DNA from: Teretinema zuelzerae
Lineage (GTDB): Bacteria; Spirochaetota; Spirochaetia; Treponematales; Treponemataceae
Assembly (NCBI RefSeq): GCF_021021555.1
Contig: NZ_JAINWA010000001.1
Span: 62,001-126,000 of the forward strand
Direction of reading: 5' to 3'
Length of the DNA stretch: 64,000 nt
The position numbers were made by a program, and so were the translations under genes. Below are positions 1 through 64,000 of this stretch, piece after piece. The number at the start of each line of letters is the position of its first letter. Within the stretch, counting starts at the first letter, position 1. The notes beneath the pieces are model-generated. The model searched no databases. It saw nothing but the letters and a program-made list of their open reading frames with translations, and was not told where the DNA came from.

Positions 1-164
1 TCTGTATCGTCTTCGTCAAAACTTCCATTTGTCGTGAGGCCAAAATCTCTATCGTGCTCAAGCTCCGAAAATGAAAAAAAACGCAATTCATTAATATAGC
101 CGTGTAACTTTGAATTCACAAAGTCGGAAATCAACTGTATTGAATCCTTGCAGGTAAAACTCAT
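1..164 (-). CDS. Unknown protein, N-terminal part only (runs off window)
   Basis: An open frame starts with ATG at 164 and continues without a stop to the window edge, giving 54 visible residues (begins MSFTCKDSIQ). Its start overlaps the stop of the upstream gene as TAATG, so translation is probably coupled. I recognise no domain in the visible part; it is mixed polar and charged with no membrane segment. It is the third member of a minus-strand group with the two genes upstream, both also unknown. The overlap is the main support for its being real. Confidence 0.5.
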   Translation of the reverse strand, partial: MSFTCKDSIQLISDFVNSKLHGYINELRFFSFSELEHDRDFGLTTNGSFDEDDT

Positions 165-703
165 TATCTACTCACTTTTCGGGTAGTTATTATACACCAA
201 ACGACAACAATCAGGAACAGAATGATAGAGCCCGTTGATAAAAGGGAATTACAGTACATGAATAAAGAGTAATTGTCATTAATGAAATCGGTTGAAGAAC
301 CTGCATGATGTAATTGTACCGACTGAAAACCCAGAAAATCCACGGAACCCATAAACGGGATAATTGTACAGAGTTTTTTCGATAATGCGTCAATCAAGCC
401 GATTTTTTCCATGCCGTACCGGATTTCTCGTTTTCTGGTTTCCATGAGAACAGAAGACAAGTGTAAAGAGGTACATTCATTTTCAATAGCGGCAAACTGT
501 ATGGGCATATTCGTTAAAAATCTCCGGGCACGTGTTTCTATCCGCTTGTGCGTCTCATGTACAAATAGCGTTAGCAGTGTCCAGCAAAGCAGCTTCAGGA
601 GTGATGGATTAAAGTCCGAGATGGATAAAAAGGAGATGACCATGATAAAAGGACAAAACCTACAAAGAACGTGCAGAAAAACAAATACATTCTTTTGAAT
701 CAT
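164..703 (-). CDS. Unknown membrane protein, 179 aa
   Basis: Three hydrophobic stretches are visible: about residues 8-28, 34-48 and 154-174. The last is a strong membrane segment followed by a short basic tail (TTRKVSR). The middle third is polar with several basic residues. The start has a good ribosome binding site (AAGGAG seven bases upstream) and overlaps the stop of the upstream gene by four bases (ATGA). The downstream partial gene is coupled in the same way. I do not recognise a family. The tight packing suggests that the three proteins act together. Confidence 0.6.
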   Translation of the reverse strand: MIQKNVFVFLHVLCRFCPFIMVISFLSISDFNPSLLKLLCWTLLTLFVHETHKRIETRARRFLTNMPIQFAAIENECTSLHLSSVLMETRKREIRYGMEKIGLIDALSKKLCTIIPFMGSVDFLGFQSVQLHHAGSSTDFINDNYSLFMYCNSLLSTGSIILFLIVVVWCIITTRKVSR

Positions 704-1326
704 CGTATTACTCCTTCTTTGCTTATTTCGTTATAAATCACCCAAGCCGGTTTCAGGAGCAGTCTATATATATTCTTTTTATCAAGCATGTTCGCTTCCA
801 TGAGATCCAACAAAGGAGTCCCCCGAATCTTCCAGGATGAGGATACTGGTTTGTCAAAGCATCCCCGGCGCTTATATTGCACAAGAAGTCTATGAGGCTC
901 ATCGCGATCAAGGGTGAACAGCCGAAGAATAGCGGTAAATTGATGTTCCCAAAATAACCAGCCACAGGTTTCCCGCAAAAGATCCGCAAACTCTGCGGGT
1001 GCTGACTCGTTTTTATGCCCTTCAAGAATCTTTAATAACGCTTCTTCGCTTTTATTTTGGCTGTTGTAGAGAGCCAGACAAAAAGCAAGCCGATATACTG
1101 TATCTGGTTGTAGTCGTACGCAAATTTCGCGAAACGTATAGCCGTACTCTTCGTCGTTCCTGCCGCTACGACAAAAGATATGTGTATTTACCCAGCAATC
1201 TCCGGCTTTAATGGAATGAAGAAGGTCGCCGCTCCGGAAGTTTTTCCCCTGACAGTCCGTTTCAAGGGCTGCAGGCGCCTCGGAGAATGCAACGATAGAT
1301 TGTTGGATACGTGTATAATCAAGCAT
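700..1326 (-). CDS. Unknown soluble protein, 208 aa
   Basis: No signal peptide or membrane segment is visible. The protein is rich in aromatic residues and cysteine (for example FREICVRLQPDTVYRLAF near residues 66-83 and ETCGWLFWEHQF near 129-140). I recognise no motif. It is the first gene of a minus-strand group of three coupled genes, with its stop overlapping the next start. Directly upstream lies the 3' end of the WYL regulator gene on the same strand, only about 50 bases away, so read-through from that gene is possible. Function unknown. Confidence 0.55.
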   Translation of the reverse strand: MLDYTRIQQSIVAFSEAPAALETDCQGKNFRSGDLLHSIKAGDCWVNTHIFCRSGRNDEEYGYTFREICVRLQPDTVYRLAFCLALYNSQNKSEEALLKILEGHKNESAPAEFADLLRETCGWLFWEHQFTAILRLFTLDRDEPHRLLVQYKRRGCFDKPVSSSWKIRGTPLLDLMEANMLDKKNIYRLLLKPAWVIYNEISKEGVIR

Positions 1327-1377
1327 GGAATCAGTATACCGTCGAGGTATATCACTGAATGATGTACCTGATTTTTT

Positions 1378-2385
1378 TTATACCGATATATGTGTATTCA
1401 TCTCTTTTACATGCCATTCCCAATCTTTGACTAACTGCGGAGGCTCAAGCGGATAGGCATACGATCCTTTTGACAGAAGAAACTCGATAACCTTCCCGTA
1501 TTGGGTGCTGGTAAACTCGAGCAAGATCCCGTCCGGCAATTCGGTAACCTGTTGATCATTCGCCCATTTGCGTTCCGTTACCCATAAAGCGAACTCGCTT
1601 AAAAACTTTAATTTAAAGTGGAATGATTCCGAACCGGCAAAAACGCCAAAGAAACTGTTTCCATGGATGGAGCGGTAGTCCCAGGAATCAGGAAGTTGAA
1701 ATCTCGTTGAAGTAAGGGCTATGTTTTTAATTCTCGAAAGCGAGAATGTTCTTACTCCCTTTCGTTCTTCCGCATAGCCCAGAAGGTACCAGGCGCCATT
1801 ATCAAATACCAGTTGATATGGGTGAACTAGCCGGCGTTCAAAGGGTTTTTTCCATTCGCTTTGATAATCAAATACGAGTATACGGTTTTCTTTCAGACCT
1901 GACACGATTAATTCCCAAAGATCAGTATTAATTGGATATGTCGCCGGTGTAGGGGCAATTATGCGTGTATCCAGCGAGGCGTAATCAGGGATAGGTGAGA
2001 TAAGGGTCAGAATTTTCTTGACGGACGTATATATTGGCGTTTTTTCATAGATTGACAGCAAGGTTTTCGCATACGCGAGTGCTTGTATGTCATCGGATTC
2101 TGCGAAACCCGCGGGAAGACGGTATGTCTCCCGGGAATAATAAAACCCCCGATGCGATGCGCAGTATTCAATGGGAGCATTCAGCATATTCCGCATAAAC
2201 TCTATATCCCGGGAAATCGTTGCAGTACTCGTTTCGTATTCGCGCGCGAGAGACTTGGTGTTGGGATAGCATCCTGACGCTATTTTACTGTCAATAAAAT
2301 AAATTCGGGAAAGAGTTGATTTAGTTGGATTATTCCGAAATGACACTATGAATATCCCCTTTTTAGCTGCCCTGCGCCCCGGCAA
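1378..2385 (-). CDS. WYL-domain transcriptional regulator (HTH-WYL)
   Basis: The N-terminal part carries a helix-turn-helix of the DeoR/HTH_11 type at about residues 40-66 (PNTKSLAREYETSTATISRD). A WYL domain follows. The namesake motif WYL is at residues 199-201, then a conserved-looking RTFSLSRIKNI stretch; a C-terminal WCX-like extension completes the 335-residue protein. WYL regulators bind DNA and sense nucleic-acid or nucleotide ligands, and often control stress or mobile functions. The gene is divergent from the lipoprotein gene at 2454, and the predicted promoter of that gene ends just outside this start, so autoregulation or control of the lipoprotein is plausible. The true start may lie a few codons downstream, as the first 14 residues are basic and not family-like. 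Confidence 0.85.
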   Translation of the reverse strand: MPGRRAAKKGIFIVSFRNNPTKSTLSRIYFIDSKIASGCYPNTKSLAREYETSTATISRDIEFMRNMLNAPIEYCASHRGFYYSRETYRLPAGFAESDDIQALAYAKTLLSIYEKTPIYTSVKKILTLISPIPDYASLDTRIIAPTPATYPINTDLWELIVSGLKENRILVFDYQSEWKKPFERRLVHPYQLVFDNGAWYLLGYAEERKGVRTFSLSRIKNIALTSTRFQLPDSWDYRSIHGNSFFGVFAGSESFHFKLKFLSEFALWVTERKWANDQQVTELPDGILLEFTSTQYGKVIEFLLSKGSYAYPLEPPQLVKDWEWHVKEMNTHISV

Positions 2386-2389
2386 ATCG

Positions 2390-2417
2390 TTGATATGCTT
2401 TTATTACATGCTATACT
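2390..2417 (+). promoter_or_regulatory. Sigma-70-like promoter for the lipoprotein gene
   Basis: TTGATA at 2390-2395 and TATACT at 2412-2417 are separated by 16 bases. A ribosome binding site (AAGGAG, 2443-2448) and the ATG at 2454 follow. The promoter sits in the 68-base gap shared with the divergent WYL regulator. Confidence 0.55.
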
Positions 2418-2453
2418 GATTTTTGAAAAACATCATATTGAAAAGGAGTTCGC

Positions 2454-3236
2454 ATGAAAAAATATTGTCAACGTATCGGTTCATTCCTGTCGATTATTGT
2501 AATCATAGCGCTTACCGGTTCATGCTCCAACATTACGGACGAATCTGCAGGATCGGATACGGCACAACAAGGCGCGCGCCGGGTCGCCTCATGGAATGCT
2601 ACGAGTTCCGGAATGCTTTTTTCCGGCGCATCGTATGTGTATAACGAGCAGGGACAGCTGATCGAGATCAGGAAAACCAACTATAACGCAAAGACGGGAG
2701 CGGTAATCGGCACATTCAATACTATCATAAAGTATAATGACAAGGGGCAGATCAGCGGCACTTTTGACGGCGGAACCGCACAGGTAGCCAAAGCAGCCCG
2801 AACCTTTTCCTACGATGAACAGGGACGGGTTGTGCGGCAGTCGATGAATCTCGATGGAACTGCGTTTTTCACATATGAATATTCATGGCAGGACGATGAG
2901 TTGGTTCAAATCAAGTCCAACATAGACGAAAAGAACTTCGGTTGGTATAAAAACCGTCTTGGGCTGATGGAAAGCGAAGGATGGGGAAATTATTCATATT
3001 CGTACAATGACAGCGGCAAGTGTACCCGAATGACCGTATCGAAGCCAGCGGTGAGAAACGAGTATGAATATAATGATCAAAACGAGCTGATGCGCGTGAG
3101 TTTTTACGACGAGGTTCATTGCGCGTATACCCAGAATTTCTCATGGGAGAGCGGTGAAGGAAACTACGATGTATCGGACGTTCTGTTTAGTCACATCTAC
3201 CAAATCGGCGTATTCAAGCATTACGGCGTCCCATAA
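2454..3236 (+). CDS. Lipoprotein with YD/RHS-like repeats
   Basis: The 260-residue product begins with a type II signal peptide: charged MKKYCQR, a hydrophobic core, then a lipobox LTGSC with the lipidated cysteine near residue 24. This suits the relaxed spirochaetal lipobox. The mature part contains at least four YD-like repeats (YNEQGQLIEI, YNDKGQIS, YDEQGRVVR, YNDQNELMR), which in known proteins form beta-strands of RHS or YD-repeat shells. It lacks the toxin domain and length of true RHS proteins. The likely location is the periplasm or outer surface. It is divergent from a WYL regulator, which may control it. Role unknown. Confidence 0.7.
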   Translation: MKKYCQRIGSFLSIIVIIALTGSCSNITDESAGSDTAQQGARRVASWNATSSGMLFSGASYVYNEQGQLIEIRKTNYNAKTGAVIGTFNTIIKYNDKGQISGTFDGGTAQVAKAARTFSYDEQGRVVRQSMNLDGTAFFTYEYSWQDDELVQIKSNIDEKNFGWYKNRLGLMESEGWGNYSYSYNDSGKCTRMTVSKPAVRNEYEYNDQNELMRVSFYDEVHCAYTQNFSWESGEGNYDVSDVLFSHIYQIGVFKHYGVP

Positions 3237-3321
3237 TCAGAGACGAGGGTAGCGACTTCAATTCCGTAAGAAGAATTGAAGCCGCAAGCATTCATCAGAA
3301 CGGTTATAGAGGAATGATACG

Positions 3322-3474
3322 TTAATTATTTCTTGTTGTCTTACTAACGTACTCTTTCCAGCGTTCATTCTCTGAAGTTACCCTGTTAAGATCCCCGCTT
3401 ACAAATGCTGCGAGTAGTTTCATGACATGATTAACCACTGCCCCTGTAGGGATCTTTTTCTGAGAGCCGCCCAT
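3322..3474 (-). CDS. Small unknown protein, 50 aa
   Basis: The ATG at 3474 is preceded by a strong ribosome binding site (AGGAGG, seven bases away), and the frame runs 50 codons to TAA at 3322. The product starts MGGSQKKIPTGAVVNHVMK and ends KTTRNN; it is amphipathic in the middle (HVMKLLAAFVSG) and polar at the end. It begins 16 bases after the stop of the 205-residue membrane protein gene on the same strand, so the two are probably co-transcribed. No family is recognised. The ribosome binding site and spacing are the grounds for calling it. Confidence 0.5.
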   Translation of the reverse strand: MGGSQKKIPTGAVVNHVMKLLAAFVSGDLNRVTSENERWKEYVSKTTRNN

Positions 3475-3490
3475 AATTACCTCCTGAATA

Positions 3491-4108
3491 TTATAATGAA
3501 TTCATTAGCCCGGCGATATGATCGTCGAGTAATGAACATTTTCCATTATTAACTTTTGCATATCGAAAGAATTTAAAAGCAGCGTATGCAATTACAACGG
3601 CGAAAGATATTTGAGAGATCGTATCCCCTCCAAGCTCTTTTCCCGTTATATATAAATACGCAAAATACGATACCAATAGCGCAGCAATATATAACAGTAT
3701 CATCTTGATAAGTATCCATACGCTTTTCAGACAACCTGTTTTAACAAGTCCATACCGGGTTGCGATATCCCCGCCTGATTTTATCTGAAACCATTTTCCC
3801 GTAGCTTTATTTTTAATGCCGCAATATAAACCCTGCTGATCGTTTTCCTTTTTTATGCATAAGATGGATACATCCTGTCCATTTCGTAATGGTAAATTGC
3901 TGTTTGCTAACGTCAGGCTAAATTCCGATCCATCGGTGCCTCTAATCCAGACTTCATTCATTTCCGTTGTTTTACTGTCAACATATAGTTTCCCGTCATT
4001 TTGGGTTCTGCCTCGAACATCTGTGGAAGTAAAATGTCGTTGTTCAATTACTTGTCCATTCAATACCCAAAAGATAAATTTTGTATTGTAAAACTTGTAT
4101 TCTGACAT
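3491..4108 (-). CDS. Unknown membrane protein, 205 aa
   Basis: The N-terminal 125 residues are soluble and beta-rich in character (for example NGQVIEQRHFTSTDVRG, then TDGSEFSLTLANS). Two membrane segments follow, at about residues 127-152 and 163-181, and a short polar tail. A ribosome binding site (GAGGT) lies eight bases before the ATG. The layout, a cytoplasmic domain tethered by a C-terminal hairpin, resembles many uncharacterised bacterial proteins, but I recognise no named family. A 50-residue gene follows on the same strand. Base composition is lower in GC than in the core genes around it. Confidence 0.6.
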   Translation of the reverse strand: MSEYKFYNTKFIFWVLNGQVIEQRHFTSTDVRGRTQNDGKLYVDSKTTEMNEVWIRGTDGSEFSLTLANSNLPLRNGQDVSILCIKKENDQQGLYCGIKNKATGKWFQIKSGGDIATRYGLVKTGCLKSVWILIKMILLYIAALLVSYFAYLYITGKELGGDTISQISFAVVIAYAAFKFFRYAKVNNGKCSLLDDHIAGLMNSL

Positions 4109-4304
4109 TTTCTTACCTCACCGAAAATTAATTATGGATGACCATATTACTGAAAAAATCCGTCAAAACTTCAAATAATGTCTAAAATAGTAATTTTCTC
4201 AGATATGTCTTTATTCTATACCGTGATATGAGAATTTCAAGAAAAATTATTAATTTCTTTTAACAAGTTAAAGGGCAAGGTAGTATCATCTGGTTGTTAC
4301 GGAG

Positions 4305-4343
4305 CAAAAAAAAACCGCGATTCGATTGAACGAATCGCGGTTT
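4305..4343 (-). terminator. Rho-independent terminator of the glycan operon
   Basis: Read on the minus strand, a 13-base stem with a six-base loop (arms at 4331-4343 and 4312-4324) is followed by a run of eight or more T. It lies 22 bases past the stop of the SLBB export gene, so it probably ends the glycan-locus transcript. Confidence 0.85.
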
Positions 4344-4365
4344 GATTATACAAATCCGGTGTATG

Positions 4366-5874
4366 TTAATTGCCGGTTACGGCCAGCACCGTAAGGAAGG
4401 TCGATACTGCCGTAAGGGTCGTGGTGATGATCGGCGCGTATTGGTTGAAGTAGAAGGTGAACGAGTTCGACCTCGCCGTAATCACGGTTTCAGGGGTTAT
4501 CGGATCGGTTTTTTTACGCTTGTTACCGAGGACATCGGTGATGCGCACCGATTCGCCCGAGTTCTTCAAAGTATTGAAGCCGCCGGCAAGAGACACGTAG
4601 TATTCCCAGTCTCTGTCCGGAATGTAGGGGTAACGGCCGGGAGTCTGGACAGCGCCTGAAACCGTTACAAAGTACTGGCGGAAGGGGATGATGAGCACAT
4701 CGTTTTTTTCTACCTGGTAGTCGCTGCGGTAGGCCGCGTCGTAGAGCATGGGGTTAAGATTGAGCGGTATCTGGCGTTCTTCCCGGATGATGTAGGCGTT
4801 CGCCGTGTCCGACACGGCGGAAAAGGAGTTTTTATAGCGGCGCACAAGGGAGGCGTAGTTCTCTCCCTGGTTAAAGCGCACCGGTATGCGCGATGAGGTT
4901 TCAGGCGTGGGGGTCACTTCCAGCGGATCAGAAACTCCTACAGCACCCTCCATAAACATTACGGGAATCAGGTCCGATATGGGGCTGACAGAGATAGAAT
5001 CGAAATTCTTGAGTTCGGCGTTGGCTTCAATGTCCTTGGTATCCAGAAAAATTTTTTCACCGGCGGCAAAGGAGCTTTCCACATAGCGCACCAGCTCTAT
5101 CCTGCTCGCGTCCGCGACGGGAGTAAGCCCGCTGCCGTAATACTCGATTGCCTCTTTAAGCCCTTCACCGCTCAAGAGCTGGTACTTTCCGGGGCGCTCA
5201 ACCTCGCCGGTAACAGTGATTTCCCGCTCTACCCTGTTCACGGTTACTACATCCCCGGGACGAACCAGCGGGTTCTGAGAAAGGTCGCCAAAGCGGGTTG
5301 CCTTGAAAAGGTCGTAATGAGCGGTTTTCCCTGAAATGGAAGTTACGCTTACATTACGGGTAGATGAATACCGGGTCAAATGGGGTTCGATCACGTCCGA
5401 CAATCGCGACAAGGCCCAGGCGTCCTGTTCGGCAGTCTTTTTCACCTCTCCCTTAATCGTGATGCGGAATATTGCCGGGCTCGCAAGCCCGAACTGGACT
5501 CCGCTCAAGGGATAGTTTTTGCTCACTATAGTTTCCACACGCTCTTTCAGGGTAGAAAAACTCATGCCAGCCGCATCGATCACCGCGAGATTCGCGACCC
5601 TGACACGGAAGGAGGTATCCACCAGAATGGAATAGGTAACCGGCACCGTGCCAGCCGCATACGCGAGAGTGTATACGTCGCCGGGAGTGACCGGATAAAA
5701 GGCTGAAGAAAGAGCAAGTTGAGGGTTAAAGGAGTTCTTTTCTACGATACGCACAGAACCTTCATCCATTTCCTGTGCGTTGGAGCTCTGACCTCGTGTT
5801 TGAGCGTTCATTTCCTGGGCCCATATAAGTGAACTGAAAATCAACAATAACAGCGTTGAACCGTGTTTTTTCAT
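4366..5874 (-). CDS. Polysaccharide export protein, Wza/SLBB type
   Basis: The 502-residue product starts with a signal peptide (cleavage near WAQ, residue 20). A polysaccharide export domain follows at about residues 45-130 (PVTPGDVYTLAY), then SLBB-type beta-grasp regions near residues 210-290 (ITVTGEVERPGKY) and 395-455 (FVTVSGAVQTPGRYPY). A hydrophobic C-terminal segment (about 475-499) may cross the outer membrane. Such proteins form the outer-membrane conduit for capsule or exopolysaccharide. There is no lipobox, unlike E. coli Wza. The gene is last in the glycan operon, overlapping the stop of the Wzz gene by four bases, which fits a Wza-Wzz export pair. Confidence 0.88.
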   Translation of the reverse strand: MKKHGSTLLLLIFSSLIWAQEMNAQTRGQSSNAQEMDEGSVRIVEKNSFNPQLALSSAFYPVTPGDVYTLAYAAGTVPVTYSILVDTSFRVRVANLAVIDAAGMSFSTLKERVETIVSKNYPLSGVQFGLASPAIFRITIKGEVKKTAEQDAWALSRLSDVIEPHLTRYSSTRNVSVTSISGKTAHYDLFKATRFGDLSQNPLVRPGDVVTVNRVEREITVTGEVERPGKYQLLSGEGLKEAIEYYGSGLTPVADASRIELVRYVESSFAAGEKIFLDTKDIEANAELKNFDSISVSPISDLIPVMFMEGAVGVSDPLEVTPTPETSSRIPVRFNQGENYASLVRRYKNSFSAVSDTANAYIIREERQIPLNLNPMLYDAAYRSDYQVEKNDVLIIPFRQYFVTVSGAVQTPGRYPYIPDRDWEYYVSLAGGFNTLKNSGESVRITDVLGNKRKKTDPITPETVITARSNSFTFYFNQYAPIITTTLTAVSTFLTVLAVTGN

Positions 5875-6896
5875 TTGGAGCCTCCTCCGGAAAGCTTTGC
5901 CATGGCCAGAGGATCCTTTTTGATGTTATCCCACGCGTTGAGCACGAACACAAGAAAAACCGAACCGAAGAAGGCAGCAAAGGTTATGATGATGCAAAGC
6001 ATTCCGCGGGAGGGGCCTGATTTCTGGTCAGGAACCTCCGCGTACTCCAACACCTGAAACACCGGCGATTCGCTCGCCATCTGAACTTTGAGCAGTTCGT
6101 ACTGGGTTTTAAGCTGGGTATACACCTGCTCCTGGGCGGAAAGCTCTCTTTTTATCCGGGTCGCTTCCAGCACCATGGATGATCCGTTCGCGGTATATTG
6201 CCCCATCCCGGCCGCACGGTCGAGCTTTTGGCTTTCTGCTTCCAGCTTGAGTATTTCATTGTAGGTATTCTGAATATTGGCTTCAAGGTTCTCTTTTTGG
6301 AGCTTGTTTTTATCCAAACCCATCTCGGTAAAACGCTCTTCCATGTATTGCACGGAGTAGTTAACCACTTCTTGGGCAAAGGCGGGATCTATGTCTGTAA
6401 AACTGATGGTAAACACGCCGGCTTCGTCGTCCATAGACGCGGAAAGTTTTTCTTTAAGCGCCTTGCGGCTTTCCGCCCGGGGAGATTTTTCAATTTTATA
6501 CCGTTCGATCAGGTTAAAACGGTCCACGACCGAATCCAGAAAGGAATTGGTTCCCGCCAAATACACCGCAAGGGCGCTATAGGTGGAGCCGGAGGCTACG
6601 TTGACTCCTGCAAGGCTCGCTAGCCCCCCTAGCCCGCTCGAAGCGAGCATGGAAGCCATGCCTCCGCCGGACGAGGACGAATCGTTTATCATCATGTGAG
6701 CTTTGGGCGTGTACTCGTTCGGAAGGTAGGAGGTTTCCGGGGGTAATAGAAGGGATCCGACAGCAAAAAGCAGGGCTCCTATCATAGAAAGTCCGGTAAT
6801 GCCGATGATGAGCCATTTTCGTTTTAACAACACAGAAACGAGATCGATGAGGTCGATCTCGTCTTCAGGGGAGGAAAGGGTTTCTTGTTCGTTCAT
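5871..6896 (-). CDS. Chain-length determinant protein, Wzz family
   Basis: The 341-residue protein has a cytoplasmic N-terminus, a first membrane segment at about residues 29-52, a long periplasmic part with a coiled-coil stretch (roughly 195-285), and a second membrane segment near 303-325. A proline-containing motif (VPDQKSGPSRG) precedes that segment, as expected for Wzz/PCP proteins. A glycine/serine-rich insert with GGMASMLASSGLGGLASLAG lies near residues 77-97. Wzz sets polymer length together with Wzy. There is no fused tyrosine kinase domain. It overlaps the export gene by four bases, and the WecA-like gene ends about 20 bases upstream. Confidence 0.88.
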   Translation of the reverse strand: MNEQETLSSPEDEIDLIDLVSVLLKRKWLIIGITGLSMIGALLFAVGSLLLPPETSYLPNEYTPKAHMMINDSSSSGGGMASMLASSGLGGLASLAGVNVASGSTYSALAVYLAGTNSFLDSVVDRFNLIERYKIEKSPRAESRKALKEKLSASMDDEAGVFTISFTDIDPAFAQEVVNYSVQYMEERFTEMGLDKNKLQKENLEANIQNTYNEILKLEAESQKLDRAAGMGQYTANGSSMVLEATRIKRELSAQEQVYTQLKTQYELLKVQMASESPVFQVLEYAEVPDQKSGPSRGMLCIIITFAAFFGSVFLVFVLNAWDNIKKDPLAMAKLSGGGSK

Positions 6897-6919
6897 ACTA
6901 CTCTCTAACAGACGGGATG

Positions 6920-7993
6920 TTATTCGGTTTCAATAAGTTTCGATTTTTCAAGAATTTCTTCTTTCCGTATATGCACCACAGTAAAGAAGAGAAGGCCGAG
7001 CAGGTACACGGCAAAGAGGAGGGTCAGGGCCAAAAAGCCGTGTATGCGGGCGGAGGTTGCGATCAAGAGCCCGATTATGAGCTGGAATACAACAAGAATA
7101 AGGAGGCTGCCGCGAGCGGTAAAGCCGAGCATCATGAGTTTATGGTGGAGGTGGAATTTATCGGGATCGAAGAAACTGCGGTGTTCACGGGAGCGGCGCC
7201 ACAAGGCGGCGAAGGTGTCGAATATGGGAATCATGAGAACAGCGGCTGCGAACGGAAGGGATACGGTTGCTCCGCCCTTTCCGTTCGGTAGGAGGGGCAA
7301 AACGGCAAGCATGTAACCCAAGAATTGGCTTCCGCCGTCTCCCATAAAGATTTTAGCCTTAGGAATAGGCAGGTTAAACACAAGAAAGCCCATAATGGCG
7401 ACCGCAAGCAGGAAACATATGAACATACCTCCGGTGTTTCCAGTCTGGAGGAAAAAGAGTCCAAAAGTAAAAGCCGACATGGCTGATACGCTTCCGGCCA
7501 GGCCGTCTATGCCGTCAATAAGGTTTACGGCATTGGTAACGCCGATTATCCAGCAGAAAGTAATTACATAGCGCATCCAGCCCATGTTCCAGTTAAGCCT
7601 GAGGGCGGAGAAATTGATGCTGTGGAAGGTGAAGTCGGCAGAAAGGACTATGACGGCGGCGAGTATCTGTACCATGAGTTTATAGCGCGCGCGCCAGGGC
7701 CGCATGTCGTCCCAGACTCCCATTACGAATATCAGGGCGCAACTGGCTATCAGATTCCAGATTTTTACTCCAAGAAAATTATCCATTCCGGTATCCAGGG
7801 CAAAAACGATGAGCCCGATTACAAACCCAAGGAACATCCCCACCCCGCCGAGCCGGGGAATGTTGCCGGTATGCACCTTGCGGGCGTCAACGGTGTCGTA
7901 GAGGCCGAAATGTCGGGAAAACAATAACACGCAGAAAATTGAAACAACCGATGAGACGAAGGCTATGCCCAGCAGATACATATAATGCGTCAT
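6920..7993 (-). CDS. Undecaprenyl-phosphate sugar-1-phosphate transferase, WecA/MraY superfamily
   Basis: The 357-residue integral membrane protein has about ten hydrophobic segments and all hallmark loops of the family: RKVHTGNIPRLGG (38-50), the DD pair in VWDDMRPW (94-100), NAVNLIDGIDGLAG (154-167), FMGDGGSQFLG near 217-227, and the histidine motif FHLHHK near 285. These bind Mg2+ and UDP-sugar and move sugar-1-phosphate onto undecaprenyl phosphate, starting lipid-linked glycan assembly. The HIHH-type motif and the locus favour a WecA-type enzyme over MraY. It is the first of three host-like-GC genes (wecA-wzz-wza order), separated from the AT-rich block by IS remnants. Confidence 0.9.
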   Translation of the reverse strand: MTHYMYLLGIAFVSSVVSIFCVLLFSRHFGLYDTVDARKVHTGNIPRLGGVGMFLGFVIGLIVFALDTGMDNFLGVKIWNLIASCALIFVMGVWDDMRPWRARYKLMVQILAAVIVLSADFTFHSINFSALRLNWNMGWMRYVITFCWIIGVTNAVNLIDGIDGLAGSVSAMSAFTFGLFFLQTGNTGGMFICFLLAVAIMGFLVFNLPIPKAKIFMGDGGSQFLGYMLAVLPLLPNGKGGATVSLPFAAAVLMIPIFDTFAALWRRSREHRSFFDPDKFHLHHKLMMLGFTARGSLLILVVFQLIIGLLIATSARIHGFLALTLLFAVYLLGLLFFTVVHIRKEEILEKSKLIETE

Positions 7994-8205
7994 GATATTT
8001 TAAGTATATCTCCAATTTTTCTAATATCAAAAACTTGCATAAAGTTTATAGAGAAAACATGAGATGGTCAATGTTCGTTACAATGTAAATAAAACTATAA
8101 AAAAGAAAGCCTCTTTCTATAGTCCGTGAAGTGTAGATAAACAAAACAAAAAAAGGTAAAAATCCTATATACTGTTTAACGTCTTTTACCGATGTTGACA
8201 TTCAA

Positions 8206-8240
8206 TAGTCTATCTGACCCTGTAAAATATTTTGTGTAAA
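8206..8240. repeat. Probable IS256-family end sequence
   Basis: The sequence CTGACCCTGTAAAATATTTT followed by GTGTAAAT sits just past the 3' end of the decayed transposase. It resembles terminal sequences of IS256-family elements. No matching inverted copy is seen on the other side (8945-9214), so only one end survives. Confidence 0.4.
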
Positions 8241-8248
8241 TGGCATTT

Positions 8249-8945
8249 CTAATTGAATGGAACTCGATCGCCAAATTAGATGACGAATTGGTTTAGCGCC
8301 ATTCCTCCATCACAAATCGGTATCGTCCATTTTACTGATGCGTTCCGGATTGCTAAATACATGATCTTGAGTATAACATCATCATTCGAGAATGACGATC
8401 AGTTTTTCGTAACTTTCCGTAGTTGAAAATTAAGTGATTTAATCGCGTTCGTTGTGTAAATCGCCTTACGAATTTCCGGTGGATAGTTAAAAAATTCGTT
8501 GAGATCTTTCCAACGAGTCGACCGGGATCGATAAATCATCGGGTACCGGTCATTCGATTTTGCGCCGAAATATCTCAATCTCGCGCGGACCGCTTTCTCC
8601 GAAGGCACTGTATAAAATGCTTTCAGATCCGCGCAAATGATTTTAAGATCTTTGTACGATTCGATTTTTTGTTGAGTTACGAACCATGTGGACGATACAA
8701 AGTTGTATACGAAAGTTGGGGTACACTGCCCGAATCGGGTCTGGAAAGCTAGTTAAGCCATCAGTACAGACAATTAGAACGTCTTCTACTCCACGGTTTT
8801 TCAACTCGTTCAGGACATACATTCAGAAATTCGCGCTTTTTGTTTCCACAATCCAAAAACCGAGAACTTCCTTTTTTACCCAAAAAATTGACGCAGAGGG
8901 AACCTAACCTACAATATGAGTCGTTATCGATTCTTAGTAACACAA
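8249..8945 (-). pseudogene. Decayed IS256 (mutator) family transposase
   Basis: Reading the minus strand in shifting frames recovers the C-terminal half of an IS256-type transposase. It begins with KKEVLGFWIVETKSANF, then a TGA where Trp is expected, then [15 protein letters not shown] and [18 protein letters not shown] frameshift follows, then the well-kept NEFFNYPPEIRKAIYTTNAI near 8450. After another frameshift comes ILKIMYLAIRNASVKWTIP, then LNQFVI, a stop, and FGDRV. The N-terminal half, with the first catalytic Asp, is gone. At least two frameshifts and two internal stops make it non-functional. It marks the boundary between host-like and AT-rich glycan genes. Confidence 0.85.
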
Positions 8946-8999
8946 GGATGATAGGGGCGGTCTGCCCTTTTCTGATTGCTGGTTGAAAAACCGGTAATC

Positions 9000-9119
9000 A
9001 TGGATAAAGAAAAAGGTTTGGAATCATCTTCAATGCCCTTGGTTTATGAAACTCGGATTGAAAATGACGGAGACACGCTAGAAACAGTAGTTTTTAGAGG
9101 TGCCCATAATATGAAATAG
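9000..9119 (+). pseudogene. Short coding remnant ending VFRGAHNMK
   Basis: A 39-codon frame (starts MDKEKGLESSSMPLVYETR, ends ETVVFRGAHNMK) reaches TAG at 9117. It has no evident ribosome binding site. Its last codons fall in the 19-base sequence that recurs at 23846, where the same peptide VFRGAHN is also possible in one frame. It may be the tail of a lost gene or of a mobile element; I cannot name it. Confidence 0.25.
9093..9111 (+). repeat. 19-base repeat, copy 1
   Basis: TTTAGAGGTGCCCATAATA here is identical to 23846-23864, 14.75 kb away. Both copies lie next to degenerate or mobile-looking sequence (an IS256 remnant here, toxin-antitoxin remnants there). Confidence 0.6.
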
Positions 9120-9214
9120 GTTGTTAATACTAACTCCAGAGCTTATGAATCATGAAAGTTTAATAATTTTAATTTAATAAAATTAGTGATAACATAAAAA
9201 CAAAGTAATAGTTT

Positions 9215-9766
9215 TTATAAAGCAAACCAATATCTATAATCTAAACTATAACTTATATTTTTTTGACGGTGATTAATAAATCGAGCAGGATTACCACCAA
9301 CTACACTGAATTCTTCAACATCTTTGGTTACTACAGCACCCGGTAAAACAACTGCACCTTCGTGTATCGTTACTCCAGGCATTATTAATACATTTGAGAA
9401 TATCACAACATTATCCTCAATAATTACTTCTTTACCTTTTGTAGCAAAATCCGGACTATTATAATCATGTCCCAGTGTATATATCTTTGAATCATGTGAA
9501 ATATTTACATTATTACCAATAGTAATTCTTCGGCGATTATCTAAATATACACCACTATTGATTGAACAGTTTCTACCGATCTTCATTTTTCCTAGTGCAA
9601 ATATTTTTATACCATGAATCGCAGTTTGTTTTCCGGTCTTTATGCCAATACAATATAAAAGCAATCTTTTTAAAGAAAATAAAAAACAAAAACGAAAGGA
9701 AAGGTTTATAAGGGCAAGAATAATAAAATTTAGTTGCAACAAATAATTTCTCATAAAGCTATTCAA
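9215..9766 (-). CDS. Acyltransferase, left-handed beta-helix (hexapeptide) type
   Basis: The 183-residue protein has hydrophobic residues near 12-40. Hexapeptide repeats follow (IGRNCSINSGVYLDNRRRIT, then VVIFSNVLIMPGVTIHEGAVVLPG in the second half), typical of NodL/maltose O-acetyltransferase-like enzymes. The likely catalytic His is in TLGHDY. The tail VVGGNPARFI is a family hallmark. It probably O-acetylates a sugar of the surface glycan using acetyl-CoA, though serine acetyltransferase-like activity cannot be excluded. It is the last gene of the AT-rich operon and overlaps the stop of the upstream transferase gene by eight bases. Confidence 0.85.
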   Translation of the reverse strand: MNSFMRNYLLQLNFIILALINLSFRFCFLFSLKRLLLYCIGIKTGKQTAIHGIKIFALGKMKIGRNCSINSGVYLDNRRRITIGNNVNISHDSKIYTLGHDYNSPDFATKGKEVIIEDNVVIFSNVLIMPGVTIHEGAVVLPGAVVTKDVEEFSVVGGNPARFINHRQKNISYSLDYRYWFAL

Positions 9767-10484
9767 ATCTTGGTTTTATGAATACATACTTAAAAAATTT
9801 AAGACTATCTATTAGCCTAAAAAATCGCATAAGATTAGGTTGCTTTGCAAATCGATAGATGCCTTCTAGGCCAAATTTTGAAATAAAAACAGGAGCACGC
9901 TTGATAGAACCTGATGTAAACTCGAATGTCCCACCTATCCCTATAACATATTTCACACCTAGCTGACTCAAAAAATCAATATTATCATTTATCCATAACT
10001 CTTGTTTCGGTGCACCAAAGCCAACAAAAAGTATGTCCGGAGGAAAATTTGTTAGTTCAGAAAGTATTTTTTCGTTTGTTTCATCCAAAAATGGATATTT
10101 TTCAAATTGTGGTGAATAACCAGAAATTTCAATTAAATAATCACTTCTCAATTTCTGTTGAGATAAGAAATTACTTTTTTCTAATCCTCCAAGCAGAAAT
10201 ATTTTATATTTTTTTTCGTTCGCTAGCTGGCAGAAATCATAAATCATATCTGATCCAGAGAGTTTATAAAACTCAATTTTGGGATTAAATAGACGAGCCA
10301 ACAATAGCGGTATTTGTCCATCGAAAGTTACATAATTATTATGCAATATATTAAATAAAACAGGATCCGAATTTGCCTTTTGAATTATATCAGCATTAGC
10401 AGTAATAATAAATTTCAATTTTTTTTCTTCTTTAAGTAATTCTAGTTTATTATAGATATTAAACTCTATATTACAAAATATCAT
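9759..10484 (-). CDS. WecG/TagA/CpsF family glycosyltransferase (GT26)
   Basis: The 241-residue protein shows the GT26 pattern: an N-terminal TANADIIQKANSD (residues 28-40), GSDMIYDFC (77-85), the nucleotide-region motif ILFVGFGAPKQELWI (about 172-186), GVGGTFEF-like IGIGGTFEFTSGSIKRAP, and basic residues near the C-terminus for membrane contact. Members transfer N-acetyl-D-mannosaminuronate, ManNAc or glucuronate to a lipid-linked GlcNAc, the second step after WecA. That matches the WecA-like gene at 6920. It overlaps both neighbours and is strongly AT-rich, unlike the core genes. Confidence 0.88.
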   Translation of the reverse strand: MIFCNIEFNIYNKLELLKEEKKLKFIITANADIIQKANSDPVLFNILHNNYVTFDGQIPLLLARLFNPKIEFYKLSGSDMIYDFCQLANEKKYKIFLLGGLEKSNFLSQQKLRSDYLIEISGYSPQFEKYPFLDETNEKILSELTNFPPDILFVGFGAPKQELWINDNIDFLSQLGVKYVIGIGGTFEFTSGSIKRAPVFISKFGLEGIYRFAKQPNLMRFFRLIDSLKFFKYVFIKPRFE

Positions 10485-11622
10485 TTAATTTACACTCCAA
10501 TTCTTTAATAAAATCATACCACATTAGTTTCACTTTATCTTCTGTATAGTTATTTGCTTTATTATATGCCTGACACCCAAAAGAAACCCTTAAATCATAA
10601 TTATTTAGTAACAATAATACTTTGCTTATATATTCACTCTGATTTCTATTTGGTATTAGAAATCCATCAACTGAATCACGAATAATTTCAGAAGCCCCTT
10701 GTGCTGAATCATAACATATTGAAGGGAGACCGAATGAAGCAGCCTCCAGGAATGTTAAGCCAAACGATTCTGTCCATGAACATGATAGATAAAGGCTCGA
10801 GCTAAAATAATAATCACACACTTTTTGATAATCTAGATTACCAGTAAAAATAATGTGTTCTTTTAACTTATAAAAATCTACTTTTTCTAGCAACCGTTTT
10901 TTATCAGGACCATCACCAATTATTACTAATTTACATTCATTATCAATCTGTGTAATTACATAAAATAAATCAATGAGGTCATCGACACCTTTTCCTTGAA
11001 CAAGTCTACCCACAGTAAGAAATTGTTTATTAATCAAAGACGCTCTATTACTTGGAAAATAACTTAATGAATGTGGTATATATTTTATTTTGGTCTTCAA
11101 TATTATTTTAGAATAATAATCAGATAAAGATTGTGAAGCAGGCATTAAATAATCAATATTCCTACAGGCCTTTATTACTTTTTTTATGTATCGTATATCA
11201 TCATTATGATGATTATGTTCCTGTCCAATCTTAATGACCTTTTGAGGAGCAAAGCAGGAAAATAATTTTGAGAAGAAAATACGATCTGAAATGATAATAT
11301 CGGAGTCTTCCTTAATTATATATAAAATAGATTTTAAGTATTTTTGAATTAATACTTTTATATAATATAAATACAATTTCAGTAATTTAATAAAGTTTGA
11401 TAATCTAATATTATAAGATATTTCATCTTTTAATGGAGGCTCAACATTAGTAATATATTTAATAGCTATATTATTCGAGATTGTATAAAATGAACCCATT
11501 TTATTCTTATATAATACTTTAAGAGTTATTTGATGATTGCAAGATAAAATATTAGCTACATTTGCAATAACTCTTTCAGCACCACCTGCATTCATATGAA
11601 ATGTATATATTGATATTTTCAT
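10471..11622 (-). CDS. Glycosyltransferase family 4 (GT-B fold)
   Basis: The 383-residue enzyme has the N-terminal glycine-rich acceptor loop NAGGAERVIANVAN (11-24), a linker motif FLTVGRLVQGKGVDDLIDLF (about 199-218), VIIGDGPDKKRLLE near 230-243, and the donor-binding ESFGLTFLEAASFGLPSICY near 294-313 with the EX7E pattern. It is a retaining transferase that adds a sugar to the lipid-linked repeat unit on the cytoplasmic side of the membrane. Donor and acceptor cannot be read from sequence. It overlaps the next gene by 14 bases and the upstream membrane-protein gene by four. Confidence 0.87.
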   Translation of the reverse strand: MKISIYTFHMNAGGAERVIANVANILSCNHQITLKVLYKNKMGSFYTISNNIAIKYITNVEPPLKDEISYNIRLSNFIKLLKLYLYYIKVLIQKYLKSILYIIKEDSDIIISDRIFFSKLFSCFAPQKVIKIGQEHNHHNDDIRYIKKVIKACRNIDYLMPASQSLSDYYSKIILKTKIKYIPHSLSYFPSNRASLINKQFLTVGRLVQGKGVDDLIDLFYVITQIDNECKLVIIGDGPDKKRLLEKVDFYKLKEHIIFTGNLDYQKVCDYYFSSSLYLSCSWTESFGLTFLEAASFGLPSICYDSAQGASEIIRDSVDGFLIPNRNQSEYISKVLLLLNNYDLRVSFGCQAYNKANNYTEDKVKLMWYDFIKELECKLNDIL

Positions 11623-12983
11623 AAATTATAACCTAATGTTAAAAATAAACATAAAATAAGTATTGCGTAAATTATACGGGAAGGGCTAATAGTAAATAAT
11701 CCAAGCTTTATTTTACTACTAACAAAAAAATGATCCAGACCGATTACACCTAAAACAAAGGCTACAAAAGAAGTAGGATAACCAAATCTAAAATCTAAAG
11801 AAACGCCACTTATTATTAATAATAAAACATTTAAAGAATAAAAAGCAATTAATGAATAGTACTTATAATTTTTCCTTTGCAAAGAAAAAAATATATAATA
11901 GATAGCTGAAAAAGAAATAAATATTTTTATTGAACTATATGAGGCTACTAGCAAATTAACCGCTTTATTTGAATATGAAAACGCAGGAATTGGACTTATC
12001 CATGCAAAGATGAAATTCATAATATTTGATATAAATATATTTGTTCCAAAGGATTTTGATAATTGAGCATTTCTTACACCTTCAACATATGCTAACTCTG
12101 GAAGAAATCTATAAAAAAGAGACAAACCAGTAAATGCAATTATGAATGAAGATATTAATAGAATTGAAAAATATTTATAAAATAATTTTCTAAAACAAAA
12201 TAGTAATAAGAATACAAATAATACAAACAAAGCTATATATATGCGAAAAAAAAATAAAATAATGGTACTAAAAATAAATAGTAAAGTATTTTTAAAGTTG
12301 AAACGGTAAAATTGAAGATTTAATAAAGAATAAATTGATAACAATACAAAAAAAACAAAATAAGTTTCTTTTAATCCACTTACATTAAAATATACAGATG
12401 CAGCATTTACACCCCAAAAAGCACTAATAATCTGAGAAAGCTCATTAGAAGTATAGTGTTTTGATATTTTATAAATTAAAACAGACGAGAATGAATGAAA
12501 CAAAGCAGCAGTAACACATAATAAAAAAAAAGCAAATTCATTTGATATCTTTCTAATACTGAAGAAAAAATGTTGGATTATGGGGTATCCCCAATCAGAA
12601 AACGAACTTGTTCTTTTATATGATTTTAAATCATTTATAAGACCTAATATTGTATTATTTCTATTTTTTACTGCTATATTATAATAAAACAAAGAATCAT
12701 TAGCATCATAACCAAGAATGTTCTGAACGCAATACACATTGTATGCAAATAGAAGAATTGTACTTAATAGTTGAAAGCATATTATAATAGAAATTGTTTT
12801 ATAAAAAAAAGGTTTATAGAAACATATATAAAAACTAATAGTACATAATGAAAAGAATACAAGATTTATATATATAAATGAATAATCCTGAATTCGACTA
12901 AAAGTCAATAAATTTATAACTAATGATAATAAAAGATATAAGTTTAATGAGAAAAACAATGCTATATAGATCTTTCTTGGCAT
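11619..12983 (-). CDS. Multispanning membrane protein, probable O-antigen/EPS polymerase (Wzy)
   Basis: The 454-residue protein has roughly eleven to twelve hydrophobic segments and little soluble sequence. A loop after the third segment holds GYDANDSLFYYN and SDWGYPIIQHFF. A later stretch SGLKETYFVFFVLLSIYSL resembles polymerases and GT-C-like enzymes. Wzy proteins are too divergent for firm assignment; I infer the role from topology, from being the only such protein in a locus that has Wzx and Wzz, and from position between transferase genes. A GT-C glycosyltransferase is the main alternative. Very AT-rich. Confidence 0.55.
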   Translation of the reverse strand: MPRKIYIALFFSLNLYLLLSLVINLLTFSRIQDYSFIYINLVFFSLCTISFYICFYKPFFYKTISIIICFQLLSTILLFAYNVYCVQNILGYDANDSLFYYNIAVKNRNNTILGLINDLKSYKRTSSFSDWGYPIIQHFFFSIRKISNEFAFFLLCVTAALFHSFSSVLIYKISKHYTSNELSQIISAFWGVNAASVYFNVSGLKETYFVFFVLLSIYSLLNLQFYRFNFKNTLLFIFSTIILFFFRIYIALFVLFVFLLLFCFRKLFYKYFSILLISSFIIAFTGLSLFYRFLPELAYVEGVRNAQLSKSFGTNIFISNIMNFIFAWISPIPAFSYSNKAVNLLVASYSSIKIFISFSAIYYIFFSLQRKNYKYYSLIAFYSLNVLLLIISGVSLDFRFGYPTSFVAFVLGVIGLDHFFVSSKIKLGLFTISPSRIIYAILILCLFLTLGYNL

Positions 12984-13013
12984 ATTATTAAGCTTGCTTA
13001 GAGATATATCTAT

Positions 13014-14099
13014 CTAATAAAACAGATAACTAATACTATCTCGATATTTAATAATTTTTTCATTTACACTATTCCAGTTTATTTCATAATTAACGCACAC
13101 TTTAATATCATCTTGGTATTTCGAGTCTTCTAATTGAAAGAAAGATAGAAGTGTATTTAAACGTGTGTTAGCTTCTTTGAAAAAACTACTTAATGGTAAT
13201 GAAACGAATTTTTTATTGAATAATATTGCAAAAACTGTACCATGAAATGAATTTGTTATAACATATTCAGAGTTACATATCAGGCTGATCCATTCATGAA
13301 TTGAGGCTTCAATACCTTTATTCATATTGCCTTGGCTATATACATATTTAATACCCAAGTGATTCTCTGATGCAAATTGTTCAATTTGCGTTTTTGGATA
13401 ATAACATTTTGAACCAAGTAAATAAACAAATATATATTTTAAATTACTATCTTTTTTCTCTGTTATTGGATACTGATTTGAATTAATTAAGAATGTAGGA
13501 TCTAGGATCAGTTTTGCGTTATTACACCCTAAAGATCTACATAATGACAAACCTTCTATTTCTCTTACGGTCACATAATCAAATTTACTTAATAACGGTT
13601 TAATATATGCTTGCAGACTCTTACCAATTTTTTGTCGAGAAAAGCTTGCTGCAAATGATATTCGCTTTATATCAGATGCACCAAAATTTAGAAAATAAGC
13701 ATTAATTAAGTTTTCATATCTAACATAGCTATCAGGGAAATTCCAAACTTGATCACTCCCTGTGATATACATATCCGCAATCGGAGGATGTTCAACAAGT
13801 TCTTTATAGTGATGATACAATACGTTAGTAGATTTAATGAAATCACTTCGAAATGTATTAAATTGTCGATTTGTTTTCTTTTTAGAGAAAAGAAAACTTG
13901 TAATTTTAAAAAAAACTAATTTCGGGTTTAAAATCTTAAATACTCGAAATTTATCTTTTTTATAATCATTTCTTGGGTCATACCTTATCAAAAATGCATC
14001 ATGGCCACTTTCAATTAAATATTTTTGCAATGCAAAGCATTGTAGAAGTTGCCCATAATTATCTTCTGACCACCAGAATGTCATAACACCAATTTTCAT
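13014..14099 (-). CDS. Polysaccharide pyruvyl transferase family protein (WcaK/CsaB type)
   Basis: The 361-residue protein opens with MKIGVMTFWWSEDNYGQLLQ, the family's N-terminal motif. It contains DMYITGSDQVWNF (about 108-120), AASFSRQ-type residues near 149-155, and SEYVITNSFHGTVFAILFNKKF near 276-297, where the SFHG motif holds residues expected in the donor site. The family either adds pyruvate ketals from phosphoenolpyruvate to sugars or, in related members, acts as a transferase. Pyruvylation would give the glycan a negative charge. The gene lies 13 bases downstream of the TPP-enzyme gene in the AT-rich operon. Confidence 0.85.
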   Translation of the reverse strand: MKIGVMTFWWSEDNYGQLLQCFALQKYLIESGHDAFLIRYDPRNDYKKDKFRVFKILNPKLVFFKITSFLFSKKKTNRQFNTFRSDFIKSTNVLYHHYKELVEHPPIADMYITGSDQVWNFPDSYVRYENLINAYFLNFGASDIKRISFAASFSRQKIGKSLQAYIKPLLSKFDYVTVREIEGLSLCRSLGCNNAKLILDPTFLINSNQYPITEKKDSNLKYIFVYLLGSKCYYPKTQIEQFASENHLGIKYVYSQGNMNKGIEASIHEWISLICNSEYVITNSFHGTVFAILFNKKFVSLPLSSFFKEANTRLNTLLSFFQLEDSKYQDDIKVCVNYEINWNSVNEKIIKYRDSISYLFY

Positions 14100-14112
14100 A
14101 GTATTCCTGTAA

Positions 14113-15855
14113 TTATTTATCGATTATTTTCTTAATAGTATTGATCGTATTTTGATTGAATACTTTTTTAGCGAATTGTTTTGCCTTACCCTGAATATTG
14201 GTTTCAAGTGACATCATTATTTCCAAGGCATCACTTTCATCTTGATTGGTAGTAAAGACCTCAAGTATCATTGATCGTTTTATTTCAGGTGAAGTAAATG
14301 TATCAATCACAGATGCAAATTCTTCTTTATTAGAGGCTTGTAGATATAGATATCCAAGATCTTCTGCAAAATGCTTTACCAAAACATTTGATTTATTACC
14401 AAAGTGTCCAGCGGCGGCAATATATTTATCTGTATCATCTGCAAATTGATTTCCTGCGTGATTGAATTGTCTAAATTCCGTGCCTTTGCCATTATTTACC
14501 AGTAGAATCCTCACATTATTACCAACATGTCTATTCCCAAGCGAATTTAAATCATAAAAAAAAGCAAGGTCACCAATAACGCAATAATAAAGTCGATTTT
14601 GATTAACTAATGAAGCTCCTAATAAAGATGACATACCGCCATCAATTCCGAAACCTCCTACATTAGAAGAAGATGTTACAGAATCTGGCAATTCAAAAAA
14701 ATTCCAAGAACGCAAACTGTTAAGTATGCCAAAATGAATCGTTGAATTCTTTGGTATTATATGGGCAGTTTCTGAGGCGATCCATATATTAGAGAACGGA
14801 AGATCCGGAATCTTACTATTAGTTAAAGCTATTTGATTTAAACATGCTTCGTAATATGTTTTCTTATTATTTATTTGACCTTCTTCAGTATAGTATTTAA
14901 AAAAACTTATTTCAGGTATTTCAAATACATTTTGCAACCTATGCATCGTGTCTCGTATCTCACCATCTTCACTTACACGCCAAACTACTTTTCCGGAAAA
15001 ACCTAATGTATAATAATCTCCAGTTATTTCCCCAATATGAATTAGTAAATCTGGTCGATTATTTAAATCAATAAAATTTTGCTGAGCAGCAACCAAACAA
15101 AATAGAACTCTATATTTCCCATAGTAATTGCTCGAATGATCACAAAATACTACTGCATCATTCGCAGCACAAAAATTATCGAGAACTTTTGTTTCTTTCT
15201 CGGAAAAAACTTTATGCGATCCAACAAACACGCCGATTTTTCCTTTAGGCAAAGGAGGCAATTCATTAGATGCAGTATAGCGACGAATTACACGAACTTC
15301 GGGCAATTCTTTGACATCATAATTCTTGCTGTAAGTAGTAGGTAAGTTTATATGGACCGGACCACCACCGTTTCTTGATAATTCTAGAATTGCCTTGTTT
15401 ATTTTTATTTCACAATCCCAATTATCATCATCATCCTTCACTATTGGTAAATGCACACTAAGTTTTACAGAATCTTTAGGCAATTGAGTTCTATCAATAA
15501 CTTGCGCTATATGATGACCAATTCTAGAATAAAGTTGGGTAGAGGTAATAGCTAAAATAGGCAGCTTGCGATAATACGCTTCAGTCAAAGCGGGCAAATA
15601 ATTTCTTGATGCAGTAGCCCCAGTACAACTCAATACAACAGGTTCATCTGATTCAGCCGCTAACCCACATGCCATGTATGCTGCAGATCTTTCATCAACA
15701 CATGAAAATATAGTAAAAAAAGGATCATACTGAATACTTCCAATAAAAGAAACATTTGTAGCACCTGGAGAGGCGATTACTTTTCTTATACCATGTGCTT
15801 TCAATAAAGAAATTAGAACCTGAATAGCTTTTTCATCTGTATATCCATGTGTCAT
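14113..15855 (-). CDS. MenD-like thiamine pyrophosphate-dependent enzyme in the glycan locus
   Basis: The protein (580 residues from the preferred start) has the three-domain layout of TPP decarboxylases. The catalytic glutamate that activates the cofactor is in VDERSAAYMACG and falls at residue 55. The C-terminal Mg/TPP motif is GDLAFFYDLNSL ... NNGKG, the form typical of MenD rather than acetolactate synthase (GDG type). I place the start at 15855 because GAGGG lies six bases before it; an earlier ATG at 15879 has no ribosome binding site and would overlap the upstream gene. No other menaquinone genes are here, so the substrate is more likely a sugar-pathway intermediate. Substrate unknown. 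Confidence 0.8.
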   Translation of the reverse strand: MTHGYTDEKAIQVLISLLKAHGIRKVIASPGATNVSFIGSIQYDPFFTIFSCVDERSAAYMACGLAAESDEPVVLSCTGATASRNYLPALTEAYYRKLPILAITSTQLYSRIGHHIAQVIDRTQLPKDSVKLSVHLPIVKDDDDNWDCEIKINKAILELSRNGGGPVHINLPTTYSKNYDVKELPEVRVIRRYTASNELPPLPKGKIGVFVGSHKVFSEKETKVLDNFCAANDAVVFCDHSSNYYGKYRVLFCLVAAQQNFIDLNNRPDLLIHIGEITGDYYTLGFSGKVVWRVSEDGEIRDTMHRLQNVFEIPEISFFKYYTEEGQINNKKTYYEACLNQIALTNSKIPDLPFSNIWIASETAHIIPKNSTIHFGILNSLRSWNFFELPDSVTSSSNVGGFGIDGGMSSLLGASLVNQNRLYYCVIGDLAFFYDLNSLGNRHVGNNVRILLVNNGKGTEFRQFNHAGNQFADDTDKYIAAAGHFGNKSNVLVKHFAEDLGYLYLQASNKEEFASVIDTFTSPEIKRSMILEVFTTNQDESDALEIMMSLETNIQGKAKQFAKKVFNQNTINTIKKIIDK

Positions 15856-15868
15856 TTTTTCCCTCACA

Positions 15869-16930
15869 TCATAAACCAATTCTACGAATTGTATACTTAA
15901 ATATATTTTTCAGACTTCGAATATCCGAAAAATTCCAATACTCCTTTGAAATTCTGTCTTTCGAGCCCTCAGAACCATAACTTATCAAAGATTCTCCGAT
16001 AGGTAAATTGCTTAAAAAATCTGATAAACATGTATTTAAACCCTCTGCAGGATGAATAAATCCACTAGTATCAATATATTTTTTAATTTTTTCATTAGAA
16101 AATAATCGATCATACATTCTATCATAATGAAGTTGATAAAACCCTTTATGCGCCTTTTCAAATTCTTTTATTCCGCATAAAAATATTTCGGGATCTTTAC
16201 TAGTTAAATGTAGTATAGTTTGTTTATAGCAATTCCAGACATCCGACCAAGTTATTGATATATCATTTGTAATATGAAAGGCATTTGATAAAGCGGATTC
16301 TTGTCCTAAAATTGAAAAAACACCTCGGGCTACATCATAACCATGTGTTAAAGTTGTCTTCTTCTCAAATAAATCAACGGGAAATACGACTTTATGTCCA
16401 TATAAAGCCCTGTAAAGCCAACCTTCTTTTTCTAATAAGCCAAATTGTAATCGATTATTGCTATACGTTATGTATGGGCGTACTATCGTCCAATTAATTC
16501 GTTTATTGTTGAACAAAATATCTTCTTGACGAGCTTTTATCAATGCATATTCTTCAGTTGATAGATATTTTTTATCTTCACATACATCCAGAAGCCTGGG
16601 AGAATTTTCTGTTAACACTACATTGGATTTGGCATACACACGAGAACTACTAATATAAACGTACTGATTGGTGTTTTGTAAAAGAAGATTAATCTTTTTA
16701 GAAAAGTCTATTGTCGAGTAAACCATGAAATCAACTATCATATCAAATTTTTGATTAAGTAAGCTGATCAAGAACTCATCTTCTTGGGCATTTCCTTGTA
16801 TAAACTTAACGGTACCAAATGACTCTCTACTTTTTCTAGAAGTAACAAAAGTTTCAATATTACTCTGAGATAAAATATTGACTAAATGTTGTCCAATTGC
16901 ACCGGTACCGCCTAATATCAGTGCTTTCAA
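15869..16930 (-). CDS. NAD-dependent epimerase/dehydratase (extended SDR)
   Basis: The 353-residue protein begins MKALILGGTGAIGQHLVNIL, a Rossmann start with GGTGAIG at residues 8-14. It has YISSSRVYAKS near 90-100, and EEYALIKARQE near 126-136, where Tyr and Lys form the YxxxK catalytic pair with the right spacing. The C-terminal half departs from well-known sugar epimerases, so the substrate cannot be named. It probably modifies a nucleotide sugar for the glycan. It overlaps the flippase gene by four bases, and its product may act with the MenD-like enzyme encoded next. Confidence 0.78.
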   Translation of the reverse strand: MKALILGGTGAIGQHLVNILSQSNIETFVTSRKSRESFGTVKFIQGNAQEDEFLISLLNQKFDMIVDFMVYSTIDFSKKINLLLQNTNQYVYISSSRVYAKSNVVLTENSPRLLDVCEDKKYLSTEEYALIKARQEDILFNNKRINWTIVRPYITYSNNRLQFGLLEKEGWLYRALYGHKVVFPVDLFEKKTTLTHGYDVARGVFSILGQESALSNAFHITNDISITWSDVWNCYKQTILHLTSKDPEIFLCGIKEFEKAHKGFYQLHYDRMYDRLFSNEKIKKYIDTSGFIHPAEGLNTCLSDFLSNLPIGESLISYGSEGSKDRISKEYWNFSDIRSLKNIFKYTIRRIGL

Positions 16931-18450
16931 GTTATTTTTGCCTTAATTTTGTGAATAAGAACTAATTTCTGATCTCTTGTAAGTCCTACTAAAAAGAAAA
17001 GAATTAATGAAGACAAAGAAGTAATAATAGTAATCAAAAGCAATGAAGAGAAATTTTGGGGGAAAATCCTATTGATAAAGTATGCCGGCAAACCAGAAAA
17101 CAAAACAACAACTAATACAGGAATTAGTACTTCGATCATAAATTTTCTTATTGGGAGAGTTATTAGTAAATTCACTATGTATAACCGAACGATAAACATA
17201 ATTAGATTTATTAGGATGGCACTATAAAAAACTATTTCAGCTGTTCCATCAAAGTATTTTATCCAAATAAACGATACAATAAAAATTAACAATTGAAGAG
17301 ACCCAAGAACGAGCTCATATTCTTTCATTTTTCCTGGCGCTCTGGCTGCAGTAGTGATTGGCAAACTGATTGAATTAATCAACACCTCAATAACAGAAAG
17401 AATAGTAAAAAACACGACGTACTCCGGCAGTCGATTGAGCCAGATTGTTAATACATATTCCATTCTTAAACATAATGGAAGAGCAAAAAACCACATTAAG
17501 ATAAATGTAATTTTACATCCGTTAAATATTAGTGAATACATTTTTGTTTTATTATCAAGAGCATATTCTTTAACAATTGGTGCATATAAACTTGTATTGA
17601 AATTTGCAGAAAAAACTGTTAATGCGTAGCTTACTTGAGAAGAAATTGCCCGAGATGCCACAATTATTGGATTAAAAAACTGATTTATAAGAATAGTGAT
17701 AGCTTGATTTCGTGCAACTGTACTAAATGCACCAAATATGGACCACCCTGTAAAATTTGATATCTCTTTAAATAATTCCTTATCCCAACCAAGTTTAAAT
17801 TTACACTCTACGTAATGTTTTTTACAATATCCCCGATAAATTGAAGTATTTATGAATCCAACAACAAAAAGAAGTACACCATACATACTTAATTTATCAA
17901 AAGGTAGTTTCTTTAATATAAAAACGATGAATAATTTTAAAGAGACTTCAATAATACTTACATATGCATATACATTCATATTTTCATGAGCGATTATACT
18001 TGACATGTACGGCGTTGTGATCAAAGTTATCGCAAAACTTAATATACTAAAGTGATAGACCCATTTCGCAGCTAATATTCTATTATCTGGTATTACAAGT
18101 TTATTATATATAAACCATAATCCAAAAGATTCAGCTACAACTACGATCACAAATATAAGAAGAATATAAATAGTGAGAGTAACACTAAATGTTTTCTCTA
18201 GCTGTTCGTAGTTTTGCCTACCTATATTAAAACTAAAATATCTTTGGCTCGCAGTCGCCATTGCTCCGCTTAAAAAGCTGAACATAGTAACAACGCCTGC
18301 TACAACATTATAAATACCATAATCTTCCGCACCCAATACCTCGAGAACAACGCGAACTGTATAGAGACTCACCAACATGATGAGAATTTGCCGAAAATAC
18401 AACATGAGTGTGTTCTTCGCGATACGTTTACTATTGGACACTTCGGACAT
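16927..18450 (-). CDS. Wzx-like polysaccharide flippase (MOP superfamily)
   Basis: The 507-residue protein has about twelve to fourteen hydrophobic segments. It starts with the family's characteristic N-terminus (KRIAKNTLMLYFRQILIMLV; GAEDYGIYNVVAG near 40-52). Wzx proteins move undecaprenyl-linked repeat units across the inner membrane before Wzy polymerisation. It is the first gene of the AT-rich operon. No strong ribosome binding site precedes the ATG. The sequence changes abruptly from AT-rich to GC-rich about 120 bases upstream, which suggests a recombination boundary. Confidence 0.88.
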   Translation of the reverse strand: MSEVSNSKRIAKNTLMLYFRQILIMLVSLYTVRVVLEVLGAEDYGIYNVVAGVVTMFSFLSGAMATASQRYFSFNIGRQNYEQLEKTFSVTLTIYILLIFVIVVVAESFGLWFIYNKLVIPDNRILAAKWVYHFSILSFAITLITTPYMSSIIAHENMNVYAYVSIIEVSLKLFIVFILKKLPFDKLSMYGVLLFVVGFINTSIYRGYCKKHYVECKFKLGWDKELFKEISNFTGWSIFGAFSTVARNQAITILINQFFNPIIVASRAISSQVSYALTVFSANFNTSLYAPIVKEYALDNKTKMYSLIFNGCKITFILMWFFALPLCLRMEYVLTIWLNRLPEYVVFFTILSVIEVLINSISLPITTAARAPGKMKEYELVLGSLQLLIFIVSFIWIKYFDGTAEIVFYSAILINLIMFIVRLYIVNLLITLPIRKFMIEVLIPVLVVVLFSGLPAYFINRIFPQNFSSLLLITIITSLSSLILFFLVGLTRDQKLVLIHKIKAKIT

Positions 18451-19155
18451 TTAAGCCTGCTTTTTTATGATTGGATTATGAGTAATATGAATAGAAAGGA
18501 TTCAACCCAGGAACATTATCAATTTTGCATATATCTAGAGGTATAAATAAAGATAGGGAGATTATGCCCTCAAAGGGGTGGCGGAAAAGCCGAGGTGCGG
18601 CTTTGGAGCCAGGGGGAACCGCGGGAAGTTCGCCGCCGTAACCGGTGCAAATTACCCTGCAGAGCCCCGGAAGAGGTGGTCCCCCTCCCCTGAAAAGAAC
18701 AAAAAGGCCTTTTTCGCTCGCTTTCTAAAAAGAAAAACGGGCAAAAAAGAAAGCCTGCGCATAGGCGGGGTGAGGAACAAATTCCTCCGGGTTTTTTGAC
18801 CGGGCCGCCGAAACAGGCTCCGGGAAAACCAGGGGGATGTAAAAGGACGCTTCCAGGATAACAAAACAATCAACGCCGATGTTACACTATTTTTACCCTC
18901 CGGAGCAATAGAATCGGAGATACCTGGAACGGGTATTGAGTAAAATCGGATACCCGCAAAACAACCGCTTTTCTCCCCAAATTCCGTAAACAACACCAAA
19001 AAATCCCGTGTCATACTATAGCGGACACCCGTTGTACGGAAAATACCTACACAGAAGATGCCTCTTGTAAGGAAAAACCCTACAAACGGATGGGGCCAAA
19101 ACAGGAAATTTCTCCTGAATTAATGGCCGAACACAAAAAAACAAAGGAGTTTTGT
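18451..19155. other. 705-base gene-free stretch with GC-rich structured core
   Basis: The first 110 bases are AT-rich and belong to the upstream region of the flippase gene. From about 18570 to 18860 the sequence is GC-rich and full of short complementary blocks, for example AAAGCCGAGGTGCGGCTTT near 18586-18604, GGCCTTTTT beside AAAAAGGCC, and GGAACAAATTCC. Frames open on both strands but none has a ribosome binding site or family-like residues. From 18890 to 19150 it becomes AT-richer and leads into the LuxR-type gene. It could be a structured leader RNA for the downstream cassette, a dispersed repeat, or a decayed gene; I matched no known riboswitch. Confidence 0.4.
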
Positions 19156-19827
19156 ATGACAAAAATGGTGATGGTCGGCTTTACCGGCATGCGGCGGTTG
19201 GTAACGGAACGGTTTCTTGATTCGGTGTTCAAAGCCGATTCGATTGAAAACATCGAAACGCTGGAAGAGTTCTTCGCTTCTCCCCGGGGAGAAAACATCG
19301 ACTGGATCGTATACTCAATCTTTTGCCTCGGGATAGAGATAGAGGAACACCTTGCGCGGCTGATCGAACTCCATCCTGAAAGCCGCCATGCGTGCTACTC
19401 CGAGTTTCCCGTATCCGCCTCCGTGGCGCTTAGATGCAAAAAAAGCGGGGCTTCGTACCTTCTGTGCAACCTGAACACTCAAACAGAACTTGAGCGCCTC
19501 TGTGCGAGCGTCGCCCTTGGCCGCCCCTGGTACCCGGAACACATCTGTGCTCTCGGCCAACGCGCGGAAAGGGACATTCTTGTGCGTTCAAACGGCCTCT
19601 CCGCGCGCCAACACACCGTATTACGGTGCCATTTTTTGGGAAAAACGCGCAAGGAAACCGGCGGGGAACTGGGCATAACGGAGAAAACAGTCTCCACCCA
19701 CCGCGCCCGCTGCAACGAAAAAATGAAAACCGAAAGCCAGGCAGGCCTCTTTGCCGCGGCCGTTATGATGAATCTCGTTTCGCCGTTCGAGGTAATCCGG
19801 AGCCCCGAAACGGAAGAAATCGGATAA
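19156..19827 (+). CDS. LuxR-type HTH regulator heading the cassette
   Basis: The start is set by AAAGGAG six bases before the ATG at 19156; a longer frame to 19090 has no such site. The 223-residue protein has an N-terminal part of about 140 residues that is not a clear receiver domain, although MTKMVMVGFTGMRRLV could begin an alpha/beta fold. A C-terminal LuxR/FixJ helix-turn-helix follows: LSARQHTVLRCHFLGKTRKE, then LGITEKTVSTHRARCNEKM. The recognition helix is the TVSTHRARCNEK part. It is encoded 14 bases before the next gene and probably regulates the cassette that it leads. The input signal is unknown. Confidence 0.72.
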   Translation: MTKMVMVGFTGMRRLVTERFLDSVFKADSIENIETLEEFFASPRGENIDWIVYSIFCLGIEIEEHLARLIELHPESRHACYSEFPVSASVALRCKKSGASYLLCNLNTQTELERLCASVALGRPWYPEHICALGQRAERDILVRSNGLSARQHTVLRCHFLGKTRKETGGELGITEKTVSTHRARCNEKMKTESQAGLFAAAVMMNLVSPFEVIRSPETEEIG

Positions 19828-19841
19828 AAAAGGAGACGTAC

Positions 19842-20069
19842 ATGAGAAATGAAAGACCAGCCCTGATCGGCGGTCCGCTCGCGGAACTGCGCGAGTTTAT
19901 GGGAGAGATGCGGGAGTTCAAGCGCCAAACGCTTGCCCGCCTCTCATCGATCGACCACAGCCGCGAACGAGCCGGCGGTTACCGCGTATCGGTCGTGGCC
20001 GTATGCATCGCCGCCATCGCCTGCGCGGGGAATATCGCGAACCTGATCGTCGGGCAGGGAGGCCGCTAG
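19842..20069 (+). CDS. Small single-span membrane protein, 75 aa
   Basis: The start is the ATG at 19842, seven bases after AAAGGAG. The product has a polar, charged N-terminal region (ELREFMGEMREFKRQT looks helical and amphipathic) and one membrane segment at about residues 48-70 (VSVVAVCIAAIACAGNIANL). Its stop overlaps the GTG start of the NlpC/P60 gene (TAGTG). Size, coiled N-terminus and position beside a cell-wall hydrolase resemble phage holin or spanin-like accessory proteins, but the family is not recognised. Confidence 0.6.
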   Translation: MRNERPALIGGPLAELREFMGEMREFKRQTLARLSSIDHSRERAGGYRVSVVAVCIAAIACAGNIANLIVGQGGR

Positions 20070-20629
20070 TGAGCGCGCTTAACTGGCACAAGCTTGCAGA
20101 AACCGGCAAGAAGCGGTTCGAACAAAGCGATGAAAAGGAACGATGGGAGGCCGCCCTGCTCGGCTTTGTCGGAACCCCCTACCGTTGGGGCAGCGAAGTG
20201 CCCGAAGGAGCGGATTGCTCAGGAGCCGTGTGCTTCGCGCTCGCCGCAGCCACGGGACTCGCCCGGCGCATGACGGCAGAAAGCCTCTACCGCACCGTGT
20301 TTACCGTGCAGGGGCCCGCGATCCGCGGAATCTCGGCCCTCTTCTTCATCTCCCGCAAGGAGAAACATGAAGGAGGGATACTCAAACCCGCTGGCGGCAT
20401 ACACCACGTTGCCGGCATCGTCGCCGAAGGAATCGCCGTGAACATGAGCGAGCCTGAAGGACGCCTCCGCGAAATCAGCGATCTCAAGCGTGTATACGAC
20501 CGCTACGGCTACGACATGGTCGCGCGGGGACTGAGCCGCCGGGCATGGGAGCGCTTCGCGTATCCCGTACAGCTCGCAAAGGAATTCGACCCCGAATTCT
20601 ACCCTTACTTTGAAGGAGAGCCGGCATGA
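20069..20629 (+). CDS. NlpC/P60-family cysteine peptidase / cell-wall hydrolase
   Basis: Translation probably begins at GTG 20069, seven bases after GGGAGG, giving 186 residues. The NlpC/P60 core is clear: GTPYRWGSEVPEGADCSGAV holds the catalytic Cys at residue 50, and GGIHHVAGIVAE supplies the His near 112-113. The family cleaves D-gamma-glutamyl-diaminopimelate or similar bonds in peptidoglycan stem peptides. There is no signal peptide, so release would need a holin-like partner or lysis, as with phage endolysins. Small membrane-protein genes lie on both sides, each overlapping this gene. A non-lytic amidase-like role is possible. Confidence 0.82.
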   Translation: MSALNWHKLAETGKKRFEQSDEKERWEAALLGFVGTPYRWGSEVPEGADCSGAVCFALAAATGLARRMTAESLYRTVFTVQGPAIRGISALFFISRKEKHEGGILKPAGGIHHVAGIVAEGIAVNMSEPEGRLREISDLKRVYDRYGYDMVARGLSRRAWERFAYPVQLAKEFDPEFYPYFEGEPA

Positions 20630-20847
20630 GGGAGTCCTATATCGGCGAAAGCGTGGAGAATATCGCGAAGCGGGCGCTCGCCCTCCCCGCGAAACTCATC
20701 GGTTTCAAGCCCTGCTGCCTGTACCTGGCGACATGGCTTCTTGTTACCGGACGCATCGGAGAATGGGCATGGTTCGCCGTACTGGTAACCATACTTTTCG
20801 GGATCGTGGGCCTGAAGGCCCTCGGTCAAATCCACAAAACTATCTAA
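20626..20847 (+). CDS. Small membrane protein, 73 aa, holin-like
   Basis: The ATG overlaps the stop of the NlpC/P60 gene (ATGA). GAAGGAGAG lies just upstream. The product has an amphipathic N-terminal region (SVENIAKRALALPAKLIG) and two closely spaced hydrophobic stretches at about residues 28-42 and 46-64. Its size and position after a hydrolase gene recall phage holins; no family match can be claimed. It ends 11 bases before the HU-HIG-like gene. Confidence 0.55.
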   Translation: MRESYIGESVENIAKRALALPAKLIGFKPCCLYLATWLLVTGRIGEWAWFAVLVTILFGIVGLKALGQIHKTI

Positions 20848-20857
20848 AGGAGTTTCT

Positions 20858-21562
20858 ATGCTGCAAATCGCTTCCGTAACCAATTACCTGAAAACCTGCC
20901 TCCAGCCCTACCTGGTGCGCAGTGCCAATTCGGACATCGTGGAGGTGGACGAACTCGTTGACATCATGGCCGCAGGCCGCACCACCCTCTCCAAGCCGGA
21001 CATTATCGGCTGCCTCCACCTCCTGCAGGAAGAGCTCATCAAGCTCGTGTCCGACGGGAAACACGTAAAAACCCCGGTGGGATCATTCTACCTCAGCGCG
21101 AGCGGACGGCTTGAAACCAAAGCCCAGGCATTTACCCCCGGCATCGGCGATCTCGATCACGAAATAACGCTGCATTTTCGCACCAATAAAACCGTAGAAG
21201 CGAAGATGAAAAGCCAGGCACGCTGGGAACGGGTGGAAACCTTCGACGTAACAACCGCCGTAATCGACAGCCTCTCCGTAGTCGCCCGGGAACCGGGAGA
21301 AAGCGCCCACGCGGGAGACACCCTCCGCGTCGTCGGCCGCCGCCTCAAATTCGACTCCGCAGACCCTGAATGCGGCCTCTTTATCGAAAACGAGAGCTCG
21401 AGCCTGCGCTGCCCCGTCTACCCGGACATTGCCCCGAGCAAACTCATCGCCGTGCTGCCCGCAGATCTCCCGAGCGGCACCTGGAAAGTAGTCGCCGTTA
21501 CCAAGCCAAACGGGAAAAAAAGTAAAAGCGGCTACTACGAAAAAACCATTGAAGTAGCGTAA
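20858..21562 (+). CDS. HU-HIG-like protein: HU-type DNA-binding domain plus Ig-like (DUF4469) domain
   Basis: The 234-residue protein begins with a region resembling the HU/IHF fold variant of DUF4469 proteins (residues about 1-125). The DIVEVDELVDIMAAGRTTLS helix pair is followed by GKHVKTPVGSFYLSASG, which occupies the place of the HU arm region. The C-terminal half (about 135-234) is beta-rich and Ig-like (AGDTLRVVGRRLKF, LPSGTWKVVAVTKPNGKKSK). Such HU-Ig combinations are known in Bacteroidetes and spirochaetes with little functional work. It ends the cassette and is followed by a strong terminator. DNA binding is inferred from the fold only. Confidence 0.65.
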   Translation: MLQIASVTNYLKTCLQPYLVRSANSDIVEVDELVDIMAAGRTTLSKPDIIGCLHLLQEELIKLVSDGKHVKTPVGSFYLSASGRLETKAQAFTPGIGDLDHEITLHFRTNKTVEAKMKSQARWERVETFDVTTAVIDSLSVVAREPGESAHAGDTLRVVGRRLKFDSADPECGLFIENESSSLRCPVYPDIAPSKLIAVLPADLPSGTWKVVAVTKPNGKKSKSGYYEKTIEVA

Positions 21563-21669
21563 AAAGACCACTGGACTTTAAGCCGCGGACCACTGATAAA
21601 CGAATCGTTTATCAGTGGTCTTTTTTTATTTGTCCAGTGGAAAACGGATCGATGTGCACTGGTCTTTTT
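21561..21669 (+). terminator. Cassette terminator with competing hairpins
   Basis: The core is a 16-base perfect stem (21588-21603 with 21605-21620) followed by seven T, a strong rho-independent terminator just past the HU-HIG-like gene. Around it, 21568-21576 (CCACTGGAC) is complementary to 21632-21640 (GTCCAGTGG), enclosing the core hairpin. Another CACTGGTC plus T-run stands at 21657-21671. The first copy AAAAAGACCACTG could also pair with 21613-21625. Confidence 0.8.
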
Positions 21670-21822
21670 TTCATTTTGCAGCGGGAAAAAAGAGGATGTT
21701 ATTCATTCGGGTTATAAAAAAATCAAATTTTTTGAATTATATATTTATCAAACCAGGGAGGCACATTCTTACTCTGTACAGGACCGGAAAAATCCGCAAT
21801 CTTTTAATCGAACAAGCCATTA

Positions 21823-22041
21823 CTACATCTTGAATGTCTTTTTCTTCAAAATGACAGAAGGCTCAACTGAACCCAACACAACCTTTGAACCATCAGTAAA
21901 TTCCTTGATGATTTCAGTACCGGAAACATAAGTAAGAGGTAAACCGGCAGCGAGAGACTGCCGAACAGCAAATTCTCCGGCGGCAGAAAAAATTTTTTGG
22001 CACGAATCATACCGAGCGGTACCGATAATCAATGTATCCAT
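21823..22041 (-). CDS. Small hypothetical protein, 72 aa
   Basis: The frame starts at ATG 22041 and encodes MDTLIIGTARYDSCQKIFSA, with later residues FAVRQSLAAGLPLTYVSGTE and a C-terminal basic tail KKKTFKM. It looks coding by composition (no repeats, balanced hydrophobic pattern, possible alpha/beta fold). No ribosome binding site is present. A TATAAT hexamer ends four bases before the ATG, which would put the transcription start at or next to the start codon, so the message may be leaderless. No family is recognised. It lies at the edge of the toxin-antitoxin region. Confidence 0.4.
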   Translation of the reverse strand: MDTLIIGTARYDSCQKIFSAAGEFAVRQSLAAGLPLTYVSGTEIIKEFTDGSKVVLGSVEPSVILKKKTFKM

Positions 22042-22236
22042 ATGTATTATACAACATCATCAAGAATGTATCACCCCATCACCCCGGGCATACATACGTA
22101 AAACCGCTTTATCGTTCCGCTCTCTATTGACAACGGCCTCGCGGGGTGCCGTCGCTTCGCATATCTGTTATCGCGGAATCGAAGAGGACGGCAAGAGACG
22201 TTCCAAGCCATACTGTAAGGCCGCCGAGACCGAGGA

Positions 22237-22557
22237 CTAACCCTTAGTCGATAAAACGTTCTTTCCCGGCTTGCCCTGCGACTCCATCATTTCTTTCCGC
22301 AATAGCTCGTTCATGAGCGTCTGGTACCCCTTCCCGAAGCTCTTGAGCCAGGCGATCACATCGGCATCGATACGGGCGGTTATCTGCTCTTTTCGCGGCT
22401 TGTAGAGGCTATGAAAGGGAATCGCTCGGGCGAAGTCGTCCTTAGTCCATTCGGGGATATCGCTGGTATCGACCTCGGAATCGGGAAGATTCGCGAGCGC
22501 CTCGATCCGCTTCTTTGCCGCTTCGTCCATGGGCTTAAAACCAGTTACCTTCTTCAT
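22237..22557 (-). CDS. BrnA-type antitoxin
   Basis: The 106-residue protein matches the BrnA pattern: a flexible, acidic N-terminal part (SEVDTSDIPEWTKDDFARAI) followed by KPRKEQITARIDADVIAWLK and YQTLMNELLRKEM, a ribbon-helix-helix-like DNA-binding end. BrnA neutralises the RelE-like ribonuclease BrnT and represses the operon. The start codon lies inside the end of the brnT frame, 20 bases before its stop, the usual brnTA overlap, and GGAGG lies a few bases upstream. The partner toxin is frameshifted here, so this antitoxin is effectively an orphan. Confidence 0.85.
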   Translation of the reverse strand: MKKVTGFKPMDEAAKKRIEALANLPDSEVDTSDIPEWTKDDFARAIPFHSLYKPRKEQITARIDADVIAWLKSFGKGYQTLMNELLRKEMMESQGKPGKNVLSTKG

Positions 22558-22815
22558 AGAGCCTCCTTTCCGCCTGAGTTGCCTTTCGGGCGGAGTTTAT
22601 CCGTATCGTTTCTTCGGTTTCGCCTTTCCGGATTGTAAAGACGACCAACGCCATCAACACGCCGTTTATCCGCCCGATGATTTGCTGGCGATCCTCGCTC
22701 TCGAAGTCATCGCGACGGGTAACCGCGAATGGATCAGCGAAGACGTATAGCCTGAATCCAGGGGAAGCGCCAGACCGGCAGTGTTGCGCACCTTAACCGC
22801 GACGTTACAATTCAT
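22535..22815 (-). pseudogene. BrnT-type ribonuclease toxin, frameshifted and N-terminally damaged
   Basis: Residues FADPFAVTRRDDFESEDRQQ, then RINGVLMALVVFTIRKG and INSARKATQAERRLYEEGNW, read from about 22760 to the TAA at 22535, are the BrnT core and C-terminus, including the R-x-I-x-SAR-x-A motif. Upstream the frame breaks. The matching N-terminal residues (NVAVKVRNTAGLALPLDSGY) are in another frame, and the usual beginning with the KHG-x-S/F motif is degenerate. The best start, ATG 22815, has no ribosome binding site. The ribonuclease is therefore probably inactive, leaving brnA alone. Confidence 0.75.
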
Positions 22816-23129
22816 GTATGAAAAAGTAAAACCTCTTTCGGTCCGTTATTTTTTGGATTCCGGGGGCGAACTTTTATTTCCATATCAAGATCTAATTGCG
22901 ATAAATACTTAATAAGAGTAGAAAGTTTGATGTCGGTACGGCCTTCTATGCGAGACACAGCGGGCTGCGAAAAACCTTTAATCTCTGATTGTTTTACGTT
23001 ATATTTCTCACGGAGTTCGGCAAGATTTATAAGTAAAAGTTCCTTCTCGTATATTTCGTTCGAACGGGAGATGGACTCCTCAGTCATTGTACTTTCCATC
23101 GCTTTCATCGCGTCTTTGACAATCGCCAT
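22812..23129 (-). CDS. HigA-type antitoxin, XRE-family HTH
   Basis: The 105-residue protein carries an XRE helix-turn-helix at about residues 36-75 (LAELREKYNVKQSEIKGFSQ followed by PAVSRIEGRTDIKLSTLIKY). An N-terminal helix and a short C-terminal strand (LDMEIKVRP) complete the usual antitoxin layout. It is encoded 15 bases after a HigB-like toxin gene, in the order toxin then antitoxin, typical of higBA. It probably represses the promoter at 23358-23386 by binding the repeats there. The GGAGGAT just before the ATG at 23129 is a good ribosome binding site. Confidence 0.85.
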   Translation of the reverse strand: MAIVKDAMKAMESTMTEESISRSNEIYEKELLLINLAELREKYNVKQSEIKGFSQPAVSRIEGRTDIKLSTLIKYLSQLDLDMEIKVRPRNPKNNGPKEVLLFHT

Positions 23130-23144
23130 ATCATCCTCCTATAA

Positions 23145-23327
23145 TCAGCTTGAAGCCAGATATTGCTCGTATAACGTTTCAGCTTCACTAATCAGCTTTT
23201 TGTAGAACCGTTTGTCTTCTGAACCGCCTTTTACATCGCCGGTTAGCAGGAGACATACGCGCTCTCCGGTAAAAAGAAAAGCAATTCGATATTTTCTACC
23301 TTGAGCCTGCACACGTAATTCCTTCAA
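23145..23327 (-). pseudogene. HigB/RelE-type toxin, N-terminally truncated
   Basis: The 60 residues starting KELRVQAQGRKYRIAFLFTG and ending FYKKLISEAETLYEQYLASS match the C-terminal half of phage-derived Gp49-like/HigB toxins, which are normally about 100-115 residues. The codon at the apparent start is TTG within an upstream-continuing KGSKYSNLKELR, so the missing N-terminus has been lost rather than mis-started. In-frame sequence reaches back to a TAA about 75 bases further, and that interval contains a promoter instead of toxin sequence. It is probably inactive, but it is still transcribed ahead of the antitoxin. Confidence 0.7.
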
Positions 23328-23357
23328 ATTCGAATACTTGCTACCCTTAAAATATCG

Positions 23358-23386
23358 ATTATAACCTGCAGGTAATATTACGTCAA
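23358..23386 (-). promoter_or_regulatory. Promoter of the higBA-like operon
   Basis: On the minus strand TTGACG (23381-23386) and TATAAT (23358-23363) stand exactly 17 bases apart. This is an almost perfect sigma-70-like promoter directed into the truncated toxin and its antitoxin. Confidence 0.7.
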
Positions 23387-23396
23387 GGTAATATTA
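23370..23396. repeat. Direct repeats over the -35 element, probable antitoxin operator
   Basis: The 11-base sequence AGGTAATATTA occurs at 23370-23380 and again at 23386-23396, flanking and overlapping the -35 hexamer. A related inverted block (TTATAACCT) lies over the -10. This placement suits repression by the HigA-like protein. Confidence 0.55.
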
Positions 23397-23597
23397 TCGT
23401 GTATAATGAAATGTGCAATGAGTTCCCATGATTTTGCTGATTGTGGTTAACCAACATTAGGATGTTCCCGCCCTTTTTGTCACCCAAAAAGCGGAAACGC
23501 CTGACCGATGCTTACACACAGCGTGTAAGCTGATAGTCGCACAATAATCGAAGGCAATACCAGACACTGAAACAGTGAACTAGATTTTTACACCAGC

Positions 23598-23718
23598 TTA
23601 CTCTATTCCTTGTTCACGAAGAAGGTATTTTAATTCATTCAAAGCTGAAATCTCGTTCGGAACTCGCCTGAGTCTCCTCCCTCATGCTCCCGATCTCGAC
23701 CTCCGCATTATTCACCAT
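23598..23718 (-). pseudogene. Possible frameshifted small coding remnant
   Basis: From ATG 23718 one frame gives MVNNAEVEIGSMREETQ. A shift of one base near 23672 then gives RRVPNEISALNELKYLLREQ and GIE before TAA at 23598. The second part has the look of a natural C-terminal helix (SALNELKYLLREQG). No family is recognised, and the joining frameshift is my inference. Confidence 0.2.
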
Positions 23719-23845
23719 TTAAAACCCTTAGTAACACTGTTTATTGATATCTAATATCTGTATTGATAAAAGCCGACGCACACCCTTAAATATGGTGATT
23801 TTGTCGGGCTAGAGGTTAATCCGGTCAGAACGAACCAATATCGTA

Positions 23846-23864
23846 TTTAGAGGTGCCCATAATA
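23846..23864 (+). repeat. 19-base repeat, copy 2
   Basis: Identical to 9093-9111. It lies 15 bases upstream of the first mazEF operator repeat, at the end of a stretch of remnants. Confidence 0.6.
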
Positions 23865-23878
23865 GAAATCATTGGTAT

Positions 23879-23918
23879 GTATATACAATGTAGATTTGAC
23901 AAAGGTATATACAAAGTA
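23879..23918. repeat. Direct repeats upstream of mazEF, probable operator
   Basis: GTATATACAATGTA (23879-23892) and GTATATACAAAGTA (23905-23918) differ by one base and lie 26 bases apart. The second fills the spacer of the promoter. This fits autoregulation by a MazE dimer or MazEF complex. Confidence 0.55.
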
Positions 23919-23924
23919 TATATT
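23896..23924 (+). promoter_or_regulatory. mazEF promoter
   Basis: TTGACA (23896-23901) and TATATT (23919-23924) are separated by 17 bases, followed by the ribosome binding site GGAGG ahead of the ATG at 23941. This is a strong sigma-70-like promoter. Confidence 0.7.
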
Positions 23925-23940
23925 ATTTCTGGAGGTTAGC

Positions 23941-24174
23941 ATGCAAACTGTAGTCCAGAAGTGGGGAAATAGCCTTGGAATCAGAATTCCTGCTGTATTT
24001 GCAAGAGAATTCGAGCTTAAAAATGGAAGTTCAGTTGATATTATCGAAGACCAGGGGAGACTGGTTATCGTTCCCCAAAAACAATCGTTAGATGAATTAC
24101 TCTCACTGGTAACAAAAGAGAATATGCATTCTTCGATTGAAACCGGCGGTTCTGTAGGGAAAGAAGAATGGTAA
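23941..24174 (+). CDS. mazE: MazE-type antitoxin, AbrB/SpoVT fold
   Basis: The 77-residue protein opens MQTVVQKWGNSLGIRIPAVF, the signature of the MazE/AbrB swapped-hairpin DNA-binding domain, with GSSVDIIEDQGRLVIVPQ completing it by about residue 48. The acidic C-terminal tail would wrap the toxin. The start at 23941 is set by CTGGAGG seven bases upstream. The stop overlaps the toxin start by seven bases. It is likely to repress its own promoter through the GTATATACA repeats. Confidence 0.9.
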   Translation: MQTVVQKWGNSLGIRIPAVFAREFELKNGSSVDIIEDQGRLVIVPQKQSLDELLSLVTKENMHSSIETGGSVGKEEW

Positions 24175-24503
24175 AAAACTATACTCCGGAAAAGGGCGAT
24201 ATTGTTTGGCTAGATTATACTCCTCAATCGGGGCATGAACAAAGAGGACGAAGACCTGCAATAGTGTTATCAAAAAAGGCATATAACCAAAAAATCGGGT
24301 TAGCATTATTTTGTCCAATCACGAGCAAAGAAAAAGGGTATCCGTTTGAGGTGAAAATTGTTGGAAAAAAAATAACTGGATGCGTATTAAGCGATCAAAT
24401 AAAAAGCCTGGATTGGACAGAAAGGAATATTGAATATATTGAAGAAAGTAATAAAGATATTATCGAAGAAATTATCGAGAAAATTGAGTTGCTGATAGAG
24501 TAA
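24168..24503 (+). CDS. mazF: MazF-type endoribonuclease toxin (PemK/MazF family)
   Basis: The 111-residue protein shows the family core: GDIVWLDYTPQSGHEQRGRR followed by PAIVLSKKAYN, then ALFCPITSKEKGYPFEV, and GCVLSDQIKSLDW. The RGRRP arginine and the Thr/Ser of PITS are expected in the active site of these sequence-specific mRNA interferases. Length is normal and no damage is visible, so this pair, with its intact antitoxin and promoter, is probably functional. It is more AT-rich than the core genes. Confidence 0.92.
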   Translation: MVKNYTPEKGDIVWLDYTPQSGHEQRGRRPAIVLSKKAYNQKIGLALFCPITSKEKGYPFEVKIVGKKITGCVLSDQIKSLDWTERNIEYIEESNKDIIEEIIEKIELLIE

Positions 24504-24533
24504 AAAAAAATTGCGCAGAATGTCTGCTCAAGA

Positions 24534-25004
24534 TCAAAACCGTTCTGCTACGAAGGCGGCGGCGCGGCGGCGGATATCTGCGAGGAGGGAGAGCTTTCCG
24601 AATACAATATTCAGGGCCAGGACGGTTTTATCGACCTCGTTCGAGTACTCGTGAGCGATTTCGTTTCGTAATTCCCGTAGGGAAAGCCATGTATCTGAGT
24701 CGACTATCTGAAGCTCCTCCATACGGTGGAGAACATCCAGAAAGGTTCTTCCTTTCACTTCTTCCCTGCCGAGCTTGAGAATTCCGGGAAAAACCTTTTC
24801 GCCGAGCGTGTCCTGCAGCTTTGAAAAACGATACACCATTTGGTCTACAAAGCTCGAATCAACCTCGTCGAGGCTGCCGAATGATTCTACCGTGAGAGGA
24901 AACCGATGAGACAAGCGTTCGGCGGCTGTGAGCATACGGTTCTCGTGTTTTTCGCATTCGGCTAGTTTTTCCAGCACAGCTTGAAGCATCACCTGGTCCG
25001 TCAT
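24534..25004 (-). CDS. HEPN-domain protein (HepT-like) of an MNT/HEPN pair
   Basis: The 156-residue all-helical protein contains SLRELRNEIAHEYSNEVDK near residues 106-124, where RNEIAH is the R-x4-6-H motif of HEPN ribonucleases. In HepT/MntA modules the HEPN protein is the toxic RNase and the partner nucleotidyltransferase adenylylates it. The gene overlaps the upstream MNT gene by four bases, the usual arrangement. Both the arginine and histidine are present, so it could be active. Confidence 0.8.
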   Translation of the reverse strand: MTDQVMLQAVLEKLAECEKHENRMLTAAERLSHRFPLTVESFGSLDEVDSSFVDQMVYRFSKLQDTLGEKVFPGILKLGREEVKGRTFLDVLHRMEELQIVDSDTWLSLRELRNEIAHEYSNEVDKTVLALNIVFGKLSLLADIRRRAAAFVAERF

Positions 25005-25297
25005 AAGCGTATTCCTTTTATTCGAGCTTCGCGCTCGATCGCGCGGCTTTGATCCCCGGCAAGAACTACATCGATCTTCTGGTCGCCGATCCGTTGTTTG
25101 AGCGAAACCAGAAACTGCACCTTTCGTTGGAACAACGCCTCTGCTGATTCTCCAGCCTGCGGCACGATAAAAAGATCAATATCGCCGCCGGAAGCCGAAT
25201 CGTTAACACGGCTGCCGAACAAATACACCTCGTCCGTACCAAAGTACGTAACGCACGTTTCCTTTATAGCCTGTCGGTCGTTTTCTGAAAGACGCAT
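25001..25297 (-). CDS. MNT-type minimal nucleotidyltransferase antitoxin (MntA-like)
   Basis: The 98-residue protein has the nucleotidyltransferase signature YLFGSRVNDSASGGDIDLFI at about residues 25-44: GSR followed by DxD, the Mg2+-binding pair. KIDVVL near 75-80 provides a third acidic residue. These minimal enzymes transfer AMP to the partner HEPN toxin. The pair is transcribed away from the MscS-type channel gene, and its start is about 105 bases from that gene's start. Confidence 0.85.
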   Translation of the reverse strand: MRLSENDRQAIKETCVTYFGTDEVYLFGSRVNDSASGGDIDLFIVPQAGESAEALFQRKVQFLVSLKQRIGDQKIDVVLAGDQSRAIEREARIKGIRL

Positions 25298-25403
25298 GGT
25301 CGGGGAATTCTCCTTACCGTAAAGGATACCCCAGCTATACCGCCGGAAGCAAGATCAGGGACTGAATTTCACAAATCCGGTTCGTTGCGGTATAATAATA
25401 GTC

Positions 25404-26708
25404 ATGAACGCTTTTTTTCTCAATTTGTTCGACCGGATACCGCTATCCGGCTATTTGAAGGAAATCGCCGCGTGGGCGATCATTCTTGCCGCTTTAGGTT
25501 TGGCGCTGTTCATACTGAATGCGGTAATCAAGGGAATACTCAAAACCGCCGTGCAGAAGGCTGTGAGAAAGACGCACGGGGAATGGGACGACATCCTCTA
25601 CGATTCGGGGACGATTGCGGCGCTTGGAAAGGCTGTGCTGCCGGTGTTGGCGAAAGTCTTTTTGACCGTGCTCTCGCCCGCCGGTCTTGCCGGCGCGGCA
25701 GGAGGGCTCGCGGCGGCAGGGAGCGCAGGGAACGCGCGGTTCGCCTCATTTTTGATCCGCTGCACGGACGCGTGGATCGCCTTCGCGCTCGGAAGCGCGG
25801 CGGCGGCCTTTCTGGACGCGGTAAACGAACTCTACCGGGCGAAAAACCCCGAACTGGCAAAGAAAAAGCCGATCAAGGGCTACCTCCAGCTCGTAAAAAT
25901 CTTTATCTGGATACTGACCGCCATCATCGCGGTGACCGAAATCCTCAATATTTCTCCCGTGGGGCTCCTGAGCGGGGTCGGAGCGATGAGCGCCGTCCTC
26001 TTGCTGGTGTTCAAGGACAGCATCATGGGCTTCGTATCCAGCATCCAGCTCACCGCGAACGACCTCGTCAGAATCGGCGACTGGATCGAGATGCCCAAAT
26101 ACGGGGCCGACGGAGACGTGATCGACATAACGCTGCAAACCATACTGGTGCGGAACTGGGACTTGAGCGTAACGAGCATTCCCATCTACGCGCTCACCTC
26201 CGACAGCTTTAAAAACTGGCGATCCATGGCGGAATCTCCCGGAAGGCGCATCAAGCGGACGATCAACATCGATATGAAGACGGTGCGATTCCTGGAGGAC
26301 GAAGACGTTGAGCGCCTTTCGCGCATTCCCCTGCTCGCCCCCTGGCTCGCCGGGCGGCAGGCGGAAATTCAGGCATGGAACGCCGAGCGCGGCATCGAAG
26401 GAGACGGCCGGGTTGCCGGGCGCCATTTGACGAATCTGGGCACCTTCCGCGCGTACGCGGAAGCCTATATAACCGCCCACCCGGACATTCAGCCGAGCAT
26501 GACGCGCATGGCCCGCTACCTTGAAGCCGGAGCGACCGGCCTCCCGCTGGAACTCTACGTATTCTCCCGCGAGAAAGCCTGGGTCCAGTACGAAGGCATC
26601 ATCGCCGACATCGTGGACCACCTCCTTTCCGTCATGGGAGAGTTCGGCCTCCGCGTATTTCAGAACCCCAGCGGCTGGGACATGGAAAAGGCGATGAAGG
26701 GGATCTAA
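25404..26708 (+). CDS. MscS-family mechanosensitive channel (YbdG/Mpf-like)
   Basis: The 434-residue protein has hydrophobic segments near residues 18-42, 75-95, 112-137, 165-185 and 190-212. The MscS pore helix and beta domain follow: GVGAMSAVLLLVFKDSIMGFVSSIQL, then NDLVRIGDWIEMPKYGADGD and VTSIPIYALTSDSFKNW. The large C-terminal cytoplasmic part and the NWRSM motif resemble E. coli YbdG more than MscS itself. It would release solutes on osmotic downshock. The GC-rich composition is that of the host genome, and the gene stands between two toxin-antitoxin pairs. Confidence 0.88.
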   Translation: MNAFFLNLFDRIPLSGYLKEIAAWAIILAALGLALFILNAVIKGILKTAVQKAVRKTHGEWDDILYDSGTIAALGKAVLPVLAKVFLTVLSPAGLAGAAGGLAAAGSAGNARFASFLIRCTDAWIAFALGSAAAAFLDAVNELYRAKNPELAKKKPIKGYLQLVKIFIWILTAIIAVTEILNISPVGLLSGVGAMSAVLLLVFKDSIMGFVSSIQLTANDLVRIGDWIEMPKYGADGDVIDITLQTILVRNWDLSVTSIPIYALTSDSFKNWRSMAESPGRRIKRTINIDMKTVRFLEDEDVERLSRIPLLAPWLAGRQAEIQAWNAERGIEGDGRVAGRHLTNLGTFRAYAEAYITAHPDIQPSMTRMARYLEAGATGLPLELYVFSREKAWVQYEGIIADIVDHLLSVMGEFGLRVFQNPSGWDMEKAMKGI

Positions 26709-26730
26709 TTAACCAATACGTAGCCGACTT

Positions 26731-27129
26731 TCATATCGCCCAGTTTTCGATTTTTAAGCCTGGAACCCGTTCGAATTCGCGAACATTGTTCGTTATCAGA
26801 GTGCCTTCATGGAATTGTACGATCGACGCGATGAGGACATCGTTCGGGCCGATTCCCATGCCCTTCCGCTCGATTTCGCTTCGTATTTCCGCATAGAGGA
26901 GGGTCATGGAATCCGTAAACGGAACAATATCGAAGGGTTCGAGGAATTGAGCGGCTTTTTCCAGGTTTTCCCTTCTTTTAACGCTTTTATGCGCGCCGAG
27001 CAGCAATTCGGCCTTAACAATCACCGGAATGCGTATTTCAGCAGGAGAGAGAGACAATAGTCTATCGCGAATATTCTCGTATTTTCCGTTCAGAAAATAA
27101 ATGCAGGTATTTGTGTCCAGAAAGTACAT
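26731..27129 (-). CDS. vapC: VapC-type PIN-domain ribonuclease toxin
   Basis: The 132-residue PIN protein begins MYFLDTNTCIYFLNGK with the first catalytic Asp at residue 5. It has VIVKAELLLGA (Glu near 41) and GIGPNDVLIASIVQFH with Asp near 97, then LITNNVREFERVPGL, the conserved TNN-x2-F segment with the fourth acidic position. VapC toxins cleave specific RNAs, often initiator tRNA or rRNA. The start overlaps the stop of the antitoxin gene as TAATG. The set of acidic residues looks complete. Confidence 0.9.
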   Translation of the reverse strand: MYFLDTNTCIYFLNGKYENIRDRLLSLSPAEIRIPVIVKAELLLGAHKSVKRRENLEKAAQFLEPFDIVPFTDSMTLLYAEIRSEIERKGMGIGPNDVLIASIVQFHEGTLITNNVREFERVPGLKIENWAI

Positions 27130-27359
27130 TACAGCGTTTCCCGCCAGCTGTCCGCCGCAAAGGGCGCGTCTTGGGGGCGAACCCAGGAACTATCCGAAAT
27201 CGAACCGAACAGCGACTCGAAATCCTGCGGATACGAGGGCTCAAGGCGGGAGCGGATCTGTTCGGCAACCCATTTCGAAATGGATACGTGCTCCTTTTGA
27301 GCGGCGTATTCGACTTTTTTCAGGGTCGATTCATCGATATATAGCGATATTTGCGGCAT
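27129..27359 (-). CDS. vapB: VapB-type antitoxin
   Basis: The start at ATG 27359 is fixed by GGAGG five bases upstream; a longer frame to 27557 would contain an AT-rich regulatory region. The 76-residue protein begins MPQISLYIDESTLKKVEYAA, a ribbon-helix-helix N-terminus, followed by SISKWVAEQIRSRLE. The C-terminal acidic and aromatic stretch (DFESLFGSISDSSWV) would bind the toxin. Coupled to vapC by TAATG. Confidence 0.8.
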   Translation of the reverse strand: MPQISLYIDESTLKKVEYAAQKEHVSISKWVAEQIRSRLEPSYPQDFESLFGSISDSSWVRPQDAPFAADSWRETL

Positions 27360-27404
27360 GCGATCCTCCTTGTATACTAATTCTATTATGATAAGAACCA
27401 AAAA

Positions 27405-27424
27405 GCAAGTATACTTATACTTGC
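27405..27424. repeat. Inverted repeat upstream of vapBC, probable operator
   Basis: GCAAGTATACTTATACTTGC is a near-perfect palindrome with nine-base arms, 46 bases upstream of the vapB start. It is a typical target for an autoregulating VapB dimer. Confidence 0.5.
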
Positions 27425-27508
27425 TGTGAAAATACAGCCGTACTGCAGACTGTATATATATACAAAAAATGTAAATATATATTACAATGGCGTCTGCTAG
27501 AGTTGTAA

Positions 27509-28917
<1,409 letters not shown>

Positions 28918-28918
<1 letters not shown>

Positions 28919-28950
28919 CGACTTTTGAAGTCTTTGACTTCAAAAGTCGT
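28918..28950 (+). repeat. 15-base perfect hairpin after gdhA
   Basis: ACGACTTTTGAAGTC (28918-28932) pairs perfectly with 28936-28950 across a three-base loop, directly on the gdhA stop. No T-run follows, so it is more likely a 3' stabiliser than the terminator, which lies at 29032. Confidence 0.6.
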
Positions 28951-29031
28951 CATGCCGTGTAAGACGCTCAAATGGGCGTGACAAAAATGTGAAAAACGTC
29001 GAAAAAATCGGTTTTTCGGCTGTTTTCCTGC

Positions 29032-29060
29032 CCGCCCGGGATGACCGGGCGGTTTTTTTT
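29032..29060 (+). terminator. Terminator between gdhA and nfnA
   Basis: CCGCCCGG (29032-29039) pairs with CCGGGCGG (29045-29052), followed by eight T. It lies 110 bases past gdhA and 34 bases before nfnA, so the two are probably separately transcribed or attenuated. Confidence 0.8.
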
Positions 29061-29093
29061 CAGTAAAATAGGGCTCCAGAGAGGGAATGTTGT

Positions 29094-29975
29094 ATGCATA
29101 AGATAATAGAGAAAAAGCAGTTTTCGGCTGAAGTGTTTTACCTGCGGGTCTCGGCTCCCGAAATCGCGCGGAACAGAAAAGCCGGCCAGTTCGTGCTCGT
29201 ACAGATCGATACGGATTTCGGCGAGCGCATCCCCCTGACCATCGCGGACGCGAACGCCGAAGAAGGCTGGATTGCATTAGTGTTCCAGACGGTAGGAGCT
29301 ACGACTCATAAACTTGCACTGAAGAACGTCGGAGACTCCATCGAGGCCATTTTGGGCCCCCTGGGCCGACCTACACATATCGCCAAGGTCGGAACAGTCG
29401 TCTGCGTGGGCGGCGGCATCGGAGTCGCTCCCCTCTACCCCATCGTAAAAGCGTATAAAGAGGCGGGGAACAAGGTGATCGTCATCATCGGCGCGCGCAC
29501 CAAAGATCTGGTCATCTTCGAAGAAGAAATGAAGGCGGCGAGCGACGAGCTCATCGTCGTGACCGACGACGGCTCCTGGGGCAGAAAAGGTTTGGTTACC
29601 GAACCCTTGAAGGAATTGTGCGAGAGCGCGACGCCTCCAAATGAAGCGGTGGCGATCGGGCCGCCCGTTATGATGAAGTTCTGCGCGCTTACGACCAAGC
29701 CCTACGGCGTGCACACGGTGGTGTCCCTTAATACGATCATGATCGACGGCACGGGAATGTGCGGCGGCTGCCGGGTCACCGTGGGCGGAAAGACGAAGTT
29801 CGTCTGCGTCGACGGGCCCGAATTCGACGGCCATCTGGTCGATTTCGACAACATGATGATGCGCATGAAATCGTATAAAAACCGCGAGGAAGCGGACCAC
29901 CATAAGTGCCACATGGAAATGGAGGCGGACCGGGTGGGAGATCCTGATTCGAAGACCGAGGGAGTACAGGCGTAA
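29094..29975 (+). CDS. nfnA: NfnA-like NAD(H)-dependent ferredoxin:NADP oxidoreductase small subunit
   Basis: The 293-residue protein resembles dihydroorotate dehydrogenase electron-transfer subunits. An FAD-binding barrel occupies about residues 1-95 (AGQFVLVQIDTDFGERIPLT), an NAD-binding region runs from VVCVGGGIGVAPLYPI (about 102-117), and a C-terminal [2Fe-2S] site lies in GTGMCGGCRVTVGGKTKFVC near 221-240. With the next gene it forms the bifurcating NfnAB complex, which couples NADH and reduced ferredoxin to 2 NADPH. The old name sulfide dehydrogenase subunit applies to the same family. It overlaps nfnB by ATGA coupling. Confidence 0.88.
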   Translation: MHKIIEKKQFSAEVFYLRVSAPEIARNRKAGQFVLVQIDTDFGERIPLTIADANAEEGWIALVFQTVGATTHKLALKNVGDSIEAILGPLGRPTHIAKVGTVVCVGGGIGVAPLYPIVKAYKEAGNKVIVIIGARTKDLVIFEEEMKAASDELIVVTDDGSWGRKGLVTEPLKELCESATPPNEAVAIGPPVMMKFCALTTKPYGVHTVVSLNTIMIDGTGMCGGCRVTVGGKTKFVCVDGPEFDGHLVDFDNMMMRMKSYKNREEADHHKCHMEMEADRVGDPDSKTEGVQA

Positions 29976-31480
29976 TGAGCGAAAAAACATACGAACAATT
30001 GAAATCGGAAGCCGCCGTTCTGTGGAGCGGCCTGAAGGATAAGGCGCTGACGCCCAAAGACCGCATGGCGATACCGAGCCAGGATATGCCCTGCCGCGAC
30101 CCGAAGGAACGCGCGCGAGTGATGGACGAGGTGGCGCTGGGCTACAGCGACGAGCAAGCCCGCGTGGAAGCCGCTCGCTGCCTGGGCTGCAAAAACCGGC
30201 CCTGCGTGGCAGCCTGCCCCGTCGGCGTGCCCATCCCCGAGTTTATCGCCTGCATCCAGGACGGAGACTACGCGAAGGCGGTTTCCACCATAAAGATAGC
30301 GAACCTGCTGCCGGCCATCTGCGGTCGCGTGTGTCCCCAGGAGAAGCAGTGCCAGAGTCAGTGCACGCTGGGAAAATCCCTTAAATCGATCGATAAATCG
30401 GTCGCCATCGGCCGGCTTGAGCGCTTTGTGGCGGACTGGGAGCGGGATAACGGGCTGATCAAGCCGCCCGCCGTTTCCGCGCCTACCGGAAAAAAGGTCG
30501 CCGTCATCGGTTCAGGTCCTGCCGGGCTTACCGTAGCCGCCGACGTGCGCCGGGAAGGCCATGAGGTTACCGTGTTCGAAGCCTTCCATAAAACAGGCGG
30601 CGTCATGGTCTACGGCATCCCCGAGTTCCGCCTTCCCAAGTCGATTGTCGCCAAGGAAGTGGAAACACTCAAAGCAATGGGAGTCGCCTTCCGCACGAAC
30701 TTCCTCGTGGGCCGCACTGAAACGATCGACGCCCTTTTGGAGCGCGAAGGCTACGACGCGGCGTTCATCGGAACGGGAGCGGGTTTACCTAAGTTCATGG
30801 AAATCGAAGGCGAAAACCTGATCGGCGTGTTCAGCGCGAACGAATATTTAACCAGATCGAATTTGATGAAGGCCTACGATACCGCGAAGGCGGATACTCC
30901 GCTCTACGAAGCGAAGACGGTGGCGGTTGTCGGCGGCGGAAACGTCGCCATGGACGCCGCGCGCATGGCCTTCCGGCTCGGAGCCGAGAAGGTGTACTGC
31001 ATCTACCGGAGAACCCGTTCCGAAATGCCCGCACGGGCGGAAGAAGTGACGCATGCCGAGGAAGAGGGAGTGGAGTTCGTATTCCTCAAGAACCCCACCA
31101 AAATCGTGGGCGACGAAACCGGCCGCGTGCGCGCCGTGGAAGTGCTGGAATACGAGCTGGGCGAGCCTGACGCTTCCGGCAGGCGGAGCCCCGTGGCGAA
31201 AGCGGGCACCGAACACGAGATTCCCGTGGACGCGGTGATCATCGCGCTCGGCAACGAATCCAACCCGCTGATGGCGCAAACCACCGAAGGCCTGGACGTA
31301 ACGAAGCGGGGAAACATCGTGGTGGACAGCCAGCAGAAGACCAGCCTCAAGAAGGTGTGGGCCGGCGGAGACATCGTGCTCGGCGCGGCTACGGTAATTC
31401 TCGCGATGGGCGAAGGCCGCAAAGCCGCCGCCTCGATCAACGCCTACCTCTCCGGCAACGACGACCTCGCCGCCGATTGA
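29975..31480 (+). CDS. nfnB: NfnB-like large subunit (GltD-type flavoprotein)
   Basis: The 501-residue flavoprotein has an N-terminal iron-sulfur region (CLGCKNRPCVAACPVGVP near 68-85, then CGRVCPQEKQCQSQC near 109-123), an FAD dinucleotide motif VAVIGSGPAGLTVAADVRRE near 174-193, and an NADP motif VAVVGGGNVAMDAARMAF near 313-330. This is shared by glutamate synthase small subunits and NfnB. The adjacent NfnA gene, and the absence of a glutamate synthase large subunit, support NfnB. It generates NADPH, which the neighbouring glutamate dehydrogenase may use. Confidence 0.88.
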   Translation: MSEKTYEQLKSEAAVLWSGLKDKALTPKDRMAIPSQDMPCRDPKERARVMDEVALGYSDEQARVEAARCLGCKNRPCVAACPVGVPIPEFIACIQDGDYAKAVSTIKIANLLPAICGRVCPQEKQCQSQCTLGKSLKSIDKSVAIGRLERFVADWERDNGLIKPPAVSAPTGKKVAVIGSGPAGLTVAADVRREGHEVTVFEAFHKTGGVMVYGIPEFRLPKSIVAKEVETLKAMGVAFRTNFLVGRTETIDALLEREGYDAAFIGTGAGLPKFMEIEGENLIGVFSANEYLTRSNLMKAYDTAKADTPLYEAKTVAVVGGGNVAMDAARMAFRLGAEKVYCIYRRTRSEMPARAEEVTHAEEEGVEFVFLKNPTKIVGDETGRVRAVEVLEYELGEPDASGRRSPVAKAGTEHEIPVDAVIIALGNESNPLMAQTTEGLDVTKRGNIVVDSQQKTSLKKVWAGGDIVLGAATVILAMGEGRKAAASINAYLSGNDDLAAD

Positions 31481-31501
31481 CAGTAAGGCAAATTGAATAA
31501 A

Positions 31502-31538
31502 AAAGACCCCCTGAAAGCAGACGCTTCAGGGGGTCTTT
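31502..31538. terminator. Bidirectional terminator between nfnB and the toxin gene
   Basis: AAAGACCCCCTGAA pairs with TTCAGGGGGTCTTT across nine bases. A-runs on one side and T-runs on the other let it serve the convergent genes on both sides. Confidence 0.75.
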
Positions 31539-31545
31539 GCACATT

Positions 31546-31869
31546 TCATTCTGCTTTAATGCGCCTTTCCGCAAGTTCATACACTTCATTATCCGCGCGA
31601 ATAGAAATCACAATTATCTTCATTTCTTGTTTTGTTCGTACCAGCCGATACACGACGCGTAAACCAAGCTTGGCTAGTTTGATTTTCATATAACCGGCAA
31701 GGTTTGAACTTTCTTTATTGCCCAAAGGTTTTCCATAGCCGCCTTCTGTGTAAGGAAGCGGATTCCGGGAAACCTTTTGGATAGCCTTTAAAACCTGGAT
31801 TTTACATGATCCGTCAAGTTTTTCAACATCCGTAATAGCTGCTTTGTGGAAGGTAACAACCCACGGCAT
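31546..31869 (-). CDS. RelE/ParE-family toxin
   Basis: The 107-residue protein has the RelE-fold pattern: an N-terminal strand MPWVVTFHKAAITDVEKLD, an amphipathic helical stretch, then SNLAGYMKIKLAKLGLRVVY and MKIIVISIRADNEVYELAER. The basic residues in the K-x-R-VVYR strand and the late Arg are typical of ribosome-dependent mRNA-cleaving RelE toxins. Its start overlaps the antitoxin stop (TAATG). No damage is visible. Confidence 0.88.
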   Translation of the reverse strand: MPWVVTFHKAAITDVEKLDGSCKIQVLKAIQKVSRNPLPYTEGGYGKPLGNKESSNLAGYMKIKLAKLGLRVVYRLVRTKQEMKIIVISIRADNEVYELAERRIKAE

Positions 31870-32189
31870 TATTCGATCTCTACATCATTGCTGGTATCGA
31901 TCTCTTCTTGAGTGACTCCGATTGCCCGCATGAAATCGGTTTCAGAAATAAAATCGCTCTGCGATGATTGAGAGACACGCATGCTTGCTTCGGCAAGAAG
32001 GATATTGTCAGCGTTTTCATCGATAATTCTCGCGTATTCATCAGGACTGAGAATAACAGCTACCGGAACGTTATTTTTTACTACTATTTTGGTTTTATCA
32101 TGCGTTAATTCGTCAAAAATACGACCGGCCTCGCCCTTATTAAAACGCGATACAGGGATCATAGATTGTAATACAGCTGTGGTAGTCAT
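31869..32189 (-). CDS. Phd/YefM-family antitoxin
   Basis: I place the start at ATG 32189, seven bases after a strong purine block (AAGGGGGA); an earlier GTG at 32210 would add seven residues. The 106-residue protein has the Phd/YefM fold: MIPVSRFNKGEAGRIFDELT, then DKTKIVVKNNVPVAVILSPD and EYARIIDENAD. The acidic C-terminus (EEIDTSNDVEIE) would bind the toxin. It represses its own promoter through the inverted repeat at 32233-32258. Confidence 0.85.
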   Translation of the reverse strand: MTTTAVLQSMIPVSRFNKGEAGRIFDELTHDKTKIVVKNNVPVAVILSPDEYARIIDENADNILLAEASMRVSQSSQSDFISETDFMRAIGVTQEEIDTSNDVEIE

Positions 32190-32212
32190 CTTCTTTCCCC
32201 CTTCCTTCACAT

Positions 32213-32241
32213 AGTATACAAAATCCCTGTGTATATATCAA
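32213..32241 (-). promoter_or_regulatory. Promoter of the Phd-RelE pair
   Basis: On the minus strand TTGATA (32236-32241) and TATACT (32213-32218) are 17 bases apart, ending 23 bases before the antitoxin start. Confidence 0.65.
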
Positions 32242-32258
32242 TAAATATATTGATATAT
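32233..32258. repeat. Inverted repeat over the antitoxin promoter, probable operator
   Basis: ATATATCAAT (32233-32242) and ATTGATATAT (32249-32258) are exact inverted copies around six bases, covering the -35 element. This suits binding of a Phd/YefM dimer. Confidence 0.55.
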
Positions 32259-32264
32259 ATATAA

Positions 32265-33353
32265 TCAGCGTTTATCGTAGTTTTTTTCTACCCAGTTTTT
32301 ATAGTCGCCGGATTTGATGCCTTCTACCCAGTCCTTGTGGGACAGGTACCAGTCTACGGTAAGAGCGAGGCCTTCTTCGAAGGTGACGGACTGTTTCCAG
32401 CCGAGCTCCTTTTTCAGTTTCGAGCAGTCGATCGCGTAGCGGCGATCGTGTCCGGGGCGGTCTTTTACGTAGGTGATGGTGTCGCGCACCTTTTTGGCAT
32501 CGAGGCCGGCCTTGGAAGCGACGATGTCGATCAGGTTGAGCAACAGGTCGATGTTAGTCCACTCGTTTTCGCCGCCGATATTATATTTTTCGCCGACTCG
32601 GCCCTTGTTGACGATGTCCCACACCGCAGTGTTGTGGTCTTCCACGAAGAGCCAGTCGCGGATGTTCTTGCCGTCGCCGTATACCGGCAGGGGTTTTCCG
32701 TCGAGAATATTGAGAATCATGAGGGGAATGAGCTTCTCGGGGAAGTGGTAGGGGCCGTAGTTGTTCGAGCAGTTCGACAGGGTTACCGGCATGCCGTAGG
32801 TATGATGGTAGGCGAACACGAGGTGGTCGCTGGAGGCCTTGCTCGCGCTATAGGGTGAGCGGGGATCGTAGGGAGTGGTTTCGGTGAAGTAGCCGGTGTC
32901 TCCCAGAGAACCGTAGACTTCGTCGGTGCTGATGTGATGAAAGAGGACGTCTGTCCGCATGGAGCCGTCGGAGGCCTTCCAACTGGCGCGCGCGGCGTCC
33001 AGCAGGGTGAAGGTTCCCATCACGTTGGTTTTGATGAAGGCTTCCGGGCCCAGGATCGAGCGGTCCACATGGCTTTCCGCGGCAAAGTGGATCACCGTGT
33101 CGATGTCGTATTTTTTGAATACTTCCTCGACCTTGGCGCGGTCGGTGATGTCTCCGTGTTCGAAAAAATAGCGCTTGCCGCCGAATTGGGTTTGGATGTC
33201 CGCAAGGCTCGCGGCGTTTCCGGCGTAGGTAAGCGCGTCGAGGTTGACCACGCGGCCGGAAAAGGACGGGGTTTTCTGCAGAAGCACATGGATGAAATTG
33301 CACCCGATAAATCCGGCGCCGCCGGTAACGAGTATGTTATTCAGTTTTCTCAT
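32265..33353 (-). CDS. rfbB: dTDP-glucose 4,6-dehydratase
   Basis: The 362-residue enzyme has the NAD-binding GGAGFIGCNF at residues 10-19, a DAARASW-type region, HISTDEVYGSLG near 141-152 with the Thr-Asp-Glu catalytic set, and YSASKASSDHLV near 173-184 providing the YxxxK pair. SNNYGPYHFPEKLIPLMILN is highly typical of RmlB. It makes dTDP-4-keto-6-deoxyglucose, the second step toward dTDP-L-rhamnose. It is last in the rfbACDB operon and overlaps rfbD by four bases. Confidence 0.95.
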   Translation of the reverse strand: MRKLNNILVTGGAGFIGCNFIHVLLQKTPSFSGRVVNLDALTYAGNAASLADIQTQFGGKRYFFEHGDITDRAKVEEVFKKYDIDTVIHFAAESHVDRSILGPEAFIKTNVMGTFTLLDAARASWKASDGSMRTDVLFHHISTDEVYGSLGDTGYFTETTPYDPRSPYSASKASSDHLVFAYHHTYGMPVTLSNCSNNYGPYHFPEKLIPLMILNILDGKPLPVYGDGKNIRDWLFVEDHNTAVWDIVNKGRVGEKYNIGGENEWTNIDLLLNLIDIVASKAGLDAKKVRDTITYVKDRPGHDRRYAIDCSKLKKELGWKQSVTFEEGLALTVDWYLSHKDWVEGIKSGDYKNWVEKNYDKR

Positions 33354-34297
33354 ATTTTATTCTCCTTGGAGGAAAGGTACTCTTTCAAACTCGCCTTCCA
33401 GTCGGGGATGTCCCGGCCCAGAACCGCGCGTATTTTCGACTTGTCCAGCACGGAATACGGGGGGCGGCGGACCTTGGCAGGAAACTCCGCGCTCGTGCAC
33501 GGCAGAATCGAGCAGTTTTTCGACGGATCGAGAAGGCCTGCGTCCCTGCCGGAGAGATAGATTTCGTTCGCGAAATCGAACCAGGAGATGTTTCCTTCGT
33601 TTGAAAAATGGTATATGCCGAACTCGGGGGAGGAAACCGTCTTGTACGCGCAGGCTTCCGGATGCGCCGCCTCGCGGGCTATCGCGGGAACAGAAAGAAG
33701 AAACGCGCAGATCGCCTCGCAGAGGTCTTTCGCCCAGGTGGGAGTGCCCCGCTGGTCGTTAACGACTTTCAGCTCGGTTTTTTCTGCCATGAGGCGAAGC
33801 ATGGTGTGAACGAAGTTGTTCCCGTGAGCTCCGTAGAGCCAGGCGGTTCTGAGTATCCAGGTGCGCGGATTGTTCGCAAGGGCGGCAGATTCTCCGTCTC
33901 GCTTGGTGAGGCCGTAGACTCCCGTGGGATCGGTCGGATCGTCTTCCCGATAGGGGCGCGCTCCGTTTCCGTTAAAAACGTAGTCGGTGGAAATATGGAG
34001 CATGACGGCGCCGTATTTGGCGGCGCAGGAAGCGATATTCGCCGGTCCGTCTTCGTTGAGGCGCGAGCAGAGATCCCGGTCGTCCTCGGCCTTGTCGACT
34101 GCGGTGTAGGCCGCGCAGTTTATGATCGCGCGAATCGACTTGCCCCGGAATACGAGTGATTCGGCGTAGCGTTCGAGAGCGGCGCTTTCTGTGATGTCGA
34201 CCTCGCGGTCGGTGCCGACGCATTCGATTCCGCAGGCGGAAAGCTTGTTCGAAAGCTCCGTGCCCAGCATGCCCTTGTTGCCGATAAGCCAGACCAT
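33350..34297 (-). CDS. rfbD: dTDP-4-dehydrorhamnose reductase
   Basis: The 315-residue SDR protein begins MVWLIGNKGMLGTELSNKLS. It contains VMLHISTDYVFNGNGARPYR near 95-114 and GVYGLTKRDGESA with Tyr and Lys of the YxxxK motif near 127-131. The C-terminal VRRPPYSVLDKSKIR is a family hallmark. It reduces dTDP-4-keto-L-rhamnose with NAD(P)H, the last step of dTDP-L-rhamnose synthesis. It is coupled to both neighbours (one-base and four-base overlaps). Confidence 0.94.
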   Translation of the reverse strand: MVWLIGNKGMLGTELSNKLSACGIECVGTDREVDITESAALERYAESLVFRGKSIRAIINCAAYTAVDKAEDDRDLCSRLNEDGPANIASCAAKYGAVMLHISTDYVFNGNGARPYREDDPTDPTGVYGLTKRDGESAALANNPRTWILRTAWLYGAHGNNFVHTMLRLMAEKTELKVVNDQRGTPTWAKDLCEAICAFLLSVPAIAREAAHPEACAYKTVSSPEFGIYHFSNEGNISWFDFANEIYLSGRDAGLLDPSKNCSILPCTSAEFPAKVRRPPYSVLDKSKIRAVLGRDIPDWKASLKEYLSSKENKI

Positions 34298-34857
34298 CAG
34301 TTTCCCCCCAGTTCAGCGCGGAGAGCTTCGATAGACGCGTGCTTTGTGTCTTTGTCCGAGAGAGACGGGGGCATCCCGAGGTCCGGCCACTCGATTCCGA
34401 TGGCGGGATCGTTCCACATCAAACCGCCTTCGTCCTCCGGGTGGTAAAACTCGGTGCACTTGTACGCGAATACTGCCGTTTCCGATAACACAAGAAACCC
34501 GTGGGCAAAGCCTTCAGGTATATAGAACTGATTCTGGCGCTCAGGGGTCAGGAGCACTCCGTGCCAGCGGCCGAAAGTCGGAGAACCTGGACGTATGTCC
34601 ACCGCTACGTCGAATACTTCGCCGTCGATGCAGCGAACAAGCTTTCCCTGGGGGTATTTCTTTTGAAAATGAAGGCCCCGGAGCACGCCGCGAACGGACT
34701 TCGACTGGTTATCCTGAACGAAGCGCATGGAAAGACCGGCCTGGGCAAAATCGCGCTCGGACCAGGACTCGAAAAAATACCCGCGGTGGTCGCCGAAAAC
34801 CTTCGGCACGATCTCGAACAATCCCTCTATGGGGCAAGGCGTAATGGTAAAGGGCAT
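34297..34857 (-). CDS. rfbC: dTDP-4-dehydrorhamnose 3,5-epimerase
   Basis: From ATG 34857 the protein has 186 residues and starts MPFTITPCPIEGLFEIVPKV, the normal RmlC beginning. An in-frame ATG at 34869 would add four residues and overlap rfbA. Cupin-fold motifs are clear: FGDHRGYFFESW, GVLRGLHFQKKYPQGKLVR with the catalytic His, FYIPEGFAHGFLVLSE, and EFYHPEDEGGLMWNDPAIGI. It epimerises C3 and C5 of the 4-keto intermediate. Encoded between rfbA and rfbD in one operon. Confidence 0.94.
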   Translation of the reverse strand: MPFTITPCPIEGLFEIVPKVFGDHRGYFFESWSERDFAQAGLSMRFVQDNQSKSVRGVLRGLHFQKKYPQGKLVRCIDGEVFDVAVDIRPGSPTFGRWHGVLLTPERQNQFYIPEGFAHGFLVLSETAVFAYKCTEFYHPEDEGGLMWNDPAIGIEWPDLGMPPSLSDKDTKHASIEALRAELGGN

Positions 34858-34861
34858 AGGA

Positions 34862-35737
34862 TCAGGCATTCTCCGCGATATAAGAAAGATACTCGCCGTA
34901 TTCGGTCTTGTAGCCGGCGGCAAGGGCCAGAAGGGCGTCTTTGGTCAGCCATTTATTGGCGAAGGCGATCTCTTCGATGCAGGATACGTACATTCCCTGC
35001 CGCTTCTGCACGGTGGCGATGAAGTTCGAGGCTTCAAGGAGGCCGTCGTAGGTGCCTGTATCGAGCCAGGCCATTCCGCGGCCGAGCACCTCTACGGAGA
35101 GGCGGCCTTGAGCGAGATAGGTGTTGTTCACTGAGGTGATTTCGATTTCCCCGCGCGCGGACGGCTTCACGTTTTTGGCGATGTCGACGACTGTATTGTC
35201 GTAGAAATACAGGCCGGGAACGGCGAAGTGGGACTTCGGCTTTGCCGGTTTTTCCTCGATGGAGAGTGCCTTTCCCGAAGGATCGAACTCGACGACTCCG
35301 TAGGAAGTGGGGTCTTTTACGTAATAGCCGAAAATCGCCCCGCCGCCTTCGGAATCAATGCGGTTCGCGGCGTTTTTCAAGGTGGCGGAAAATCCGCGGC
35401 CGTAGAAAATGTTGTCGCCGAGCACCAGGGCGCAGGAATCTCCGGCGATGAAGCGCTCGCCCACGATAAAGGCGTCGGCAAGGCCCCGGGGGCTTTCCTG
35501 GACGGCGTATTCGAAGCGCATCCCCAGCCATTCGCCCGAGCCGAACAGATCCTTGAACACGGGGAGGTCCCTGGGGGTGGAGATGATGAGCACCTCGCGG
35601 ATTCCCGCAAGCATGAGAACGGACAGGGGATAGTAGATCATGGGTTTGTCGTAGAGGGGCAGGATCTGCTTGGATACCGCCTTCGTGATCGGATAGAGCC
35701 GGGTTCCCGAACCGCCGGCAAGTATGATTCCTTTCAT
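34862..35737 (-). CDS. rfbA: Glucose-1-phosphate thymidylyltransferase
   Basis: The start at ATG 35737 (AAAAGGAC upstream) gives 291 residues beginning [20 protein letters not shown], the nucleotide-binding signature. [20 protein letters not shown], the [11 protein letters not shown] segment with the catalytic Asp, and [17 protein letters not shown] confirm RmlA. It makes dTDP-glucose from dTTP and glucose-1-phosphate, the committed and feedback-inhibited step. It is first gene of rfbACDB. The rhamnose made could be used by the glycan locus at 4.3-18.5 kb. Confidence 0.95.
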
Positions 35738-35848
35738 ATGATAAGTCCTTTTTACTCGATGAGAATAGTGACAAGGTCGCAAGATGTACCAAAGCATTTT
35801 ATCAGCAGAGGGGGCTTAGCGCAAGAGAGGCGCCAAGGAGAGGAAGCG

Positions 35849-35880
35849 TAAAATAAAACGGCGCCCTTAAGAGGGCGCCG
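35849..35880 (-). terminator. Terminator of the ornithine decarboxylase gene
   Basis: On the minus strand a GC-rich stem (CGGCGCCCTC with its complement) is followed by TTTTATTTT, 11 bases past the stop codon. Confidence 0.85.
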
Positions 35881-35890
35881 CAGGGATGGG

Positions 35891-37060
35891 TTAGTCCATT
35901 ATGTGGGTCGTAATCGGCGGAAAGCCGTTGAACTCGACCGAGGCGTAGCTGGAGGTGTAGGCTCCGGTGGAAAGCCAGTAGAGCCGGTCGCCGATTTTCA
36001 GGTCGATAGGCAGGCGGTACTTGCAGTCTTCGTACATGATGTCCATGCTGTCGCAGGTGGGGCCGGCCAGGATGACTTCCCCGTACTTCGCGGTCGGGCT
36101 GTCCTTGAGCGTGACCACCGGGTATTTGATGGACTCGCCCAGGGTTTCGATCAGGCCGTTGAACTTGCCGGTGTCCTGGAACACCCAGCGGTTCAGGGCG
36201 GTGTTGTTCTTGCGGGAGATCAGGACGACCTCGCTTATCAGGATTCCCGAATTTCCCACGAGGGATCGGCCCGGTTCCAGAATGATCTGGGGGATTTCGT
36301 CGCCGAAGTCGTCCCGGAGATAGCGGGTGATTTCGCTCGCGTATTCCTTGAGGTCGTTCGTCGGTTCGATGTAGCTCGCCGGGAAGCCGCCGCCCATGTT
36401 GATCATCTGGAGCTTGATGCCCTCGTCTTCTTCGAGGCTCGTCATGAGGTACTTGGTCTTGGCGATGGCGTCGTTCCACTGGCCGATGTCGCGCTGCTGG
36501 CTGCCTACGTGGAAGGAAATTCCGTAGGGGGTAAGGCCTGCGTCGCGGGCCTGTACGAGCAGGTCGTAGGCCATGTCGGGGTGGCAGCCGAACTTCCGCG
36601 AAAGCGGCCAGTCGGCGGTAACGGAGTTTTCCACGAGTATGCGCACGTAGACTTTCGAGCCGGGCGCGTATTTCGCGATGTTTTTGAGGTCTTCCTTGCT
36701 GTCCGTTGCGAACATGCGGATACCCTTTTCAAAGAAGTATGCAATGTCCCGCGCTTTTTTGATGGTGTTGCCGTAGCTGATGCGTTCGGGCTCTACGCCC
36801 AGAGAGAGCACTTTATCCAGTTCGAATCTCGACGCGATGTCGAAATTGGAGCCCTGTTCAGCCAAAAGGGATATGACCTTCGGGTTCGGATTCGCCTTTA
36901 CAGCGTAATAGATCTGGGCGAAGGGAAACGAATTCTGAAGCTTGATGTAGTTCTTCTTGATCGTCCGCAGATTAATCACCACGCAGGGTGTCTCGAGTTT
37001 CTCCGAAAACTCGAGAAAACGGTGCCATTCGGCATCACTTACATACTCTTCTCTGTTCAC
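35891..37060 (-). CDS. Ornithine decarboxylase, fold-III PLP type
   Basis: The 389-residue enzyme belongs to the alanine-racemase-fold decarboxylases. PLP lysine is in IYYAVKANPNPKVI at residue 55. FDIASRFELDKVLSLGVEPE, GISFHVGSQQRDIGQW near 180-195, MGGGFPASYIEP near 228-239 and EPGRSLVG near 271-278 are the phosphate-binding and family motifs. The active-site cysteine is in GPTCDSMDIMYED. The length and GPTCDS motif fit eukaryote-like ODC/short bacterial ODC rather than LysA, though lysine activity is possible. It makes putrescine for polyamine synthesis. It has its own terminator. Confidence 0.9.
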   Translation of the reverse strand: MNREEYVSDAEWHRFLEFSEKLETPCVVINLRTIKKNYIKLQNSFPFAQIYYAVKANPNPKVISLLAEQGSNFDIASRFELDKVLSLGVEPERISYGNTIKKARDIAYFFEKGIRMFATDSKEDLKNIAKYAPGSKVYVRILVENSVTADWPLSRKFGCHPDMAYDLLVQARDAGLTPYGISFHVGSQQRDIGQWNDAIAKTKYLMTSLEEDEGIKLQMINMGGGFPASYIEPTNDLKEYASEITRYLRDDFGDEIPQIILEPGRSLVGNSGILISEVVLISRKNNTALNRWVFQDTGKFNGLIETLGESIKYPVVTLKDSPTAKYGEVILAGPTCDSMDIMYEDCKYRLPIDLKIGDRLYWLSTGAYTSSYASVEFNGFPPITTHIMD

Positions 37061-37165
37061 TTAGGGTTTCGCACCTCCTGGTAAATTGAAACTATTTTTG
37101 CAATATAGGCTCCATTACCTCTTGTGTCAATTGATATTTTGCGCCCCTTCGGGCATATTTTTCCA

Positions 37166-38116
37166 ATGAACGTATTATTACAGGTCGGAGCCCTTTTTTT
37201 TCTCATGGCGATAGGCTATCTGCTCGGAATCAAGAAGCTGATAGAAGGCAATGCGATTCGCGGCATGTCTAATCTGATCGTGAAGGCTACCCTTCCCGCC
37301 CTCGTGTTGATGTCTTTGCAAAAACCGTTTTCGGCCGATCTGCTCGCCCAATCCCTGCAAACCCTTCTCGTCGCGTCCCTCTTTTACATCGCGATAATCG
37401 GGCTCTCCCTTCTGGTCTCCCGCGCCCTGTATCCGAACAACAAAACCGGAGCCCCGGGGGCCGCGGCCTTTTCGCTGGCCTTTTCGAACGCCGCCTTCGT
37501 GGGATTCCCCGTGATAACGTCCATTATGGGAGAGGGATCCCTCTTTCTCGCCTCGATCCACAACATTTTGTTCAACGTGCTCGCCTTTTCTGTCGGCATT
37601 CTCATGATCGCCGCGGACAGGACCGGAGGGGCGGCCTCCGCGGAAAGCCGGAGCGCCGCTCGCATCCCGTTGAAGCGCATCTTCAATATCAATGTGGTGT
37701 CCGCCCTGCTGGGCTTTCTCTTTTTCTTTTTTTCCATCGCCATTCCGCAGGCGATCGCGCTTCCGCTTACGATGCTGGGAAGCATGACCACTCCGCTGGC
37801 GATGATCGTGACCGGGGCCATGCTTTCGCGCACTCCGCTGGGCGCGGTCATGGGAGACTGGCGGCTCTACGCCGTAAGCGCGGTTCGGTTGGCAGCCTGG
37901 CCGCTGTTAACGGCGATCGCGCTCCGGGCGGCGGGCGTGAGCGGAGAACTCTATCTCATTTCGATAATCATCGCCGGAATGCCGGCCGCGTCCAACACCA
38001 GTTTGCTCGCGGAGGTCTACGGCGGAGACAGCAAGACCGCATCGTCCATCGTGTTCATGACGACGCTCCTCTCCGTGATAACGATTCCGGTAATGGGCGT
38101 GCTGCTCTCGCGCTAA
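37166..38116 (+). CDS. AEC (auxin efflux carrier)-family transporter
   Basis: The start at ATG 37166 gives 316 residues, the family's usual length; a GTG at 37124 is possible but adds a non-hydrophobic lead. There are ten hydrophobic segments in two groups of five with a polar break near residues 160-180. FLMAIGYLLGIKKLIEGNAI and GMPAASNTSLLAEVYGGDSK are typical. Members export or take up organic acids such as malate. The substrate here is unknown. The gene is divergent from the ornithine decarboxylase gene. Confidence 0.85.
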   Translation: MNVLLQVGALFFLMAIGYLLGIKKLIEGNAIRGMSNLIVKATLPALVLMSLQKPFSADLLAQSLQTLLVASLFYIAIIGLSLLVSRALYPNNKTGAPGAAAFSLAFSNAAFVGFPVITSIMGEGSLFLASIHNILFNVLAFSVGILMIAADRTGGAASAESRSAARIPLKRIFNINVVSALLGFLFFFFSIAIPQAIALPLTMLGSMTTPLAMIVTGAMLSRTPLGAVMGDWRLYAVSAVRLAAWPLLTAIALRAAGVSGELYLISIIIAGMPAASNTSLLAEVYGGDSKTASSIVFMTTLLSVITIPVMGVLLSR

Positions 38117-38120
38117 ATCC

Positions 38121-38768
38121 TTACGCGAGCAGCGGTTCGAGGTCTTTTTTCGCCTGAGCGAGAGAGGTCCACAAGAAGGCATTGAGCTTTTCCGCGCGGG
38201 CGGCGTCGATATTAATCTGGATGTCGTCGAAAAAAACGATTTCTTCCGCCTGAACCCCAAGCGCTTTCACCGCTTCCCGGTATATCTCCGGTTCAGGCTT
38301 TACAAGGTTCACCCGGCAGGAAAACACGGCGGCGTCCACGGCAAGAAAGAGCGGCACCCGGCTCTCGAACCGTTCCAGAAATTCGAAGGGCATGTTAGAG
38401 AGTATCCCGATTTTATACCCATTCTTCTGAAGCCCCAGCGCCCACTCGGTGACAGGGCCTGAAATTCGCGTCCACGCCGTCAGATCTTCGTCCAACAGGC
38501 GCTCGGTCAGTTCGTCCAAGGAAGGGCCCTTCTCGCTCGCCTGGGCGGAAGTTTCATGCCGGTATCCTGCGTCGTTCAGGATGTTCCGGTACATTTCGAG
38601 TCCCGGGAGGGTTCCCCGATCGAACTCGCTCCGGTAGCGGCGGAACCCGTCGACGAATACGTCGCGGGAAAGCCCCGTAAGGCTCGCCATGCGGTCGAAG
38701 CAGGTAGTATCCTGCTGTTCCGAAATCACATTGCCGAAATCAAGCAACACGGCTTTTATCTTGTTCAT
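38121..38768 (-). CDS. HAD-superfamily hydrolase (YihX-like phosphatase)
   Basis: The 215-residue protein has the HAD motifs: LLDFGNVIS near 8-16 with the nucleophile Asp at 10 (the second Asp is replaced by Asn, as in several YihX-like members), ILSNMPFEF near 121-129 as motif II, NLVKPEPEIYREAV near 153-166 with the motif III Lys, and IVFFDDIQINIDAA as motif IV. It probably removes phosphate from a small sugar phosphate. It lies downstream of mfd on the same strand, separated by a 39-base palindrome. Confidence 0.85.
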   Translation of the reverse strand: MNKIKAVLLDFGNVISEQQDTTCFDRMASLTGLSRDVFVDGFRRYRSEFDRGTLPGLEMYRNILNDAGYRHETSAQASEKGPSLDELTERLLDEDLTAWTRISGPVTEWALGLQKNGYKIGILSNMPFEFLERFESRVPLFLAVDAAVFSCRVNLVKPEPEIYREAVKALGVQAEEIVFFDDIQINIDAARAEKLNAFLWTSLAQAKKDLEPLLA

Positions 38769-38792
38769 GATAGTCTCCTTACGCGCCCAGCT

Positions 38793-38831
38793 CAGCTCTC
38801 TATTGAGAGCTCAGCTCTCAATAGAGAGCTG
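38793..38831. repeat. 39-base perfect palindrome across the mfd stop codon
   Basis: Arms 38793-38811 and 38813-38831 are exact inverted copies of 19 bases around a single central base. The central base is part of the mfd stop codon. There is no T-run, so it is not a standard terminator. Confidence 0.8.
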
Positions 38832-41800
38832 GTCCAGCTTTTCGCGGATGTATTCGCTTTTTTCCTTGAGGCCGATCTTTCCGGTTTCCAGAATCAGGAT
38901 GTTCGGCTGACGCGGGTCGAGCTTCACCCGGCCGGCGGATTCCTTCATCATGCGGAGAAGCCGCTCCACGGACACCTTCGACACCTTGGAGAACTCCACG
39001 AACACCCGGCCGGCCCGTTCTTTCAGGCTGGAAATCGACAGGTTCCTGCAGATAATCCTGATCTCGGCGAGCGAGAGGAGGCTCTGCACCTCTTCCGGTA
39101 TGGGGCCGAAGCGGTCCAGAAGCTCCGTGTACACCCGGTCGAGTTCGTTCTGGGTGCCGATGGACGCGATTTTCTTGTAGATTTCCATCTTCGTTTGCGC
39201 CATTTCGATATAGGAATCGGGGATGAAGCCGGTGTATTCGAGTTCGAGCCACACCTCCTCCTCCGCGACATAATCGGAGTTCTGGAGTTTTTGCACGGCT
39301 TCTTCGAGCATTTTGAGGTAGAGATCGAAGCCGACCGAATAAATGTCTCCGGACTGCTCCTTGCCCAACAGGTTGCCCGCTCCCCGAATTTCCATATCCT
39401 TCATCGCGATCTTGAAGCCCGAGCCGAGTTCGGTAAAGTCCGATATGACCTGGAGGCGCTTCATGGCGATCTCGGAAAGCGCCTTGCCTTCCGGATAAAA
39501 GAGGTAGGCGAAGGCTTTGCGGTCAGAGCGTCCGACGCGGCCGCGCAGCTGGTAGAGCTGGGACACGCCGTACATGTTGGCCTTGTCGATGATGATGGTG
39601 TTCACGTTGGGTATGTCGATGCCGTTTTCGATGATGGTCGTCGCGATGAGCACATGGAAGCCGCCCATTTTAAAGCGGCGGAATATTTCTTCGAGCTCCG
39701 TCGGGCCCATCTGGCCGTGGGCGGTGTCAACGAGCATCTCGGGCACGAGCTTTTCGATGAGAATGCGGGTTTCCTCAAGGCTTTCCACTCGATTGTGGAG
39801 ATAGAACACCTGGCCGCCGCGCTCTACCTCGCGCCTGATGGCGGCCGCGACGCGGTCCCCGTTGAACTCGGCTATCACCGTTTCTATCGGGTGGCGGTTC
39901 TGCGGGGGCGTGGTCAAGAGGCTCATGTCGCGGATTTTCAGGAGGGACATGTGGAGGGTCCGGGGGATCGGGGTGGCGCTCATGGCGAGGGAGTCGATGC
40001 TCGTCCGCATTTCCTTGAGCCGCTCCTTGTCCTTCACCCCGAAGCGCTGCTCCTCGTCGATTATCATGAGCCCCAAGTCCTTGAACTTTACGTCCTTCTG
40101 GATGATGCGGTGTGTGCCCACCAGAATGTCGACCTCTCCGCGCGCGACCCGCTCGAGCGTTTTTTTCTGGTCCGCGGGGGAGACGAAGCGGGAGAGCTGG
40201 GCGATCCGCACCGGGAATTTCTCGAAGCGTTCGGTGAGCGTGTCGTAGTGCTGTTCGGCGAGAATCGTGGTGGGAGCGAGAAAGGCGACCTGTTTTCCGC
40301 CCATGACGGCCTTGAAGGCGGCTCGCATCGACACTTCCGTTTTTCCGTACCCTACGTCTCCGCACACGAGGCGGTCCATCGGCACGGGCTTTTCCATGTC
40401 TTCTTTTATTTCGGCGGTGACCGTCAGCTGGTCGTCCGTTTCCTCGTAGGGGAAGGCTGCCTCGAAGGCGGTCTGCCACTCGCCGTCCTTGGGGAAGGCG
40501 AAGCCGCGGGCGGCTTTCCGCTTCGAATAGAGAGAGATAAGCTGCTGGGCGATGTCCTCTACGGACTTTTTTACCTTGTTTTTGCGGTTTTCCCAGGATT
40601 TTGAGCCGATGCGGTCGAGCCGGGGATCGTCGCCCTCGTTTCCGATGTATCGCTGGACGAGGTTGACCTGCTCGATCGGAATGAACACGATTTCTTCGTT
40701 CGCGTATTCGAGCTTGATGTAGTCCCGCTCGTTCCCGAGAGCGCGCACCCGGTCGATGCCTTTGAAGCGGCCGATGCCGTAATTGACGTGGACGACGTAG
40801 TCGCCGGGATTAAGTTCGACGAAGGTGTCGATAACGGCGCTCTTCGCGTGCTTCACCGACTTGGGGATATGCCGCCTGCGGCCGAATATCTCGTTTTCCT
40901 GAATTACAAGGATCTTGAGTTCAGGCAAGCCGAAGCCGGAGGACAGGTTTATCGGGAATATCTCTATCGGAAAATCCTTCAGGATTTCCCCGACTCTCAG
41001 GGCCTGATGCTCGCTCTCCGCGAACACGCAGATCTTCCACCCGTTTCTGATAAGGGAATCGAGTTCTTCCTTGAGGTACACGATGTTCCCGAAAAAGCTC
41101 CGGGGCGGGTCGCAGACGAGGCGCAGCCGCTCGGACGAACGAGAGGCTTCGCCGTGGATGGTCCGGAAGAGCAGACGCTTGGTCCATCCCTCGCACAGCT
41201 CCTTGAAATTGAAAAGGAGGCGCCGGGGTTCGGGAACTTGCGAAAGAAGGAGGGATTGGAGGGAATCCGAGGCGTACCGATGGTCTGTTTCGCCCGAAGC
41301 CGAGGCGGTTTTCATTTTCCGGTACAAACCGAGGTACTCGCGATCCAAACTTTCCTGGGAGTTGTCCTGGCGGTCGTAATCGATGAACAGAACGGCCGGT
41401 GCGTTTTCCATCCCTGAGCCGCCCAGATAATCAAGCACGGACGACGGATTTCCGAAGGCCAGCGGATAAAAGAGCTCTTCTCCGTCGAAACCCCGATGCT
41501 CGCGCAGATGGCGTATCAGATAGTCGGCGCCCCCGCCGAATTCGGGCAGATCCGCGAGAGTCCGCTCCAGAACCGAGATGCGTTCGTCGGTCCAGATTAC
41601 CTCCCGAACGGGATAGACGACGAAGGATTCGAGCGATGCGTTCGAGGTCTGGCTCGAAGGATCGAAGGATTTGATCTGTTCCACCCGGTCGAAGTCGAAC
41701 ACCACGCGGTGCGCGTCTTCCTCTCCCGGCATGAAGATGTCCAGCACCTCGCCGCGGAGGGCGAACTCGCCCCGCACCGTAACCCGGGGAACGCGGGTGT

Positions 41801-42320
41801 AGCCGTGTTCCGCAAGGGTCTGCGCTAAAGACGCCGAGTCGAAATCGGAGCCGACCCGAATTTCCCGCAGCAGGGAACGATAGGCCTCGCGCGGGGGGAC
41901 GGGCGTTAAAAAGGCCCTCTGAGTCATGACGACGACCCGCTTATCCTGAGGGAGGGGTATTCCCGAGGCGGCTGAATCCGAAAAGGCAGAAAGAGCGGAG
42001 AGAGCGGCTGAGCGGCGGCCGAATACCGGGGAGCTCGGCGGAACAGGGCGGTAGGCGATGGATCCCCACCAGGGAAGCACGGTACAATCGAGGGATGAGA
42101 GGTCGAGATCGGCGGAAAGGGATTCGATGTCCTTCTCCGTCGGCACCACGATTACGAGCGGTTGCGCGTTCGATTGTATGAACTCGGCAAGGAAAAAGCC
42201 CTGGAGACCGCCCTGAAGACCCTCAATTTCATAGGGCCATGCGTGTTCATTTAAACGGTCAAGAACACCGGACATGGACTGCCACCGGTGTATCGCTGTT
42301 TGAAGGGAAAAAGTGGACAT
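38811..42320 (-). CDS. mfd: Transcription-repair coupling factor Mfd
   Basis: The 1169-residue protein matches Mfd in length and order. There is a UvrB-like N-terminal region, then the RNA-polymerase interaction domain (NPGDYVVHVNYGIGRFKGID near 510-529). The RecG-like translocase follows with Walker A GDVGYGKTEVSMRAAF, LVGTHRIIQKDVKF, the Walker B DEEQRFGVKDKERL, and the SATPIPRTLHMSLLKIRDMS motif. A TRCF C-terminal domain ends it. Mfd removes stalled RNA polymerase and recruits UvrA to transcribed-strand damage. The palindrome at its 3' end occupies the last five codons. Confidence 0.97.
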   Translation of the reverse strand: MSTFSLQTAIHRWQSMSGVLDRLNEHAWPYEIEGLQGGLQGFFLAEFIQSNAQPLVIVVPTEKDIESLSADLDLSSLDCTVLPWWGSIAYRPVPPSSPVFGRRSAALSALSAFSDSAASGIPLPQDKRVVVMTQRAFLTPVPPREAYRSLLREIRVGSDFDSASLAQTLAEHGYTRVPRVTVRGEFALRGEVLDIFMPGEEDAHRVVFDFDRVEQIKSFDPSSQTSNASLESFVVYPVREVIWTDERISVLERTLADLPEFGGGADYLIRHLREHRGFDGEELFYPLAFGNPSSVLDYLGGSGMENAPAVLFIDYDRQDNSQESLDREYLGLYRKMKTASASGETDHRYASDSLQSLLLSQVPEPRRLLFNFKELCEGWTKRLLFRTIHGEASRSSERLRLVCDPPRSFFGNIVYLKEELDSLIRNGWKICVFAESEHQALRVGEILKDFPIEIFPINLSSGFGLPELKILVIQENEIFGRRRHIPKSVKHAKSAVIDTFVELNPGDYVVHVNYGIGRFKGIDRVRALGNERDYIKLEYANEEIVFIPIEQVNLVQRYIGNEGDDPRLDRIGSKSWENRKNKVKKSVEDIAQQLISLYSKRKAARGFAFPKDGEWQTAFEAAFPYEETDDQLTVTAEIKEDMEKPVPMDRLVCGDVGYGKTEVSMRAAFKAVMGGKQVAFLAPTTILAEQHYDTLTERFEKFPVRIAQLSRFVSPADQKKTLERVARGEVDILVGTHRIIQKDVKFKDLGLMIIDEEQRFGVKDKERLKEMRTSIDSLAMSATPIPRTLHMSLLKIRDMSLLTTPPQNRHPIETVIAEFNGDRVAAAIRREVERGGQVFYLHNRVESLEETRILIEKLVPEMLVDTAHGQMGPTELEEIFRRFKMGGFHVLIATTIIENGIDIPNVNTIIIDKANMYGVSQLYQLRGRVGRSDRKAFAYLFYPEGKALSEIAMKRLQVISDFTELGSGFKIAMKDMEIRGAGNLLGKEQSGDIYSVGFDLYLKMLEEAVQKLQNSDYVAEEEVWLELEYTGFIPDSYIEMAQTKMEIYKKIASIGTQNELDRVYTELLDRFGPIPEEVQSLLSLAEIRIICRNLSISSLKERAGRVFVEFSKVSKVSVERLLRMMKESAGRVKLDPRQPNILILETGKIGLKEKSEYIREKLDQLSIES

Positions 42321-42390
42321 ATTGAGAGTATATTAACACTAATGAGAGGGATGAAAAAGACCGATAGTTGAGAAAAGGGAGTTTTTGAAG

Positions 42391-43356
42391 GTGAAACAGT
42401 TCTCATTTGTCATGCTCATACTGTGCCTCTCTACGGTTTTACCGGCTCAAGGCCAAACACCGGCCCAGGGCGAAGTTTCGATACGTTTCTATAACCGCGC
42501 GGTGTATTATCCCGGAAACTCCCCGGCCGAACAGATTTTCATCCATGTCACCATTAAAAACCCGAGTCCGGACACGCTCCGCTTCAAACTCGCCGACGAC
42601 CGCTCGTTCAGCGTGGATTTCACCGCCGCGAACACGCGCAATTTGTTTCTCGATCATACGGAAGACTGGAAAAGAAGGCAGAGCACCTCCCGGCAGGTGT
42701 TCTTCCGCGAAGTGAGCCTTGAACCGGGAGAGTCCTTTTCGTTCGTGGAAAACCTGAAAGACTACCTCGCTATAACAGAGCCGGGAATGTATATCCTGCA
42801 ATGCCGTTTTTATCCAGAACTGCTCAACGCGAAAAATGCCGGCTCCTCGTTCGCGTCGAACCGGCTCACCCTGGACATCAAGCCCTCTCCCGGTCCGGCG
42901 GGCCTGAAAAGCTTGCCGATCGCCGCTCAAACCGGCGAAATCCTGAAAGCGGAAAGCATCCCTCCCGACCAGGTCGTGATGACGGTTATCACCGCCCGGC
43001 AGAAAGGCCTGTGGGACCAGTTCTTCGTCTATTTCGACCTGGACCGGATGATTAAACGCGATCCGGCGCTGGGCCGCCGGTACAACAGCGAATCAGAAAC
43101 CGGAAGGCTCGCGATCATCGAACGCTATAAGGCTGATTTGAAACAGGAGCGGATAGACCGCGAACTGTCCGTCATACCGAACCGATTCGAGATCGAACGA
43201 ACGATGTACACCGCGACGGAAGGAACGGTAAGCGTCATCGAGTGGTTCGATCAGAACAACTACACTGAAAAAAAACGTTTTGTGTATTATGTATGGTCGC
43301 GCAACAATGTGTGGCTTATTTATAACTACACGGTAGAAAATCTCGGAAACGAGTAG
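42391..43356 (+). CDS. Exported protein of unknown function, 321 aa
   Basis: I place the start at GTG 42391, nine bases after GGGAG; a TTG at 42385 is an alternative. A signal peptide (MKQFSFVMLILCLSTVLPAQ) is followed by a beta-rich region resembling intracellular-proteinase-inhibitor/DUF-type Ig-like folds (EVSIRFYNRAVYYPGNSPAE; EPGESFSFVENLKDYL), and a mixed C-terminal half (VMTVITARQKGLWDQFFVYF; RFVYYVWSRNNVWLIYNYTV). It has no lipobox, so it is probably periplasmic. The next gene follows after ten bases and is likely co-transcribed. Function unknown; spirochaete-type conservation is my impression only. Confidence 0.65.
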   Translation: MKQFSFVMLILCLSTVLPAQGQTPAQGEVSIRFYNRAVYYPGNSPAEQIFIHVTIKNPSPDTLRFKLADDRSFSVDFTAANTRNLFLDHTEDWKRRQSTSRQVFFREVSLEPGESFSFVENLKDYLAITEPGMYILQCRFYPELLNAKNAGSSFASNRLTLDIKPSPGPAGLKSLPIAAQTGEILKAESIPPDQVVMTVITARQKGLWDQFFVYFDLDRMIKRDPALGRRYNSESETGRLAIIERYKADLKQERIDRELSVIPNRFEIERTMYTATEGTVSVIEWFDQNNYTEKKRFVYYVWSRNNVWLIYNYTVENLGNE

Positions 43357-43366
43357 GATATACGGA

Positions 43367-44068
43367 ATGAAAGCTCTCCTTGTCTCGGAAAATGATCAAA
43401 ACCTCCCCGAAATCCGGAAAATTCTCAAGTCTTCCGGATTCGATTTGATTCATTACCGGTCTGCTATCAAGGCTTTGGACAATATTGAAGAAATCCTTCC
43501 CGATACCGTGTTCATAAATACGGCCGATTTTCCGCGCCATTGGAAAACGCTGACCCAATTCATTCGATCAGACCATGCCAGGGCCGAAACCCTGATCATC
43601 CTGCTTATTTCCGAACGCTTCACGACGGACGACGCCGACAAGGCGAACTTTCTGGGAATCAACGCGATGATTCAGGAAAACTTCAGTCTGGAAGACGACG
43701 AAGATGCGACACTGAAAAAGCTCTTCGCCCGCTACGGGTTCGAGGAAAACCCTCAAATCCCCAACGCGGAGATCTCCGCGAACGCCGTATTCATGTTCAC
43801 GAATCCGCTCACCGACGCGATCATCACCGGCAAGATCGAACGGCTCAGCGCGGAGCACATGCGCTTCCGGCCTGACTCCCCTGCTTCGGTCAGCGACCTT
43901 GCGGCCGGCGAAATTCTCGAACAATGTTCGCTTAAACTCAATAAAAAGATTTTATCGCCCCGCTGCCTGATTCAGGGCGTTTCCGCCCTGCTCCAGTTGG
44001 ACTTCATCGATCTCAGCCCGGAAAACGTTTCCGAAATCAACGCCTTTCTCAGTGGATCAGGGCAATAG
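43367..44068 (+). CDS. Pseudo-receiver protein with PilZ-like C-terminal domain
   Basis: The 233-residue protein begins MKALLVSENDQNLPEIRKIL and has the alpha/beta layout of a response-regulator receiver. The phosphoacceptor position reads TVFINTADFP, with Asn where Asp is expected, and the N-terminal acidic pair is reduced, so it cannot be phosphorylated normally. Residues about 130-233 look like a PilZ-type beta barrel (TDAIITGKIERLSAEHMRFR), but the canonical c-di-GMP arginines and DxSxxG are not clearly present. It probably acts as a phosphorylation-independent signalling adaptor. It overlaps the convergent zinc-ribbon gene by 20 bases. Confidence 0.55.
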   Translation: MKALLVSENDQNLPEIRKILKSSGFDLIHYRSAIKALDNIEEILPDTVFINTADFPRHWKTLTQFIRSDHARAETLIILLISERFTTDDADKANFLGINAMIQENFSLEDDEDATLKKLFARYGFEENPQIPNAEISANAVFMFTNPLTDAIITGKIERLSAEHMRFRPDSPASVSDLAAGEILEQCSLKLNKKILSPRCLIQGVSALLQLDFIDLSPENVSEINAFLSGSGQ

Positions 44069-44366
44069 CTAAAAGAGCGATGAATATAAGGGATACGGCC
44101 GGATAAATCCACCAGGGAAGCGGGTCGGGCGTCGCGTTGCCGCGTTTCCCTTCCGGGCCGCTTCTGTTCGAACCTCGTCCGTTCACCGCGTAGCCGCACG
44201 CCGGGCATCCGTCCCTGAATACGGACGAATCCCCCGCGAAGCCGCAGGCAGGACAGCGAACAGACGCGAAGAATTTCCCGCAGCGGGGACAAAATTTGTC
44301 TTTTTGCTTAACTTCCGAGCCGCAGAATTCGCAAAAAAAACGCGGTTTTTTGGCCGGCATCGACAA
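44049..44366 (-). CDS. Double zinc-ribbon membrane-anchored protein, 105 aa
   Basis: Cysteine pairs CEFCGS and CPRCGK form one zinc ribbon, and CPACGF and CPACGY a second (residues about 12-58). A linker rich in Gly and Arg leads to a single C-terminal membrane segment (WWIYPAVSLIFIALLAIALI, 84-103). It resembles bacterial zinc-ribbon anchors that present a cytosolic metal-binding head. Partner unknown. Start near 44366 or the in-frame ATG two codons later. It follows the FmdB gene after nine bases on the same strand. Confidence 0.7.
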   Translation of the reverse strand: MSMPAKKPRFFCEFCGSEVKQKDKFCPRCGKFFASVRCPACGFAGDSSVFRDGCPACGYAVNGRGSNRSGPEGKRGNATPDPLPWWIYPAVSLIFIALLAIALIH

Positions 44367-44375
44367 AGGCCGCGG

Positions 44376-44609
44376 CTACTTGTCCGCGCCGCACGAAGCT
44401 TTCGCGCAGGCGGTGCTGTTTCCGCAGGAAGGGGCCGAATCGTTTTTGTAAAAACCGGAACCCTTAAAACTGATTCCTACCCCGCCCGACAGCACCCTAC
44501 GCACGGCTTTTCCGCATGACGGGCAGGTGTTCACCGGCTGGTCGGACATTTTCTGGAATACTTCAAATCGATTTCCGCAAGAATCACAGGCATAATCATA
44601 TGTTGGCAT
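44376..44609 (-). CDS. FmdB-family zinc-ribbon protein
   Basis: The 77-residue protein begins MPTYDYACDSCGNRFEVFQK and continues NTCPSCGKAVRRVLSGGVGI, the CxxC-x~20-CxxC ribbon of the FmdB regulatory-protein family. A C-terminal tail with further cysteines (SCGNSTACAKASCGAD) is common in the family. The role is poorly known; links to amidase operons and ribosome-associated functions have been suggested. Start ATG 44609. Confidence 0.88.
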   Translation of the reverse strand: MPTYDYACDSCGNRFEVFQKMSDQPVNTCPSCGKAVRRVLSGGVGISFKGSGFYKNDSAPSCGNSTACAKASCGADK

Positions 44610-44660
44610 ACAAGCTTAAACCCTTATAAGAAAAATAATGTAGCGCTGATAATTCGCTCT

Positions 44661-45533
44661 TTAAAAATACATTTTTTTAATCGCGTCGGCAAGCGTTCCC
44701 ACAGGAAAACTGCGGTTCTCCAATGACAGGGTGCTTCCGTTCTGCGTAAACGACGCGCCCAGGGCGAGTCGAAACAAAGAAGCGGCCATTCGCGCGCTTC
44801 GCGCGTCTGTCGTTTCCAGATACACTGAAAAAAGCGCGTTGTCCGTTCCGTCTCTTTCAATGTACGCTTCCGCGGACGCGATCGGCAATGTCAAATCCGG
44901 ACCGAGAAAGCGGGAAAGAGGCTGTTTGGGGTTTTGAACGAAAAACCCGGTCAGCGAGCCTAGACTTGAGGCTGCGTTCAGGACGGCTGATTCGAAACGG
45001 GGAGGCAAAACAGGTGCGTCATCTCCGCCGCCTGATTTCAGGCGCCGCAGTAAAGAGGCGATATCGCCTTCGGAGGAAAATAACAGCACGCCCGAGCGCG
45101 GAACCGCGCCCCGAAGCCCGTTCAGGGAATACCACTCCCCCGCGCCGCGTTCTGTTTGTTTCAGCCAGCCCTTCGAGGCGGGGAAAATAAGGCCGGAAGC
45201 GGCCTTCGGAAACGAACCGAGAGCGAATCCCTCTATGATCGATTTCGTACCCTCGCCTTCTGAAAACCGTATCGATACATATACCGAATGAATTCGCGAG
45301 AGAGCCTGCTCCGAAAGATCCTCGAAGCCGAAAGATGCGAGCATCTGTTCGACGAAAAGCCTGTTTCCTTCCACCGGAATGCACGCGTAGGCGTCTGCGC
45401 CGGAACTCAGGAGAGCCATGGGATTCTGCGGAATTCGCTCTCCGGTTGTGGCGCAGGACGCCAAAAGGAGGACGCACAAACCAAGGGCCGGCCAGGCAAG
45501 GCCGAGGCGGCCGTTGGTACGCATCATTCTCAT
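44661..45533 (-). CDS. Lipoprotein, 290 aa, unknown function
   Basis: The start at ATG 45533 overlaps the ileS stop (ATGA). A type II signal peptide ends in LLLASC with the lipidated cysteine near residue 25. The mature part starts ATTGERIPQNPMALLSSG and is mixed alpha/beta (YVSIRFSEGEGTKSIIEGFA; NALFSVYLETTDARSARMAA). Several stretches concern a size-graded fold like the pili/SusD-like or DUF3352-type adhesion lipoproteins, but I recognise no family firmly. It is anchored in a membrane and probably co-transcribed with ileS. Confidence 0.7.
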   Translation of the reverse strand: MRMMRTNGRLGLAWPALGLCVLLLASCATTGERIPQNPMALLSSGADAYACIPVEGNRLFVEQMLASFGFEDLSEQALSRIHSVYVSIRFSEGEGTKSIIEGFALGSFPKAASGLIFPASKGWLKQTERGAGEWYSLNGLRGAVPRSGVLLFSSEGDIASLLRRLKSGGGDDAPVLPPRFESAVLNAASSLGSLTGFFVQNPKQPLSRFLGPDLTLPIASAEAYIERDGTDNALFSVYLETTDARSARMAASLFRLALGASFTQNGSTLSLENRSFPVGTLADAIKKMYF

Positions 45534-48500
45534 GCGAGGGCGATGTCCGAAAGCCAGAGTTCGTCTCCGGCTTCGATCGAAGCGGGATTGGAGCCGCTCT
45601 GTCCCGCTAAATCTTGCGCCCACGCCGCTGAAACGGAAAGCGTTTCGCTTGCGAGGTAGTCCTTAAACCGCTCGAACGCCTTTTTCAAAAGCTCGGCGGA
45701 TTCGGCGCTGTTCGAAGAAGCCGATCCAACCGTCAGCCGGATGCGGTCCGTTACGGCGAGTCCGCGTTCCTTGCGAAGGTTCTGGACCCCGCGCACCAGG
45801 TCGCGGATAAGGCCCTCGAGCTGGAGCTCTTCGGTCACTTCCGTGTCGAGTCCGACGGTCAGGGTTCCTTCGTTCACGACGCGGAGATTCGCTTTCTCCA
45901 CGCGGGTTACGACTATCTTTTCGAGCGTAAGCTCTACGGTCTGTCCTTCGACATCGATGCTGAGAGTCGATCCCTCGAGAATCGTTTGAATCTCGGAAGA
46001 ACTGAGTTTTTCGATCTCGGCCGCCGCGATTTTCATGGAAGCGCCGAGTTCTTTACCCAATACGCGGAAGTTCGCCTTGGCGGAATATTCCACCAGGTCC
46101 TCTTCCTTGTCGTGGAAAACGACTTCCTTGACGTTCAATTCGTCGCGGATGCTCTCTTCCATTTCAAGCAGGACGCTTTTCTCTTCGGGATTGCGGGTCA
46201 CCAGCTCGACCGATTTCAGAGGCTGGCGGGTTTTCAGATTGAACTGATAGCGGAGGCTTCTTCCCATCGATATCGCTTTTTGAACCGTCGCCATTTTGAA
46301 CTCGAGGGCGGGATCGCGCAAACTCTCGTCGTATTTCGGATAATCGGCCAGATGCACCGACTCGGGATCGGAGGAGGTTCTGAGGTTGAGCCACATCGAC
46401 TCGGTGATGAAGGGCACCACCGGAGCGGCCACGAGGGCGAATTTTTTGAGCGCGCGGTAGAGGGTGTCGTAGGCTTGAGCCTTGTCGCCGTCGTTTTCGC
46501 TCTTCCAGAAACGCCTGCGGGACCTGCGGATGTACCAGTTGTTGAGCTGATCGATGAAATCTACGATCGGGTCGATAGCCTTCGAGAGGTCGTAGGAATC
46601 CAGAGACTCGGAAACTTCCAGCACCATTTTTTCGGTGATAGAAAGAATCCAGCGGTCCAGGGGATTCGCCGACGCGTCTTTTGCCAGCGGCGCATCGTCG
46701 GCGGGAGACTCGATTCCGTCGATATTCGCGTAGGTGACATAAAAGCTGTAGCTGTTCCACAGGGGAATCAGGATGCCCTTTAAAATTTCCCGGACGCCCT
46801 CGTCGGAATACTTGAGATCGTCGGCCTTGACCACGGCTGAGTGCATCAAAAACAGACGGAGAGCGTCGGCGCCGAATTCCCCGACTACCTTGTTGGGGTC
46901 GGTGTAGTTCCGCAGCGACTTCGACATCTTCTTGCCGTCTGTAGCGAGCACCAGGCCGTTGACAATGCAGTTTTCGAACGCGGGCCGGTCGAAGAGAGCC
47001 GCCGCGAGAATGGTAAGCGTATAGAACCAGCCTCGGGTTTGATCGAGTCCCTCTGAAATGAAGTTCGCGGGGAAATGCTTCTCGAAGTATTCCTTGTTTT
47101 CAAAGGGATAGTGGTTCTGGGCATAGGGCATGGCGCCGGACTCGAACCAGCAGTCGAGAACTTCCGTGATGCGGTTCATGGTTCCGCCGCAGGAGCAGGG
47201 AATCGTAATCTGATCGACGAAATGCTTGTGCAGATCCTCGGGGTATACGCCGGAAAGATCCTTCAGCTCCTGGCGGCTTCCCACGCAGAGAGTCTTGCCG
47301 CAGTCCGGGCATTTCCATATCGGAAGGGGATTTCCCCAATACCGGTTCCGGCTGATCGCCCAGTCGCGCGCGCCTTCCAGCCATTTCCCGAAGCGGCCTT
47401 CCTTGATGTGCGAAGGCTGCCAGTGGATTTTAAAATTGGCCTCGAGCATGCTCTTCTTGATTTTTTCCACTCCGACGAACCAGCTTCCCACCGCGCGGTA
47501 GATCAGCGGGCTGGAACAGCGCCAGCAATGCGGATAGGAGTGGAGAATCTGTTCTTTTTTGACGAGCTTGCCTTCCGCGCGCAGGCGGTCCATGATCGCC
47601 TTGTCGGATTCCTTGACGAATTGTCCCGTATAATCGGAAACATCAGCGGTGAACTTGCATTCGGCGTCCACCGGGCAGATTGTAGGAACGCCGGTTCCCT
47701 TGAATACGCGGTTGTCGTCTTCTCCGAAGCCGGGCGCGGTATGCACGATGCCCGTTCCGTCGGCGGTGGTAACGAAGTCGCCGAGGAAGGTACGGAAGGC
47801 GCCGGGGCTTCCGTCTTCGTTTTTCGCCAATTGGGCGAAATAGGGGAAAAGCGGCTCATAGCAAAGGCCGGCAAGCTCGGAGCCTTTTTTGCGCCAGAGA
47901 ATCGTGCAGGACGCCGGATCCTTGTAATACGCGGAGAGCCTCGCTTCTGCAAGGATATAGCGCTCGGTGCCGTCGCTCACCAGCACGTAGTCGACGTCCG
48001 GACCGAGGGTGAGGCCGAGGTTGCTCGGAAGGGTCCAGGGAGTCGTGGTCCAGGCGAGGAAGTAGGTGTGTCCGTCGATCAGATCGGACACAAGGGATGC
48101 CTCGGGAACATGAACAGCCAGTTTATCTTTCGCGGCGGCGGCTTCCGCGGCTGTTACGCCGCCGGAAACGAGGAATTTCACGGTAATGGCCGGATCGTGG
48201 ACGTCCTTGTATCCGCCAAGATTGAGTTCATGGTTGGAAAGAACGGTCGAACAGCGGGGGCAATAGGGAAGAATGTAATGGCCTTCATACAGAAGCCCCT
48301 TGTCCCAAAGGCTTTTCATGACCCACCAGATGGATTCCATGTAATCGCCGTCCATAGTCTTGTAATCGTTGTCGAAATCTACCCATCGACCCAGGCGCGT
48401 GATGGTCTGCCGCCATTCGTCGACATAGCGCAAAACGCTCGACCGGCACGCTTCGTTGAAGCGAGCGATGCCGTAGGCTTCGATGTCGGTCTTCGAATTG

Positions 48501-48805
48501 AGGCCCAATTCCTTCTCGATCAGGTTCTCGACGGGAAGGCCGTGGCAGTCCCAGCCGAAACGGCGCTCGACCTTGCGGCCCTTCATCGTCTGATAGCGGG
48601 GAATAATATCTTTAATGGTGCTCGGCACAAAATGTCCGAAATGGGGCAACCCTGTGGCGAACGGAGGACCGTCATAAAATACGTAGTCGGGACACCCTTC
48701 ACGGTTCGCGACGGACTTCTTGAAAATGTCGTTCTTCTCCCAGAACGCAAGGACTTTTTCTTCCTGCTCCGGGAAGCTCACTTTCGGATCGACCGCTTCG
48801 TACAT
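45530..48805 (-). CDS. ileS: Isoleucyl-tRNA synthetase, long (type 2, eukaryote-like)
   Basis: The 1091-residue class I synthetase carries PPFATGLPHFGHFVPSTIKD, where HFGH is the HIGH motif, and KMSKS in ATDGKKMSKSLRNYTDPNK. The CP1 editing domain lies in between (TTPWTLPSNLGLTLGPDVDY). Its length and the PPFATGLPH form match the eukaryote-like type 2 enzymes, which in other bacteria tolerate mupirocin. It charges tRNA-Ile and edits valine. AGGAG stands eight bases before ATG 48805. The lipoprotein gene overlaps its stop. Confidence 0.96.
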   Translation of the reverse strand: MYEAVDPKVSFPEQEEKVLAFWEKNDIFKKSVANREGCPDYVFYDGPPFATGLPHFGHFVPSTIKDIIPRYQTMKGRKVERRFGWDCHGLPVENLIEKELGLNSKTDIEAYGIARFNEACRSSVLRYVDEWRQTITRLGRWVDFDNDYKTMDGDYMESIWWVMKSLWDKGLLYEGHYILPYCPRCSTVLSNHELNLGGYKDVHDPAITVKFLVSGGVTAAEAAAAKDKLAVHVPEASLVSDLIDGHTYFLAWTTTPWTLPSNLGLTLGPDVDYVLVSDGTERYILAEARLSAYYKDPASCTILWRKKGSELAGLCYEPLFPYFAQLAKNEDGSPGAFRTFLGDFVTTADGTGIVHTAPGFGEDDNRVFKGTGVPTICPVDAECKFTADVSDYTGQFVKESDKAIMDRLRAEGKLVKKEQILHSYPHCWRCSSPLIYRAVGSWFVGVEKIKKSMLEANFKIHWQPSHIKEGRFGKWLEGARDWAISRNRYWGNPLPIWKCPDCGKTLCVGSRQELKDLSGVYPEDLHKHFVDQITIPCSCGGTMNRITEVLDCWFESGAMPYAQNHYPFENKEYFEKHFPANFISEGLDQTRGWFYTLTILAAALFDRPAFENCIVNGLVLATDGKKMSKSLRNYTDPNKVVGEFGADALRLFLMHSAVVKADDLKYSDEGVREILKGILIPLWNSYSFYVTYANIDGIESPADDAPLAKDASANPLDRWILSITEKMVLEVSESLDSYDLSKAIDPIVDFIDQLNNWYIRRSRRRFWKSENDGDKAQAYDTLYRALKKFALVAAPVVPFITESMWLNLRTSSDPESVHLADYPKYDESLRDPALEFKMATVQKAISMGRSLRYQFNLKTRQPLKSVELVTRNPEEKSVLLEMEESIRDELNVKEVVFHDKEEDLVEYSAKANFRVLGKELGASMKIAAAEIEKLSSSEIQTILEGSTLSIDVEGQTVELTLEKIVVTRVEKANLRVVNEGTLTVGLDTEVTEELQLEGLIRDLVRGVQNLRKERGLAVTDRIRLTVGSASSNSAESAELLKKAFERFKDYLASETLSVSAAWAQDLAGQSGSNPASIEAGDELWLSDIALA

Positions 48806-48970
48806 ATCGTTACAACTCCTGACAAGGTTTTGAGATTTTCCGTCCCAGTATAGCGAATCGGCGGATTTGTTTCCATAGCCGGTTCGAACCCCTTCCAGCG
48901 GGTCTTGAATGCTTGACTTTCCCCCCTTTGCGGGGTATCGTTAAAAAAACATCGATTGCAAGGAAGTATC

Positions 48971-49615
48971 ATGGCGAAACAGAAAATCTCGGCCGTTCCT
49001 TCGATCCGCCGGCTTCCATCGTATCTCCATATCATCAGGCAGGCCAAGGACGAAGGCAACGAGTACATATCAGGAACGGTAATCGCCCAGGAGCTCCATC
49101 TTGAACCGATTCAGGTCCGCAAGGATCTGGCGATAACGGGCATCGTCGGAAAGCCCAAAAAAGGCTATCCGGTGATCGCGCTCATGGCGGCGATCGAACA
49201 CTTCCTCGGCTGGGACGAAATGCAGCAAGCCGTCCTTATCGGAGCCGGAAACCTCGGCACCGCCCTCACCGGCTATCAGGAATTCCAGTACCACGGACTC
49301 AATATCTGCGCGGCCTTCGATCAGGATCCGGCGAAAGTCGGCAAAACCATCCACGGAGTCCGGGTATTCTCCCTTGAAACCATGGATGTCCAGATCCGCA
49401 ATCTCGGAGCCAAGATCGCGATATTGACGGTTCCGTCGGCCTTCGCCAACGAAGTGACCGAAAAACTGGTCGCCGCGGGAATCAAGGCCATTTGGAATTT
49501 CACGAATGTAAAGCTCAATGTGCCCGACGACGTATTGGTTCAAAAAGAAGACCTTACTTCCGGGTATGCAATGCTGTGCGTAATGATGAATATGGCGAAG
49601 CACGCGAATGTCTGA
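48971..49615 (+). CDS. rex: Redox-sensing transcriptional repressor Rex
   Basis: The 214-residue protein from ATG 48971 (AAGGAAG upstream) has the winged-helix part (ISAVPSIRRLPSYLHIIRQA; LEPIQVRKDLAITGIVGKPK) and a Rossmann NAD-binding part (QAVLIGAGNLGTALTGYQEF near 84-103; KIAILTVPSAFANEVTEKLV). Rex binds DNA when NAD+/NADH is high and lets fermentation and respiration genes be expressed when NADH rises. This fits an anaerobic fermenting spirochaete. It overlaps the methyltransferase gene by eight bases. Confidence 0.94.
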   Translation: MAKQKISAVPSIRRLPSYLHIIRQAKDEGNEYISGTVIAQELHLEPIQVRKDLAITGIVGKPKKGYPVIALMAAIEHFLGWDEMQQAVLIGAGNLGTALTGYQEFQYHGLNICAAFDQDPAKVGKTIHGVRVFSLETMDVQIRNLGAKIAILTVPSAFANEVTEKLVAAGIKAIWNFTNVKLNVPDDVLVQKEDLTSGYAMLCVMMNMAKHANV

Positions 49616-50720
49616 CCAGCAATACGATAGAGCTGCGAAAACCGCAGAACAGGCGGTAATTTTCGCCAACCGGCTGGAAAAGCAATACAAGCATCTAAAG
49701 AAATGGGCTCGCCGCACCGGAGTAACCTGCTACCGCCTCTACGACAAAGACATTCCGGAAGTTCCTCTCGCCTGCGATCTGTATCAAAACGCGTCCAACG
49801 ACGAGCTTTCGCTCCATGTCTCGCTGTACGAGCGGCCGTACGACAAGCCCGAAGCCGAAGAAATCGTGTGGATGAACGAGATGAAAAAAGCCGCGGCAGA
49901 CGTTCTATACATTCCGGAATCGCGCATATACACGAAAATCAGGAAACGGCAGCGCGGGGAAGATTCCCAATACGAACGAATGGATTCTTCCGCTTCACGC
50001 ATGATCGTGATGGAAGGCGGATCCCGCTTCATTGTAAATCTTACCGACTATCTCGACACCGGACTGTTTCTCGACCACCGGCCCGCCCGTATGCTCGTCC
50101 GCGGAGAATCCGAAGGGAAGCGTGTTTTAAATCTCTTTTCGTATACCGGGGCCTTTTCGGTCCATGCCGCGGCCGGTGGAGCGGCATCGGTTACATCGGT
50201 AGATCTGTCCAAGACCTACCTTACCTGGGCCGCAGAAAACCTTACCCTGAACGGATTCCGGACGCAATCTCCCCGCGCGGGCCGCGCTCCGCGATCGCCG
50301 GAACGCCCGGACACGGAGCCGTCTTTCGGATCCGCAGAAGGCATCGCCGGGGCGAACAACAGATACCCCTGCGTCCACGCGGACGTAAAGGCCTTTCTCG
50401 CAAGCTCGCGCAGGGAAGGCCTGCGGTGGGACCTGATCGTCTGCGATCCCCCAACCTTCTCCAATTCGAAGCGAGCCGCCGATATTCTGGACCTCAACCG
50501 GGACTGGGCGGAAATGTGCAGATCCTGCCTCGCCGTTCTCGCTCCCGGAGGAATTCTGTATTTCTCGACGAATTCGCGCTCCCTCAAGTTCGATCCCGAG
50601 GCTATCGGAGGAGCGGCGAGCCGTCCGGACACAAAAATCCAGGATCTTTCGGCCGCGTCCATCCCGGAAGATTTCAGAAACAAAAACATACACCGCCTCT
50701 GGAAGATCACCCTCCCCTGA
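49608..50720 (+). CDS. Class I SAM-dependent rRNA methyltransferase (RlmK/RlmI-like)
   Basis: The 370-residue protein has an N-terminal RNA-binding-like part with AIFANRLEKQYKHLKKWARR-like sequence. A Rossmann methyltransferase core follows: FIVNLTDYLDTGLFLDHRPA near 139-158, KRVLNLFSYTGAFSVHAAAG near 170-189 as the SAM motif I, TSVDLSKTYLTWAAENL as motif II, and DLIVCDPPTFSNSKRA near 283-298 with DPPTF as motif IV. This matches the C-terminal half of RlmKL and related enzymes that methylate 23S rRNA. A low-complexity insert (about 222-252) looks lineage-specific. The exact nucleotide is inferred from homologues only. Confidence 0.82.
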   Translation: MSDQQYDRAAKTAEQAVIFANRLEKQYKHLKKWARRTGVTCYRLYDKDIPEVPLACDLYQNASNDELSLHVSLYERPYDKPEAEEIVWMNEMKKAAADVLYIPESRIYTKIRKRQRGEDSQYERMDSSASRMIVMEGGSRFIVNLTDYLDTGLFLDHRPARMLVRGESEGKRVLNLFSYTGAFSVHAAAGGAASVTSVDLSKTYLTWAAENLTLNGFRTQSPRAGRAPRSPERPDTEPSFGSAEGIAGANNRYPCVHADVKAFLASSRREGLRWDLIVCDPPTFSNSKRAADILDLNRDWAEMCRSCLAVLAPGGILYFSTNSRSLKFDPEAIGGAASRPDTKIQDLSAASIPEDFRNKNIHRLWKITLP

Positions 50721-50754
50721 GGCGCCGCTTACGGCGCATCGCGCGCTTGCGCAT

Positions 50755-50787
50755 AAAAAAAAGCCATCCGTTGCGGATGGCTTTTTT
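50755..50787. terminator. Bidirectional terminator between the methyltransferase gene and rpmE
   Basis: GCCATCCG pairs with CGGATGGC across three bases, flanked by eight A on the left and six T on the right. It serves both convergent genes. Confidence 0.85.
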
Positions 50788-50810
50788 CATTCTCGAAGAG
50801 CGGCTTACAA

Positions 50811-51017
50811 TCAGCTCTCTTTGATGTTATAGCGCTTCTTGAAGCGGTCGATACGACCGGCGGTGTCTACGAGCTTCTGCTTGCCGGTGAAGAACGGATG
50901 GCAGGAAGAGCAGATTTCAACTTCGATATTCTTCGAGGTCGAGCGGGTTTCGATCACGTTTCCGCACGCGCAGGTGATCTTGGTCATCTCGTATCCGGGA
51001 TGAATTCCTTCTTTCAT
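50811..51017 (-). CDS. rpmE: 50S ribosomal protein L31 (zinc-binding form)
   Basis: From ATG 51017, with GGAGG five bases upstream, the protein has 68 residues: [20 protein letters not shown] and [20 protein letters not shown]. Cysteines in CACG and CSSC form the zinc site of the C+ type. L31 bridges the ribosomal subunits. It lies downstream of rho, and the 168-base gap between them shows no clear terminator. Confidence 0.95.
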
Positions 51018-51185
51018 GGTGGCCTCCAAAAGGGGTTTTCTAATAAACGCGCCTGCTTATCGCGTTAACGACAGGCTCCGAGGGATACGGCGAAAACGCT
51101 CCCGAATCACACAGATCCGATCCCGCGGCGGCAATGAACGAAAGGCTAAACGCTCCCGTCCACCGGTTTCTTTAGAAAAAAGTTC

Positions 51186-52949
51186 TCAATCGAGAGCGGC
51201 AGAGCCGGTATTCATCGATCGTAAGAACGCCTCATTATTCTTGCTTTTCTTCATTTTGTCAATGAGCAGTTCCATTATCTCGGTATCGTCCATCGGATTC
51301 AATACCTTGCGGAGCACCCAAATCTTTTGAATTTCTTCTTCCGTAAGAAGCAGTTCCTCTTTTCGGGTGCCGGATTTCTTGATGCTCATCGCAGGATAGA
51401 GGCGGCGATCGGAAAGTTTCCGGTCCAGGTTGATTTCCATGTTTCCCGTGCCCTTGAACTCTTCGAAAATGACTTCGTCCATGCGGCTTCCGGTTTCAAC
51501 CAGGGCTGTCGCGATGATAGTCAAGCTTCCGCCCTCTTCCACGTTTCGTGCCGCTCCGAAGAATCTCTTCGGCTTGTGCAGGGCGTTAGAATCGACGCCG
51601 CCGGAAAGCACCTTGCCGGAGGTCGGTACGGTCTGGTTATACGCTCGGGCGAGACGGGTGATCGAGTCCAGAAGGATGACGACGTCGCGCTTATGCTCGA
51701 CGAGGCGGCGCGCTTTCTCTAGCACCATTTCCGCGACCTGCACGTGCCTGGTCGCCTGTTCGTCGAAGGTGGAGGAAATTACCTCGGCCTTTACAGTCCG
51801 TTCCATGTCGGTGACTTCTTCCGGTCGTTCGTCGATGAGAAGAACGATGAGGTACACCTCGGGATGATTCGTGGTAATGGCATTGGCGATGCGCTGCATC
51901 AGAATGGTCTTTCCGGTTCTCGGAGGCGCCACGATCAGAGCGCGCTGGCCTTTTCCGATGGGACAGAACAGGTTCATGATTCTTGTAGAGATCTCGCCGG
52001 TCGTCGTTTCAAGGTTCAGTTTTTCATCGGGATACAGGGGCGTAAGATTGTCGAAGGGGATTCTGCTCTGCGCCGCCGCGACTTCGTCGAAGTTTACGGT
52101 TTCCACGCGCAGCAGCGCGAAAAATCGTTCGCCCTCTTTCGGAGACCGGATCTGTCCGTATACAGTGTCGCCTGTTTTCAGGTTGAACAGCCGAATCTGG
52201 CTCGGAGAAATGTAGATGTCGTCGGGTCCTGGCAGATAGCTGTTCTGGGGCGAGCGGAGAAAACCGTAGCCGTCGGGCAGTATTTCCAGGGATCCCGAGG
52301 CGAAGATGATGCCGCCGTGCTCGGTGTGGGCTTTCAGAATCTGGAAAATGATTTCCTGTTTTTTCATCGCCACCATGTCTTCATGTGGCACCCCGTACTG
52401 GGTGGCAAGATCCCGAAGGGCATGCATTCCCATGCGAGTCAGTTCGTTGATGGTCAGTTTCGGCTTGTTTTCGTTTTCGCGGGCGGCTTCAGCGTCTATC
52501 TGCATCGCCTGAGCGGTAAGGGTTGCGTCGTGGCGGGCATCCCGGTGATCTCTCCCCTGGTCGCGAAACCGGCGCTGGCCTCTGTTATCGCGGTTATCCC
52601 TGCCGTCTCTGTTATCTCGGTTGTCTCTGCTTTCCCGATGGTCTCGTGCTTCGTTTGGACCTTGATTTTCATGCGTTGAGGGTTTTCGCTTCACCCGCTG
52701 GCGCACTACGACTCTTTTTTCTGTTTGTTCGCTGTATTGTTGGCCGCCTCCGTTCGGGTCGGGCGGGCTGGCCGGAGCAGGTTCTGTCTGATCGACAGTT
52801 TCGGATCTCTCCGCAGGGGCAGATGCGCCCATCTCCACAGTATCCTGACGGTTTTCAGGTTGAACAAGATCAAGCTGACCCTGATCAGCCGACTGCTCAA
52901 CCTCGCCGTCTGTTGCTTCAGCGGTGCGGCGCTTTCTGATTGGTGCCAT
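51186..52949 (-). CDS. rho: Transcription termination factor Rho, with long disordered N-terminal region
   Basis: The 587-residue protein is longer than typical Rho (about 420). The first ~165 residues are polar and disordered, with tandem RDNRD-type repeats near 110-130. The Rho N-terminal helix follows ([20 protein letters not shown]), then a cold-shock-like RNA-binding domain ([20 protein letters not shown]), and the ATPase with Walker [31 protein letters not shown], and [15 protein letters not shown]. Rho unwinds and releases transcripts. N-terminal basic/acidic insertions occur in several lineages and may promote condensate formation or extra RNA binding. Confidence 0.96.
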
Positions 52950-53058
52950 GAGAATTCTCCATAATTATATAAAAGGACTTCTGGATAATAGACATTATTG
53001 TGTTCGGATTGGTTTTCCAGTAAAAAAAGAAAGGATTACAGTAATTATAGATACTGCC

Positions 53059-53559
53059 TTAGAATCTGTCAAGACAATGATTCGCCAGAGAGCAGGCAGC
53101 GCCTATGGTTTTACTGCGAACCGAAGCGCGGGAACCGGTAAACCGATGCAATCTAACCTCGGCAAGGGTGTTTTCGCCGTTTTTTCTGTACGCCGCCGCT
53201 ATCCAGACCGAGCCTGCGGGAAGGGCGTCTCCCGGTACGGCGGGACCCGCGAAGCCGGTTACCGCGACAGCCACATCGGCACCAGATCCGGCAAGAGCTC
53301 CTAGAGCCATGGAAGAAACGGTTTCGCGGCTTACGGCGCCGTATTTTTCAATAGTCTCCCGGGGGACTCCCAAAAGAGCTGTTTTTGCTTCGTTCGAATA
53401 CACGATAAATCCGCCCCATAGAACCGCGGACGAGCCGGGAATCGAGGTAACGGCATGGGCGATGCCGCCGGCGGTCAAAGACTCGGCAGTCACGAGAGTC
53501 AGCGCCCGCGAACGCAGGGCCGCGAACAATTTTTTCGGATAATTGGGCGTAAAAATCAC
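53059..53559 (-). CDS. CinA C-terminal domain protein (nicotinamide-nucleotide amidase type)
   Basis: The 166-residue protein matches the stand-alone CinA_C/PncC domain: LVTAESLTAGGIAHAVTSIP near 22-41 with the catalytic Ser/Thr set, VLWGGFIVYSNEAKTALLGV, YGAVSRETVSSMALGAL, and VAVAVTGFAGPAVPGDALPA. PncC deamidates nicotinamide mononucleotide for NAD recycling. It overlaps the bactofilin gene by four bases, so both are in the same transcript. Length is normal for the single-domain form. Confidence 0.9.
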   Translation of the reverse strand: MIFTPNYPKKLFAALRSRALTLVTAESLTAGGIAHAVTSIPGSSAVLWGGFIVYSNEAKTALLGVPRETIEKYGAVSRETVSSMALGALAGSGADVAVAVTGFAGPAVPGDALPAGSVWIAAAYRKNGENTLAEVRLHRFTGSRASVRSKTIGAACSLANHCLDRF

Positions 53560-53978
53560 TGATCAGGGTTCAGTCGAAGCTGATCCTTCAACATATCCGG
53601 ACGCGACGAAAACAAATCGATATCGGCATTCGGACGAATCATCTCGACCTGGCCTTCGAAGGATACGCCGTCGGCGATTTTCAATCGCGACGTGGTAAGA
53701 TTTCCCCGAACAGAGCCGCCGCTTCGGATTTCGATTCGGTCTCCGGCAGTCATATCTCCGCTCACCTGTCCGTCGACCACTATGGACGCGGCTGTTACAT
53801 AATCGGCGCTGCAGGAAGCGCCTTTTTTAATAACAAGGGCGCCGAGAGCGTCGATAGTTCCGTTGAAGGTTCCCGCGATATGAAGTTCTTCTGAAAATTT
53901 CAGAAATCCCTCAAAACGCGTTTTTTCTCCTAAAACGGTTATATCCCTCTCGGGTTCCTTTTCCTTGTATTTTGCCAT
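53556..53978 (-). CDS. Bactofilin
   Basis: From ATG 53978 (TAGGAAA upstream) the 140-residue protein has a short disordered N-terminus and the bactofilin beta-helix (TVLGEKTRFEGFLKFSEELH, then AGTFNGTIDALGALVIKKGA, and VDGQVSGDMTAGDRIEIRSG). Bactofilins self-assemble into nucleotide-free filaments that position cell-wall and motility proteins. A helical cell shape is a plausible context in a spirochaete. It is between a small TPR-like gene and cinA-type gene, all minus strand. Confidence 0.9.
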   Translation of the reverse strand: MAKYKEKEPERDITVLGEKTRFEGFLKFSEELHIAGTFNGTIDALGALVIKKGASCSADYVTAASIVVDGQVSGDMTAGDRIEIRSGGSVRGNLTTSRLKIADGVSFEGQVEMIRPNADIDLFSSRPDMLKDQLRLNPDQ

Positions 53979-53997
53979 CTGATTTCCTACTTTGTCG

Positions 53998-54207
53998 TCA
54001 TTGTGAAAACGCCGTCCCAATCATCGGGGGAGGATTGGCGATGTACCAATCGCAGCGTTCAAGATACACCCGCGAGGGCGAATCGGTCGGATCAGCCTCC
54101 AGCGCCCTGGCGAAAAAATCGCGGGCGCCGGAAAAATCCATTAATTTATAGCATTTTCTGCCCTGAGAAAATAGATCTATAGCTGTCCGCTTTTGTTCGC
54201 TTATCAT
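53998..54207 (-). CDS. Small tetratricopeptide-like protein, 69 aa
   Basis: From ATG 54207 the product begins MISEQKRTAIDLFSQGRKCY and continues YKLMDFSGARDFFARALEAD, a single TPR unit (A-x-F-F-A-R-A-L), and ends with PPPMIGTAFSQ. An upstream ATG at 54240 is possible but overlaps the response-regulator gene by 29 bases. A minimal protein-interaction module; partner unknown. It sits between the response regulator and bactofilin genes and is likely translated by coupling. Confidence 0.6.
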   Translation of the reverse strand: MISEQKRTAIDLFSQGRKCYKLMDFSGARDFFARALEADPTDSPSRVYLERCDWYIANPPPMIGTAFSQ

Positions 54208-54211
54208 AGGA

Positions 54212-54895
54212 TTATTCGCTGTACGCTTTGCGCAGTTCATTCTCCAGGGAAGATACTGCGATTTCGCGGCTCTTCAGCTTCACCGCTTCTTCCTGAAGAA
54301 CGGAAATCTTGTCCTGAAGACGGCTGTACTCAAGCTGGCAGGCGTCCAGAGAAGCTTTAAAGGCGGTATCCTGCGGCACGGCGGGGGAAGAACAGAGCGC
54401 GAGCAGTTTTTCCGAAACCAGCTCGACGTAATCGATGAGATTCCGCGAGAGCTGTTCCTGCAGCGCGATGCGGGATTCGCGTTTTTTCAGCTGATCGATC
54501 AATTCATGATTTCTGAGCACGGAGCGTATCCGGGCGAGAACTTCGGAAAAATTAAAGGGTTTCGTGATGTAATCGTCGACGCCCAGTTCGAATCCTTCGA
54601 TTTTATCCTTTACGTCGTCCATCGCAGAGAACATCACTATGGGCACGTCGTGCCATTCAGCGTACTCGGGGTCATTCTTCAGAATCCGCGTAACTTCCCA
54701 GCCGGACATCTTCGGCATAATGTTGTCGAGCATTATCAGGTCCGGAGAAAACTCCTTAACTTTTTCGAGACAATCCCGGCCGTTGGCGGCTTTTTCAACG
54801 ATGAAGCCGAGCTTCGACAGCATGAGGTCGAAGAATTCTACATTAATCTGCTCGTCGTCTACAATTAAAATCTTTTTTCGTGTTTCCATCATCAT
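54212..54895 (-). CDS. Response regulator with C-terminal coiled coil
   Basis: The 227-residue protein has a full receiver domain: KKILIVDDEQINVEFFDLML with the acidic pair, DLIMLDNIMPKMSGWEVTRI with the phosphoacceptor Asp near 56, VPIVMFSAMDDVKDK near 85-99, and DDYITKPFNFSEVLARI near 109-125 with the Lys. Instead of a DNA-binding or enzymatic output it has a long helical part (about 140-225) suited to dimerisation or partner binding. It is downstream of lnt by six bases. Three ATG codons in a row leave the exact start open. The output is unknown. Confidence 0.85.
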   Translation of the reverse strand: MMMETRKKILIVDDEQINVEFFDLMLSKLGFIVEKAANGRDCLEKVKEFSPDLIMLDNIMPKMSGWEVTRILKNDPEYAEWHDVPIVMFSAMDDVKDKIEGFELGVDDYITKPFNFSEVLARIRSVLRNHELIDQLKKRESRIALQEQLSRNLIDYVELVSEKLLALCSSPAVPQDTAFKASLDACQLEYSRLQDKISVLQEEAVKLKSREIAVSSLENELRKAYSE

Positions 54896-54901
54896 ACCTG
54901 C

Positions 54902-56530
54902 CTAATTTTCGTATACCTTTCGAAGCTTTGTCAACACGGCCGCGATCAAGCCCATGCATGATACTGCAAAGAACGCAATTCCCCAAACGTCACCCCACCG
55001 GGTATATAGGGTTGGAGAATAATCAGAGACAAGAGGGATTCTGCCGGCGAGATACGCGGGTTCGGAAGGAGGGGCCATAGCGGTAACGCGGCCGTCGGGA
55101 TCAACAAAGCAGGTTTGGCCCGAGGCCGTCGATCTTACCAGCGGAACGCGGTTTTCTACCGCTCGAAAGACTGCCATGCTCAAATGCTGGTACTGGCACG
55201 GCAAACTCTTCGCCCAGGCGTCGTTAGTCAAATTCACGATCGCCCGAGCGCCGGAACGCACAAAACGGCGGGAAATATAGCCGAAGGTGTCTTCAAAACA
55301 GATCGGCGTGGAAAACACCAGGCCGGCTGCCGAAAAAACAGCGGGGTCCGATCCCTTCTCCCAAAAATGCGTATCGTTCGCGATGAGCAAATCATACACC
55401 CAGGGAAGCCACTTTCTGTAGGGAAAATGCTCGGTAAACGGAACAAGGTGCATTTTCCTGTATCGCTCGGGCCGGGGAGGATTCACATTCTCGCCCGGCC
55501 GGAAAAGGAATACTGCGTTATAGTCGAGCCGTCCGAGTTCTCCCGATTCGAGAGGGCCCATGACGGCGTCGTCGTTGCCGAGTACGAAGGGAACCGGAGC
55601 CGAATCAAGATACTGCAAAAGGCGCGAAACCAGCTCCCAGGATTCCCGATCTTCCCGGTACCGGTAATGCCAGTCGATGCGCGGGATAAATGCGGTTTCA
55701 GGCCACACGACCAGGGCGGTTTCAGGATGCGCTTCCAAAGCCTGATCGGACAGGCGGGTCAGCGTCTCAAAGTCTTTTTTATAAGCGGCGATTCCGCCCA
55801 TCCAGGGGTCGCTGTTCGGCTGAATCAGCGCGATCGGAACCGAGTCCTTCGCCGTCCAGTCCTGTTGCTTAACCGTTCCGTAGACTAAAGCCGCGCAAAA
55901 GCAAACGCCCCAAGCTATGGCGTAGCCGTAATTGCGCGCGGCGAAGGAACGCACGCCCGTGCCCCAGGTTTTCACCGGACCGGCGCAACCGTCCTTGAAT
56001 GCCCCCGCGATCCACGCCGAAGGAAACACCGCCAGAGCCGACACGCCCCATACCCCGAAAATCGATGCGATTCCGATAACCGATGGAAGCGTCCACTGCG
56101 AGTAGCCGATAATGCCGTAGGAATATCCGTTAAAGCCCAGGGTTTTAACATATTCATACCCTATCCAGATAACCCACTGAAGAATGTACCCGCGCTTCGG
56201 AAAGGCCGAATCCGCAAGCTTAAGAAGGGGAATAATGCACAACAGCCAGAAAAAATACAAAATCCCGATGACGTACATCGCCAGGGGATGGAACACGCCC
56301 AGCCAATAGGTAAAAAGGCAGTACGACAGAAGTCCGTACATGCCGCCCCATACAAAAGACGATTTAAAACTGATTCTGCGAACCAGAAGAAACAGAGGAA
56401 CGAACGCTATGTACGCAAGAAAGGGAAAACCGTGAAGAGATATAAGATTCGGTTGCGGGAGGGCGAACAATAAAACGGAAAGAACTAATAGGAAGAAATT
56501 GACGAAAAAGGCATTCAGTTTGGAAGCCAT
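54902..56530 (-). CDS. lnt: Apolipoprotein N-acyltransferase
   Basis: From ATG 56530, which overlaps the HU stop as TAATG, the protein has 542 residues. The N-terminal half has about six to eight membrane segments. The nitrilase-like domain follows with ALVVWPETAFIPRIDWHYRY (catalytic Glu near 278) and STPICFEDTFGYISRRFVRS (catalytic Cys). It adds the third acyl chain to lipoproteins in the inner membrane, fitting a genome with several lipoproteins in this window. It is longer than E. coli Lnt (512) by a modest amount. Confidence 0.92.
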   Translation of the reverse strand: MASKLNAFFVNFFLLVLSVLLFALPQPNLISLHGFPFLAYIAFVPLFLLVRRISFKSSFVWGGMYGLLSYCLFTYWLGVFHPLAMYVIGILYFFWLLCIIPLLKLADSAFPKRGYILQWVIWIGYEYVKTLGFNGYSYGIIGYSQWTLPSVIGIASIFGVWGVSALAVFPSAWIAGAFKDGCAGPVKTWGTGVRSFAARNYGYAIAWGVCFCAALVYGTVKQQDWTAKDSVPIALIQPNSDPWMGGIAAYKKDFETLTRLSDQALEAHPETALVVWPETAFIPRIDWHYRYREDRESWELVSRLLQYLDSAPVPFVLGNDDAVMGPLESGELGRLDYNAVFLFRPGENVNPPRPERYRKMHLVPFTEHFPYRKWLPWVYDLLIANDTHFWEKGSDPAVFSAAGLVFSTPICFEDTFGYISRRFVRSGARAIVNLTNDAWAKSLPCQYQHLSMAVFRAVENRVPLVRSTASGQTCFVDPDGRVTAMAPPSEPAYLAGRIPLVSDYSPTLYTRWGDVWGIAFFAVSCMGLIAAVLTKLRKVYEN

Positions 56531-56868
56531 TACTTGGTATCCCGGGAGGCTCCGTCGGCGGATCTGCGGGAAGGAATGTCCCATACGGTGTTTTTCAGAT
56601 CCTTCCCGGACCGGAAAGCGACCACGGCATGGTCTTCCACGCTGACGATTTCGCCGGTTTTCGGATTGCGCGCTTTTTTTCTTCCCTTGCGTTCGCGAAT
56701 TTCGAACGTGCCGAATCCGCGAAGCTCTACGCATTGGTCGTTCTCGAGGGCGCTTTTTATTTCTTCCAAAAACAAATCGACGATGCCGCGAATATCCTTC
56801 AGCTCATGACCGCTTTTTTGGTAGATGTTTTCTATAAGCTCGCTTTTTGTTTGCTTTCCAGAATTCAT
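56530..56868 (-). CDS. HU/IHF-family DNA-binding protein
   Basis: The 112-residue protein has the HU fold: SELIENIYQKSGHELKDIRG, then ENDQCVELRGFGTFEIRERK, and KARNPKTGEIVSVEDHAVVA, where RNPKTGE is the DNA-intercalating arm. A C-terminal tail of about 20 residues (SRRSADGASRDTK) exceeds typical HU (90 residues) and is basic and polar. It bends and compacts DNA. The lnt gene follows by one-base coupling. Confidence 0.92.
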   Translation of the reverse strand: MNSGKQTKSELIENIYQKSGHELKDIRGIVDLFLEEIKSALENDQCVELRGFGTFEIRERKGRKKARNPKTGEIVSVEDHAVVAFRSGKDLKNTVWDIPSRRSADGASRDTK

Positions 56869-56915
56869 GAAGTTCCTCTTCAGTGGTATCGTATCATAGA
56901 ACGATATACTTGTTA

Positions 56916-56953
56916 AGAAAAAAAAACCGCAAGCGGTAATTAACCGTTGCGGT
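56916..56953 (-). terminator. Terminator of rpsT
   Basis: On the minus strand the arms AACCGCAA and TTGCGGTT plus an inner GGT/ACC pairing are followed by more than eight T, 28 bases past the rpsT stop. Confidence 0.85.
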
Positions 56954-56980
56954 TCTCGACAAGCGACGAATCAGAAGCTG

Positions 56981-57256
56981 TTATTTTGCTGCAAAAGAGG
57001 CGTTATACAATTTCTGCATCCGCGACTTCTTTCGAGCGGCCGCGTTGCGAGCAATAATGCCTTTGCGAGCGGCGGTGTCGAGTTCTTTCACCAGGGAACG
57101 AAGAAGATCGCCGGCTGCAGCCGCGTCCTTGGACTGGATGCTCGCGACATATTTCTTCGCACTTGTGCGTACTGAACTCTTCACGGCCTTGTTCTTGATC
57201 CGCCGTACTTCACTCTGCTTATGTCTTTTGACTGCAGAAGAACTTTTCACTGCCAA
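56981..57256 (-). CDS. rpsT: 30S ribosomal protein S20
   Basis: The 91-residue basic helical protein has S20 features: SSAVKRHKQSEVRRIKNKAV, SSVRTSAKKYVASIQSKDAA, and DTAARKGIIARNAAARKKSR. S20 binds 16S rRNA early in assembly. The ATG at 57256 follows the weak purine block GGGGG about nine bases away. It has its own terminator downstream. Confidence 0.95.
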   Translation of the reverse strand: MAVKSSSAVKRHKQSEVRRIKNKAVKSSVRTSAKKYVASIQSKDAAAAGDLLRSLVKELDTAARKGIIARNAAARKKSRMQKLYNASFAAK

Positions 57257-57416
57257 AGGGAACCCCCGAAATAATACTGTGTAGGAAGATTACCAAAAGA
57301 GTTGGAATACGTCAAGTGCGGGACATATAATCTTGAGAAAATCCGCGCCTTTTTGCTTGACACTTCCCGAGGTTTTCACTATTGTGATTCTTATATTTGT
57401 TTTCAGGAGATTACAC

Positions 57417-57587
57417 ATGGGTGGAGCCAGTAAGAACTCTCGTACGTCAGTTACGACACACAAGTTTGTTTGTACGTGCGGCGGCGAAGTTATCATGAAA
57501 ACCCTGTTTGAAAGCGGAAAACTGAAGAATGTTGCGGAATGCTCGAAGTGCAAGCGCGTCGAACGCCGTCCGAAGGACTTCAAATAA
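57417..57587 (+). CDS. Small zinc-ribbon protein, 56 aa
   Basis: The start ATG 57417 has AGGAG seven bases upstream. The protein begins MGGASKNSRTSVTTHKFVCT and ends with CSKCKRVERRPKDFK. The cysteines CTCGG and CSKC form a zinc-ribbon-like pair. It has its own strong terminator and a convincing ribosome binding site, so it is a real short gene. I do not recognise a named family; its size and basic tail suggest a ribosome- or RNA-associated factor. Confidence 0.75.
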   Translation: MGGASKNSRTSVTTHKFVCTCGGEVIMKTLFESGKLKNVAECSKCKRVERRPKDFK

Positions 57588-57611
57588 TACCCGCCTTGAA
57601 CAAGGCTTTCG

Positions 57612-57641
57612 AAAAGGAACCCCAAGGGGTTCCTTTTTTTT
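57612..57641. terminator. Terminator after the zinc-ribbon gene
   Basis: AAGGAACCCC pairs with GGGGTTCCTT across two bases, followed by eight T. A-runs on the other side let it also end the convergent dinG-like gene at 57640. Confidence 0.85.
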
Positions 57642-60114
57642 ATCTATAGATGAACCGTTCGACCGAATCGGACAATACATGCATCGAATCGAAACAAACA
57701 GCTGTTTCGGGAATGCTTTGTAAAAAGACGGCCCCGTACCGCTTCGCAAGCAAACGCCTATCAAGCACAACCACCGAACCTCTATCAGTTTTCCGTCTCA
57801 TCAATCGGCCGAATCCCTGACGAAATCGCACAACAGCTTCCGGAACGCTTAATTCCATAAACGGATTTCCTCCGGAAAGCGATATTGCCTCCGACCGGGC
57901 GGCGTGAACAGGATCGTTCGGTACGCGGAAGGGAAGCTTCACCATGATCACCTGCAGCAGAGCGTCTCCGGGGGCGTCGACGCCTTCCCAGAAAGAGTCC
58001 GTGGCGAACAGAACGCTCGATTCGTCTGTCTTGAACGCTTCCAACAGACGGAAGCGGTCGTCGTCTCCCTGGCGGAGAATCTGCATGCCCAGGGGTGAAA
58101 GAACCCTTCTCGCGGCTTCGCAGGCCGATCTGAGCGATTCATACGAGGTGAACAGGACCAGCGTATGTCCTCCGGAAGCCTGCAGCAGCGAAATAATGGC
58201 TGTTTCTGCCCACAGTTGAAATTCGGGCGAATCAGGCAGGGGAGAATCAGTCGGTATGCCCAAGAGCACATTTCGCGCATAAGGAAACGGAGACTCGAAT
58301 ATGCCGGTTCGTATCCGCTGCGGGTCTGCCCGGGTCACGCCGACCCTCCTGAGCCAGAAATCGAACGAATCCGCTATTCTCAGCGTGGCCGATGTGCAGA
58401 CTACGGTTCTGAAGGGTTCGAAAACCCCTTCCAGCATCATGGGAGCGATGGATAAGGGGGTCTGCACAAAGCGCGGGTACCACGAAGGCTCTGACGAGTC
58501 TCCCCGGGGAGAACGGTTCGCCAACCGCTTTTTTTCGATCCAAAACACCGATTCCGGACGCTCCGACCATTCGCAGAAATTCTGGCATAAGGATCCGATG
58601 AACTCGATCCGGCGCAGGGCGAATTTCGATTCCCAGACGATGGGATCATCCTGATCCTCCTCCGCTATGCCTTCCAGCACCGTACGCACGACTCCGGTAA
58701 AGACCGATACAGCGCCTCTGAGTTTGGAAAGAACCGGAAAAAGCTCGTTTGCGGCGGAAGCGGTTTCAGAACAAAGCCGCCAGGTAGAGGCATCCCCCAA
58801 TAAGCGCATCGCGCAGTCTTCCGCGTCCGAGTACGAGGCTTTAATTTCCTGAACGGCTGCAAGGGCGTCCTGAACCTCTCCGGCAGACGAAGAAAGCCGC
58901 TCAAGGGAGATGAGATGACCCGCGACCGAGCTTCTGCGGACTCGATACAACAGAGAAAGCTGCTTCAGTACCTTAAAACGGGTGAAATACTCGGAAAAGA
59001 AACTGGTGGCCGCTCCTTCCATGGAATGGGCTTCGTCGAACACGATATGATGAAACGGGGGAAGAACCGCCGTATCGTCGTACCCTACCCCGGCCATTCT
59101 CACTTCCAGGTCTGCGAACAGCAAATGATGATTGACGATTAACAGAGAGGCAGAAGCGGCTTCCTTCCTGACGCGCATGACGAAGCATTCTTCATGGCGC
59201 GAACAACGCATTCCCATGCAGGCATCCGATTCCGAACAAACTCGAGACCAGACCTCTTCTCTGGGCATAAAGGTTAAATCAGAACGGCTTCCGTCGGAAG
59301 TGGTTTCCGCCCATTGCTGAATGCGGCGAAGCTCCTCCGTTTCGTCTTCAAAAAAATCGCTTTCGATCGAAGCTTCCCCGACGGCTTCCTGCAAGCGGCG
59401 CAGACACACATAATTCTGGCGGCCTTTGATCAGAACCGCCTTTATCGGCTGGCCGATGATTTCAATAGCCCGCGGGATGTCCTTATCGATCAATTGCTGT
59501 TGAAGATTGATGGTTCCCGTAGAAACGACGACTCTGTCTTTATTCTGCAATGCCCATTGCATCGCGGGCAGCAGATAGGCATAACTTTTTCCAACTCCCG
59601 TGCCCGCTTCGAAAACCCCGATCGAGCCTTCATTAAACGAAGCGGCGATTTCCTTCGTCAATTGCAGCTGAGACGGCCGTTCCTCGTAATCCGAACGATT
59701 TTGAGCCAGGGGGCCGGTTTCGTCGAGAAGGGCTGAAACATACTCAGGATCAAGCGGTACCTTCTCGCGGCTCAAAACAGGCTCCACGACGACATAGACG
59801 TCGGTGACGTCGTTATTAACGATGTAGAAGCCCAATCCCGACTCCGCCGCCTGGGAGGCGATGTTCAAATCGGCGTCGCTCGGCGTCAAATTGCCGGAAG
59901 GATGGTTATGCACGAGAACTTCCGCGTTTTCCGCCGCGGAGCGTATTACAGGAACCGCGCTTTGATGGCCGCGGGCGGCAATGGTGATAGTTGTAATGCA
60001 TCCCTCGCCGTCAAGGCAGCAGGCCGCGAATACTTCGTTGCCGCCGGCCTCGCTGATGGATGCGGAGAGAATCTCGCGGACTGCGGGGCTGAAACGCATA
60101 TCCATATCAGACAT
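57640..60114 (-). CDS. DinG/XPD-family helicase fused to an N-terminal JAMM (RadC-like) domain
   Basis: Residues about 1-130 form a RadC/JAMM-type domain: VLVHNHPSGNLTPSDADLNI gives the HxH-x-S-x-G and later Asp metal site. The helicase part begins near residue 145 with Walker A FEAGTGVGKSYAYLLPAMQW. The four-cysteine FeS site is CSESDACMGMRCSRHEEC (about 287-304), the DEAH box VFDEAHSMEGAA follows near 355, and helicase motifs VCTSATL, FATDSFWEGVDAPGD and FRQGFGRLMRRKTDRG come at the C-terminus. DinG removes R-loops and unwinds DNA; the JAMM-like domain may add a structure-specific or peptidase-like function. The whole is 824 residues with no frameshift. Confidence 0.9.
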   Translation of the reverse strand: MSDMDMRFSPAVREILSASISEAGGNEVFAACCLDGEGCITTITIAARGHQSAVPVIRSAAENAEVLVHNHPSGNLTPSDADLNIASQAAESGLGFYIVNNDVTDVYVVVEPVLSREKVPLDPEYVSALLDETGPLAQNRSDYEERPSQLQLTKEIAASFNEGSIGVFEAGTGVGKSYAYLLPAMQWALQNKDRVVVSTGTINLQQQLIDKDIPRAIEIIGQPIKAVLIKGRQNYVCLRRLQEAVGEASIESDFFEDETEELRRIQQWAETTSDGSRSDLTFMPREEVWSRVCSESDACMGMRCSRHEECFVMRVRKEAASASLLIVNHHLLFADLEVRMAGVGYDDTAVLPPFHHIVFDEAHSMEGAATSFFSEYFTRFKVLKQLSLLYRVRRSSVAGHLISLERLSSSAGEVQDALAAVQEIKASYSDAEDCAMRLLGDASTWRLCSETASAANELFPVLSKLRGAVSVFTGVVRTVLEGIAEEDQDDPIVWESKFALRRIEFIGSLCQNFCEWSERPESVFWIEKKRLANRSPRGDSSEPSWYPRFVQTPLSIAPMMLEGVFEPFRTVVCTSATLRIADSFDFWLRRVGVTRADPQRIRTGIFESPFPYARNVLLGIPTDSPLPDSPEFQLWAETAIISLLQASGGHTLVLFTSYESLRSACEAARRVLSPLGMQILRQGDDDRFRLLEAFKTDESSVLFATDSFWEGVDAPGDALLQVIMVKLPFRVPNDPVHAARSEAISLSGGNPFMELSVPEAVVRFRQGFGRLMRRKTDRGSVVVLDRRLLAKRYGAVFLQSIPETAVCFDSMHVLSDSVERFIYR

Positions 60115-60129
60115 AAACCCCTCCCGGCG

Positions 60130-60162
60130 AAAAAAAAAGGTAAGGACCCTAAGTCCTTACCT
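60130..60162 (-). terminator. Terminator downstream of tRNA-Glu
   Basis: On the minus strand AGGTAAGGAC pairs with GTCCTTACCT and is followed by eight T, 23 bases past the tRNA. Confidence 0.85.
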
Positions 60163-60184
60163 GAAACGACCATATTAAGGTCAA

Positions 60185-60256
60185 CATCTCCTAGGGGAAT
60201 TGAACCCCTGTTGTCGGGATGAAAACCCGATGTCCTAACCACTAGACGAAGGAGAC
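60185..60256 (-). tRNA. tRNA-Glu (anticodon UUC)
   Basis: The minus-strand sequence folds as a full cloverleaf: acceptor stem GTCTCCT with AGGAGAT, D arm GTCTAGTGGTTAGGAC, anticodon loop TTTTCAT (anticodon TTC), and T arm GGGGTTCAATTCCCC. The first acceptor pair is G-U. The 3' CCA is not encoded. Confidence 0.95.
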
Positions 60257-60313
60257 ATGCAACGTGTTGTTGATGTATGATTTATACAAAAAATCAGATT
60301 TTTTGTCAACTAC

Positions 60314-61573
60314 CTATAAGGTATCAATTTTTTTGATTATCTGTTTTCGCAGCTGTTTTTCTTCCTCGCGATTGAATCCGAGCGAGACTGCCGAATCCAG
60401 ATCGGTGAGGGCTTCCGTAAACATTCCCAGGTGATAATAGGACTGAGCGCGCCTGAAATAGACATAGGGCTGATAATGATTTAATGCCAGCGAAGCCGAA
60501 AAGTTCTCCACCGCTTCCGCGTTTCTGTTCAATACGCTTTGAACGATCGCAATATAATAATAGGCGCGGAAATTGTCCTTTTTTGCTTCGGCGCTCAACA
60601 AGAAATCTTTAAGCGCGTCTTCATACAGCGATTGGGCGAAATAGGCCATACCTCTGTGCTTGTATATAACGGACAACACTGTTTCATTCGGAGAAGCCTG
60701 AATGATGGCGCTATAGATAGATACAGCCCGTTCAAGGTTCCCTGCGTTGTGAGCCTCTATCGCATCCAGAATCATATCGTCTATGGTTCCCTGCACATAC
60801 GAAAGGGCCGCGCTTCCTTCCGCCGCAGCCGCCGGAGACGCTTGCAGTTGAGATTCAAGCCGCGGAAGTTCGAGCTCAGTTTCCATGTCGGCCTTGTGAT
60901 AAAAACTGCCCCGCCTCTTATCCAACTCCCTGTTGAGCTTATTCTGATAATCACGTATCTCCTGGAAAATGATGTCTGCGAGGCTTAAACTCGCGTTTAT
61001 CGAAGCAAGCTTTCTTTTTAAGGGAAGATCGAAGGGCGAAAATTCAGACTTATATACCAACTCATGCTCTACCTCCGCCCAGGCGTCCTGCAATATCGTG
61101 CGAACCTGAATCTCGAATATCAAGCCCTCGGGCAGAACAAGGTCTGAACGCATTTCCTCGGGAATGGCCAGAAGCACATGGGTCGACTCGTAGCCGAACT
61201 CCCTGAACGTGCGGTCGGCGCCCTTGCGTTCAACCTCGTAGACGGTGAAACAGTCATGAAGCGTTTTTTCTACCACGGATAAATCTTCCAGAAACGCGCA
61301 AATAATTCTTATTCCGATTATATCGGTAACTACGGGAAGATCGGTTTTTTGGGTTATATCGTCCGGTATGTTTCGTAAAAGCTTCCGGTAATAGCTGTTG
61401 AATCCTTTAACGCGCGATTTATAGGTAGGAACAGAGGAAACGGATATGCATGATCTCAGCTTCAACTCCAGTCGTTCAAGCAGTATCTGAAGATGAGGAG
61501 AGTAAGAATCATATTTCACACTAAGAGCTTCGCGGTCTGGAAGCCATGGACTGACGGGAGTTGATGAAATCAT
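60314..61573 (-). CDS. RelA/SpoT-domain (p)ppGpp synthetase-like protein with TPR tail
   Basis: From ATG 61573 the protein has 419 residues. The N-terminal half carries a RelA/SpoT synthetase domain: TYKSRVKGFNSYYRKLL near 51-67, DIIGIRIICAFLEDL near 84-98 (the RxKD-like and RIIC strand), FGYESTHVLLAIPEEM, and EIQVRTILQDAWAEVEHELV near 157-176 with the conserved E-QVRT-x-Q-x-WAE-EH. No HD hydrolase domain is present. Residues about 265-410 contain four TPR units (NAGNLERAVSIYSAIIQASP; AQSLYEDALKDFLLSAEAKK). It may be a small-alarmone-synthetase-like protein with a regulatory TPR. The start has no good ribosome binding site. Confidence 0.82.
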   Translation of the reverse strand: MISSTPVSPWLPDREALSVKYDSYSPHLQILLERLELKLRSCISVSSVPTYKSRVKGFNSYYRKLLRNIPDDITQKTDLPVVTDIIGIRIICAFLEDLSVVEKTLHDCFTVYEVERKGADRTFREFGYESTHVLLAIPEEMRSDLVLPEGLIFEIQVRTILQDAWAEVEHELVYKSEFSPFDLPLKRKLASINASLSLADIIFQEIRDYQNKLNRELDKRRGSFYHKADMETELELPRLESQLQASPAAAAEGSAALSYVQGTIDDMILDAIEAHNAGNLERAVSIYSAIIQASPNETVLSVIYKHRGMAYFAQSLYEDALKDFLLSAEAKKDNFRAYYYIAIVQSVLNRNAEAVENFSASLALNHYQPYVYFRRAQSYYHLGMFTEALTDLDSAVSLGFNREEEKQLRKQIIKKIDTL

Positions 61574-61607
61574 ATAGTAACTATAATAAGTAACCAAAGC
61601 ACTTTCA

Positions 61608-61637
61608 ATAAAAAAAGGACCCTTTCGGGTCCTTTTC
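61608..61637 (-). terminator. Terminator of flaA
   Basis: On the minus strand AAAAGGACCC pairs with GGGTCCTTTT across four bases, followed by seven T, 17 bases past the flaA stop. Confidence 0.88.
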
Positions 61638-61653
61638 TAAAGGGTTTGAATCC

Positions 61654-62712
61654 TTATTCAGCAGTTTCGCCTGCGGCCGCGGATCCTTCAGAAGGAGTAA
61701 ATCCGGCTTCAGCAGCCATCTTTTCCTGTTCAAGGAAGCGAAGAACCTGAATGCCTCCGAAGCGTGACACTTCGAGAGCCTTCCGATCGTTTTCTTTCTT
61801 GGTCTGGATTCCCCAGAGGTCTTCATCAGCGAAATCGCGAACCGTGTTGAGCACGGCCTTGTCGAAGATAACCTTCACATCCTTGAAGTATGCAACGAAG
61901 TCTCCGCCGTCATGAGCGGCATCCCTGGTCACGAGGAAGCCAGTGAATGTCTGATAGGGGAAAGCTGTCGGATACACGGGATAGAGGCGCACTTCGCGGG
62001 TGCGGACTTCGGAAACGTACTGGGGATTCTGCCATACGAGCTCTTTCCAGCCGTCGAAGTTGAGGTAGCCCATGAAATAGCGGCGTTCCTCGTTGTTCTG
62101 GTCCCGAAGAAGGACGTACAGACCATGAGGGAAGTTCATTCCATAGGTGTTAACCGCGATTGATTTAAGAACGCCGACATTCTTCACGACACCGTATCCG
62201 CCTTCGAAGCGGGAGATGCCTGCGGCCTTGTCTTCATCGGTAGGCGGCTGCACAGTACCATCGTCTGCAACCTGAGCCATGGGTTCATAGCTCGGGATGT
62301 CGAACGAGGGACGAATAACCGCGTTGGCATTCGCATTCCAGGACGGGAAATTAACCCGAACGCCCAGAACGGTCTGGCCGGCGAAATTTTTCGCGTTCTG
62401 GCTCACCGGCGAAGACTTCGCGCGGGAAACAGATACGCTGTTAACGTTCCGGGCTGAAGAATTGAGAACTACTTCCCATGAATCAATGGCAAGCGAAGTT
62501 CTCATCAGTGCCTTCTGTTCTTCCGTGAAACTGGCACCTGCAACAGTGGAAAAGTCCATGACTGTTCTCCGGTTCATTGTCATCTTGCCGTTGGCATCTT
62601 CAACAATGTCCGCGTTGAGCAGTGCGAAATCGATAAGGACCGCTTCCTCTGCCATTGCAAACCCGCCAGCCAAAAGCAGCGCGATTGCAACAAGTATGAA
62701 TCTCCTTTTCAT
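61654..62712 (-). CDS. flaA: Periplasmic flagellar filament outer-layer (sheath) protein FlaA
   Basis: The 352-residue protein has a signal peptide (MKRRFILVAIALLLAGGFAM, cleaved near AMA/EE). Typical FlaA segments follow: VLIDFALLNADIVEDANGKM, VLGVRVNFPSWNANANAVIR, LKSIAVNTYGMNFPHGLYVL and YFMGYLNFDGWKELVWQNPQ, which form the beta-rich galactose-binding-like core. FlaA sheathes the FlaB core of spirochaete periplasmic flagella and stiffens them. AAGGAG lies seven bases before the ATG. A sigma-70-type promoter lies upstream and a strong terminator downstream, so it is probably monocistronic and highly expressed. Confidence 0.95.
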   Translation of the reverse strand: MKRRFILVAIALLLAGGFAMAEEAVLIDFALLNADIVEDANGKMTMNRRTVMDFSTVAGASFTEEQKALMRTSLAIDSWEVVLNSSARNVNSVSVSRAKSSPVSQNAKNFAGQTVLGVRVNFPSWNANANAVIRPSFDIPSYEPMAQVADDGTVQPPTDEDKAAGISRFEGGYGVVKNVGVLKSIAVNTYGMNFPHGLYVLLRDQNNEERRYFMGYLNFDGWKELVWQNPQYVSEVRTREVRLYPVYPTAFPYQTFTGFLVTRDAAHDGGDFVAYFKDVKVIFDKAVLNTVRDFADEDLWGIQTKKENDRKALEVSRFGGIQVLRFLEQEKMAAEAGFTPSEGSAAAGETAE

Positions 62713-62756
62713 TCAAAGCTCCTTTAATGCACGTATTATAGCCCTGTCAAGATAGA

Positions 62757-62784
62757 AGTATACGGAAGAAAAACCTTTTGTCAA
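62757..62784 (-). promoter_or_regulatory. Sigma-70-like promoter of flaA
   Basis: On the minus strand TTGACA (62779-62784) and TATACT (62757-62762) are 16 bases apart, and the -35 overlaps the stop of the GerMN gene. A second TATAAT lies at 62735-62740. No sigma-28 sequence was seen. Confidence 0.6.
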
Positions 62785-63332
62785 CGCTTTTCAGTCTGCA
62801 CCTGCGCGTTACGGGGAGCATCTCCTCCGAATACCTCTACACCTTCTATATATAAATATATTTTAGCAATATTTCTGAAATTTGTACAAACATTTTTTTT
62901 AAATATATCACGCGCCGTCGGAAAATCAGGAATTCCGGCTTCGGGAAGGAGTGCTTCTGAAGAAAGATCAATATAAGCGTCTTTTCCGCGCACGAATGAT
63001 CGCAGAATCCGGGTGCCGCGATTGAAAAGAGGTTTCAAGCCGGGCTCCATCGGACCGAGAACCAGTTCTTCTACATATAACGTAAACTGTTCATCAAGCG
63101 TTTTCATATCCGCAAGGTAGCGCACCTCGGTCTTCGTCTTCGAGGAAACTGCGGAAACCGGAAAAGAAAAAAGACTGCGCGTACGGTTCGGAATGAATGC
63201 ATGCATTACAAAAAGAGCTAAAAGAACGGCGGCGCAGGCCGCGATAACCGCAAGTTGGACCGGGGTATGGGTTCTTCGGGCTTTCGCGGCGAGCATGGAC
63301 AGAGTTGATGCGAGCGAATCTATGATTTTCAT
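62781..63332 (-). CDS. GerMN-domain membrane-anchored protein
   Basis: The 183-residue protein has one membrane segment at about residues 26-48 (VQLAVIAACAAVLLALFVMH). A GerMN-type domain follows (TLDEQFTLYVEELVLGPMEP, GTRILRSFVRGKDAYIDLSS, RDIFKKNVCTNFRNIAKIYL). GerMN domains occur in spore-germination and amidase-linked proteins and probably bind peptidoglycan or its enzymes. Its ATG overlaps the stop of the amidase gene by four bases, which supports a shared cell-wall role. Confidence 0.8.
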   Translation of the reverse strand: MKIIDSLASTLSMLAAKARRTHTPVQLAVIAACAAVLLALFVMHAFIPNRTRSLFSFPVSAVSSKTKTEVRYLADMKTLDEQFTLYVEELVLGPMEPGLKPLFNRGTRILRSFVRGKDAYIDLSSEALLPEAGIPDFPTARDIFKKNVCTNFRNIAKIYLYIEGVEVFGGDAPRNAQVQTEKR

Positions 63333-64000
63333 TGCAGCGTGGTAAATCCCCTGGAATTTTCAAAATGAGTTATGAACGAAGATAAACCATTATATATACC
63401 CAGCGCGCACTTCCGCAAGTAGGCGGGATCGGCAAGCAAAGCCGCTTCTTCAGGATTGCTGACGAAGCCCAGCTCTACCAGAACGCTGGGCATTTTGGCG
63501 TTCCGCACCACAAACCATGCTTCTTCCTTTATTCCGCGGTTCTTGCTCTGCGTTCCGATTTGGGCATCGAGGCTATCGAGGAGGCTTTTCGCTATCAAAA
63601 TGCTTTCAGTCGTGAACTCTTCCTCCATCATGGAGTTGAGAATGGGAAGGATGGCGGCGGCTTCGTCGTTTCCCGCCTTGTCGATAACGGTCCGCCGATA
63701 ATCGGGGGAAAGATACCACACCTCGAAACCGGATGATTTTGTATTAAACGCGGCGTTTACATGGATCGAGACGTACAAAATCGCTTCATGGGCGCCTAAT
63801 TGTATGGAATTGGCCATTTCAACCCGATCCTCGAGAGTCGGATAGGTATCTCCGTCGCGGGTCAACAGGATTTTCTTGTCGGGATACTGGCTGCGCAAGC
63901 GCGCGTGAAGATCCTTCGCCACGGCAAGAACGACATCCTTCTCCTTTACTTCGACAGTTTTACCGCCGACGCGGGCCTTGCCGACGGCGCCTGGATCCTT
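63329..64000 (-). CDS. N-acetylmuramoyl-L-alanine amidase (Amidase_3), C-terminal part
   Basis: The frame is open from the window end (first visible residues KDPGAVGKARVGGKTVEVKE) to the stop at 63329. This gives 223 visible residues of an Amidase_3 domain: ILLTRDGDTYPTLEDRVEMA, LYVSIHVNAAFNTKSSGFEV with the zinc-binding His, and SVLVELGFVSNPEEAALLAD with the catalytic Glu. The first zinc ligand and any signal peptide lie outside the window. It cleaves the lactyl amide bond between muramic acid and the stem peptide. GerMN is encoded next with a four-base overlap. Confidence 0.9.
   Translation of the reverse strand, partial: KDPGAVGKARVGGKTVEVKEKDVVLAVAKDLHARLRSQYPDKKILLTRDGDTYPTLEDRVEMANSIQLGAHEAILYVSIHVNAAFNTKSSGFEVWYLSPDYRRTVIDKAGNDEAAAILPILNSMMEEEFTTESILIAKSLLDSLDAQIGTQSKNRGIKEEAWFVVRNAKMPSVLVELGFVSNPEEAALLADPAYLRKCALGIYNGLSSFITHFENSRGFTTLQ

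Follow-up and report, generated by a model that had tools for sequence, protein, structure and literature searches.

In Serratia marcescens, ChiWXYZ together with ChiR constitutes a type 10 secretion system. YenLC/ALC with RoeA of Yersinia entomophaga is a system of the same type (PMC10101115, PMC10847048). Phage lysis genes of the kind considered here occur in one widespread Treponema prophage family, whose gene set comprises integrase, TerL, portal, LuxR, protease, capsid and head-tail genes and then sp75, NlpC, sp73, a spanin-like pair and D5 primase (TerL, portal, the LuxR HTH, protease, capsid and integrase were identified with PHROGs/Pfam). LuxR lies between portal and protease, upstream of NlpC and on the same strand, at about 7-8 kb from the lysis genes in compact phages and about 21 kb in split phages. 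The phage sp75 homologues directly precede NlpC, and in compact phages an overlapping spanin-like pair, consisting of a TM protein and a signal-peptide protein with a C-terminal TM, is located 3' of the lysis segment. The order sp75-NlpC-sp73 is common to 16 of the 17 fetched loci of relatives, and most of these belong to blocks of prophage type, where an adaptor, a tail terminator, putative tail proteins and D5 primase are also encoded. A search of annotated phage records gave no match to NlpC; its relatives were found in IMG/VR and in genome contigs.

In the window, the whole 64-kb stretch of DNA analysed here, five plus-strand ORFs are ordered LuxR, sp75, NlpC, sp73 and HU-HIG, with all intergenic gaps at 14 bases or fewer (Table 1). 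NlpC has a GTG start and overlaps sp75 by 1 base, and the start of sp73 overlaps the end of NlpC (ATGA). The first ATG of the LuxR ORF is at 19090 (stop at 19827); a start at the ATG of 19156 comes with a better ribosome site, and the resulting length matches that of LuxR relatives. The ORF list, together with an inverted repeat and T-run that are followed by a degenerate second terminator copy at 21634-21677, confirms the tight packing and the terminator described in the initial annotation. The structured leader proposed there is rejected: the 300-nt G+C-rich upstream stretch folds 1.74 sd better than dinucleotide shuffles (z -1.74; 13 of 200 shuffles were equally stable), gave no match in an Rfam search, and occurs once in the genome, across which a second copy was looked for. 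Long overlapping ORFs in 18570-19014 are unsupported as genes.

Table 1. Coordinates of the predicted features of the operon and its flanks in the window.
Feature	Position	Strand	Remarks
Upstream non-coding stretch	18555..19155	+	G+C-rich; not significantly structured
Possible short terminator-like hairpin in upstream non-coding stretch	18772-18787		
LuxR/NarL-type regulator	19156..19827	+	Degenerate receiver-like N-terminus and GerE HTH
sp75	19842..20069	+	Coiled charged N-terminus, C-terminal TM
NlpC/P60 peptidase, predicted endolysin	20069..20629	+	Without signal peptide; C50, H113, N125 intact
sp73, small hydrophobic protein, predicted holin	20626..20847	+	
HU-HIG protein	20858..21562	+	HU-like domain and DUF4469 Ig-like domain
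Intrinsic terminator	21587..21621	+	16-bp perfect inverted repeat, T-run

LuxR scores 44.1 bits with Pfam GerE. NlpC, which had been annotated as an NlpC/P60 hydrolase without signal peptide and proves to be so, scores 24.1 bits with NLPC_P60 (cut-off 23). The NlpC/P60 Cys-His-polar catalytic residues are present (C50, H113 and N125, all invariant), and are kept even though no relative exceeds about 43% identity to the protein. Its AF2 model has a pLDDT of 91 and best PDB matches among NlpC/P60 hydrolases, so that the predicted fold and the Cys-His-Asn site place it among the NlpC/P60 peptidases. Pfam searches gave no match for sp75 or sp73, and family searches including Pfam and PHROGs no significant match for these two or for the phage spanin-like proteins. 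sp75 carries the single hydrophobic span first described, located C-terminally, and is XhlA-like in layout only. sp73, the best conserved member of the set (47-64% identity to homologues), had been called a membrane protein; one hydrophobic span is clear (within about 43-70), a second (within about 17-42) is weaker, and the AF2 structure prediction is helical and of low confidence. It matched no holin family. The predicted product of the last gene is a HU-HIG protein, which joins an HU-like to an Ig-like domain (HU-DNA_bdg PF14848, 50.1 bits; DUF4469 PF14734, 40.7 bits; HU-HIG PF18291, 26.7 bits; all above cut-off).

The resemblance to phage lysis genes noted initially is stronger than was claimed: four of the five genes, LuxR, sp75, NlpC and sp73, belong to the Treponema prophage family and occur in intact prophages that also carry tail and terminase genes, HU-HIG being the exception. 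Among 99 relatives, the best matches of the window LuxR are prophage LuxRs, one of them from the prophage of its own genome. In the LuxR tree it falls in a clade with phages of the genus and two stand-alone copies (support 97/97), and is not joined to the latter. Compared with the phages, everything between LuxR and sp75 is gone, the junction between LuxR and the lysis genes is clean, the spanin-like pair is missing, and HU-HIG directly follows sp73 in an operon that ends in a terminator. As had been reported for capsid, tail and integrase, no homologue of these genes or of terminase, nor any other phage homologue, was found across the 64 kb; a search of the upstream and downstream gaps for DNA-level relics of lost phage genes gave no convincing match. 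Judged from sequence, the order sp75-NlpC-sp73 makes the locus a Treponema prophage lysis module, one that, unlike the modules in prophages, lies outside virion, terminase and integrase genes. The dedicated regulator had been taken as an argument for domestication. However, LuxR is itself a phage gene, and its presence alone is therefore no such argument.

The same genome also carries a related split prophage elsewhere, whose head and tail blocks are about 16 kb apart around host genes and whose tail block has its own sp75-NlpC-sp73. In G000 and G001 homologous host genes lie between the head and tail blocks.

The explanation favoured here, with fair though incomplete confidence, is that the locus derives from a Treponema prophage and now stands alone, with LuxR directly before the lysis genes, perhaps kept as a regulated unit for lysis or release in the manner of type 10 secretion. 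Its domestication is plausible because the virion genes are lost, the ORFs and active site are intact, and an equivalent locus, likewise stand-alone, shows dN/dS well below 1 in two species of another genus. LuxR lies within 2.5 kb of NlpC in only 3 of 85 distinct NlpC proteins, and these stand-alone loci are the window cassette and those of two species of another genus (G012 and G031), which have no HU-HIG. In G012 and G031, which retain at least one spanin-like gene, LuxR, sp75, NlpC, sp73 and the spanin-like gene are all open at near-saturating dS, with rough NG86 dN/dS values of 0.08-0.35 (YN00 was unusable for most pairs, probably through saturation). The G031 NlpC has lost its catalytic Cys and His, so enzyme activity is predicted not to be kept across all stand-alone loci. 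A single domesticated lineage uniting the window NlpC with the G012 and G031 copies is unsupported by the NlpC tree. Searches of 11 other genomes of the genus, some of them incomplete, found no stand-alone copy, and selection on the window copy is not measurable because it is single in the genus.

This single occurrence would suit a dead prophage remnant, in which a large deletion left LuxR and the lysis genes as a cassette without present function; the missing spanin-like genes, the long branches of the window NlpC (1.42 changes/site) and LuxR (1.75 changes/site) and the related split prophage in the same genome point the same way. Such decay is judged the less likely reading, given that all ORFs are intact with ribosome sites and overlaps, that the active-site residues survive in so divergent a protein, that the junction is clean and a terminator present, and that independent stand-alone loci occur in another genus.

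Tail-associated peptidoglycan hydrolases such as lambda gpK and the GTA tail peptidases suggest a different role, with NlpC as a tail enzyme rather than an endolysin and the small proteins as tail accessories. The best PHROG match of NlpC is a minor tail protein, several of its BFVD structural neighbours are tail proteins, and in phages it lies directly 3' of the structural gene C3, a putative tail gene found directly upstream in 76 of 85 distinct NlpC relatives. This role is improbable, however, as NlpC stands between two small membrane proteins followed by the overlapping spanin-like pair, which is the layout of a lysis cassette; in addition, Pfam/PHROGs scanning, which covered part of the phage ORFs, revealed no second hydrolase, and in three genomes NlpC persists in a locus free of tail genes. 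Some GTAs use unlinked lysis genes, and the split head and tail blocks would suit a gene-transfer-agent-like element whose particles the cassette releases, but this is very improbable: the tail block carries its own sp75-NlpC-sp73, the particles are hypothetical, and the cassette lies about 470 kb from the prophage and is absent from the other genomes of the genus compared.

Equally hard to credit is a single five-gene envelope or secretion system with HU-HIG as its dedicated DNA-binding subunit, which the operon-like packing of all five genes would suggest and which the initial annotation had proposed as a possible uncharacterised envelope or lysis system. No other genome searched has the five-gene set, no HU-HIG was found beside the other cassettes, and none of the 50,697 phage records searched gave a match (divergence within the HU-HIG alignment precluded a pattern scan of IMG/VR). 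Close HU-HIG relatives stand alone, often near surface-glycan loci, with surface-glycan genes in 5 of 9 flanks, compared with 2 of 20 controls, the marker set being drawn partly from those flanks. HU-HIG as a phage gene is accordingly rejected for want of a phage match and of other cassettes containing it; it is probably a chromosomal gene joined to the operon here. Domestication, as first envisaged, is still plausible; the DNA-binding protein comes from elsewhere.

For a domesticated unit the following mechanism is proposed. With the virion, packaging and integration genes lost, the phage LuxR now stands directly before sp75, the predicted NlpC/P60 endolysin and the holin-like sp73, and a chromosomal HU-HIG gene is the last of the operon. 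An unspecified cue would act on the degenerate receiver-like domain of LuxR, which may then switch on the operon; sp73, helped by sp75, would produce lesions in the inner membrane, through which the leaderless peptidase would pass and cut peptidoglycan, and the cell would lyse or leak its contents. Rupture of the outer membrane is unexplained in this scheme because the spanin-like pair is missing. As a comparable pair stands alone in two further species, the bacterium may have retained this phage "burst" unit for its own purposes. If so, spirochaetes would have a type 10-like unit for lysis and release, with the phage's own regulator kept beside the lysis genes (a limited literature search found no report of one), and the locus would give a way to probe what the phage LuxR controls from its unusual place. 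A broader proposal, that Treponema-family spirochaetes repeatedly domesticated the minimal functional core of one phage family, namely its LuxR, endolysin and holin, for host-controlled lysis or release as their counterpart of type 10 secretion, with LuxR as the lysis switch, is offered tentatively. If the window copy is only a leftover phage fragment, the phage family is still a useful catalogue of the Treponema lysis module and of small membrane proteins matching no known family.

Homologues or counterparts of sp75-NlpC-sp73 occur in the same order and strand as in the window in the prophages of T. bryantii NK4A124 and B25, Treponema sp. C6A8 and G072/G092, and the prophage loci that reach far enough likewise have an upstream LuxR homologue on that strand. 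The prophages differ in the protease, capsid and tail genes that separate LuxR from the lysis genes, and in the spanin-like pair that follows; the window cassette lacks both and has HU-HIG added. For this last gene a partial parallel is PG0121 of P. gingivalis, which is not known to have an Ig-like DUF4469 domain. PG0121 is HU-like and adjoins the K-antigen capsule operon, and its mutation showed an effect on capsule transcription (PMC3969353). Like PG0121, the HU-HIG relatives are HU-family genes, and they often lie near loci for surface glycans. The type 10 systems differ from the window cassette in having spanins and known cargo, and in their regulators, which are PhoB-like (RoeA) or LysR-type (ChiR) instead of a phage LuxR. 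They share with it a phage-type endolysin gene located outside a prophage with one adjoining regulator, and they have a phage-type holin, for which sp73 would be the candidate here.

Both the order and the spacing that the initial annotation gave for the five plus-strand genes of the cassette hold in the window sequence: a LuxR-type regulator, sp75 (75 residues, single-span), an NlpC/P60 hydrolase (NlpC), sp73 (73 residues, hydrophobic) and HU-HIG, a HU protein with an Ig-like DUF4469 domain. The terminator at the operon end is also present, as a 16-bp perfect inverted repeat followed by a T-run, while the structured leader proposed upstream is not supported. Read from its likely start, LuxR has 223 residues, the same length as its relatives. 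Pfam and PHROGs match the LuxR HTH, NlpC/P60 and the HU/DUF4469 protein, and name no family for sp75 or sp73.

Positions of cassette features, neighboring clusters and related loci
Feature	Position	Strand	Remark
LuxR, likely start	ATG 19156	+	AAAGGAG just upstream
sp75/NlpC junction		+	one common base, TAGTG
NlpC/sp73 junction		+	ATGA overlap
HU-HIG start		+	10 bases past sp73, AAAGGAG in front
Surface-glycan biosynthesis island	8500-18450		window
Cluster of likely toxin-antitoxin pairs	22237-25297		by eye from translations
RelE/Xre-type			likely pair, by eye
MazEF-type	23872-24503		likely pair, by eye
HEPN/MNT-type	24534-25297		likely pair, by eye
Phage LuxR-type regulators	L111:6203-6868, L094:1041-1706, L115:3937-4596, L118:9515-10168, L227:2272-2928		between portal and head maturation protease
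NlpC of G031	L119:3553-4209		open frame
Split prophage, own genome	G000:C1:545206-577823		L032, L092, L112

The suspected likeness to a phage lysis set is borne out, as LuxR, sp75, NlpC and sp73 have counterparts in Treponema prophages, and the phage origin of these four genes is close to certain. NlpC served as query against 99 relatives, and in the 17 loci inspected it is adjoined by sp73 (17/17) and sp75 (16/17). Most of these loci share a larger block that runs from head-tail adaptor and tail terminator through the putative structural proteins C4 and C3, sp75, NlpC and sp73 to more structural genes and a D5 primase. Relatives of the window LuxR occupy the interval between portal and head maturation protease in the same phages, for which PHROGs and Pfam confirmed TerL, portal, protease, capsid and integrase. 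In the compact phages (e.g., in Treponema sp. C6A8 and related contigs) NlpC lies ~7-8 kb downstream of LuxR on the same strand. Where sp73 would be expected they too have a small protein, and behind it come two overlapping genes, one for a TM-anchored protein and one for a protein with signal peptide and C-terminal TM; this spanin-like layout is present in the larger phages too. Since small proteins flank NlpC and the spanin-like pair follows, the phage segment reads as a lysis module of putative accessory protein (sp75, XhlA-like in layout only), endolysin (NlpC), holin-like protein (sp73) and spanin-like pair.

The phage family has further peculiarities. Its NarL/LuxR-type regulator, with a degenerate receiver-like half, occupies this portal-protease interval throughout, an unusual position for a regulator. 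In the own genome the prophage lies in two pieces ~16 kb apart, a head block (from TerL as far as the tail terminator) and a tail/lysis/primase block; between them are chromosomal-type genes (transglutaminase-like, ZntA-type ATPase, PpiC-like, CDF, kinase/regulator, HflKC-like; partly named by eye). Homologous host genes separate the same blocks in the same-genus genome G001 (L111 with L039), inverted relative to the phage, and adjoin the head block in G002 (L114). This is possibly a genus-level, GTA-like split element. Another copy of the phage family (G072; L035 and L088) carries ~20 kb of non-phage-looking genes between capsid and head-tail adaptor, including DnaE-like, Y-family polymerase-like, DUF72-like and large helicase-like genes (names from reading sequences).

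The enzyme itself appears intact. An alignment of 28 sequences, the window copy among them, shows no variation at C50, H113 or N125. The AF2 model of the window copy (mean pLDDT 91) best matches NlpC/P60 cell-wall hydrolases in the PDB, e.g., 7cfl, LytE and MepS. As initially described, the enzyme has no hydrophobic signal, which is expected for a holin-dependent endolysin. The best conserved cassette protein is sp73 (47-64% identity to homologues); its AF2 model is low-confidence and Pfam, PHROGs and further family searches matched no holin family, but its position, size and hydrophobicity suggest a holin.

The absence of capsid, tail and integrase genes near the cassette extends to any other detectable phage gene in the 64-kb window. 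Among 85 distinct NlpC relatives, gathered from 274 family genomes, an overlapping set of 394 order genomes, IMG/VR and GTDB contigs, C3 lies directly upstream in 76, and six, at contig ends or in divergent loci, have neither C3 nor LuxR as neighbor. LuxR adjoins NlpC in only three: the window, where it stands directly beside the lysis genes and the spanin-like pair is absent, and G012 (an uncultured Spirochaetes bin) and G031, the two members of another genus among the genomes searched. In these two, LuxR is divergent to sp75-NlpC-sp73-spanin-like genes, and in G012 the locus is surrounded by ABC-transporter and other chromosomal genes within a 718-kb contig. Both species keep all five reading frames open, and NG86 dN/dS is 0.22 for LuxR, 0.23 for sp75, 0.28 for NlpC, 0.08 for sp73 and 0.35 for the spanin-like gene (dS 1.4-2.6, near saturation), which argues for retention of the stand-alone unit in these two species. 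However, the G031 NlpC has its catalytic Cys and His replaced, the other cassette genes being conserved, and this calls for caution.

The LuxR profile aligns over most of its length with PDB entries of NarL/FixJ-type response regulators (EvgA, VraR, NarL), but Pfam finds no receiver domain, so the receiver-like half of the protein is degenerate. In a tree, the window copy, the two stand-alone copies and those of own-genus phages group together (97/97), with the compact-phage LuxRs outside; identity is low (18-25%) and the tree does not resolve the branching order inside. A dedicated regulator had been taken as a sign of domestication; because LuxR belongs to the head operon of the phage, the window copy was simply inherited and does not count as evidence for a host-made regulator. 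As the sole non-lysis phage gene kept beside the lysis genes in three loci, it may regulate lysis.

HU-HIG has no match among annotated phage records and accompanies none of the other cassettes found. Surface-glycan genes lie within ~10 kb of 5/9 of its closest relatives vs. 2/20 control stretches, small numbers obtained with a marker set partly drawn from the same flanks (self-matches excluded). The window's own glycan island ends just upstream of the cassette and was probably acquired, given its 22-35% G+C vs. ~55% over much of the window. In P. gingivalis a HU gene adjoins a capsule operon and affects its transcription (PMC3969353). Most simply, HU-HIG is part of the glycan neighborhood, or it came in independently and ended up as the operon's last gene. 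Right after the cassette lies the cluster of likely toxin-antitoxin pairs.

The new five-gene envelope system first suggested as a possibility is thus not supported, four genes being phage-derived and HU-HIG occurring with no other cassette found. A lysis role is likely. Whether the window copy functions at present is roughly a coin toss: ORFs and active site are intact at high divergence, but the occurrence is single and spanins are missing. A lysis cassette of phage type that sits outside any phage and has a regulator nearby is a type 10 secretion system; in Yersinia entomophaga and Serratia marcescens a subpopulation lyses and releases cytoplasmic proteins (PMC10847048, PMC10101115). On paper the window cassette resembles such a unit, but the spanin pair, a defining feature, was looked for and is absent, and it is therefore not classed as one. 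The G012/G031 cassette, with its spanin-like gene, is a better candidate, and the window cassette is an interesting variant of already known phage-type lysis units.
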